Origin: Psychromonas sp.
GTDB lineage: Bacteria > Pseudomonadota > Gammaproteobacteria > Enterobacterales > Psychromonadaceae
Assembly: GCA_013619145.1 (NCBI GenBank)
Contig: JABXKR010000291.1
Span: 1-44,324, forward strand
DNA: 44,324 nt
Direction: 5' to 3'
Shown piece after piece: positions 1 through 44,324 of this stretch. The first letter of the stretch is position 1; every line of letters begins with the position of its first letter. The position numbers and the translations under genes are program-made. The notes beneath the pieces were generated by a model, which saw only the letters and a list, made by a program, of their open reading frames with translations, did not search any database and was not told the DNA's origin.

Positions 1-130
1 GCCATAAAACTGCAACAAAGTTTGCGTAAGTTAATCGTGAATAACTTATCTCGCTACTGTTTTCAGGTGAAAAATAGCGTTTAAGAAATCACTTGCACTT
101 GCTTGCTGAATAAATGAATTTATTAAGTAA

Positions 131-313
131 GCACAACTCGCTGCCGAGGAACAAAGCAGGGTTTCAGAAGAGATCTGCCGTAATATTGTCTGCATTAATG
201 ATATTGCGAATTCAACCGTTTGCAGTTCCCATGAGATTGCCTTAGCTAACGAAAACTTTGAGCAAATGGCTGTACAACTACAAACGATGGAGAGCGATTT
301 TAAGGTTGCTTAA
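131..313 (+). pseudogene. C-terminal remnant of a methyl-accepting chemotaxis protein
   Basis: Reads AQLAAEEQSRVSEEICRNIVCINDIANSTVCSSHEIALANENFEQMAVQLQTMESDFKVA*, matching the conserved MCP signalling-domain C-terminus (xIAxAAEEQSxVxEEIxxNIxxI...). An in-frame TAA at 128-130 lies directly upstream and there is no start codon. Confidence 0.7.
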
Positions 314-459
314 CTCACAACCTTATAAAAATTATACTGTTCTATTAAATAACGTTCTGTTTTTGACTTGGATTATTCGCAATTTTCGATAGCAGTCACT
401 ACTTTTAAGATAGCTTTGGGTTGAGTCATTGATACTCAGCCTAGATAAAAGTTCTTGAA

Positions 460-575
460 ATATTGACAATTTCACTGGTGAAAGGCAAAGACGACAGCCA
501 TGCCTTCACTCATGTTCATCCTGAAATAGCTATGCAGATACCAGCTACAAGCGTGCTCTAGCTATTTAAGTTTTT
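460..575 (+). promoter_or_regulatory. Structured leader/intergenic element with terminator-like hairpin
   Basis: GTGAAAGGCA can pair with TGCCTTCAC (one bulge). AAATAGCTA (524-532) pairs with TAGCTATTT (559-567), followed by AAGTTTTT. Located just upstream of the 598 CDS. Confidence 0.3.
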
Positions 576-597
576 ACTGTACAAGGAAATAACAGCT

Positions 598-1647
598 ATG
601 AAACGATCAACTTCAATAATTGCCAGCACCGTTATCGCATTTTCAATAATTCCATTTGCAACAGTCCAAGCAAAAACGACCACTTTACAAAGCGTTAAAA
701 GCATGTCGGAAATCAGTATTGATGGTATCGCTGATGCGGCCTGGGATAAAGCGCCAGATGTTAAGGTCAAACTTAAGAAACTTCCCTACAAGCCAAATAA
801 TGGTTATGAAGGCATTAAGAAAACAACGGTACAGATGAAATCACTTTATGATGATCAATATGTTTACTTCTTAATGACTTACAAAGATCCTACTTACAGC
901 ATGAACCGCTTTCCATGGATGCAGCAAGAAGACGGCAGCTGGAAACAGCTGGCAAATAAAGATGATACCGGTCACGACAATACTTATTACGAAGATAAAT
1001 TCGCTATCCTTTGGGATATCAATAGCGACGGATTCGCAGAAAAAGGCTGTAATGCGGCCTGTCATCGTGCTGATGACGGCAAAGTAAATGGTATAAAAAC
1101 AAAATCTCCGGCACGTAAATATACCAAGCCAGGGCAAACTATCGATATGTGGCACTGGAAAGGTGTACGTACCAACCCGAATGGGCAAATTGATGATCAA
1201 TATATCGACAGCAATACGGATCCGGATAAGAATAAAGGCTGGGGACGAAAAGGTGATCATAAAACAGGTGGCGGTTACGTAAACAACGTAGAAAACAAAC
1301 AGCCTAAGTTCGTTGCTCCTATGCTTACAGAAGATAGTGTGGTTATCTTTGATGCAGAGAAACAGCCGTTCACTGCTGATTACAGTAAAACCAAACGCAT
1401 CCCCGGCATTGTCACTAAGCCGTTTAGCGGTTCTCGCGGTGATATTGCCACCGTCGGCGTCTGGAAAGATGGAGTCTGGACACTTGAAATTAAACGTAAA
1501 TTAGTGACGAAAGGTGAACATGCGGCAACTCAAGATGTACAGTTTGATGATATGAGTAAAGTATATCCATTCGGTGTCGCTGTATTTGACAATACGCAAA
1601 TTAATCACATATTCCACCGTGGTGTGCTGAATTTAGAATTCAAATAA
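598..1647 (+). CDS. Periplasmic ethylbenzene dehydrogenase-related (EB_dh/cytochrome c-552-like) heme-binding protein
   Basis: 349 aa with signal peptide (MKRSTSIIASTVIAFSIIPFATVQA). Fold-like features: 'ISIDGIADAAWDKAP', 'VYFLMTYKDPTYS', 'DKFAILWDIN...GCNAACH', 'DMWHWKGVRTNP', 'GVWTLEIKRKL'. CX3CH heme motif. Confidence 0.75.
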   Translation: MKRSTSIIASTVIAFSIIPFATVQAKTTTLQSVKSMSEISIDGIADAAWDKAPDVKVKLKKLPYKPNNGYEGIKKTTVQMKSLYDDQYVYFLMTYKDPTYSMNRFPWMQQEDGSWKQLANKDDTGHDNTYYEDKFAILWDINSDGFAEKGCNAACHRADDGKVNGIKTKSPARKYTKPGQTIDMWHWKGVRTNPNGQIDDQYIDSNTDPDKNKGWGRKGDHKTGGGYVNNVENKQPKFVAPMLTEDSVVIFDAEKQPFTADYSKTKRIPGIVTKPFSGSRGDIATVGVWKDGVWTLEIKRKLVTKGEHAATQDVQFDDMSKVYPFGVAVFDNTQINHIFHRGVLNLEFK

Positions 1648-1677
1648 CATCTACCATTTTGTCAGTTAGTTGTAAGC

Positions 1678-1710
1678 AAAATACCAGTTGGAAGATCCAA
1701 CTGGTATTTT
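1678..1710 (+). terminator. Rho-independent terminator after the EB_dh-like gene
   Basis: Perfect 15-bp inverted repeat AAAATACCAGTTGGA-AGA-TCCAACTGGTATTTT. Confidence 0.8.
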
Positions 1711-1828
1711 ATATATAAATGAAGATACATATTCACTAACAATCTCTTCCTGATTTTCATAAGCAAGGCGCTTTGAGGCATCAAAGCTAATCCGAGATAG
1801 ACTTAATACCTAGATAAAAAGAGAAATT

Positions 1829-2407
1829 ATGAGACAACTGCAGCGGACGCTAATTTTCACTTTTATCAGTTTATGTTTGCTAAGCCAGCCTGGTTTTGCG
1901 AACAGTAGTGCAAGCGGCGCAGCACCAACCAGAGTCGTTGTTGAGCCTAGTTTCTCACTGCAAACTGCAAATGATAAAGAGATGGAAAAGCTGCTCAAGG
2001 AAAACAAACGCTGTATCCGCTGCCATAAAGTAAAGCGCAAGCTAAAAAACATTGCAGCGATGAAAATGCAAGGCGCTCATGCCAGCGAGGAATTTTATAA
2101 TAACTGCACGGCATGCCATGGTGACAAAGGTAAACATCCAAAAAATGGCTCAACTATTATTAACTTTTCTGTGCAATCACCAACCCCATTAAAGCAGCAA
2201 AATGGTCAATGTATAGCATGTCATACTCCTGCTGAGCTCCGCCAAGCTGAATGGACACACGATGTACACTATAAAAAAATAAACTGTTCCTCTTGCCATC
2301 AATTACATGAGCCAGTTGATCCGGTCATTAATATTAACCGCACAGCACGGATCAAACTTTGTATTGATTGCCACAGTTCGGTAGACAAGCCGCAAGGAGA
2401 TCAATAA
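1829..2407 (+). CDS. nrfB: NrfB-like pentaheme cytochrome c
   Basis: 192 aa with signal peptide and five CXXCH motifs (CIRCH, CTACH, CIACH, CSSCH, CIDCH). Spacing and tail resemble NrfB ('WTHDVHYKKINCSSCHQLH', 'RIKLCIDCHS'). Confidence 0.85.
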   Translation: MRQLQRTLIFTFISLCLLSQPGFANSSASGAAPTRVVVEPSFSLQTANDKEMEKLLKENKRCIRCHKVKRKLKNIAAMKMQGAHASEEFYNNCTACHGDKGKHPKNGSTIINFSVQSPTPLKQQNGQCIACHTPAELRQAEWTHDVHYKKINCSSCHQLHEPVDPVININRTARIKLCIDCHSSVDKPQGDQ

Positions 2408-3084
2408 TGGAGCATTCAAGAAGAAAGTTTTTAGCCGGTCTTGCTGCCACAACGATGTTTGCAACCGTAGGTGTTGCTGGCACCACTGTTATACAGACCA
2501 TAACCGTTGACGGTAAACGCTATGCCATGATCCACGATGAAACGCTGTGCATTGGTTGTGAAGCATGCGTAGATGCTTGTCGGGAAACAAATAATGTCCC
2601 AGAAGGAGTAAGTCGTTTGGAAATTATTCGCAGTGAGCCCCGTGGCGAATTTCCAGATGCAGACTACAAGTTTTTTAGGAAATCTTGCCAGCATTGTGAA
2701 GATGCACCTTGCGTTAATGTTTGCCCGACTGGCGCATCTTTTATTGATACTGAAACGGGAATTGTTGATGTAGATCCGGATCGTTGCGTAGGCTGCATGT
2801 ACTGCATTGCAGCCTGTCCATACAAGGTTCGTTATATTGATCCGGTAACTAAATCAGCTGATAAGTGTGATTTTTGTCGTAAGACTAATCTCGCCAAAGG
2901 TCAGTTACCCGCATGTGTTCAGGTTTGCCCTACGCAGGCACTAATCTTTGGGGATCTCAATGATCCAAACAGCGATATCGTTCAAACTCTGCAGCAGAAA
3001 ACCGTTTATCGCTATAAAAAACATTTGGGCACCAAACCGAAAATGTTTCGGGTACCGGACTTAAAAGGGGAGATTGAGTTATGA
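2407..3084 (+). CDS. nrfC: NrfC-like 4Fe-4S ferredoxin subunit
   Basis: The ATG at 2407 overlaps the nrfB stop (TAATG). Tat-like SRRKFLAG leader. Strong match to NrfC motifs (HDETLCIGCEACVDACRETNNVPEGVSRLEIIRSEP..FFRKSCQHCEDAPCVNVCPTGAS). Confidence 0.92.
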   Translation: MEHSRRKFLAGLAATTMFATVGVAGTTVIQTITVDGKRYAMIHDETLCIGCEACVDACRETNNVPEGVSRLEIIRSEPRGEFPDADYKFFRKSCQHCEDAPCVNVCPTGASFIDTETGIVDVDPDRCVGCMYCIAACPYKVRYIDPVTKSADKCDFCRKTNLAKGQLPACVQVCPTQALIFGDLNDPNSDIVQTLQQKTVYRYKKHLGTKPKMFRVPDLKGEIEL

Positions 3085-4067
3085 TGGAAAGTCTGCATCA
3101 CGCCCTGCATTTTGATTCCCTTGTATGGCATTGGCCTATCGCGGTTTATCTGTTTGTACTAGGTATCTCTTCTGGAGCAATGTGTTTGGCTTTAGTCATT
3201 AAGTGGAAACTGTCAGCGCAGGAAAGCGCAGCAAAAAATCCACTGATTATTGCTGCGGCAATTCTTGTTCCGAGCATGGTCATTTTGGGTCTGCTTATCC
3301 TGATTGTCGATTTAACCAAACCGCTTGATTTTTGGAAGGTGATTTTTTATCAGTTTGCCAACCCTAAATCGGTGATGGGACGCGGAGTTACCCTGTTTTT
3401 ACTCTATCAAATCGCAACATTTGCCTGGATAGCCATAGTGTTTAGAGAAGAGTTAATGGCACTTATTAATCGTTTTATGCCTTGGCTGCTGAAAACACCG
3501 GGCGTTTTATGGTTATGGAATACAATAGACAAAATTGAAAAGCCACTTGAAATATCAATTGCAATACTCGCCGTTCTGCTTGGGGTATACACAGGTTTCC
3601 TGCTTTCAGCGTTAACGGCATATCCATTACTTAACCAGCCTGTATTACCCTTACTGTTCTTGGCCTCTGGTTTGTCTTCAGGTATCGCGGCAACCATCAT
3701 TTTAGCTGCAATCCTATTCTCTGCTAAAGCAGATACTTTTGGTATGGCCTTAAGTCATCGTTTAGAACAACCGATTGCCTGGGCCGAGTTAGCTTTACTG
3801 ATGATATTAATTATTGGTATGAACTTTGGGGGAGAAATGGACAAACTGGCTATAGAGGCGGCTTTCTGGGGCGGCTTTTGGGCAAATCTGTTTTGGATTG
3901 CTGTCGTGGGTATTGGTCTGTTTTTACCTCTGCTTATGAATCAACTTGCCAGTGTTAAACTCAAACACTGCAATACTTTCATACTGAGCAGTGCCATTTT
4001 GACCCTGATTGGCGTGTTCTCATTGCGAATGTTCATTCTATATGCAGGGCAGATGACACCAGCCTAG
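3081..4067 (+). CDS. nrfD: NrfD-like integral membrane quinol-oxidising subunit
   Basis: Start overlaps the nrfC end. Multi-TM protein with NrfD signatures (FDSLVWHWPIAVYLFVLGISSGAM, AVLLGVYTGFLLSALTAYPLLNQPVLPLLFLASGLSSG, LRMFILYAGQ). Confidence 0.92.
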   Translation: MMESLHHALHFDSLVWHWPIAVYLFVLGISSGAMCLALVIKWKLSAQESAAKNPLIIAAAILVPSMVILGLLILIVDLTKPLDFWKVIFYQFANPKSVMGRGVTLFLLYQIATFAWIAIVFREELMALINRFMPWLLKTPGVLWLWNTIDKIEKPLEISIAILAVLLGVYTGFLLSALTAYPLLNQPVLPLLFLASGLSSGIAATIILAAILFSAKADTFGMALSHRLEQPIAWAELALLMILIIGMNFGGEMDKLAIEAAFWGGFWANLFWIAVVGIGLFLPLLMNQLASVKLKHCNTFILSSAILTLIGVFSLRMFILYAGQMTPA

Positions 4068-4102
4068 AGACTCAATGACTGATAATTCATGGAACTTATA
4101 TT

Positions 4103-4480
4103 ATGAAACTATTAAAAACCATATTACTTACTTTTATTCTCTGCCTGACAACTAGTAGCCGGGCAGAAGATTTACCTAATCCCAAAGCTGATAATCTGGC
4201 AAATTTTCATCTTAAAGATCAGGATTGTGCTGGGGGATGCCATAAAAAAGAGGGACCTTCAGAGGAACTTGAATTTGAAAATAAAAGTTGTGTTGAATGC
4301 CATGACGAATTCGGGATACTTGAGGGTAAGCAGCACAATGTGAAGCACCGAGATGAGGAAGATATGCCCTGTATCGAATGCCATATGCCGCATGAAGAAA
4401 CTAAACCCGAAGAGCTATGTGCAGACTGTCATGAGCCAGATCATGCAGCATTTGATGATTTATTCAAGCTTAAGAAATAA
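4103..4480 (+). CDS. Stand-alone tetraheme cytochrome c resembling the N-terminal heme domain of flavocytochrome c fumarate reductase (Fcc3)
   Basis: 125 aa with signal peptide. Hemes: CAGGCH (CX3CH), CVECH, CIECH, CADCH. 'ADNLANFH...C..CH......LEFENKSCVECH' parallels the Shewanella Fcc3 heme domain. Confidence 0.8.
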   Translation: MKLLKTILLTFILCLTTSSRAEDLPNPKADNLANFHLKDQDCAGGCHKKEGPSEELEFENKSCVECHDEFGILEGKQHNVKHRDEEDMPCIECHMPHEETKPEELCADCHEPDHAAFDDLFKLKK

Positions 4481-4507
4481 GATGATACTAGCCGTAGAAT
4501 TGTATTT

Positions 4508-4528
4508 TGAGGAGCAATTAGCTCCTCA
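4508..4528 (+). terminator. Stem-loop after the tetraheme gene, putative terminator
   Basis: TGAGGAGC-AATTA-GCTCCTCA; weak T-tract follows. Confidence 0.5.
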
Positions 4529-4619
4529 TATCTAACGGACATTGACACCGTTTGTTGCCCTTTTCTTCCAACCCAATATTAGACTATTTAATTTTTAAAT
4601 AGTTAAATGAGTAACTCAT

Positions 4620-7196
4620 TCACTGCACAAAATGGATTTTCCCCTCTTTTACGTCAACCAGTATTTTTTTACCCGTTAGCAATCGTTCAGAGAGTATCTC
4701 TTGTGCAAGTGAGTTTTCTAATAACTGCTGGATAGCGCGTTTTAATGGCCTTGCTCCGTACACAGGGTCGTACCCCGCATCGACTAACAACTGGATTGAC
4801 TGCTCGTTAAAGGTCAGCTCATAATCTCGTGCTTTAAGACGCTGCTGCAGCGCATGCAGCTGAATAGTCGCAATCGATTTGATGTGTTTGCGCCCCAGAG
4901 GATGGAAGACCACTGTTTCATCAATTCGATTTAAAAATTCAGGTTTAAATTGTTGAGCTAATTGCTCAAATAATGCCGATTTAATTTCATCATAACTAAC
5001 TTTATCAAAAGACTCTTGAATCAAGTCGGAGCCGATATTAGAGGTCATAATAATCACTGCATTTTTAAAATTGACAGTACGCCCTTGCCCATCGGTTAAA
5101 CGCCCGTCATCTAAGACCTGCAGCAAAATATTGAACACATCGGGATGCGCTTTTTCAATTTCATCTAGCAAAATAACAGAATAGGGCTTACGGCGAACCG
5201 CCTCGGTCAGATAACCGCCCTCTTCATAGCCCACATAACCGGGAGGTGCACCGACTAAACGCGCGACTGAGTGCTTTTCCATAAACTCAGACATATCAAT
5301 ACGCACCATATTATCTTCACTATCAAACAAAAAGTTAGCTAAGGCTTTACATGATTCCGTTTTACCCACGCCAGTTGGCCCTAAAAATAGAAATGAACCG
5401 ATTGGACGGTCGGGATCACTTAATCCTGCGCGACTGCGGCGAATGGCATTGGCAATTGCATCAATCGCTTCGTTCTGCCCAATTACACGAGAGTGCAGGT
5501 GTTTTTCCATTTGAAGCAGTTTATCACGCTCGCCTTCAAGCATTTTTGCCACAGGGATCCCCGTCCAATGCGCGAGAATTTCCGCAATTTCATTTTCAGT
5601 GACACTATGTTTTAGTAATCTCATTTCTTGCATTTCCGCTTGCGTTGCAAGATCCAGCTGTTTTTCCAATTCGGGGATTTTCCCGTACTGCAGCTCAGAC
5701 ATACGCGTTAAATCAGCAGCACGGCTTGCAACCTCGAGATCTAGACGCGCCTGCTCCAATGCTTGTTTAATATTTTGTGTGCCTGACAATGCCGCTTTTT
5801 CCGTTTCCCACACTTCATCAAGCACTTGATAAGCTTTACTTTTATCCACCAAGGAGCTTTCGATATCCTGTAAACGTTTAATGCTCGCGTCATCATTCTC
5901 ATTTTGTAGCGATTTTTGCTCTAATTTCAGCTGGATAATTTTCCGCTCCAGTTTGTCCAACTCCTCCGGTTTAGAATCCATCTGTAAACGGATACTGGAT
6001 GCGGCTTCATCAATCAGATCGATAGCTTTATCAGGTAGTTGACGATCGGCAATATAGCGATGAGAAAGTGTCGCTGCGGCGACAATCGCAGGATCGGTTA
6101 TTTCGACTTTATGGTGCAGCTCATAACGCTCTTTTAAACCACGTAAAATTGCAATGGTATCTTCAACGCTGGGCTCATCGACCTGTACTTTTTGGAAACG
6201 GCGTTCAAGAGCGGCATCTTTTTCAATATATTGGCGGTATTCATCAAGTGTCGTCGCCCCAACACAATGCAGTTCACCACGCGCTAACGCCGGTTTTAAC
6301 ATATTGCTGGCATCCATCGCACCATCGGTTTTACCCGCCCCGACCATAGTATGCAATTCATCGATAAATAAAATCACCTGCCCCTCTTCCTTGGCCAGTT
6401 CAGATAATACTGATTTCAGACGCTCTTCAAATTCGCCTCGATATTTAGCCCCCGCAATCAGCGATCCCATATCCAGTGATAATACCCGTTTGTTTTTTAA
6501 GCCTTCAGGCACTTCGCCATTGATAATACGCTGCGCAAGTCCTTCAACAATCGCAGTTTTACCAACACCGGGCGCACCAATAATAACCGGATTATTTTTA
6601 GTGCGACGCTGCAGAACCTGCACCATACGACGCACTTCATCATCACGCCCGATAACCGGATCCAGCTTGCCCTGTTCAGCTCGTTCGGTTAAATCAATAG
6701 TGAATTTAGCTAATGCCTGCTCTTGTCCTTCGCCATTTTGATTATCGACTTTCTGGCCGTTGCGAATTTTTTCAATCGAGGCTTCAACTTTTTGTTTGCT
6801 TAAACCCAGCTGTTTTAATATCGCGCCCAACGGGCCTTTATCTTCACAGGCGGCAAGTAAAAAAAGCTCGGAAGAGATAAATTTATCTTTGGATTTTTGG
6901 GCGTATTTGTCACAGAGGTTAAAAAGAATACCTAACGAGGCAGAAAGCTGAATATCGCCACCGATACCTGTAACTTTTGGAATTTTGTCTAATTCTCCGG
7001 AGAGTTGCGAGCGCAGTAAATTAATATCAACTTCCAAATCAGCTAAAATAGGACGAATCGAGCCACTATCTTGGTTTAGCAGTGCAAGCATCAAGTGAGT
7101 TGCTTCAATATATTGATGATCACGCCCTAATGCTAACGACTGCGCATCGGAAATTGCTAATTGAAATTTACTGGTTAATTTGTCTAAACGCATCAC
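4620..7196 (-). CDS. clpB: ATP-dependent chaperone ClpB
   Basis: 858 aa; two Walker A sites ([23 protein letters not shown]), ClpB N-domain and middle domain, '[32 protein letters not shown]'. Confidence 0.97.
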
Positions 7197-7225
7197 TTTA
7201 ATCTCCGCAAGTACCTTATAACCTA

Positions 7226-7254
7226 AGATGGAGGTTTATTTAAAAAATTTCAAG
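7226..7254 (-). promoter_or_regulatory. Sigma-32-type heat-shock promoter for clpB
   Basis: Minus strand reads CTTGAAA - 14 nt - CTCCATCT, close to the sigma-32 consensus CTTGAAA/CCCCATNT; about 30 nt upstream of the clpB start. Confidence 0.7.
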
Positions 7255-7337
7255 GATAGGATATTGAAAATGAAGCAGGGAAGTGTTTTTGTTTGAATTT
7301 ATTATTATTTATTAAAGCATCATTGTTAATAAGAGGT

Positions 7338-8093
7338 TTATGAGGCCCAAATAACAGTCGCCATACGCCCTGTTTTTCCATCACGACGATAAGAGTAAAA
7401 TAGCTCCGGTTCACTAAAAGTGCAGTGCCCGCTTGCGGTTATTTCAGCAATATTAAGCGGCGCTAAACGTAAACGAGCAAGCTTATGCAGATCAGCGAGC
7501 CAACGATCTTGGTAGGGTGTAAAAGCACAGATGGCTTGTTCATTTTCAGCAATAAACTCAGCACGCACTTCATCACCCACTGCAAATGCATCTTTCCCTA
7601 TACAGGGCCCCAACCACACGAGTAACTGTTCAGGATCTGTTTTTAACTCACGAGAGATTGAATAAATCGACTTTTCAATAATACCATCACATAAACCTCG
7701 CCAGCCTGCATGAACAGCACAAACAAAACTGCCTTGTTTATCGGTCACTAAAACAGGTAAGCAGTCGGCAGTCATTACGATACAAGGTTGATTTTTAAGG
7801 GTGGTCCAAACAGCATCAGCTTCAATGCCGATTTTGCTATTGTTTTCAGTATTGCTTTCAAGTTTCAGTAATATTGTGCTGTGAGTTTGATTTAACCAAC
7901 ATAATGAAGCGGGTAAAGAGTAAGCCTCACTAAGCAAGGCCCGGTTATTTAATACAACAAGCGGATCATCTTCAACATGTAAACCTAGGTTTAACCCTTG
8001 GTAAGCACCGCGGCTCAAACCACCTAATCGTGTTGTTGAAAAGGCGTGAATATGTGCTGGTGCTGACCAATCGGGCTTTATTAAGTTGAGCAT
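7338..8093 (-). CDS. pgeF: PgeF/YfiH multicopper-oxidase-like (laccase domain) protein
   Basis: 251 aa; 'MTADCLPVLVTD', 'AVHAGWRGLCDGI', 'WLGPCIG', 'CTFSEPELFYSYRRDGKTGRMATVIW'; located between rluD and clpB as in related genomes. Confidence 0.92.
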   Translation of the reverse strand: MLNLIKPDWSAPAHIHAFSTTRLGGLSRGAYQGLNLGLHVEDDPLVVLNNRALLSEAYSLPASLCWLNQTHSTILLKLESNTENNSKIGIEADAVWTTLKNQPCIVMTADCLPVLVTDKQGSFVCAVHAGWRGLCDGIIEKSIYSISRELKTDPEQLLVWLGPCIGKDAFAVGDEVRAEFIAENEQAICAFTPYQDRWLADLHKLARLRLAPLNIAEITASGHCTFSEPELFYSYRRDGKTGRMATVIWAS

Positions 8094-8098
8094 TTATC

Positions 8099-9067
8099 TT
8101 ACTTTGCAAAGAAAATTGTATCTGCGCGTAAAACGCGTGCGAGCTCAGCCATATCATCAGGCACTGGTGCATGCCATTCCATCATCTCACCAGTGATTGG
8201 ATGCGCTAGACGTAACATAGTTGCATGTAATGCTTGGCGCTTAAAGGCACGTAACGTGCGGATTAATTCCTCTGACGCACCTTTAGGTGGACGAGGACGA
8301 CCACCGTAAACAGGATCTCCCACTAATATATGACCAATATGCGCCATATGCACACGAATCTGGTGAGTACGACCAGTTTCAAGGCGCAAACGCAGACGAG
8401 TATGGGCACGATATTTTTCGGCAACACGATAATGAGTTACCGCATGTTTACCACCCGTTGTACTTACCGCCATTTTTATACGATTTACTTTATCACGACC
8501 GATAGCAGCTTCAACGCGCCCACCAGCAGTAAAACAGCCCATAGCAACTGCTTCATATTCACGCGTAATTTCACGCGCTTGCAGACTTGCCACCAGATGT
8601 GTTTGTGCTGGTACTGTTTTTGCTATCACCATCAAACCTGTTGTGTCTTTATCTAAGCGATGTACGATGCCCGCTCGTGGCACTTCAACAATCTCAGGGT
8701 AATGATGTAACAAAGCATTTAAAACTGTGCCATCAGGATTACCTGCACCAGGATGCACCACTAAACCTGCAGGTTTATTGATAACTAAAATATGTTCATC
8801 TTCAAACACGATATCTAATTTAATATCTTGCGCTTTAAATACAACTTCATCTTCTAATACGGCATTTACATCAACCGTTTGTCCTGTGTAAACTTTTTCT
8901 CGAGGGCGAGCAATAACTTCGCCATCAATTTTGACCATATCCGCCAAAATCCATTCTTTAATACGCGTACGTGAATAATCAGGAAATAACGAGGCTAACG
9001 CCTGATCTAAACGAAATCCTAATTGTTCGTCAGTAACTTCTGCACTGAGCTTTAACTGTTGACTCAT
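8099..9067 (-). CDS. rluD: 23S rRNA pseudouridine synthase RluD
   Basis: S4 domain plus 'VINKPAGLVVHPGAGN', 'VHRLDKDTTGLMVIAK', 'RTHQIRVHMAHIGHILVGDPVYG'. MSQQLKLSAEV at 9067 is the likely start; the ORF-track extension to 9277 is AT-rich leader. Confidence 0.95.
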   Translation of the reverse strand: MSQQLKLSAEVTDEQLGFRLDQALASLFPDYSRTRIKEWILADMVKIDGEVIARPREKVYTGQTVDVNAVLEDEVVFKAQDIKLDIVFEDEHILVINKPAGLVVHPGAGNPDGTVLNALLHHYPEIVEVPRAGIVHRLDKDTTGLMVIAKTVPAQTHLVASLQAREITREYEAVAMGCFTAGGRVEAAIGRDKVNRIKMAVSTTGGKHAVTHYRVAEKYRAHTRLRLRLETGRTHQIRVHMAHIGHILVGDPVYGGRPRPPKGASEELIRTLRAFKRQALHATMLRLAHPITGEMMEWHAPVPDDMAELARVLRADTIFFAK

Positions 9068-9221
9068 ATAATTGTTCTCTTTCTCTGCCCAATTAAGGAT
9101 AATAAACTTTAATTTTATGGTTTGTTCTACAATCTTGGCACATTTTATCTTTTTTAACTTTTCTTTTTTTAGTCGATAGAAGATACTGTGCGTTTTTATC
9201 TGCATTGGCATTATAACACTT

Positions 9222-10004
9222 ATGAAAAAGATCCTCAGACTAATAACGACCTCTATTTTTATTGTTTTATTAGGCACTGGTTGCTCTTCTAAAAAAAATG
9301 AAAAACCTAAAGTTGAAGATAAACCTCCTGTGGGACTTTATGCGGAGGCAAAAATATTATTAGAATCGGCAAATTTTGAAAAAGCAACAGAAGTATTGGA
9401 GGCATTAGACAGTCGCTACCCCTTTGGCCCTCATTCAGATCAAGTGCAGTTAGATCTTATTTATGTTTATTACAAACGTGACGAAACCGCTTTAGCACTT
9501 GCAAGTATCAACCGATTTATTCGCCTTAATCCAACTCATGAAGATCTTGATTATCTGTATTACATGCGCGGTTTAACATACATGGCAACGGATCAGCAAT
9601 TTTTCCAAAACTTATTTGGAATTGATCGCTTTAACCGCGATCCAAGTCACTCGCAACAAGCATTCAAAGACTTTGCGCACCTTATTAAATACTATCCAGA
9701 CAGCCAATATGCAGTCGATGCGTTGCAACGACTCATTTTCATCAAAGATAGATTAGCACGTTATGAGATAGCGATAGCAAAGTGGTATATTAAACGTGAA
9801 GCTTATATTGCAGCGATTAATCGTAGTAAAACTGTATTAAATAACTATCCAGATACCGCTTCTGTTGAAGATGCGCTGGAAATAATGATTGCAGGTTATG
9901 ATGCGCTTGGCATTAAAGAGCCAAAAGATAATGCGCTGGCGGTATTGAAGTTAAACTTCCCTAAAAACCGTATTATAAGAGGTAATGAAGTTAAAATCCC
10001 CTAA
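9222..10004 (+). CDS. bamD: Outer membrane assembly lipoprotein BamD, C-terminus altered by tandem duplication
   Basis: Lipobox LLGTGCSS; TPR-like 'YAEAKILLESANFEKATEVLEALDSRYPFGPHSDQVQLDLIYVYYK'; divergent from rluD as in related genomes. Confidence 0.93.
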   Translation: MKKILRLITTSIFIVLLGTGCSSKKNEKPKVEDKPPVGLYAEAKILLESANFEKATEVLEALDSRYPFGPHSDQVQLDLIYVYYKRDETALALASINRFIRLNPTHEDLDYLYYMRGLTYMATDQQFFQNLFGIDRFNRDPSHSQQAFKDFAHLIKYYPDSQYAVDALQRLIFIKDRLARYEIAIAKWYIKREAYIAAINRSKTVLNNYPDTASVEDALEIMIAGYDALGIKEPKDNALAVLKLNFPKNRIIRGNEVKIP

Positions 10005-10029
10005 AAACCGTATTGTAATAGGTAATGAA
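9950..10029. repeat. Two tandem 40-bp units at the 3' end of bamD
   Basis: gttaaacttccctaaaaaccgtattataagaggtaatgaa (9950-9989) followed directly by gttaaaatcccctaaaaaccgtattgtaataggtaatgaa (9990-10029); 4 mismatches in 40. Confidence 0.95.
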
Positions 10030-10074
10030 CTGTTGAATAAAGCTGATTAATAACTTTACAAAATAGTCAATAAC

Positions 10075-10095
10075 AAGGAGAGCCAAGCTCTCCTT
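10075..10095. terminator. Bidirectional hairpin between bamD and glnB
   Basis: AAGGAGAGC-CAA-GCTCTCCTT perfect 9-bp stem between convergent genes. Confidence 0.6.
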
Positions 10096-10111
10096 TCTGA
10101 CTAAAAGAGAA

Positions 10112-10492
<381 letters not shown>

Positions 10493-10582
10493 CTACTGTA
10501 ATACAATTAAGATAAATATACAGGCAGAAAATGCAAAATAATATTACACTGATAGCTTATACTCTACCGCTAGGAAAAAAAC

Positions 10583-11074
10583 ATGCCCCCTGTGCGAGGT
10601 TTCACACTTTTAGAGCTTATCATTGTATTAATCATCAGTATGTTACTGATAACTATTGGTATTCCCGGGTTTCAAACATTAATACAAAATAACCGTTTAA
10701 CCACTGTCGCCAGCTCCATTCAAAACCAGCTATTATTCGCTCGCAGTCAGTCGGTTGGTCTGATTAATTATGTCACTGTCTGCCCGTTAGAGAGCAATAG
10801 CTGTACTAATAACTGGATAAAAGGGATAGATGTATTTATTGATGCAGACCAAAGTAAAACCTACGACAGCGGAGAAGTTTTACTGAAAACGGGAGATAGC
10901 TTTAACGCTAACGATACGCTGGTTTTCCCAACATCAAGTATCACTTACACCCCAGATGGGCAGATAGCAGGAAGTTCTGCACAGTTTCGATACTGTAGCG
11001 GTGATGGAAAAATTGGTGTGCACGTCGCTTATAGCGGACGTGCTAAAATTGTCGATGTTGCTAATTGTGATTAG
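10583..11074 (+). CDS. fimT: GspH/FimT-type minor pseudopilin (unit 1)
   Basis: Type IV prepilin N-terminus RGFTLLELIIVLIISMLLITIGIP; paralog of 17846..18358 (RYCSGD, TVCPL, GIDVFID shared). Confidence 0.85.
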   Translation: MPPVRGFTLLELIIVLIISMLLITIGIPGFQTLIQNNRLTTVASSIQNQLLFARSQSVGLINYVTVCPLESNSCTNNWIKGIDVFIDADQSKTYDSGEVLLKTGDSFNANDTLVFPTSSITYTPDGQIAGSSAQFRYCSGDGKIGVHVAYSGRAKIVDVANCD

Positions 11075-11116
11075 TGAGTAGTGAGTAACACTATTCACAA
11101 CTTGCGAGTGACAGCG

Positions 11117-11434
11117 TTAAAATGGTGTTTTGGCTTCCAGCTCTCTTGCTTCTTTAGTTTTAAAACTGTTATCTGCTTTGGCGCATTCATAAACGCTTTC
11201 TATTTCAGATCCCGTCACGCCATCAGCAGAGTAAACCATGCTGCCTTCAAGTCCGCTCTCAAACTCACTTTGAGTTTTTCCTACACTTACAAATCCATGT
11301 ACAACGTCACTCTTATCCTGCAGGCTTACATGGCATTTATAATGGATACGGTCACTACTTTTGTCATTTTCAGCAACTGCAACCGGGCTTGCTAATATTG
11401 TCGCAACTATTGCCAGTACTAATTTACTGTTCAT
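11117..11434 (-). CDS. Small secreted protein, TapY2-like
   Basis: 105 aa with signal peptide; 'YKCHVSLQDKSDVVHGFVSVGK' and 'YECAKADNSFKTKEARELEAKTP'; last gene after pilY1-pilE, consistent with the TapY2 family found beside PilY1/TapY1. Family call is from memory. Confidence 0.55.
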   Translation of the reverse strand: MNSKLVLAIVATILASPVAVAENDKSSDRIHYKCHVSLQDKSDVVHGFVSVGKTQSEFESGLEGSMVYSADGVTGSEIESVYECAKADNSFKTKEARELEAKTPF

Positions 11435-11459
11435 CTATTTCTCCTTGTACAAAATACTT

Positions 11460-11879
11460 TTACTTCCAACAAGCGCTATTGCTGGCAGCTGCAGAATTAA
11501 ATGCTTTCTTAGCCAAATCCTGAGTAATAGTTAATTTAGCGCAGTCGCTATCGGCTGCTTGCGTATTAATTGCCGTTGCTGTTAATGTGAAATCGGCAGT
11601 GGCTGTTGCAGAGCTCGTCGCTATCGAATAATACTTATTTTCAGTAATAAAGGGATTCGCTGATAAGCCTAATTCAGTGTTTAAATTAGCTGCATACTTA
11701 TGGTTGTCTAAATAATACATCTCTTGACGATTAGCTAGCTCTATTAATGTTGACTGCGCCTCACTACGTTTCGATTTTAAAACGTGCTGCATATAACTTG
11801 GATAAGCAACCCCGGCTAAAATACCAATAATGGCAATCGTCACTAATAGTTCGATTAAAGTAAAACCATTCTTTTTCAT
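11460..11879 (-). CDS. pilE: Type IV minor pilin PilE
   Basis: MKKNGFTLIELLVTIAIIGILAGVAYPSYMQHVLKSKRSEAQSTLIELANRQEMYYLDNHKYA; typical PilE. Confidence 0.9.
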   Translation of the reverse strand: MKKNGFTLIELLVTIAIIGILAGVAYPSYMQHVLKSKRSEAQSTLIELANRQEMYYLDNHKYAANLNTELGLSANPFITENKYYSIATSSATATADFTLTATAINTQAADSDCAKLTITQDLAKKAFNSAAASNSACWK

Positions 11880-11917
11880 CTACTTACCCTTTTAAAAACA
11901 AATAATGTCAACAAGCC

Positions 11918-11950
11918 ATTCTAACAGGCTAATTAACAGCCTGTTAGAAT
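11918..11950 (-). terminator. Stem-loop between pilY1 and pilE (attenuator or processing site)
   Basis: Perfect 13-bp stem ATTCTAACAGGCT / AGCCTGTTAGAAT, 7-nt loop. Confidence 0.55.
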
Positions 11951-11960
11951 TTGCTTCACA

Positions 11961-14900
11961 TTATTTCTCTTCAAAATAACTATAAATTCGCCGTGGCATC
12001 AGATCTGTTTGAGTATCAACGGTGCCAGTATGGATCACCTCTTCCTCTTTAGTATCTTCATTAATCATGGTGATTTTATCGCCCTGACCAACACCGAGCA
12101 GACGGATCACGCTATTACCATCTTCATCAGCACCAGCATGAATAACTAATGAATCCGGTACGCGGGAGCCAATATCGATTTTAGGCTCTGGTTCACCGTT
12201 CTCATCAGTAAATCGACTTTGCCCGGAGTGCAAATCAACCGCATATAACCAGCCCGTTCCTAAATCCCCTACACCACAGCCAATATTAACCGTCGAGTTG
12301 GGAACAAAAGAGGTAAAATACACTGTGCCTTCTAACACGGCACCTTGCCCCAGTGATTTTTCACCTATCGATGTAAAGCGATATTGCCACCCAGACAGAT
12401 TACTCATATCCGCAAACACATTTAGTACTTGTTCACCTGAATATGAACCAACGGGATCGCTGGTAATATCGTAAAGATTATTAACGGTAAGCGATGCAGG
12501 TTTTGCAGGGAAGCCATCTTCACCAAACAGTGTCGGCGTTATTGCATAATCATGTAACAGGTAAAAAGCGTCATCAACAGCTATACTCGAAGCGGGATGA
12601 GCGCGATCACCTGAGCCGAATAAAATGCCATCATATGGCACTTTATTATATGAAAACTGTGCATCGTCACTTTTGATTACATTATTTTCAAAGGTACGCA
12701 CAATAACGGGGGCGGTAAAGAAACGTCGATCTGTACTCGCAGTATCCCCCCCTAAACTCGCCAACTTAATTATTGACCATTTACTCGTATCACTGCCCGC
12801 TAAATCCATACGCCATACATTGCCACCCGTATCCCCTGTATATATACGGTCAATATATCCATCGTCATCACTATCTAATATCCCCACCTGGCTTGGGATA
12901 CTATCGCGAATACAGTGTTTATCATCGGCTGCACAACTTGCACCATCAATCGACCAGATTTTATCCCCGGTTAGAGCATCAACGATATATACAGCGCGCC
13001 CCGTTACATCATTACATGTCTCACTATCAGATGGTGTACAGCTGTCTTTATTAGTATCGTAACCTCCACCAAACACTAAACCAGGGTTAACCGTTGCGAC
13101 ACTACCGACGTTGTAGGAGAAGGTACCGACACTTGGCATTGACCAGGTCTGTGCTAATTCACTAAAACCTGTGCTACTTGAATCAATTTTCCACGCAAGT
13201 GTAGGTGAATCAGGGCTTGTTATATCTAATGCGTAATAACTACTACCACCACGGCGCATACCTACAATCGCAATAATTTTCTGTACTGAACCTGACTGAT
13301 AGACTTTAATTGCAATCGGGGATAGATCCATACCGTATTGATGCACACTTGAATCAGGTGCATCTCTTAAGGAAAGCCCTGAGGCTAATAGTTGTGCCGG
13401 AATAAATGCCCAATTTTCAGTGACGGTATCACCGTTATCGGTAAACAGATGTAAAAATCCTGCATTTGTGCCCACCAATAGGCGTACCACTTGTTTTCCG
13501 CTTTCAACATAAGTAATAGCTAATGGTTTGGAATGCAGAGGATCGGCAAAAATATCACTACGATAATCGGTGACTTCACTATTACCGTTTTGATCATCAA
13601 CATCCAACCCTTTTAACCAATTCAGATACTCACTCAAATCAGCTTCAGCAACGCCTAATTCCAGAGAAAGCTCCGCATCAGTTGTTAAGCCATAATAAGT
13701 TTTAAGATTTGCTACGTTTGGCTCTAACAGCGCACTAGCACTTAAATCAGTTAATATTTTACGCGTAGTGACATCTCCTAACATAGCTGCAATGCCGCCT
13801 TCGGCAACCGCATTACCATCTTGAACGCCTCCCCAATACGTTGAAGCATCATCTTTGATATTACCATCGGCATTTATCGCCGGTACCCCTAAACTATCAA
13901 CCAATATTCCAGATGCATTCATGGTCAATTTTTTAATATTTCCTTGCCAGACTGATTTATTGCTTGGCATAAACATAGAGTAATAAACTGAATCTAAACT
14001 ACGCGTTCTATCGAAGTTATTATTGGCTATCGCAGGAGAAGACAAACTAGATGAGCTATTTAAAATATCTAAAATAGTTGCCTGAAATGCTTTTTGCAAT
14101 GCAGTCGAACTGGTCGCAGGGTAATATTCACCTCCCCCCCTCACCGCTGTTTCAGTCAATAATTTACCTGCGCTATCAACCGCACTTTGACCAAATCCAA
14201 TGGTATAGGTGGTGACATGTTGCGCGCCATTGCTTGCATCACCATCAATATCAAAGTTATTCATCCACTCCGTTAGAGTCGGCATATAACTACCTTCGAT
14301 TGCTCCCTTTCCGGTAAGCGTTGCCACTAATGAATTTGCTGCACCATCATTGGTTGGTTGCCCATCGGTCATTAAAATAACGTAAGAACGTTCCTGACAA
14401 GCTTTAAATGGCGAGAGGTAAACTCCGCCATCTTCTGCGCTGATATCGCGCGCAGGTGTTGAAGTTGAATCATCATCTCCGTAATACACCGCTTTCCCCG
14501 CATAATAACGGTATGTTTCATACATACTTTCACAAAGCGGCGTCCAACCAGCGGCATTGAGGTTATTTACTTTATTGATAAGATCTTGTGTTTGCGTTGA
14601 GTCTCGAGTCATTACTTTATCAACAATACGCCCACCATTTTTGTCACTCGAAGTATCACCACTATTGTTGTTGAACACTTCTAAACCAAAATCTACTGAT
14701 GGAGTGCTTTTAATTAAACTGGCAATCGCTTCTTTAGCGATCACTAAACGACTTTTACTGGTCACACCAACCGTGTTATACCAGTAGATGTAATTGCCTG
14801 AATATAAAGTAACCGCATCACTACCAGAAAATACATTGTTAACTGTTGCTATATAGGGGCCTGAACGACCATCTTGTGGAAAACCTAGATTATTTGTAGT

Positions 14901-15374
14901 TGCCGGGTTACTCGGATCTGCATTTAAAACATCTTCTTTACACTCAAAATAATCACCGCTATTACCGGATAAAGTTTTCCAGCGAGAACGGGAGCTTCTT
15001 CTATTTGGCACCCAACGTCGAACATTACCGTTATATAACCCGTCAGAATCAAGCAGCGCTAGAGATGCCTGACAGTTATTTTTATTAGTTGCAAAATACT
15101 GGCTACTGCCGGTGCTGGGAGTATCTCCGCCAACTTTTGTCCAATAAATTTTATTGGCATTTCCTCCGGCACCATAATCATGACTAGGAACGTACGGTTC
15201 AAGTACAACTTCCTCTGAACTACGCATACTCCCGGAAGTATCAAAAATAATCAGCACCTGCGGACGTATCCCATTTTGCGCACTGAGATCTGCAACAAAA
15301 AGCTCCGTATCATCCGCGACTGCAACTGCGCAAAACAGGCTCAACAAGCCTATTGAAAATCGTTTTAATAACAT
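11961..15374 (-). CDS. pilY1: PilY1-family type IV pilus tip adhesin (unit 1)
   Basis: VWA-like MIDAS 'VLIIFDTSGSM', 'VILMTDGQPT', C-terminal beta-propeller, Ca-binding-like loop 'DSDDDGYIDRIYTGDTGGNVWRMDL'. MLLKRFSIGLLSLF at 15374 is the likely start (ORF extends to 15407). Confidence 0.9.
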   Translation of the reverse strand: MLLKRFSIGLLSLFCAVAVADDTELFVADLSAQNGIRPQVLIIFDTSGSMRSSEEVVLEPYVPSHDYGAGGNANKIYWTKVGGDTPSTGSSQYFATNKNNCQASLALLDSDGLYNGNVRRWVPNRRSSRSRWKTLSGNSGDYFECKEDVLNADPSNPATTNNLGFPQDGRSGPYIATVNNVFSGSDAVTLYSGNYIYWYNTVGVTSKSRLVIAKEAIASLIKSTPSVDFGLEVFNNNSGDTSSDKNGGRIVDKVMTRDSTQTQDLINKVNNLNAAGWTPLCESMYETYRYYAGKAVYYGDDDSTSTPARDISAEDGGVYLSPFKACQERSYVILMTDGQPTNDGAANSLVATLTGKGAIEGSYMPTLTEWMNNFDIDGDASNGAQHVTTYTIGFGQSAVDSAGKLLTETAVRGGGEYYPATSSTALQKAFQATILDILNSSSSLSSPAIANNNFDRTRSLDSVYYSMFMPSNKSVWQGNIKKLTMNASGILVDSLGVPAINADGNIKDDASTYWGGVQDGNAVAEGGIAAMLGDVTTRKILTDLSASALLEPNVANLKTYYGLTTDAELSLELGVAEADLSEYLNWLKGLDVDDQNGNSEVTDYRSDIFADPLHSKPLAITYVESGKQVVRLLVGTNAGFLHLFTDNGDTVTENWAFIPAQLLASGLSLRDAPDSSVHQYGMDLSPIAIKVYQSGSVQKIIAIVGMRRGGSSYYALDITSPDSPTLAWKIDSSSTGFSELAQTWSMPSVGTFSYNVGSVATVNPGLVFGGGYDTNKDSCTPSDSETCNDVTGRAVYIVDALTGDKIWSIDGASCAADDKHCIRDSIPSQVGILDSDDDGYIDRIYTGDTGGNVWRMDLAGSDTSKWSIIKLASLGGDTASTDRRFFTAPVIVRTFENNVIKSDDAQFSYNKVPYDGILFGSGDRAHPASSIAVDDAFYLLHDYAITPTLFGEDGFPAKPASLTVNNLYDITSDPVGSYSGEQVLNVFADMSNLSGWQYRFTSIGEKSLGQGAVLEGTVYFTSFVPNSTVNIGCGVGDLGTGWLYAVDLHSGQSRFTDENGEPEPKIDIGSRVPDSLVIHAGADEDGNSVIRLLGVGQGDKITMINEDTKEEEVIHTGTVDTQTDLMPRRIYSYFEEK

Positions 15375-15430
15375 AATTTTTACTCCATTTGTCTTATCCG
15401 ACAACAATCCTTAAGTCGTTCAATGCACTT

Positions 15431-15880
15431 CTATTCAACAATTATCGGTTGTTCAACCCCGAGCCCCATAGAGTTAAGAGCCCATTTTGCGCCCCCCGCC
15501 ATCTCTCTACCATAGGAATGATTTAAGTTAAGCTGTAGGTATTTACATTTAAACTTAGTACTGCTTGTTTTAATTCTCCGCTTGCAATTCAACTCTCCCT
15601 GCAGGGTCACCGTGCTGCCTACGTCGGTAAATAACGCCGATGAAAAGGTGTCTGAAGAAAGTGCGCCTGCAAATGCTGTCGCACTGTCGGTTTGATGCAA
15701 GATATCGTGCGCCGCACCATTTAAGATGATGTTTGACTTCCCCTGCATCACTCGCGTATCAATTATTTTTAACCCTAAAAAAGAGTTACTCATCACCAGA
15801 ACACCAAGCACTAAAAGTAGCGGCAGAATCAGCATCGCAATAAAGAGAGCTATGCCATTTTGCCTACGTAAACTAATCAT
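15431..15880 (-). CDS. pilX: PilX-like minor pilin (unit 1)
   Basis: RRQNGIALFIAMLILPLLLVLGVLVM N-terminus; position between pilW and pilY1. Confidence 0.8.
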   Translation of the reverse strand: MISLRRQNGIALFIAMLILPLLLVLGVLVMSNSFLGLKIIDTRVMQGKSNIILNGAAHDILHQTDSATAFAGALSSDTFSSALFTDVGSTVTLQGELNCKRRIKTSSTKFKCKYLQLNLNHSYGREMAGGAKWALNSMGLGVEQPIIVE

Positions 15881-16883
15881 CGACCAATACCACGCTGTTT
15901 TGAAAGGTTAATACATGTGAAACCAATTCTCTTTTATAGGCATCACCAGGGGCTGTAAAAGATTCAGTACCTAACTGATAAGTATCTTTATTAATATAAC
16001 CAGGCGTCGTTTTTAAAGCGCGTGCCAGCAGATAAATTTTTATGCCAATTACCCGTCCACTATCCCAATCACTAGCAGTTACTTGCGATGCACCGACAAA
16101 GGCATGAATTGAACCATCTCTTTCGCTGGGAATCAGTTTATCTAACGCAAACATAAACTGCATATTTTCGATCCCTTCAACCAAGACCTCTTCTCTTACC
16201 ATTTTATCTTTTTCAAGACGAATGCGCCGTAATCTTGGAATATCGCCTTCTTTATCTAAATAATAAACATGATGAATATATTGCCAGACAGGTGACACAG
16301 CGCCAGTTGTTAATTCACTGGCATCATCAAGGTAAACGTTTATTCCCGTAGGTTTTATATCCAGGTAGTACCGATCAGATTTAAAACCGCTCGTCTCTGA
16401 TAAACCTCTTGCACGTTTTATTGAGATAAAACCGCTACCAGGAATCAGTGCTGTTGCACTATCGCTATCATTAATGCAGGCCATCTTTAAATTAGCAATA
16501 ACAGTCGGCACTGTTGATGCCCAAAGCTGACGATATTTACCAGATGCGGGAAAGGTGCCACTGCTAATATCATCAATACAATCAAGGCTTGTTGCTAATG
16601 CCGCGCCATTGAGCTCCCATAAATCTTTATTTTCGCCTGTTGTCTGCGCAAAAAAATAAGCTTGTTTTAAGTCGCGCGTTAAAATCTGCAATGCGAACGA
16701 TGCATTTTCCTGACGTTCGCCACTGCTTAAAGATTCTGTTGTCGCCCGCTGGCTGGAAACAAAAATAGTTAACAGGCCTGCGGTTAAAAATAGACCAAGA
16801 AAAATAACAATCATCCATTCAACAATTGAGTAACCAAGTTGGCTTTTTTTGAGAAGGCAGGGTATTACCGGAGAATGATTCAT
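15873..16883 (-). CDS. pilW: PilW-like minor pilin (unit 1)
   Basis: QLGYSIVEWMIVIFLGLFLTAGLLTIFVSSQRATT; 'HHVYYLDKEGDIPRLRR'; overlaps pilX and pilV. Confidence 0.85.
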   Translation of the reverse strand: MNHSPVIPCLLKKSQLGYSIVEWMIVIFLGLFLTAGLLTIFVSSQRATTESLSSGERQENASFALQILTRDLKQAYFFAQTTGENKDLWELNGAALATSLDCIDDISSGTFPASGKYRQLWASTVPTVIANLKMACINDSDSATALIPGSGFISIKRARGLSETSGFKSDRYYLDIKPTGINVYLDDASELTTGAVSPVWQYIHHVYYLDKEGDIPRLRRIRLEKDKMVREEVLVEGIENMQFMFALDKLIPSERDGSIHAFVGASQVTASDWDSGRVIGIKIYLLARALKTTPGYINKDTYQLGTESFTAPGDAYKRELVSHVLTFQNSVVLVDD

Positions 16884-17452
16884 GATGATTTACCAGTGTA
16901 GGTTTCGACCACTAACTGACGACGGGAGGAGCTTGCCTCTCCACACTTATATGCCAAACTTGCCTGATCACGACCGGCAGCGGCATCTTTACTTTTAACG
17001 GTAGAAAACCAGCTTAAAATAATGGTAGTAACACCTGTGCTGGCAGCTTCAATGCAAGCATCTGCACCTATTAACCCCGTATTATTGCCCGTATCACTAA
17101 CCACATCTGCGCCGATAAATTTCTCTTTCCACTCATACAGATCGTTATTTTTTATATCTTCACCACTACAATTGTCAAAAACCCCACCCGTTCCAATACA
17201 ACTAGGTGCAGACAGATCCGCTTTCATCAGGCTTGCAATGGCATAGTCATTTCCAGCTTCCTGTAACCACAATCGATTTAATTGCATCCGTTCGCTCATA
17301 TCAGCAACAAGAGAATTGGCTAATGTGCGCTGCTGGATCTCCACTGTCGACTTTATCGCAGTAGACTGCATTCCCGCCAAACCCAGCAAACCTAAGGCTA
17401 AAATAAAGCTGCTAATCATAATTTCAATTAAACTAAAACCACGCATTTTCAT
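16880..17452 (-). CDS. pilV: PilV-like minor pilin (unit 1)
   Basis: MRGFSLIEIMISSFILALGLLGLAGMQSTAIKSTVEIQQRTLANSLVADMSERM. Confidence 0.88.
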   Translation of the reverse strand: MKMRGFSLIEIMISSFILALGLLGLAGMQSTAIKSTVEIQQRTLANSLVADMSERMQLNRLWLQEAGNDYAIASLMKADLSAPSCIGTGGVFDNCSGEDIKNNDLYEWKEKFIGADVVSDTGNNTGLIGADACIEAASTGVTTIILSWFSTVKSKDAAAGRDQASLAYKCGEASSSRRQLVVETYTGKSS

Positions 17453-17845
17453 AAAAACAATCCATTATAAGCGAAAAAATGATCGCAATAGTTAATTATA
17501 GCTCGCACTGCAAAATAGAAATCAATAAAAGAATAAACTGATATAAAAATAAGAGATTGTCCGGGCAAAAAAAAGATTATGCCCCCCCTTTACCCCTAAA
17601 CAAAAATTAAAGACTTATATTTCAAAGGTTAGTCTTAAAGCTGCACTTTAAATTAAAGTAAGGTTGCAGACAACATTTCCATCTGTAAATGAACTAAACA
17701 TTGAAATAAAACGTTAAAGTTCAAAAATTAACCATTTTATGCTTTGTTTACTTGTGTAAGGAGCACAGCTTGGTATCCTTACAAAAATCATTGAAATCAC
17801 GAGAATATGTAACGAATCTAAATCTATTATCTTCACGGAGGAGAT

Positions 17846-18358
17846 ATGTACGCAAAGAAAGGTTTTACATTATTAGAACTATTAATTGTTCTTGCCATTA
17901 TAACAATATTATTAAGTATCTCAGGTTTTAGCATGCAGGGGTTAGTGCACAATAACAGTGTCGACTCTGCGGCCAGTAAAATACACAAAAGCCTGCTTTT
18001 CGCACGAAACCATTCAGCAAGCACGCTAAACAACGTGACAGTCTGTCCGCTAAACAATATCACAAAATTCTGCTCGTCGGACTGGTCAACGGGAGTTGAT
18101 GTTTTTATTGACGAAGGCGTAGCGAATAAATTAGATGGTGATGATGTAATATTAGAAACGGGGCAAGCGATCAGCAGCAGTGATCAACTTAAATTTCCTG
18201 TAAATAATATTACCTTTACACCTGCAGGGCAACTATCGAGCTTACCTACAACTCCTATCTTCCGTTACTGTAGTGGCGATATACGAGCCGGGGTCAAACT
18301 ATCTCTTAACGGACGATCCAGGATTGTCGATCAGAGTGCGTTTGCTAATTGTAATTAA
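17846..18358 (+). CDS. fimT: GspH/FimT-type minor pseudopilin (unit 2)
   Basis: KKGFTLLELLIVLAIITILLSISGFSMQ; paralog of 10583..11074. Confidence 0.85.
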   Translation: MYAKKGFTLLELLIVLAIITILLSISGFSMQGLVHNNSVDSAASKIHKSLLFARNHSASTLNNVTVCPLNNITKFCSSDWSTGVDVFIDEGVANKLDGDDVILETGQAISSSDQLKFPVNNITFTPAGQLSSLPTTPIFRYCSGDIRAGVKLSLNGRSRIVDQSAFANCN

Positions 18359-18377
18359 TAATACTTGAATGAGCTTG

Positions 18378-18409
18378 AAACTCCTCGATTAAAATAGTTC
18401 GAGGAGTTT
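18378..18409. terminator. Bidirectional hairpin between convergent fimT (unit 2) and pilY1 (unit 2)
   Basis: AAACTCCTCGA ... TCGAGGAGTTT perfect 11-bp stem in the 69-bp gap. Confidence 0.65.
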
Positions 18410-18427
18410 AATTGCGAGTGCAGTCCG

Positions 18428-21400
18428 TTACCTCTCTTCAAAATAACTATAAATACGCTTTGCTATCATTCCCACCCCGGTATCCTTTGTGCCTGCATTA
18501 ACTGTCTCAGTCTCTTCTGTTTCAGGATCAACAACGACTATTTCATCTCCGGCACCAACCCCTAACAGACGGATAACGCTTTCACCTTTTTCATTAACAC
18601 CCGAGTGAATAACCAGGGCATCCGGCACGCGAGCACCTATCGATTCTTTTGTTTCAGTTAGATGGTTAATACCGGAATGAAGATTAACCGCATATAACCA
18701 CCCCTGGCCAAGGTCACTAATCCCGCAATCGATATTTGTAAGGGAGTTTGGCACAAACGAAGTAAAATAAACCGTGCCTTCCAGTAATGTTGCACGGCCT
18801 AATGATTTCTCACCGGCAGAAGTGAAATTGTATCGCCACCCGGAGCCGCTTGTCAGATCTTTATATGCACTTAAAACATTTTCCCCCTTGTAATTAGTTA
18901 TCGGATCACTGCTGATATTGTACAAATCATTAACCGTTTTAAGGGCCGGCTGGTTCTCCTCACCAAATATTGCAGGATGAATATTATAATCATGAATAAG
19001 ATAGAATGAATTTAAAACAGTCGTATCTGAAGCGGGATTGGCTCTATCACCAGAGCCAATTAATACCCCATCATAGGGGACAGCATTAATTTCAAATCCA
19101 CCATCAATAGAGCCCGTTACCTGGTCAACATAAGTACGCGCAATCACTGGCGCAGTAAAAAAACGTCTGTCAGTTGTAGCAGTATCGCCACCTAACGCGG
19201 CCAGTTTAGTTAGTGCCCACTCTTTCGTATTTGTTCCTTTAAGATCCACACGCCATACATTACCACCAGTATCACCCGCATAGATTCTATCGATATTACC
19301 ATCCGCATCACTGTCCAGCAGGCTAACCTGCGCAGGTATGCTGTCTCGTAGACAGTGTATCTCATCAGTATCACAACTCCCCCCTTCTACTTTCCAGATT
19401 TGAGCACCGGTTTCAGCATTAACGATATAAATAGCCCGCCCTTTTAAGTCATCACAGTTATTATCGGAACTTGGACTGCAAGTATCTTTATTTGTATCGT
19501 ACCCCCCACCAAAGACAATCACTGGCGCCTCAATGGTTGTAGTGCCCGATTGATAAGCCAATTTTCCCGGCGCGGGTACTGACCATGTCTGTCCCAGCTC
19601 AGAAAAACCAGCTGTATCTGAATCAATTTTCCAAAGCAGCGTTGGCGCTGCAGGGGTTTTAACATTTAAAGCATAATAGCTATCCCCTCCCCGACGCATA
19701 CCGGCAATGGCGATGATTTTATCAAGCCCGTCTTCATCATATGTTTTGATAGCCACTGGCGCTAAATCCATACCGTAACTATGGGCTGCCATATCCGCCT
19801 GATCTTTTAATGCAATGCCGTATTGCAGTAACTCATCGGGAATAAATGCCCACTCCTCCTTAACGGAATCACCTTGATCGGTGAACATATGTAAAAACCC
19901 CGCATTGGTTCCCACTAACAAACGCACAACCTGCTCGCCACTTTCAGTGTAGGTGATCGCAAGCGGCGTTGAATGGAGCGGATCGGCAAAAATATCACTG
20001 CGGAAATCAGTTTTACTGTTATCGGCATCTGAATCAGCTACATCAATACCCAATAACCAGTCCAAGCTTGTGTCTAAGTCTGCACTGTCAATAACTAATT
20101 TCCCAGCTAACTCATCATCAGTGCTCACATCACTATAGTAGCTTTTTAAATTAGCCTTTGACGGTTCAATCAGGCTTCCCTCTGTGCCGATATTACTGAG
20201 CACCTTACGGGTAGTCGCGGCACTTAACATAGCAGCCACACCACCTTCATTCACACTATTACCATCCGCAACGCCTCCCCAATAAGTCGAGGCATTTTCT
20301 TTAATATTACCATCTGCATCTATCGCCGGCTGATCGCCGCTGTCAACTATAATCCCGCTGCTGTTCATTTTTAATTTTTTGATATTGCCTTTCCAAACCG
20401 ATTTATTACTGGGGAAAAACATTGAATAATACAATGAGTCTAAACTGCGGGTTCTATCAAAGTTGTTATTTGCAATAGCGGGAGAGGTAAGACTTGAGCT
20501 GTTATTTAAAATGGCCAATATTGTCTCATTGAATGCATTATCAAGGTCTTTTGCACTGGCTGCGGGGAAATATTTACCACCACCTCGCACTGCAGTTTCA
20601 CTTAATAATTGACCTGCATCATCGATCACATCCTGACCAAAACCAATTGTATGAGTAATAATATTTTGCTCACCTAGGATATTACCATTCACATCAGAAT
20701 TATTCATCCACTGCGCAAGTGTTGGCAGATAACTGCCCTCAATAGGGCCATTACCGGTTAATGTTTGAATTCTGCTGTTAGCGCCACTATCTTCGGTGGG
20801 TTCACCGTCGGTCATTAAAATAATATAAGCAAGCTGCTGACAATCTTTACAAGGAGAGTTATAAACTTTATTCGTTTCAGCACTCAAGTCTCGTGAAGGG
20901 GTTGCACTTCCGCCATCATCACCATAATAAACAGCTTCTCCAGCATAATAACGATAAGCTTCATACATAGTTTCAGTAAGAGGAGTCCATGTCTCTGCTT
21001 TTAAACCGTCTATCGTGTTAATTAAGCTTTGTGTTTCCGCTTCCGTTCTTTTCTGCACTTTACCGACGACTCGTCCTCCTGCTGAATGATTAAAAATAAC
21101 TAATCCAAAATCAACCGAGGAGGTACTATTAATCAAATTAGTGATCGCTTCTTTTGCTATTGATATACGACTCTGAGATGAAGTGCCTGTGTTTTCATTC
21201 CAATAAACATAGTCTGCAGAATACAAGGTAACAGCATCATCACCACCAAACACATCATCTCCCTTAGTGGTTGAATAGGCATCAGTATTACCATTTATTG
21301 GGTAACCATCCTGCTCATCTTGATTAGTTGTATAATCATTTACCCAATCCTCTCTACAGTCATATAATGAACCTTGATTTTCACTAAGAGTCTTCCATTT

Positions 21401-21790
21401 TTTTTTATTCGGCTTCCAGCGGCGCACATTACCACTGTATTTGCCCGTTGCCTCAAACGCAGCAACTGATGCAAAACATTTATTTTCAGAAGCCTGCAAA
21501 TAGTTATCACTATTTAAGCTTGGAATTCCATCACCCGATTCTGCCCAATATATTTTAGTTGAACTTGTATACGATTTTGAAGGATCAAACGGGGTAGCGG
21601 CTACCTGCTCGGTGCTTGCCATGCTCCCTGAGTTATCAAACATAATTAGCACCTGGGGACTAATATTCCTTTCTTCACCAATATCAGATACAAACAGTTC
21701 TGTATCATCCGCTTGTAGCGAACCCGCCAATAAAATAAAACTGACGGTCAGGATCCTGCATATTGTCAACATCTTTAATTTACTCCACAA
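18428..21790 (-). CDS. pilY1: PilY1-family type IV pilus tip adhesin (unit 2)
   Basis: 'VLIMFDNSGSM', 'IILMTDGEPTED', 'DSDADGNIDRIYAGDTGGNVWRVDL', ends RIYSYFEER; clear paralog of 11961..15374. Translation may start at an internal Met (e.g. MLTICRILTVSF). Confidence 0.9.
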   Translation of the reverse strand: MWSKLKMLTICRILTVSFILLAGSLQADDTELFVSDIGEERNISPQVLIMFDNSGSMASTEQVAATPFDPSKSYTSSTKIYWAESGDGIPSLNSDNYLQASENKCFASVAAFEATGKYSGNVRRWKPNKKKWKTLSENQGSLYDCREDWVNDYTTNQDEQDGYPINGNTDAYSTTKGDDVFGGDDAVTLYSADYVYWNENTGTSSQSRISIAKEAITNLINSTSSVDFGLVIFNHSAGGRVVGKVQKRTEAETQSLINTIDGLKAETWTPLTETMYEAYRYYAGEAVYYGDDGGSATPSRDLSAETNKVYNSPCKDCQQLAYIILMTDGEPTEDSGANSRIQTLTGNGPIEGSYLPTLAQWMNNSDVNGNILGEQNIITHTIGFGQDVIDDAGQLLSETAVRGGGKYFPAASAKDLDNAFNETILAILNNSSSLTSPAIANNNFDRTRSLDSLYYSMFFPSNKSVWKGNIKKLKMNSSGIIVDSGDQPAIDADGNIKENASTYWGGVADGNSVNEGGVAAMLSAATTRKVLSNIGTEGSLIEPSKANLKSYYSDVSTDDELAGKLVIDSADLDTSLDWLLGIDVADSDADNSKTDFRSDIFADPLHSTPLAITYTESGEQVVRLLVGTNAGFLHMFTDQGDSVKEEWAFIPDELLQYGIALKDQADMAAHSYGMDLAPVAIKTYDEDGLDKIIAIAGMRRGGDSYYALNVKTPAAPTLLWKIDSDTAGFSELGQTWSVPAPGKLAYQSGTTTIEAPVIVFGGGYDTNKDTCSPSSDNNCDDLKGRAIYIVNAETGAQIWKVEGGSCDTDEIHCLRDSIPAQVSLLDSDADGNIDRIYAGDTGGNVWRVDLKGTNTKEWALTKLAALGGDTATTDRRFFTAPVIARTYVDQVTGSIDGGFEINAVPYDGVLIGSGDRANPASDTTVLNSFYLIHDYNIHPAIFGEENQPALKTVNDLYNISSDPITNYKGENVLSAYKDLTSGSGWRYNFTSAGEKSLGRATLLEGTVYFTSFVPNSLTNIDCGISDLGQGWLYAVNLHSGINHLTETKESIGARVPDALVIHSGVNEKGESVIRLLGVGAGDEIVVVDPETEETETVNAGTKDTGVGMIAKRIYSYFEER

Positions 21791-21829
21791 AAATCTAATT
21801 TTCAGTACAAAGAGTTACTGTATTCAAAT

Positions 21830-22276
21830 CTAATTAGCAAGCAGGGGTTGCTCTACACCAAGCCCCATCCTGTTAGTGCCCCACTTTTTGCCATTCGATT
21901 TTTTCCGGCCAAAACTATGGCTGAGCTTTACGTCTAAATACAAACACTTACCATTACCATTGGGGTTGTAATCGCGCCTGCAATCAAGCTCAGCACTGAC
22001 CGAATCAACTACGCTAACAACATCTTCAAATGAATCAGAGCTTAAGACTGTGCCATTGGCTGCACTGGCAAATGGCGTTGCGCTGCCTGCAGATAAAAGG
22101 TCCACAGAAGCTGCATTTAATGTGATATTTGAGCCATCAAGCGAAGCTCTCGCATCTGTCATTTTCAAATCGAGAAATGAACCGCCGAGCAGCATAAGCC
22201 CAAGTACCACAAGAACAGGTAGAATTATCATCGCCACAAACAGGGCAGCACCACTTTGTTTACGCATATTAATCAC
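21830..22276 (-). CDS. pilX: PilX-like minor pilin (unit 2)
   Basis: RKQSGAALFVAMIILPVLVVLGLMLL; C-terminus 'NRMGLGVEQPLL' parallels unit 1 'NSMGLGVEQPII'. Confidence 0.8.
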   Translation of the reverse strand: MINMRKQSGAALFVAMIILPVLVVLGLMLLGGSFLDLKMTDARASLDGSNITLNAASVDLLSAGSATPFASAANGTVLSSDSFEDVVSVVDSVSAELDCRRDYNPNGNGKCLYLDVKLSHSFGRKKSNGKKWGTNRMGLGVEQPLLAN

Positions 22277-23289
22277 CTTGCTCTATTCGGGAACATTAAA
22301 ATACGGGATATGACTTTTCTTTTAAAAGCATCATCAAAAGCAGGGAGAGTGGTATCGCCAAGCTGATATATTTCTTTATTGGTATAACCCGCAGTTTCTT
22401 TTGGGGAGCGCACCAGTAAAAATATTTTCATACCGATGACTCGGCCCGTGTTCCAATCATTGTCTGTCACATTGGCACTGTTTACAAAAGCATGCACAGA
22501 CTGATCCCGGTCAGCGACTGGCAAATCATCAAGTGCAAACATAAACTTCATGTTTTCAATACCTTCCGCAAGAACATCGTCATCTAAAAGCATCTTATTT
22601 TTCTGCAGAGATAAACGTCGTAAGCGCGGGATATTATCTTTTTCATCAAGGTAATAAACATGATGGATATATTCCCATGCAGTAGTCGCAGCAGAAGCGG
22701 TTCCTCCGAGATATACATTTATACCTGCTATATCCGTTTCCAAATAATAGCGTTCAGCATCATAATCAGCGCTAGAAGTGGAGTCTTCATTCAAGCCTCT
22801 TGCCCGTTTTATGGAAATATAATCACTGCCATTTATTAACTCAGTGTCTGCATCATCATCAGAGATACAGCTCATTTTAAAAGTGCCAAGCGCAGACGAT
22901 ACCGTCGAGGCCCATAGCGCACGGTAACCATTGGCACCGGGAAAAGAGCCTGCACTCTTACTGTCTAAACAGTCATTATTGTTTGTTATGGTGGGAATAT
23001 TATTCCATAAATCTTTATTTTCACCCGTTGTTTGTGCGAAAAAGTAACTCTGCTTTAAATCGCGACTTAAAATTTGCATTGAAAATGCGCCGTTTTCCAG
23101 CTGCTCACTGGCGACAAGCGTTTCTGCTGTTAGGCGTTTACTTGAGACAAATACGGTAAAAATCCCAGCAATAACAAACAACGCCAAAACAATTACGACC
23201 ATCAGTTCGACAAGAGAGAATCCTCCTTGCTTGCCAGGTAAAGGCTGGGGATTTATGTCACGCAGCTTAAAGTTAGGAAAAATAATCAT
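22273..23289 (-). CDS. pilW: PilW-like minor pilin (unit 2)
   Basis: QGGFSLVELMVVIVLALFVIAGIFTVFVSSKRLT; 'HHVYYLDEKDNIPRLRRLSL'. Confidence 0.88.
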   Translation of the reverse strand: MIIFPNFKLRDINPQPLPGKQGGFSLVELMVVIVLALFVIAGIFTVFVSSKRLTAETLVASEQLENGAFSMQILSRDLKQSYFFAQTTGENKDLWNNIPTITNNNDCLDSKSAGSFPGANGYRALWASTVSSALGTFKMSCISDDDADTELINGSDYISIKRARGLNEDSTSSADYDAERYYLETDIAGINVYLGGTASAATTAWEYIHHVYYLDEKDNIPRLRRLSLQKNKMLLDDDVLAEGIENMKFMFALDDLPVADRDQSVHAFVNSANVTDNDWNTGRVIGMKIFLLVRSPKETAGYTNKEIYQLGDTTLPAFDDAFKRKVISRILMFPNRAR

Positions 23290-23852
23290 CAGGATTGGCT
23301 AATAAAAGATTGAACAGATATTTGGCGACGATATTTGCCAGATGTGCCACAAGTTGCATAAATACTGCTAGGGGAAGCGTTAGCGGCTGCATCACTGCTC
23401 TTCAATGTAGAAAGCCAAGATAAAACAACGGTAATTTTACCTTTCTCATCAGGCGCGCTTATACAAGCATCGGCATCAATTAAACCATGAGCAGAGTTAT
23501 TATTAACATGGGCAGCAAGCAGTTTCTGCCGCCACTCAAACAGATCGTTTTGTTTAATCTGTTCACCGGTACAATTTGAAAAAGTGCCATCTGTAACACA
23601 TGGGGGAGCCCTTAACTGGGCGGCTTGCAGGCTAGGGGTCGCGTAATCATTTGCGCTGTTTGTTAACCACACATTATTTAACTGCATGCGCTCCGTTATA
23701 TCAACAAGCAGCGAGTTCGCCAACGTTCTTTGTTGTACTTCAGTGACAGATTTAACCGCAACCGACTGCATCCCAGCGAGGCCTAAAATGCCAATTGCTA
23801 AAATAAAACTGCTTATCATTACTTCAAGTAAACTAAACCCCTGCGCTCTCAT
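23289..23852 (-). CDS. pilV: PilV-like minor pilin (unit 2)
   Basis: QGFSLLEVMISSFILAIGILGLAGMQSVAVKSVTEVQQRTLANSLLVDITERM. Confidence 0.88.
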   Translation of the reverse strand: MRAQGFSLLEVMISSFILAIGILGLAGMQSVAVKSVTEVQQRTLANSLLVDITERMQLNNVWLTNSANDYATPSLQAAQLRAPPCVTDGTFSNCTGEQIKQNDLFEWRQKLLAAHVNNNSAHGLIDADACISAPDEKGKITVVLSWLSTLKSSDAAANASPSSIYATCGTSGKYRRQISVQSFISQS

Positions 23853-23957
23853 GATGCCTCCCTGCTAATCATGTTTTTAAGACGGCGCTAGCATACCCTT
23901 GCAACAAAAAAAATAAAAAGGAAAAGTTTAAAAAAAGTGAACTTGAATGGTTGTTTT

Positions 23958-24902
23958 TCAGTCTACCTGCTTGATACGTAATTCAGCAGGTACTTCAAAT
24001 ACGGTGTTTTCTTCTACACCGGGGTTTTCAATCACCACACTGCCGCCTAAGGTTTTTAGTTTATCAATCACAGCTTTGACCAAAACTTCAGGTGCCGATG
24101 CACCTGCTGTGACCCCCACAACATTAACGTTTTCAAACCAAGCACAATCAATATCAGTCTCATTATCAATAAGGTATGAATTAACACCGATATAACTGGC
24201 TTTTTCTCGTAAACGATTGGAGTTGGATGAATTTGGTGAACCAACGACTAAAACAAGATCGGTTTTTTGCGCAAGCTCCTTAACTGCATCCTGGCGATTC
24301 TGAGTGGCATAACAGATATCATCTTTACGAGGCCCTTCAATTTCAGGAAATTTATCACGTAACGCATTGATAATATTGAAAGTGTCGTCAACTGATAAGG
24401 TGGTTTGCGAGCTGTAACATAAGCTTTGTGGATTTTTAACCTGCAGCTTGGCCACATCTTCAGGCGATTCAACCAGGTAAATACCACCAGCTTGATTATC
24501 ATATTGGCCCATTGTACCAATCACTTCGGGATGCCCCTGATGACCAATCAAAACACACTCTTGCCCTCGGCGACTGGCGCGTGTTACTTCCATATGTACT
24601 TTGGTCACTAACGGACAAGTTGCATCAAACACTTTTAACTCACGGCGTTTGGCCTCGGCACGTACAGCCTGTGGCACACCATGAGCACTAAAAATAACAA
24701 TATGGTTATCCGGCACTTCATCCAGCTCTTCGACAAATACCGCGCCACGAGCTTTTAAGCCGTCAACCACATATTGGTTATGTACAACTTCATGGCGAAC
24801 ATAAATGGGTGGTGTAAAAAGATCCAGTGCTCGCTCTACAATTGAAATGGCGCGGTGCACTCCAGCACAAAAACCACGCGGATTGGCTAAAATAATTTTC
24901 AT
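23958..24902 (-). CDS. ispH: 4-hydroxy-3-methylbut-2-enyl diphosphate reductase (IspH/LytB)
   Basis: [26 protein letters not shown]; '[10 protein letters not shown]', '[12 protein letters not shown]', '[10 protein letters not shown]'. Confidence 0.97.
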
Positions 24903-24925
24903 CGATAACCTCTAAATAATCACTA

Positions 24926-25384
24926 TTAATTCAACACTTCTAACACATCAACTTCAAATGTTAGTGTTTGCCCGGCAAGCGGGTGATTAAAATCCACAGT
25001 TACACTATCAGCAATCACATCACGAATAATGCCGGGTATTTCACAGCCATCAGCTTGGGTGAAACTGATAATAGTGCCCACTTCAGCAGGTACGTCACTG
25101 CTGAATTTACTCAATTCAAGATGATGGATATTATCCGGATTTGGCAGACCGAAGGCCGACTCCGGCGCAAGTGTGAATATCTCAGACTGACCTTCGATTA
25201 AACCCAGCAGACAATCTTCAAAACCAGGCGTTAAACTACCATCACCCATTACAAATTTGGCCGGTTTATTATTCACTTTGCTACTATCAACGGCAGAGCC
25301 ATCTGCTAAACGAATTGAAAAATGCATCAGGACTTCGCTATTTTCTTTAATCGAATTGCTTTTAGCTCTGCTCATTCTGCTCAC
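24926..25384 (-). CDS. fkpB: FKBP-type peptidyl-prolyl isomerase FkpB (SlpA-like)
   Basis: 'VLMHFSIRLADGSAVDSSKVNNKPAKFVMGDGSLTPGFEDCLLGL', 'VTVDFNHPLAGQTLTFEV'; between lspA and ispH. Actual start may be one of the internal Met codons. Confidence 0.93.
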   Translation of the reverse strand: MSRMSRAKSNSIKENSEVLMHFSIRLADGSAVDSSKVNNKPAKFVMGDGSLTPGFEDCLLGLIEGQSEIFTLAPESAFGLPNPDNIHHLELSKFSSDVPAEVGTIISFTQADGCEIPGIIRDVIADSVTVDFNHPLAGQTLTFEVDVLEVLN

Positions 25385-25889
25385 CTTTAACTTGCGCTTT
25401 ATTTTTACTTTCCGGTGAAAAAAATGATTCTAAAATAATCATGGCTGCACCGATAAAAATTGCGATATCTGCAACGTTAAAGGTTGGCCAACGATAAAAA
25501 CCTAAATCGAAATCTAAAAAATCAACCACATAACCAAACATCAAACGATCCGTCACATTACCAAGTGCGCCCGCTAAAATCAGAGCAAAGGCGATATTTG
25601 TCCAGCGTTGAGCCTGACTGTTTCGTTTTAATGAATAAATCAGATAAGCTGAAACAGCAAAAGCGATCGCTGTAAACAGGTATTTCTGCCAGCCACCCGC
25701 ATCACCCAAAAAGCTAAAAGCCGCACCGTAATTGCGCGCATAGGTGAAGTTAAAGAATGACAGTATTTGATATGATTCATGCAAATCTAAAGATTTTACT
25801 GTCCAGTATTTAGTGACTTGATCAATAATAAACATTATCGCTGAAAGCCATAACCAACGCAGTCCGGATCTCTCTACTCTTTCTGTCAT
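25362..25889 (-). CDS. lspA: Lipoprotein signal peptidase
   Basis: 'IIDQVTKYWTVKSLDL', 'NYGAAFSFLGDAGGWQ', 'GALGNVTDRLMFGYVVDFLDF', 'WPTFNVADIAIFIG'. Confidence 0.96.
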   Translation of the reverse strand: MTERVERSGLRWLWLSAIMFIIDQVTKYWTVKSLDLHESYQILSFFNFTYARNYGAAFSFLGDAGGWQKYLFTAIAFAVSAYLIYSLKRNSQAQRWTNIAFALILAGALGNVTDRLMFGYVVDFLDFDLGFYRWPTFNVADIAIFIGAAMIILESFFSPESKNKAQVKGEQNEQS

Positions 25890-25922
25890 TTTTTATCCTT
25901 AATAAAAATAAAGCCCTAAAAA

Positions 25923-25957
25923 AAACGCCTTAAATCATTTTCATAACTAAGGCGTTT
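25923..25957 (-). terminator. Intrinsic terminator between ileS and lspA
   Basis: Inverted repeat AAACGCCTTA/TAAGGCGTTT; on the minus strand the second arm runs into TTTTTTTT. Confidence 0.8.
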
Positions 25958-25982
25958 AAGTTCGATTTTTCTTTATCGCTGA

Positions 25983-28817
25983 TTAAGCAAATTTACGTAC
26001 TTCACCGACGCCGTCAATATTTGTTACACAACGGCCGCATAATTCAGGGTGAGCTTCATGCTTACCAACTTCTTCATTATGGTGCCAACAACGTGCGCAT
26101 TTTGCAGCGGCACTTTTAGCAATACTGACCGATAACCCTTTAACTTCAGTTGCAATCGCATCTGTTGGTGCTTCTGATAATGGTTTAACAGCAGCTTTAG
26201 AGGTGATTAATACAAAACGTAACTCATCTTCCAAGCTTGCTAATAATGTTGTTAGTTCCGGCGAAGCATAAAGTGTTACTTCCGCCTCAAGACCGCCACC
26301 AATCACGTTCTCTTTACGTGCTAGCTCCAATGCTTTATTCACTTCTGCACGAACAGATAATAAACTCGCCCATGATTCGTTACTTAGCGCTTCGTTATCA
26401 GAAAGAGCAAATAAACCATCATACCAAACACCCGTGAATACAAATTCATCACGCTGTCCCGGCATACGTCCCCAAATTTCATCCGCGGTAAAACTTAGAA
26501 TTGGTGCCATTAATCGCACTAATGATTCCGCGATATGGAACAGTGCAGTTTGACAACTACGACGTGCGTTACTATCTGCTTTGGCTGTATATTGACGATC
26601 TTTAATGATATCTAAGTAAAAACTGCCTAGCTCAATTGAACAGAAGTGCATGATTTTTTGGTAAACAACATGCAGGTTGTAGCTTTCGTATGCTTCAATC
26701 ACATCATTTTGCAGGGTTAAGGTTTGTGCAACAATCCAGCGATCCAGTGCAACCATCTCTTCAGGTGCGATCAGATCGGTACTTGGCTCAAAACCATTTA
26801 AATTCGCTAATAAGAAACGTGATGTATTACGAATACGGCGATAGCTATCGGCACTACGGTTTAAGATCTCATCGGAAACAGTAATTTCGCCAGTGTAGTC
26901 TGTTGAAGCGACCCATAAACGTAGCACATCTGCACCAAGTTTATTCATAACTGTTTGTGGAGACATAACATTGCCTAAAGACTTAGACATTTTCTTGCCC
27001 TGTCCATCAACCACAAACCCGTGTGTTAATACCTCTTTATATGGCGCTTTATTATTGATCGCCATGCTGGTCATCAGTGAAGATTGGAACCAACCACGAT
27101 GTTGATCTGAACCTTCCAGATACATATCAATTTGTGCTTGCTCACCAGACTCTTGAGTATATTCATCACGTACAGCAACTACTGCTGCGTGTGTTGTGCC
27201 AGAGTCAAACCAAACATCCAAAGTATCAGTCACTTTGCGGTATTGATCTGCTTCAAAACCTAACAGGCTTTCAGGCTCGAGATCCCACCAAGCTTGAATG
27301 CCCTCTTTTTCTATTTTACGGGCGATAAGCTCCATCATCTCAACACTGTTTTCGTGTAACTCATCTGTTTCTTTATTCACAAACAGTGTAATCGGCACAC
27401 CCCAGGTACGTTGACGAGAGATACACCAATCCGGACGGTTTTCGATCATTTTTTCGATGCGGTTTTGTCCCCAGCTTGGGATCCATTTAACCTCTTTGAT
27501 TTCACCTAATGCGCTGTCTCGCAGACCTTTTTGATCCATTGAGATAAACCACTGCGGCGTTGCACGGAAGATGATCGGTGTTTTATGTCTCCAACAGTGC
27601 GGGTAACTGTGTAATAACGGCTTATGGCATAACAATGCATTATGTTCCTGCAGTACTTCAACAACACGGTCATTTGCTTTGAAAACATGTAAACCAGCAA
27701 AAAACTCAGTGTCATCTCTAAATACACCGTTATCCCCAACTGGGTTCGCTACTTCTAAATTATAACGTAAACCAACAGAGTAATCGTCCTGACCATGACC
27801 AGGTGCGGTATGTACACAACCGGTACCCGCGTCCGTTGTAACGTGATCGGCAACAATCGATGGTACTTCTATTTTTAAGAAGGGATGATTGAATAACTTA
27901 TTCTCTAAATCAATACCCGTACAAATCGCTAACGTTTTAAACTCTTCAACGTCATAACGCGCCAAACAATCAGCAACCAGATGTGTTGCTAAAATTAAAC
28001 GACGTTCACCCGCCTGCACTAATGAGTATTCAACTTTTTCTGCCAGTGCAACTGCACGGTTAGCAGGCAGTGTCCACGGCGTTGTTGTCCAGATAACAAG
28101 ACAAACATCACCATGACCTAAATCATCGGATTGAGGCTCAAAACAGCTGATAACTTGCTCTGGATTTACCGCAGTAAAGGCTACATCAATTGCGGGTGAT
28201 TTTTTATCTTCATATTCAACTTCAGCCTCGGCTAGCGCAGAGCCACAGTCTGTACACCAATGCACAGGTTTCGAACCTTTATGCAGATGATTATTTTTTA
28301 TTATTTTAGCCAGTGCGCGAACAATGTTTGCTTCAGTGTCAAAATTCATGGTCAAGTATGGGTTTTCCCACTCACCTAACACCCCCAGACGTTTAAAGTC
28401 TTTACGTTGACCATCAACTTGGCGCGCGGCATATTCACGACATTTTTGACGGAAAACGGCTGCTGTTACTTTCTTACCCGGCTTACCTACTTTCTGCTCT
28501 ACTTTTAATTCAATTGGTAAACCATGACAATCCCAACCTGGAATGTACGGCGCATCAAAATCAGAAAGCGTTTTTGATTTGATAATAATATCTTTTAAAA
28601 TTTTATTAACGGAGTGACCGATATGAATATCACCATTTGCATACGGAGGACCGTCGTGCAGAATGAATGTTTTTTTACCTTTTTTAGCCGCACGGATCTT
28701 TTGGTAAAGATCTTTGCTGTACCAGTTTTTCAACATATTAGGTTCACGATTGGCAAGATTTGCACGCATCGGGAAACCTGTTTTAGGTAGGTTTAACGTA
28801 TCTTTGTAGTCACTCAT
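25983..28817 (-). CDS. ileS: Isoleucyl-tRNA synthetase
   Basis: 944 aa; HIGH motif '[18 protein letters not shown]', KMSKS motif '[10 protein letters not shown]', C-terminal zinc-binding 'CARCWHH...CGRC'. Confidence 0.98.
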
Positions 28818-28845
28818 TTCTATTTTCCATTAACATAATGTTTAA

Positions 28846-29778
28846 TTACGATTTATTTTGATGCCATTGTTTGGCCAACTTGATATCTTTATCTATCTGA
28901 ATTTTTAATTCTGCAAATGAATTAAAACGCACTTCATCGCGTAATTTTTTTTCTAATACCACTTCTAACTGCATTCCATACAGGTCCGCATTAAAGTCAA
29001 ATATATGCACTTCTAACTGCTGGCGAATACCTTGTACAGTTGGACGTTGCCCAATATTCGCAACCCCCTGATAAATTTTTCCATCGATACCGAATATCGA
29101 TACAACAAACACCCCGGATACAGGCGAAACTCGACGCTTTAAAAGTAGGTTTGCAGTTGGAACACCAATAGTGCGCCCTAATTTTTGCCCGTGTCCGACA
29201 CGTCCTGTTATGCTGTATTTACGCCCCAGCATTAACGCGGCTTGTTCCAACTCACCATCAGCTAAAAAACCCCGAATACGGCTACTGCTGATACGTTGTT
29301 GCTGCTGCATTAAACTTTGCGTATCAACAACCTCAAAGCCGTACTTTTGACCTGCAGCTTTAAGCAGTTTGAAGTCACCTTTACGTTGATAACCAAAATG
29401 AAAATCATCACCGATCACCAAGAACTTCACATCAAGTTTTTTAATTAATAACTCTTCAATAAAATCTTCAGCACTTAAATTTGCAAACTGGTGCGTAAAT
29501 GAAACACACAGTAGACGATCTAAGCCCTGTTTCTCTAACTGCATAAATTTGTCACGCAACCTACTCAATCGAGCCGGTGCGTTATCTCCGGCAAATAATT
29601 CAGCAGGTTGAGGCTCAAAGGTCATCACTGTCGCGGGAACTTGTAAGCGTTTTGCTTCAAGTAATAATCGAGATAACACCGCTTTATGACCTAAATGAAT
29701 GCCATCGAAATTACCAATGCTTAATACACAGCCTCTGTGTTCTGTATTGAGATTGTGAATTCCGCGTAATAATTCCAT
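28846..29778 (-). CDS. ribF: Bifunctional riboflavin kinase/FAD synthetase
   Basis: 'VLSIGNFDGIHLGHKAVL', 'VIGDDFHFGYQRKGDF', 'SSSRIRGFLADGEL', 'GVPTANL', 'GVANIGQRPTV'. Confidence 0.96.
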   Translation of the reverse strand: MELLRGIHNLNTEHRGCVLSIGNFDGIHLGHKAVLSRLLLEAKRLQVPATVMTFEPQPAELFAGDNAPARLSRLRDKFMQLEKQGLDRLLCVSFTHQFANLSAEDFIEELLIKKLDVKFLVIGDDFHFGYQRKGDFKLLKAAGQKYGFEVVDTQSLMQQQQRISSSRIRGFLADGELEQAALMLGRKYSITGRVGHGQKLGRTIGVPTANLLLKRRVSPVSGVFVVSIFGIDGKIYQGVANIGQRPTVQGIRQQLEVHIFDFNADLYGMQLEVVLEKKLRDEVRFNSFAELKIQIDKDIKLAKQWHQNKS

Positions 29779-29913
29779 TTTATTTATTTATTATTTCCAA
29801 CGATAAAAACGACGAAGCAACCTAAATGAACTCCATTGTTCTACTTAATAAGAGCTTCGAAAATATAAAAGAGGCGATTATATAACAGAGTGCGCAACTA
29901 ATCAGCTCTCATT

Positions 29914-31482
29914 TTAATCATTCTCAACTGAAACTTTAAAATGATGGAAACGTAGTCCGCTCGCAAGCAAAACAGTAAAGTAAACTAGCACGGCCGCAGC
30001 GATTAACATAAACAGTTTTAAAGCGGCTGCAAACAGTGAAAATTGTCCCCATTGTGACAAAGAAGGATTGAAAATGGCTAAGAAAGCAGCCATCACCACA
30101 CCTGAAATAACAATACGCAGCAATACTGAAACACTGTTTTTCTGCACCTGATAAACACCACTACGATATAAACCAAACCATAATAAGCTGGCGTTTAACG
30201 TTGCGGAAAGAGCCGTCGCAATAGCCAAGCCGACATAACCATAGGGAATCGCAAAAATAATATTTAAAACCATATTACTGAGCATCGCAATAATGCCATA
30301 TTTAACTGGCGTTTTCGTATCCTGGCGAGAGTAATAACCTGGCGCTAAGACTTTAACCATCATAAAACTCAGCAAGCCACTGGCATACGCCCACAAACTC
30401 ATTGATGCCATAGACACATCCTGCATATCAAATTCACCACGCATAAATAAAACCCGCAACATAGGCTCAGCCAACACAATCAAGCCTAACATCGCAGGGA
30501 AACCTAAAAAACAGACCATACGAATGCCCCAGTCCAAGGTTTTAGCAAAGTGATGATTTGATTGAGAGACATGTGATGAAGACAAGCTGGGTAAAATCAC
30601 CGTGGCGATAGCAATACCGAACAGACCCAATGGAAACTCAAGCAGGCGATCCGAATAATATAACCAGCTGATTGAACCTGTTTGTAAAAAACTCGCGATC
30701 AAGGTATCAAGCAACAGATTAATTTGACTGACAGAAACACCGAATATAGCGGGGATCATCAAGGTTCTGATTTTAACCACACCAGGGTGCGACCAGTTCC
30801 AGACTGGTTTCACTAAAAGATTTTCTTTACGCAGAAACGGAATTTGAAAAAAGAATTGAATCGCACCACCGATAAACACACCAATTGCCAGACCAATTTC
30901 AGGTTGTGCTAAATGCGGAGAAACAAAAAGCGCACAACTGATAATGGCAATATTCAAAAATACCGGGGTAAATGCGGCCACGGCAAATTTACCCAAGGTA
31001 TTTAAAATGGCTCCAGAGAGTGCGGTAAAAGTAATAAACCATAGATAAGGAAAAGTTATTTTGAGCATATAAGAAGCAAGCTCAAACTTATAAGCATCCG
31101 CACCGCCATTCCACCACTGCAAAAACCAGCCAAAACCAAATAGCGCGGTGATAACAGATGATCCTAAAACCCCCAAAATAGTGATAACAGTAACAATCGT
31201 ACCTAATGTTCCTGACACTGCAGCAATCAGATCTTTCACTTGATCGGCTGATTTTGTTTTTTCATACTCGGTTAATACCGGAACAAAGGCTTGTGCAAAA
31301 GCGCCTTCAGCAAATAAACGGCGTAAAAAGTTAGGGATTTTATTAGCAAAGAAAAACAGATCGGCCGCAGCCCCTGCCCCCATTAAATGGGCTATAACGA
31401 CATCTCTAACCAAACCTAAGACACGTGAAATCAAGGTCATAGAACTAACAATTAAACCAGATTTCAATAATTTTTTACTCAC
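29914..31482 (-). CDS. murJ: Lipid II flippase MurJ (MviN)
   Basis: 522 aa multi-TM; 'SGLIVSSMTLISRVLGLVRDVVIAHLMGAGAAADLFFFANKIPNFLRRLFAEGAFAQAFVPVL'. Confidence 0.96.
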   Translation of the reverse strand: MSKKLLKSGLIVSSMTLISRVLGLVRDVVIAHLMGAGAAADLFFFANKIPNFLRRLFAEGAFAQAFVPVLTEYEKTKSADQVKDLIAAVSGTLGTIVTVITILGVLGSSVITALFGFGWFLQWWNGGADAYKFELASYMLKITFPYLWFITFTALSGAILNTLGKFAVAAFTPVFLNIAIISCALFVSPHLAQPEIGLAIGVFIGGAIQFFFQIPFLRKENLLVKPVWNWSHPGVVKIRTLMIPAIFGVSVSQINLLLDTLIASFLQTGSISWLYYSDRLLEFPLGLFGIAIATVILPSLSSSHVSQSNHHFAKTLDWGIRMVCFLGFPAMLGLIVLAEPMLRVLFMRGEFDMQDVSMASMSLWAYASGLLSFMMVKVLAPGYYSRQDTKTPVKYGIIAMLSNMVLNIIFAIPYGYVGLAIATALSATLNASLLWFGLYRSGVYQVQKNSVSVLLRIVISGVVMAAFLAIFNPSLSQWGQFSLFAAALKLFMLIAAAVLVYFTVLLASGLRFHHFKVSVEND

Positions 31483-31709
31483 AATTCAATTTCCAAATAA
31501 AATTTAACGTTAAAAGCCATTTGCTCCGAAGATCCAGGTTTAATAAAGCAAATAAAAAAAGAACAAGAAACCCTCTATTTATGGGCATAAATAGGCAGGT
31601 TAACTTCACTATCAATTTGCATCTATATGCAGTTTTGGTATAAAATGCGCGCAGTTTAACCATCTGATAGGTTTCTTACCAGTTTTTTCAGCGGTTAAAA
31701 AGAAACCAT

Positions 31710-31738
31710 TTGACAATATACGTGTTACAAGGCATATT
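31710..31738 (+). promoter_or_regulatory. Putative sigma-70 promoter for rpsT
   Basis: TTGACA (31710-31715) with 17-nt spacer to CATATT (31733-31738). Confidence 0.5.
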
Positions 31739-31787
31739 CCTCGATCTTTGATTATCCCTTGTTATACAGAATTTAGGAGTTAAGGTC

Positions 31788-32048
31788 TTGGCTAATATCA
31801 AGTCTGCTAAAAAACGTGCGATTCAATCTGAAAAACGCCGTAAACACAATGCAAGCCGTCGTACAATGATGCGTACTTTCATCAAGAAAGTTGTTGTTGC
31901 AATCGAAGCTGCAAATAAAGAAGTTGCTACAGCTGAGTTCTTAAAACTGCAATCAGTTTTAGATAGCTACGCAACAAAAGGCTTAATTAACAAAAATACA
32001 GCTGCTCGTAAGAAAAGCCGTCTTCTTGTTAAAATTAAAGCTCTTTAA
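31788..32048 (+). CDS. rpsT: 30S ribosomal protein S20 (TTG start)
   Basis: 86 aa [35 protein letters not shown]...[12 protein letters not shown]; begins TTG-GCT-AAT after TTTAGGAG. Confidence 0.97.
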
Positions 32049-32130
32049 TTACAATTGGCTTTTTAAGCCACTGTGATATTAGGCAAAAATAAAAGCGCTA
32101 TAATCTAGCCTTTAATTTTCAAGCCTGAAT

Positions 32131-32157
32131 AAAAACCGACTTTATGTCGGTTTTTTT
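32131..32157 (+). terminator. rpsT intrinsic terminator
   Basis: AAAAACCGAC-TTTAT-GTCGGTTTTTTT. Confidence 0.9.
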
Positions 32158-32348
32158 GTGCCTTTTATTCCTGATTTCAGTGAGAAGAACTCAACTTTAA
32201 GCAAATAATGAGATCCTCAACGCTTAATTCTCTCAGCAAATTAAGTTAAAGTACTTTCGCGTTAATAGCGAATTATCGCTAATTTTCTGTGGATTCCCCA
32301 AAGTTCCACATTAATCACTAATTGAAAGTCCCATCAAGGAGAGAAATT

Positions 32349-35006
32349 TTGAATTTTAAAATAAGCACACTAGTAGCGGCGCTCACAGCTGCACTAACAG
32401 GTTGTACAGCAACAATAAACGCAACAGATGATTCAAACGCACAAAAAACACTTGATACAACCGCATCAGCTCTTTATGTAACAACATCTTTAGTCGCAAA
32501 TAAAGTTGCCGACAGTAAAGCTGCTTGCCCTTGGGGGTTTTGCTATCGAGCAGAAATTACTATCACAAATAATAGTGACAGTGCAGTCGATGCAGGTTGG
32601 GAAATGTACTTCTCAAGTATTCATCGCGTGTTAGATACACGCAGCGAAGAATTTGAAATTACGCACATTGATGGTGATTTACATAAAATAACAGCTACCG
32701 ATAAGTTTACTGGCTTAGAAGCAGGTGCATCAATCACCCTGCAATATGATGCGGAGTACTGGCAAATCGTAGACACAGACTTCATGCCTAGCTACTACAT
32801 AACAGCTCCAGGTGCCGAAGCGCGTATAATTAAAAATACTATTCCTGCAATGGTTGATGGTCGTGAAGACTTAACAACTTATGCAAAACCCATTAGCAAT
32901 GATCCAGCAAACCCAAACCAGTGGCAACGTCATCCAGGCGATAAAACAGTTGTTGCATCGGCAAAAACTCGTTTTGACAGTAACATCGATGTTGCTGATT
33001 TAGGCGCTGATGTTGCATCGGCTAAAATCATCCCGACACCAGCTGATATGACAATTCAATCTGGCTCTGTAGATATCGCTACAGGTCTGAACATTATTGC
33101 AGCTGAGAAAAGCCTTCCGGCTAATCAAGTTGCCGCCTTGAATGCTCGTTTTGAACAACTAGGTGTTACTACCGGCGCTGGTGTTGCTGTTAACGTTTCT
33201 GTTAATTCAGAAAACAAAGCTTTTAATGGTAAAGAAACTAAAGGCGCTTACACTCTTCAAGTAACTGATAAAAGTATCACTGTTGTTGGTGCTGACGCGG
33301 AGGGGGCTTTCTACGGTGTTCAATCTGTTACCGCTCTAGTCACAATTGGTAGCGGCAAACTGCCTAAAGTGACAGTCAAATATGATGCGCCACGTTTTGA
33401 ATACCGTGGTATGCATATGGATGTTGCTCGTAACTTCCGCTCTAAAGAACAAGTAAAAGAGTTCTTAGATCAGATGGCTGCTTATAAAATGAATAAATTT
33501 CACTTCCATCTAGCTGATGATGAAGGCTGGCGTTTAGAGATCCCTGGACTTCCTGAGCTAACCGAGATCGGTGCAAAACGTTGTCACGATTTAGAACAAA
33601 CAACTTGTCTGCTTCCTCAGTTAGGTTCAGGTCCTGATGCAACAACTACTGGCTCTGGTTACTACACGGTTGCTGATTACGCTGAAATTTTAGCCTACGC
33701 TCAAGCACGTAATATCCAAGTTATCCCATCAATGGATATGCCGGGTCATTCGCGTGCTGCGGTAATCTCTATGCAAGCTCGTTACAAAAAGTTTGCAGTA
33801 CAAGGCGATATGAAAGCCGCTGAAATGTACTTACTAACTGACCAATATGACGAATCGAAATACTTCTCCATCCAAAACTATACGGATAACACCATCAATC
33901 CATGTATGGAATCAAGCTTTGTCTTTATGGATAAAGTGATTTCTGAAATCGCGAATCAGCATAAAGCAGCGGGTCAAGCGTTAACCGATTACCATATCGG
34001 AGCTGATGAAACTGCTGGTGCCTGGGTAGATTCTCCAACATGTCGCGCAATGTTTGTTGATACCACTAACGGAGTTGACTCTGCTGCTGACTTAGGAGGT
34101 TACTTTATCGAGCGTATCAGCCATATCCTCGATGCGAAAGATCTTAGCCTTGCCGCATGGAACGATGGTCTGAAACACGGTGAATACATGGATCCAACGA
34201 AACTAGCAGGCAGCACCTCTGCTTACGCTTGGGGAACATTATTCTGGGGGGGCGTAAATGACGTGCACACGCTAGCGAACACTGGTTACGACGTAGTTAT
34301 CTCGACTCCAGATGTAACCTACTTCGATTTCCCATATGAAGCAGATCCACAAGAGCCAGGTTATTACTGGGGTAGTCGCGACACTAACTCACGCCAGGTA
34401 TTTAACTTTATGCCTGAAAACATGCCAGCAAATGCTGAAACAATGTTAAGCCGTGATAACGCTCCTTACGAATATAATGCAACCACTGTTGCTCTTGAAA
34501 AAGGTAAATCTTTCAAAGGGATACAAGGTCACCTATGGTCTGAGGCTATCCGCACCGATCAGCAGCAAGACTTTATGGCATTCCCACGTGCAATTGCATT
34601 GGCCGAACGCGCATGGGCGAAAGCAGATTGGGAACTGGCATACGATGCAAAGAAATCTTACAAATCTAACCTGGCTGGATTTGAGGGTACTAATCACATG
34701 GGCAAACGTATTGCTGAACGTGACGCTGAGTGGGAGAAATTCGCAAATGGTATCGGTTACAAAGAGCTTGCTAAACTAGATGCGGCAGGCGTTGCATATC
34801 GCCTACCCGTTCCAGGAGCAATAATCGATGAAAATGGCCTGTTAATTGCTAATTCAACCTTCCCGGGTTTAACCATTCAATACTCAAATGATGGGGTAAA
34901 TTGGCTAGATTACGATGCATCATATCAGCCTAAAGTCGAAGCTGGTGTACAAGTTCGTACCGTTGCAACAACGGGTCGAGCTGGCCGCGCAGTAGAAGTG
35001 AAATAA
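32349..35006 (+). CDS. GH20 beta-N-acetylhexosaminidase (chitobiase-type) lipoprotein
   Basis: CHB_HEX-like N-terminal domain, GH20 catalytic 'YHIGADETAGAW', 'FEYRGMHMDVARNF', 'FHFHLADDEGWRLEIPGLPELT', 'DMPGHSRA'; lipobox LTGC. TTG at 32349 follows AAGGAG and gives MNFKISTLVAALTAALTGC; the ORF track starts at an upstream in-frame TTG (32322). Confidence 0.93.
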   Translation: MNFKISTLVAALTAALTGCTATINATDDSNAQKTLDTTASALYVTTSLVANKVADSKAACPWGFCYRAEITITNNSDSAVDAGWEMYFSSIHRVLDTRSEEFEITHIDGDLHKITATDKFTGLEAGASITLQYDAEYWQIVDTDFMPSYYITAPGAEARIIKNTIPAMVDGREDLTTYAKPISNDPANPNQWQRHPGDKTVVASAKTRFDSNIDVADLGADVASAKIIPTPADMTIQSGSVDIATGLNIIAAEKSLPANQVAALNARFEQLGVTTGAGVAVNVSVNSENKAFNGKETKGAYTLQVTDKSITVVGADAEGAFYGVQSVTALVTIGSGKLPKVTVKYDAPRFEYRGMHMDVARNFRSKEQVKEFLDQMAAYKMNKFHFHLADDEGWRLEIPGLPELTEIGAKRCHDLEQTTCLLPQLGSGPDATTTGSGYYTVADYAEILAYAQARNIQVIPSMDMPGHSRAAVISMQARYKKFAVQGDMKAAEMYLLTDQYDESKYFSIQNYTDNTINPCMESSFVFMDKVISEIANQHKAAGQALTDYHIGADETAGAWVDSPTCRAMFVDTTNGVDSAADLGGYFIERISHILDAKDLSLAAWNDGLKHGEYMDPTKLAGSTSAYAWGTLFWGGVNDVHTLANTGYDVVISTPDVTYFDFPYEADPQEPGYYWGSRDTNSRQVFNFMPENMPANAETMLSRDNAPYEYNATTVALEKGKSFKGIQGHLWSEAIRTDQQQDFMAFPRAIALAERAWAKADWELAYDAKKSYKSNLAGFEGTNHMGKRIAERDAEWEKFANGIGYKELAKLDAAGVAYRLPVPGAIIDENGLLIANSTFPGLTIQYSNDGVNWLDYDASYQPKVEAGVQVRTVATTGRAGRAVEVK

Positions 35007-35030
35007 ACAAGGTTTATTAAACAATTAATT

Positions 35031-35057
35031 AAAAAGAGAGCTTCGGCTCTCTTTTTT
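35031..35057 (+). terminator. Intrinsic terminator after the hexosaminidase gene
   Basis: AAAAAGAGAG-CTTCGG-CTCTCTTTTTT. Confidence 0.9.
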
Positions 35058-35088
35058 GGTTTTTTTATAGCGAAAATAAGATTTAAAA

Positions 35089-35355
35089 TCAGATCCCCAT
35101 TCCTGATAATGCATTCATAAAATCTTTAATCGCTTTACCAATAATCGGATTACTCTCTTCAAAGACTAACAACTGCTGTGCAAGCTTTTTATCACGAATA
35201 AGTTGTGCGGGATCGCGGGATCTTATCGCTTCCTGAAGTTGATCATGCACTTGCTGCAGCTCACCAGCAGTACATTCATCAGCAATCAGATCATTATTTA
35301 GAATCTCTGATAACTTATCAAACTCAGACTTTACTTTTGTTATTGGCATACGCAC
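35089..35355 (-). CDS. Hypothetical small soluble protein
   Basis: 88-aa ORF, helical and acidic; downstream of epmA and the small ORF at 35393..35557. No family recognised. Confidence 0.55.
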   Translation of the reverse strand: MRMPITKVKSEFDKLSEILNNDLIADECTAGELQQVHDQLQEAIRSRDPAQLIRDKKLAQQLLVFEESNPIIGKAIKDFMNALSGMGI

Positions 35356-35392
35356 CTCTACTAATCATTTGAATTCTAATAAAAGTGTAGTA

Positions 35393-35557
35393 TTAAAATA
35401 AAGCACCCATCACCATCAAACCAATCTTAAAGAAACTTTGCTGTTGATAATTTTGCAGGTATAAAGAAGAAAGATATATCGCCGCTAACCAATAGCAGAT
35501 CCGAAACAGCGATGCCCAAATAGAGTAGACTTTATCGGTTAACCATAATTTAGCCAC
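35393..35557 (-). CDS. Putative 54-aa membrane protein (GTG start), translationally coupled to epmA
   Basis: MAKLWLTDKVYSIWASLFRICYWLAAIYLSSLYLQNYQQQSFFKIGLMVMGALF*. The GTG lies 2 nt after the epmA TAA, with AAAGGGGG inside the epmA 3' end as a potential SD. Below the length cutoff of the ORF track. Confidence 0.6.
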   Translation of the reverse strand: MAKLWLTDKVYSIWASLFRICYWLAAIYLSSLYLQNYQQQSFFKIGLMVMGALF

Positions 35558-35559
35558 TA

Positions 35560-36540
35560 TTAGGCCCCCTTTATTGTAAAGCTCAGCACGTCATCAATAT
35601 GTGTCTGCTCTGTTGCCAGCATCACCAGACGATCAATGCCTAGCGCAACACCTGCACAATCAGGCAGGCTTTTAAGAGAGCTTATAAAATGCTGATCAAT
35701 CGGCATCTCCTCAAGGCCTTTAAGTCTGCGCAGGCGATTGTCTTCTTGAAAACGAGTTAACTGTTCCGTCGCATCGCTCAATTCATGAAAGCCATTCGCA
35801 AGTTCAATCCCTTTATAATAAACCTCAAAACGTTCGGCAACACGAGGATCATCCGGTGATATTCTTGCAAGTGCAGCTTGTGAAGCGGGAAAATTATAAA
35901 TAAAACACGGTTTATACAAAGCGATAACCGGCTCGATTGCGACACAAAATAGCAGCTGCAAGATGGTATCTTTATCTGTCTCATTATCAATAACATCGCC
36001 TAAATTCAACTCACTGCCCGCCTCTTTTAACTCTTTCAAGTTAGCAGTTAACGGATCAACATTTAAGACTTCTAGAAAAGCATCTTGGTATGTGCAACGA
36101 CGGGCAGTTTCGCTATTAAGAACAAGTTGTAATAACAGATCCATTTCATCCATTAATAAAAAGTGATCAAAACCAACTTGATACCACTCAAGCAGGGTAA
36201 ATTCAGGATTATGAAATCGTCCCGACTCTTCATTACGATAGGCTTTGCTGATTTGAAAAATCGAGCCGCTACCAGCAGATAAGAGACGTTTCATATGAAA
36301 TTCAGGGGAAGTTTGCAGGTATAAAGGTAAACCTAAACAGTTCTGCTTTGCTGAAGATATTTCAGGTCCAATAAAATTAGTTTTAAAGCAAAAGAGATGA
36401 ATATCGGTTACACCCGCTTGGCTTAAAGTTGGCGTTTCTACTTCTAATAGACCACGATCGATAAAAAAGTGGCGAATAGTTTGTATTATTTTCGCCCGTT
36501 TTTGCAGTTGTTGTAAGCTTGCGCTTGGTCGCCAATTCAT
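35560..36540 (-). CDS. epmA: EF-P--(R)-beta-lysine ligase (EpmA/PoxA/GenX)
   Basis: 326 aa class II LysRS-like: '[25 protein letters not shown]', '[46 protein letters not shown]', '[13 protein letters not shown]', '[12 protein letters not shown]'. Confidence 0.96.
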
Positions 36541-36735
36541 CTTATTTCCTTTTTTGCGCTAGTTTACCCAATAAATGATTTTTCGGAAATAAAAACACTG
36601 CTAACGAATAGTTAAGACTATCCTGTTGCTACCTCTCAATATTTATATAATGTTGAAAAACCTTACTTTTCTCACGGAATTTTCCACAAGCGCTGATACA
36701 CTAAATTATCATAAATTTTTTATGGGAGAAAAAGT

Positions 36736-38517
36736 GTGCAGATAATTAAAACAGATGTTGCCATTGTTGGCGCTGGCGGTTCAGGTTTACGAGCCGCTAT
36801 TGAAATTGCAGAAAACCACCCCGATCTCGATATAGCATTAATTTCTAAAGTTTACCCGATGCGCAGCCATACTGTGGCAGCCGAAGGAGGAGCTGCGGGA
36901 GTTGCTCAAGATCATGACTCTCTTGATAACCACTTTAACGATACCGTTTCCGGTGGAGATTGGTTATGTGAACAGGACGTAGTGCAATATTTTGTTGAAA
37001 ATGCAGCCAAACAACTGACTCAGCTTGAGCATTGGGGATGCCCATGGAGCCGTAAAGAGGATGGCTCTATTAACGTACGCGCTTTTGGCGGCATGAAAAT
37101 AGAACGCACCTGGTTTGCTGCCGATAAAAGTGGTTTTCATATTCTGCACACTCTTTTTCAAACTTCACTGCAGCACCCTAAAATAACCCGCTTTGATGAA
37201 CATTTTTGTTTAGATCTGATTGTTGAAAATGACAAAATACAGGGGATTTTAATTCTTGATATTGCCGAAGGTGAGGCAAAACTAATTCAGGCAAAATCAG
37301 TGATTATGGCAACTGGCGGCGCGGGCCGTGTTTATAGTTACAATACCAACGGTGGCATTGTCACAGGTGACGGAATGTCACTCGCTTACCGCCATGGCGT
37401 TCCGCTACGTGATATGGAGTTTATACAATACCATCCAACAGGTTTACCGGGCAGTGGTATTTTAATGACCGAAGGCTGCCGTGGCGAAGGTGGTATTTTA
37501 TTAAATAAAGATGGTTACCGTTATTTACAAGATTACGGTCTAGGGCCTGAAGTCCCCGTAGGGCAGACTAAAAATAAATATATGGAACTTGGCCCACGCG
37601 ACAAACTCAGCCAATGTTTCTGGCAAGAGCAACAAAAGGGCAATGTGATTAAAGGCCCACGTGGTGATGTTGTTCATCTTGATCTTCGCCATTTAGGTGA
37701 AGAAAAAATTAATGAGCGCCTGCCATTTATCCGCGAACTTGCTAAAGCTTATGTTGGTGTTGATCCGGTTCATGAACCAATCCCAGTTCGTCCAACCGTG
37801 CATTACACAATGGGCGGCATAGAAACCGATGCAAAAACAGCGACTAAACTTGCGGGTTTATATGCAATAGGTGAATGTGCTTCGGTTGGTTTACACGGTG
37901 CAAATCGTTTAGGCTCAAACTCATTAACTGAGCTTGCTGTATTTGGTCAGTTAGCCGGACAACAAGCGGCTGATTATGCGCGTAATAGCAAACATGAAAA
38001 AATTACCCCTTTAAGGAAACAAGCCGAAACGATTATGGCTCGTACCGAAGCCCTGCTGCACAGTGAAGGCACGGAAAAAATGGCAGATATTCGCCAAGAG
38101 ATGGGTGACTGCATGGAAGAAGGTGTGGGTATCTATCGCACTAAAGAGTCGATGCAACAAACCATCAATAAACTAGCCGAACTTAAGAAGCGCTATAAAA
38201 ACATCCAAATCACCGATAAATCGAGTGTGTTTAACACGGAGTTTTTATATGCAATTGAACTTGGATACCTGCTCGATACCGCACAAGCGATGGCACACAG
38301 TGCAATTTTACGAGAAGAGTCTCGCGGCTCTCATCAGCGTATTGATGGTTTTGAAAAACGTGATGATAACAACTTCTTAAAACATTCACTGGCCTTTTAT
38401 CAAGGTGATAAAGCACCAAAAATTGATTATTCATCAGTAACTATTACCAAAAGCCAACCCGCAGAAAGGGCATATGGTGCGGCAGGTGAAAAAGCACATG
38501 CGCAGGAGAAAGTTTAA
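36736..38517 (+). CDS. frdA: Fumarate reductase flavoprotein subunit
   Basis: 593 aa; '[17 protein letters not shown]', '[15 protein letters not shown]', '[23 protein letters not shown]', '[13 protein letters not shown]'. Confidence 0.96.
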
Positions 38518-39254
38518 TGAGTGAATTAACGATTGAAATTGATGTGCTTCGTTACCGTCCTGAGATGGATAACGAACCTTTCACGCAAACCTTTGAAGTG
38601 CCTTACACCGCCGAGATGTCCATTTTGGAAGCGCTGCAATATATTAAAGATCACCTAGATAGCACGGTAAGTTTCCGCTGGTCTTGTCGTATGGCGATTT
38701 GTGGTAGCTGTGGTTTGATGGTGAATAGCGTTCCTAAATTAGGCTGCAAAGCATTTCTGCGTGATTATTACCCCCAAAAAATAAGTTTAGAGCCCTTAGC
38801 TAACTTCCCTATTGAACGCGATCTTGTGGTGGTAATGGATGATTTCATTAAAAAATTAGAAGAGATCAAACCCTATATCATCCCGGAAAAAGAGAAATGT
38901 TTATCTGAAGGCACATATCAGCAAACGCCTGAACAGATGGCTAAATTTAAACAGTTTTCAATGTGTATTAACTGCGGTCTTTGTTATGCAGCCTGCCCGC
39001 AATATGCGTTAGACAATAAGTTTACCGGACCTGCGGCCTTGGCATTACTTGCTCGTTACAATCGAGATAGTCGAGATAATGGCGAAGCCGAGCGTATGAA
39101 AATCGTTAACCAGGAAGAAGGGGTTTGGGGCTGTACGTTTGTTGGATATTGTTCCGTTGTTTGTCCAAAAGATGTCGATCCTGCTGCTGCTATTCAACTG
39201 CTTAAAGTTGAAAGCAGTAAAGATTACCTGATTGGTATGTTCAAACCAGATTAA
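38517..39254 (+). CDS. frdB: Fumarate reductase iron-sulfur subunit
   Basis: 245 aa; '[18 protein letters not shown]', '[15 protein letters not shown]', '[16 protein letters not shown]'. Confidence 0.96.
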
Positions 39255-39267
39255 TGAAAAAGTGATA

Positions 39268-39534
39268 AGTAAATGTTAACTTTTCGTATATCTCAACACA
39301 GTTTGAGCACTGTCGTGAAGTAGATAAAGAGGACTAAGCAATGAGTAAACGTAAACCTTATATACGCGAACTGCCAACGGTTTCAATGGCTGGTTGAAAT
39401 ATCATTTTTACTATTTTAGATACTAGTAAATGTTAACTTTTCGTAGCTCTCGACTCTGATTAAGCACTGTCGTGAAGTAGATAAAGAGGACTAAGCAATG
39501 AGTAAACGTAAACCTTATATACGCGAACTGCCAA
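39268..39534. repeat. Direct repeat of the frdC leader and first codons (39268-39377 and 39425-39534, period 157)
   Basis: Two 110-nt copies; the last 72 nt (agcactgtcgtgaag...cgaactgccaa) are identical and include RBS, ATG and 12 codons. Confidence 0.95.
39341..39397 (+). pseudogene. Truncated frdC duplicate (MSKRKPYIRELPTVSMAG*)
   Basis: Identical start to frdC, then frameshifted. In another frame, GGTTTCAATGGCTGGTTGAAA (GFNGWLK) resembles frdC TAFNGWLE, suggesting an internal deletion. Confidence 0.7.
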
Positions 39535-39887
39535 GGGATTGGTGGATGAAACAACTGTTTTATACAAAATATATGATAAGGGAAGGCAGCAGTGTTTTAA
39601 TTACCTTATACAGCCTGATTTTAGCTTGGGGTGTTTTTCGCCTTAGCCAGGGAGAGACCGCTTTTAACGGCTGGCTTGAAGCTTTGCAAAACCCATTTGC
39701 AATTATCCTGCATCTTCTTATGCTGATATTAGCCTTATACCACACAATTACCTGGTTCTCTCTCGCACCTAAAGCGGTTGATTTATGGATAAAAGGTAAA
39801 AAGCTTGATGATAAGGTGATTGTCGCAGCACATTACGGCGCCTTTGCCGTGCTGACTATTTTCTGCTTGTTAATTATTACCCTATAA
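39498..39887 (+). CDS. frdC: Fumarate reductase membrane subunit C
   Basis: 129 aa; 'SKRKPYIRELPRDWWMKQLFYTKYMIREGSSV', 'LALYHTITWFSLAPKAVDL'. Confidence 0.93.
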   Translation: MSKRKPYIRELPRDWWMKQLFYTKYMIREGSSVLITLYSLILAWGVFRLSQGETAFNGWLEALQNPFAIILHLLMLILALYHTITWFSLAPKAVDLWIKGKKLDDKVIVAAHYGAFAVLTIFCLLIITL

Positions 39888-39897
39888 AAGGAGGCTT

Positions 39898-40302
39898 TTG
39901 ATGTCAAAGACCACAGAGAAAACCTATAAACGCTCTCATGAACCCGTTTTTTGGGGCTTATTTGGCGCAGGTGGTATGCTTACTGCGTTTCTTACACCTG
40001 TTATGATCTTAATTACAGGGCTCTTAATTCCACTTGGGATTATAGATCAGCACTACTTTAGTTATGAAAAAATACATGGTTTTGCCACAACATGGTACGG
40101 TTCCGTCATTGTTTTAGTTTTAGTGGCACTGCCCTTCTGGCATACCCTGCACCGAATTTTCCATGCGTTACATGATATCGGCATTAATCGTGGACGTGAT
40201 TGGCAACAAGTGATCTGTTATGGTTTTGCTTTTGCTGTCAGCGTTTTTGTTTTCACTCTTTTATTACAAATGCTAACCGCGCCAAGCTTATTTGGTTTTT
40301 AA
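39898..40302 (+). CDS. frdD: Fumarate reductase membrane subunit D
   Basis: 134 aa; 'RSHEPVFWGLFGAGGMLTAFLTPVMILITGLLIPLG', 'FWHTLHRIFHALHDIGI'. Start may be 39901. Confidence 0.93.
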   Translation: MMSKTTEKTYKRSHEPVFWGLFGAGGMLTAFLTPVMILITGLLIPLGIIDQHYFSYEKIHGFATTWYGSVIVLVLVALPFWHTLHRIFHALHDIGINRGRDWQQVICYGFAFAVSVFVFTLLLQMLTAPSLFGF

Positions 40303-40318
40303 CAAAAAACGACTATAA

Positions 40319-40347
40319 AAAAACCAGCTAAGCAGCTGGTTTTTTTG
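40319..40347. terminator. Bidirectional terminator between frdD and efp
   Basis: AAAAACCAGCT-AAGC-AGCTGGTTTTTTT between convergent genes. Confidence 0.88.
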
Positions 40348-40364
40348 CAGCTCATTACAGAGAC

Positions 40365-40934
40365 TTATTTTTTCACACGCCCAACATATTCCGCGCTACG
40401 TGTATCTACTTTAACTACTTCACCAATTTGAATAAATAGTGGAACACGGATAACTGCACCTGTCGCAAGTGTTGCAGGTTTACCGCCCGTTCCTGCTGTA
40501 TCACCTTTCAGACCTGGATCGGTTTCTGTCACTTCGATTTCTACAAAGTTTGGTGGTGTCACGACAATCGGGTTATCGTTCCAAGTTGTGATGGTACACA
40601 TATCTTGTTCAACTAACCATTTAGCCATATCACCGACAGCTTTTTCATCTGCAGCAATTTGCTCAAATGTGTCGTTATTCATAAAGTGAAAAAACTCACC
40701 ATCGTTATAAAGGTATGCAAGATCAGTCTCCATCACATCTGCAGACTCAACGGACTCGCCCGATTTAAATGTTTTCTCAACTACCTTACCAGATAACAGC
40801 TTACGAAATTTAACACGGCTAAATGCCTGCCCCTTACCAGGCTTAACAAATTCATTCTCAATAATTGCACAAGGCTCTTTATCCATCATGAATTTTAGCC
40901 CACCTTTGAATTCGCTGGTACTATATGATCCCAT
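40365..40934 (-). CDS. efp: Elongation factor P
   Basis: Likely start [21 protein letters not shown] (40934); '[24 protein letters not shown]', with the lysine that EpmA/EpmB modify in the PGKGQ loop. Confidence 0.96.
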
Positions 40935-40964
40935 ATTAACCTCTATATAATTTGATTTTAAAAA

Positions 40965-41981
40965 ATGACACAAATAATTACCGTGAATGATACCGCCGAG
41001 TTAGCAACTTGGCAAAAGGAACTAGCAAATGCGCTTAAAAATCCGCTACAACTTTTGAAATTATTGGATATATCACCAGAAAGTGTGCCATTAAGCTTAA
41101 AAGCGCGTAAATGTTTTCCAATGTTAGTGCCGCTACCCTTTATTGCAAAAATGAAAAAGGGAGATATTCACGACCCACTATTAAAACAAGTGCTGCCTGT
41201 TACAGAAGAAGAGTTAATAAGTGAAGGTTATAGCCTGGATCCATTACAGGAACATAATAGTGCCGCGCCGGGTCTGTTACACAAATATCGAAGCCGTGTA
41301 TTACTGATACTAAAATCGGGTTGCGCTGTGAATTGCCGTTACTGTTTCAGACGTCACTTTCCTTATCAAGATAACAATATTAACAAAAAACAGTTACAGG
41401 AAATTATTACTTATATCGAAGCTCATCCTGAAGTGAATGAAGTGATTTTAAGCGGAGGTGATCCGCTAATGAGCAAAGATGATTTTTTACAGTATTTACT
41501 TAACGCGTTAGATTCAATGCCGCAGTTAACCCGTTTACGTATTCACTCCCGTCTTCCAGTTGTTATCCCGGCAAGAGTAACAAAGCAATTATGCTCTATG
41601 CTTAAGAAGAGCCGCTTAAAAGTGGTCTTAGTTTTACATATCAATCATGCTAATGAAATTGATAGTGCGTTTACAGAGGCGATATCAAAACTGCAGCAAG
41701 CAGGCGTTCAACTGTTAAACCAAAGTGTATTATTAAAAGGCGTGAATGATAGCAGCCAAGCCTTGATTGAACTTAGTGAAGCCCTGTTTAGTGCCAATAT
41801 ATTACCTTATTACCTGTTTTTATTAGATAAGGTACAGGGCGCACAACATTTTGATTTGGAAGAAAAAAAGGCTCAACTATTAATTAAAGAGATGAGTTTG
41901 GCGTTACCTGGGTATTTAGTGCCCAAACTGAGCAGAGAAATTGCAGGTCAGAAAAGTAAAACTATCATTAGTTCGCTATAA
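40965..41981 (+). CDS. epmB: EF-P beta-lysylation protein EpmB (lysine 2,3-aminomutase-like radical SAM)
   Basis: 338 aa; '[16 protein letters not shown]', '[10 protein letters not shown]', '[15 protein letters not shown]', '[11 protein letters not shown]', '[16 protein letters not shown]'. Confidence 0.96.
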
Positions 41982-42025
41982 TCAGATCAAGTCCTTATAA
42001 ATTCAGCATCAAACAGGAAGAGACA

Positions 42026-42343
42026 ATGAGCCAAGAAAATGTGATTAAGCAGTTACAAGAAAATTTAAAAATCATTTACCACAAAGCAGTTGATGCGGAT
42101 AAACAACTTGAATTATTACGTCAGCAGGAAAAGGCCGGCTTTGTACAAATATTTACTGGTGATAGCGCCTTTAAAAATCATTCCAGCACTTTTTTGCCTT
42201 ATGTAGAAGAGCTGGCTGCTGATCTACAAGAAATTCAAACCGATAATGAAGAGCATTACAAAACACTTTTACCCGCAATTGTGGTCAAGATAGAACTTCT
42301 TTTTAAAACGCTAAGCTCTTTTAAAATTAATTTAAAAGATTAA
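42026..42343 (+). CDS. Hypothetical protein, possibly primosomal PriC-like
   Basis: 105 aa helical ORF downstream of epmB; 'FKNHSSTFLPYVEELAADLQEIQ' loosely resembles PriC-type sequences. Weak assignment. Confidence 0.4.
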   Translation: MSQENVIKQLQENLKIIYHKAVDADKQLELLRQQEKAGFVQIFTGDSAFKNHSSTFLPYVEELAADLQEIQTDNEEHYKTLLPAIVVKIELLFKTLSSFKINLKD

Positions 42344-42357
42344 GTATTTGCAGTTTT

Positions 42358-42378
42358 AAGGGCTTTTTCTAAGCCCTT
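42358..42378. terminator. Hairpin between convergent 42026 CDS and GGDEF gene
   Basis: AAGGGCT...AGCCCTT followed by CCTTTT. Confidence 0.6.
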
Positions 42379-42388
42379 CCTTTTACAA

Positions 42389-44011
42389 TCATTTCTTAGC
42401 GTTGAATACACAAACCTTATTTCGCCCAGAATTTTTGGCATCGTATAGCGCAAGATCGGCAAAAGTCAGTTGCTTGTCTTGTTCCTCTGCTCTGTCTATT
42501 TTCTGAACCTCTGTCAGCCCAACACTTATCGAAAATGAAATCTGATGTTGATTAAATGTACAAGCTTCTGAGGCAATTTTCTCTCGTATCCTTTCAAGTA
42601 ACATCAAGGCATGCTTTTCAACCGTATTCGGCATTAGCAGAACAAACTCTTCTCCGCCATAGCGGGCAAAAACATCTGTTTTACGAATATGCGCTAGAAC
42701 CCGCTGCGAAAAATCAATTAAAACCGCATCACCAGCATCATGACCGTAGTTATCATTCACTTTTTTAAAATGATCCAGGTCGATCATTGCGACACAGTAT
42801 TTTTCTTTATATCTTAAGTAACGTTCATTTTCCTGCTTTAAAAATTGATCGAAATAATGGCGATTAAAAATTCCTGTTAAAACGTCATGTGATGCAAGGT
42901 AAGTCAGTTGTTTATTTACTGTAATTATCTCCTGCTCTTTTTTCAACAAGCGCTCGATATAATTTTTAATAGCTTTAGCCATATGGCTTAGTTCATCGCG
43001 CCCTTTGATTGGAAAATTCGCCGTTGTTTTTTCATTATGCCCAGAATCAATAATATTGCGGATTAATAAGATCCGTTTAATAAAATTGAGTTGGATTAGC
43101 ACAAAAAGAAATGTTGCAATCAGGCTGATAAAAAGAACAAAGTATAAGCGGGATTTACGCAGATAAGTTTCATGTTCAAGTTTGTTAAGAACATTTAGTA
43201 AACGGTTTTGCACCGCGAGCACTTCACTCCCCAAAGTTGAAACAAACAGACTCGTAAAATATTCATTTTTTTTACTTAGTTTTCTAATTTTATCATTATG
43301 AGTTACATAATCCTGATAAGTGGATGCAAGCGAAGTTTTATCAATAAAAACATCATGAATTTTAGCCAATTGCTCCGCCCCTAACTCACCTTTTAAGCTG
43401 TTTATAAATGAGCTTAATGCCTTAAGATCCGTTGCTCGATAAGCAACATTATTTTTATTGATAATCGGATTAAAATGAGAGATGGCCTTATCCATAACCA
43501 CAAATAGCTGCATATTACTTTTATTTAACTGGCTCAGTTTAAGCGCCTCTGCCGAGCGATAAGAAGCAAAGAACTTATCCTCTAATTGGAATTTATATTC
43601 AAGCGCACTGACTAAATCTTGTAAATGGCTATAGAGTTGTTTTTTTAAATCGTCTAGCGCTTTAAAATTTATACTGTCGCCTTGTAACTGCTCAATAATT
43701 TTATCGATCCGCAATTTTTTATCCGATATATCAAGAATACCCGACTGAAGCTCAGTCAAATCAGTAGCAAGGAACATTTCCATTGAGGCATTAATAATTT
43801 CTTGGGATTGTCGTCTTAATTCAGAGACTTTCATTAATGCATTCAAATGACGATCTTTTACCTCTTGATAATCATCTTTAAATTCATTAAGCGAATGCAC
43901 TCCAATTCCAGCAGAAATCAGCGTCATTAATGCCAGTAAAAGTGTTAATGAGATGATTTTTAAACTCAAGCTATCTCTTAATCTAGGCATAAATAAAATC
44001 GCTTGTTGCAT
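42389..44011 (-). CDS. Membrane-bound diguanylate cyclase (periplasmic helical sensor, HAMP-like, GGDEF)
   Basis: 540 aa, two TM segments flanking a helical region, 'GRDELSHMAKAIKNYIERLL', 'ASHDVLTGIFNRHYFDQFL', catalytic 'RYGGEEF', I-site RKTD five residues upstream of GGEEF. Confidence 0.92.
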   Translation of the reverse strand: MQQAILFMPRLRDSLSLKIISLTLLLALMTLISAGIGVHSLNEFKDDYQEVKDRHLNALMKVSELRRQSQEIINASMEMFLATDLTELQSGILDISDKKLRIDKIIEQLQGDSINFKALDDLKKQLYSHLQDLVSALEYKFQLEDKFFASYRSAEALKLSQLNKSNMQLFVVMDKAISHFNPIINKNNVAYRATDLKALSSFINSLKGELGAEQLAKIHDVFIDKTSLASTYQDYVTHNDKIRKLSKKNEYFTSLFVSTLGSEVLAVQNRLLNVLNKLEHETYLRKSRLYFVLFISLIATFLFVLIQLNFIKRILLIRNIIDSGHNEKTTANFPIKGRDELSHMAKAIKNYIERLLKKEQEIITVNKQLTYLASHDVLTGIFNRHYFDQFLKQENERYLRYKEKYCVAMIDLDHFKKVNDNYGHDAGDAVLIDFSQRVLAHIRKTDVFARYGGEEFVLLMPNTVEKHALMLLERIREKIASEACTFNQHQISFSISVGLTEVQKIDRAEEQDKQLTFADLALYDAKNSGRNKVCVFNAKK

Positions 44012-44324
44012 TTAATGAAAAACAGCTGACTAGCACAACTAAAGGAAAGAGAAGCAGGAAACACTTATGAAGAAAAATATTGAGTTGTAATCGCATTATT
44101 TTCGCCAGTTATTAAAGACATTTAAATTATGAAGAAGGTTATTTCCCTGCCATTTTTGATCCCCTCACTAAGAGTAATAGAGGATTTGTTGATTTTCTCA
44201 AAATTGTTCACATAAGTAAATTATTAAACTATTTTCAAAAACAGGTATAGAGTCTGGACTTCTATCTAAGAATCTAATCCTGTCAGGTTCATTTCTTCTG
44301 TCATTATCAAATGAGGAGGATAGA

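Follow-up and report, generated by a model that had tools for sequence, protein, structure and literature searches.

The locus at positions 598–4480 of the window, by which we mean the whole stretch of DNA analyzed, a 44,324-nucleotide contig of Psychromonas sp., carries five intact open reading frames on one strand, encoding an EB_dh-like heme protein, an NrfB-like cytochrome, NrfC, NrfD and a small tetraheme cytochrome; this gene content had been proposed in a preliminary description and is borne out by open reading frame calls and profile matches. We judge it somewhat probable that these genes specify a periplasmic electron-transfer branch apart from nitrite ammonification, driven by quinol via NrfCD and leading through the NrfB-like and STC-like cytochromes into EB_dh. 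The gene content of the locus, its conservation, the swapping of partners around EB_dh and the complementarity with canonical nrf genes were all computed. We found no description of such a system in the open-access literature searched, an incomplete record against which its novelty is judged.

In the branch that we propose, whose electron direction, carrier order, heme load and end point we infer, NrfD would oxidize quinol and NrfC would pass the electrons outward from NrfD, whereupon the NrfB-like pentaheme and STC-like tetraheme cytochromes would carry them to EB_dh. EB_dh has the EbdC/NxrC fold and stands alone, with no molybdenum subunit; it would be placed where the branch meets its acceptor, serving as a heme terminal reductase or as the immediate electron donor of that acceptor. 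The window strain and Psychromonas sp. MB-3u-54 would keep a dedicated NrfCD, and the Vibrionaceae and P. ossibalaenae would drive their EB_dh-NrfB-STC with the canonical one.

Organization of the locus

The window is a complete contig whose left edge, 597 bp 5′ of the first gene, is where the assembly stops. This gene (598–1647, plus strand, as are all the genes described here) encodes the EB_dh-like protein, a secreted heme protein of 349 residues with a CX3CH motif and an NxrC/EbdC fold (PF09459, E = 1e-41; Foldseek fold match). It is followed by the genes for the NrfB-like pentaheme cytochrome (1829–2407; 192 residues with five CXXCH motifs; PF22678, E = 3e-33), the four-cluster Fe-S protein NrfC with its RRKF twin-arginine leader (2407–3084), the membrane quinol-oxidizing subunit NrfD (3081–4067; PF03916, E = 5e-73) and the STC/CctA-like small tetraheme cytochrome (4103–4480; PF14537, E = 5e-10; best NCBIfam match CctA). 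The start codon of nrfC, ATG 2407, overlaps the stop of the nrfB-like gene, and this overlap together with that of nrfC and nrfD suggests a single transcription unit for these three genes. Between EB_dh and the nrfB-like gene stands a strong hairpin (1678–1710, plus strand; z = −7.3), with a weaker one at the equivalent position in P. ossibalaenae, which is likely a partial terminator or a stabilizer of the mRNA end and may raise the dose of EB_dh protein. Because the hairpin separates EB_dh from the nrfB-like gene, their co-transcription is not assured, and we count this against the proposed branch. Selection on the genes of the locus is purifying, with dN/dS of 0.03–0.19 where dS can be estimated; for STC dS is saturated.

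The EB_dh-like heme protein

Two details escaped the preliminary description: the presumed heme motif of EB_dh is C-x3-C-H rather than CXXCH, and C-x3-C-H also stands at the first heme of the tetraheme cytochrome. In EB_dh this motif, C151-N-A-A-C155-H156 (1048–1065, plus strand), is unchanged in every one of the 60 relatives that span it, and from it we infer covalent attachment of the presumed heme. A scan of named genomes with an EB_dh alignment brought together relatives at 61 loci, distributed over several phyla. Sampling the class evenly yielded almost no matches for EB_dh and NrfD. H156, H186 and H337 are invariant in the family alignment, as are many further residues.

The AlphaFold2 model of EB_dh (pLDDT 87.3, pTM 0.86) has as its nearest solved structures NxrC, EbdC and CBM9 modules (Foldseek matches 7b04_C and 2ivf_C), and by sequence NxrC is the only significant match (E = 4e-5), in an alignment too weak to place heme ligands. 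NxrC and EbdC bind heme b through Met and Lys ligands and work alongside molybdenum and Fe-S subunits (PMC8387239). The three invariant histidines and the CX3CH motif suggest that the heme arrangement in EB_dh is a different, covalent one, and our guess would be that H156, H186 and H337 are its ligands. We rejected EB_dh as a subunit of a type II molybdenum enzyme, since none of 18 genomes has an alpha subunit (TIGR03479) above cut-off, the best match in the window genome reaching 72 of 985 bits.

Partner swapping and the role of EB_dh

At 35 of the 61 EB_dh loci a downstream gene encodes a shared domain of ~95 residues with one CXXCH. This monoheme domain is found in a small membrane protein without Pfam matches, in a protein that has additional hemes and weakly matches a cytochrome-b-like part, and in a ferric-reductase-like NAD-binding flavocytochrome; a profile made from the first of these detects it in the other two, both larger, with E-values of 1e-31 to 1e-38. 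Known members of these families send electrons outward from quinol or NAD(P)H, and the modules here would do the same. Counting NrfCD-NrfB-STC, at least four supply arrangements thus surround one conserved EB_dh, and this recurrence is our reason for placing the electron flow as probably into EB_dh. As a separate observation, the predicted model of the small partner protein renders its heme domain poorly.

FNR-like boxes are enriched upstream of EB_dh loci (5 perfect boxes against 0.16 expected; 17 against 2.7 expected with at most one mismatch), in line with possible anaerobic control. In the window itself, with two mismatches allowed, no FNR box lies upstream of the locus; what lies there is another, perfect palindrome, TTTCACTGGTGAAA (470–483), 128 bp 5′ of the EB_dh start. 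It recurs at the equivalent position in P. ossibalaenae, was not found at the MB-3u-54 locus, and could be the site of a regulator.

We tentatively entertain, as a possibility somewhat short of even, that CX3CH EB_dh proteins constitute a new family of periplasmic terminal reductases, free of molybdenum, that spans several phyla and draws on interchangeable supply modules, namely NrfCD-NrfB-STC, an octaheme with cytochrome b, an NAD(P)H ferric-reductase type and the small membrane monoheme. Among the other readings, the one that survives best, although we think it unlikely, takes EB_dh to be a heme carrier to other periplasmic reductases or soluble acceptors and the locus to be a general periplasmic electron distributor. 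The folds nearest to that of EB_dh, those of NxrC and EbdC, belong to electron-transfer subunits, and a fold known only from such subunits favors a carrier over an enzyme; STC-type cytochromes, moreover, act as shuttles in Shewanella (PMC8805035). Yet no reductase gene consistently adjoins EB_dh among the 61 loci, and EB_dh is far larger than a simple carrier, with its many invariant residues.

NrfA and the conserved unit

As the preliminary description stated, there is no NrfA (PF02335) in the window; a search of the rest of the window-strain assembly, a draft of 336 contigs that is 85.6% complete and so cannot prove an absence, found none either, nor does MB-3u-54 (99% complete), a carrier of the same five-gene locus, have one. 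An nrfA just upstream in the same operon, which the preliminary description had considered, was not seen: the sequence immediately 5′ of EB_dh in the window looks like the tail end of a gene for a chemoreceptor-like protein and is preceded by stops, and P. ossibalaenae, whose flank is intact, has an unrelated, divergent gene there. Wherever a Psychromonas genome has NrfA its own nrfBCD adjoins, and in P. hadalis and P. ossibalaenae NrfA lies in a separate canonical nrfA-nrfBCD cluster. A broken canonical nrf operon was considered and rejected on the intact frames, the low dN/dS and the presence of the same set in MB-3u-54.

Neighbor clustering places EB_dh, the NrfB-like gene and the STC-like gene next to one another in seven genomes of three genera (the window strain, two more Psychromonas, three Vibrio and one Photobacterium), and P. 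hadalis retains STC beside a broken EB_dh. The Vibrionaceae have EB_dh-NrfB-STC tightly packed, with gaps of 22–75 bp and then contact or overlap, and without nrfCD. Intact local nrfCD occurs at two of the eight loci, those of the window strain and MB-3u-54, the two genomes with the complete five-gene form. In P. ossibalaenae the start of nrfC runs directly into the end of nrfD, and this scar of a deletion implies that the five-gene form is older than P. ossibalaenae. The NrfB-STC group forms a single clade in the EB_dh tree (100/98), lying within loci that have a different partner. The conserved core is EB_dh-NrfB-STC, not nrfBCD. The idea that EB_dh and the tetraheme cytochrome are conserved neighbors of nrfBCD accordingly stands for the NrfB-like gene, with which both are kept in Psychromonas, Vibrio and Photobacterium, and not for nrfCD; likewise, the original proposal of a quinol-oxidizing module that feeds an acceptor other than nitrite agrees with the lack of NrfA in the assemblies of the window strain and MB-3u-54, and has to be recast around the smaller unit.

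NrfD is present in exactly 4 of 24 Psychromonas genomes, and these are the genomes that hold the locus. All six genomes without intact local nrfCD have a full-length NrfD elsewhere together with NrfA, and both genomes with intact local nrfCD (assemblies 85.6% and 99% complete) are without NrfA. On the simplest reading EB_dh-NrfB-STC depends on an NrfCD, whether a local or the canonical one, the latter apparently being supplied in trans where local nrfCD is absent; the sample is small and its species are related, which makes this a pattern rather than proof.

These distributions also bear on the view that the locus is a leftover or a modified form of canonical nitrite ammonification, with nrfA in the unassembled part of the genome and NrfBCD still serving NrfA. 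The incompleteness of the window assembly and an NrfC that reaches its equivalog cut-off speak for this view, which we nevertheless hold to be quite improbable: the nearly complete MB-3u-54 is also without NrfA, NrfA in Psychromonas comes with an adjoining nrfBCD of its own, and the local NrfB-like protein and NrfD have diverged.

Divergence of the NrfBCD-like proteins

NrfC passes the TIGR03149 equivalog (381.5 bits, cut-off 377.6), NrfD narrowly misses TIGR03148 (339.5 bits, cut-off 347.6), and the NrfB-like protein, which resembles the solved E. coli NrfB (E = 7e-21), falls under the NrfB equivalog cut-off (129.7 of 184 bits) and is ~25% identical to canonical Psychromonas NrfB. The local NrfD is 42–47% identical to canonical NrfD proteins, which are mutually 65–99% alike across Psychromonas, Vibrio and Photobacterium, and in the NrfD tree it takes its own long branch, whose exact placement is unsure as other long branches meet nearby. 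The small cytochrome has three CXXCH motifs and one CX3CH, the latter at the first heme (CAGGCH; 4226–4243, plus strand) and present in all eight orthologues. By comparison with PDB structures it resembles CctA and the heme domain of flavocytochrome c3, although the solved Shewanella flavocytochrome c3 has CXXCH at the first heme, and it scores 49.5 bits against the cut-off of 180 for the CctA equivalog NF047727.

A divergent NrfBCD outside nitrite reduction has a precedent in NetBCD of Aeromonas (cited in PMC8805035), and this precedent, with the NrfBCD-like donor and STC-like shuttle of our locus, would favor an extracellular electron transfer route like NetBCD-MtrCAB. We give this route a marginally smaller chance than the view of a canonical leftover. 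The NrfB-like protein scores 96.6 bits against the cut-off of 380 for the NetB model NF049875, and the local NrfD lies outside the NetD branch, an NrfD that adjoins two ten-heme cytochrome genes, an arrangement matching NetBCD-Mtr, falling in another clade; on the NetB cut-off and the NrfD tree we ruled out that the locus belongs to NetBCD. A search run without a strong positive control found no MtrB/PioB match in the locus-bearing Psychromonas, Vibrio and Photobacterium genomes, which speaks tentatively against the MtrCAB route. Least probable of all is a sensory role, in which EB_dh would detect redox state or gases on behalf of a two-component system and the cytochromes would provide its input. 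A histidine kinase and a response regulator are encoded close to EB_dh at 24 loci, but there is no such pair in the window or next to the NrfB-STC loci, the kinases sampled are akin to different subfamilies, and elsewhere EB_dh is constantly accompanied by an electron-transfer protein.

Weighing the proposed branch against known systems

For the electron branch into EB_dh we count the five genes of MB-3u-54 in a genome without NrfA, the low dN/dS, the adjacency of EB_dh, NrfB-like and STC-like genes in seven genomes with their close packing in Vibrionaceae and their single EB_dh clade, the partner swapping, the complementarity with canonical nrf, the scar in P. ossibalaenae and the enrichment of FNR-like boxes; against it, besides the hairpin, we count the fold of EB_dh, which speaks for a carrier, the restriction of the five-gene form to two genomes and the lack of an FNR box upstream in the window. 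If the branch is real, NrfCD has parted from nitrite reduction along a different line from NetBCD, and at least four different supply modules lead to an EB_dh-like heme protein that is widespread among marine and sediment bacteria. This would make EB_dh a specific candidate for a respiratory acceptor system not described before, one that can be tested in cultured strains.

Four known systems are comparable. With NrfABCD of the E. coli type the locus has in common NrfC, NrfD, an NrfB-like pentaheme cytochrome and the order of their genes, as well as the presumed flow of electrons from quinol to the periplasm (PMC12285233); it differs in being without NrfA, in the low identity of its NrfB-like protein to canonical Psychromonas NrfB, in the separate lineage of its NrfD and in its EB_dh and STC-like partners. 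EbdC and NxrC share the fold of EB_dh, and NxrC its sequence as well, but EB_dh here is larger, has a CX3CH motif and stands beside multiheme cytochromes without a molybdenum alpha subunit. CctA/STC of Shewanella is, like the product of the last gene, a small periplasmic tetraheme cytochrome, from which ours is set apart by the CX3CH at its first heme and its low equivalog score. Finally, NetBCD of Aeromonas, which works with MtrCAB, is likewise a diverged NrfBCD set outside nitrite reduction; its NetD, however, belongs to another NrfD clade, Mtr genes were not found here in a search that had no strong positive control, and at our loci the constant neighbor is EB_dh.

Gene neighbors of EB_dh

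The most frequent partner of EB_dh, the secreted heme protein whose gene opens the locus, is a membrane protein of ~240 residues with one CXXCH motif (e.g., positions 11155–11895 of compared locus L039, and relatives). This protein and its relatives have no match in Pfam, and its monoheme domain also occurs in two larger architectures. Genes resembling heavy-metal RND efflux systems lie within 10 kb of EB_dh at four loci from different phyla (L053, L071, L075 and L090), a number too small for a reading.

In P. hadalis (L038 / L026) the EB_dh gene is disrupted by several stops and frameshifts and nrfBCD has been lost from the locus, while the gene for the STC-like tetraheme cytochrome is intact.

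Other genes on the contig

At the start of the window, positions 1–313 hold the 3' part of a gene resembling those for chemoreceptors, coding for the C-terminal end of the protein and preceded by in-frame stops; this gene is possibly a pseudogene truncated by the contig end. Two consecutive type IV pilus clusters occupy the minus strand, the first (11961–17452), which also gave a PilW match, encoding a PilY1 beta-propeller protein of 1148 residues, and the second (18428–23852) a PilY1 beta-propeller protein of 1120 residues. The contig that carries the EB_dh locus also encodes fumarate reductase (36736–40302), comprising the flavoprotein, the Fe-S subunit, FrdC and one more small ORF.
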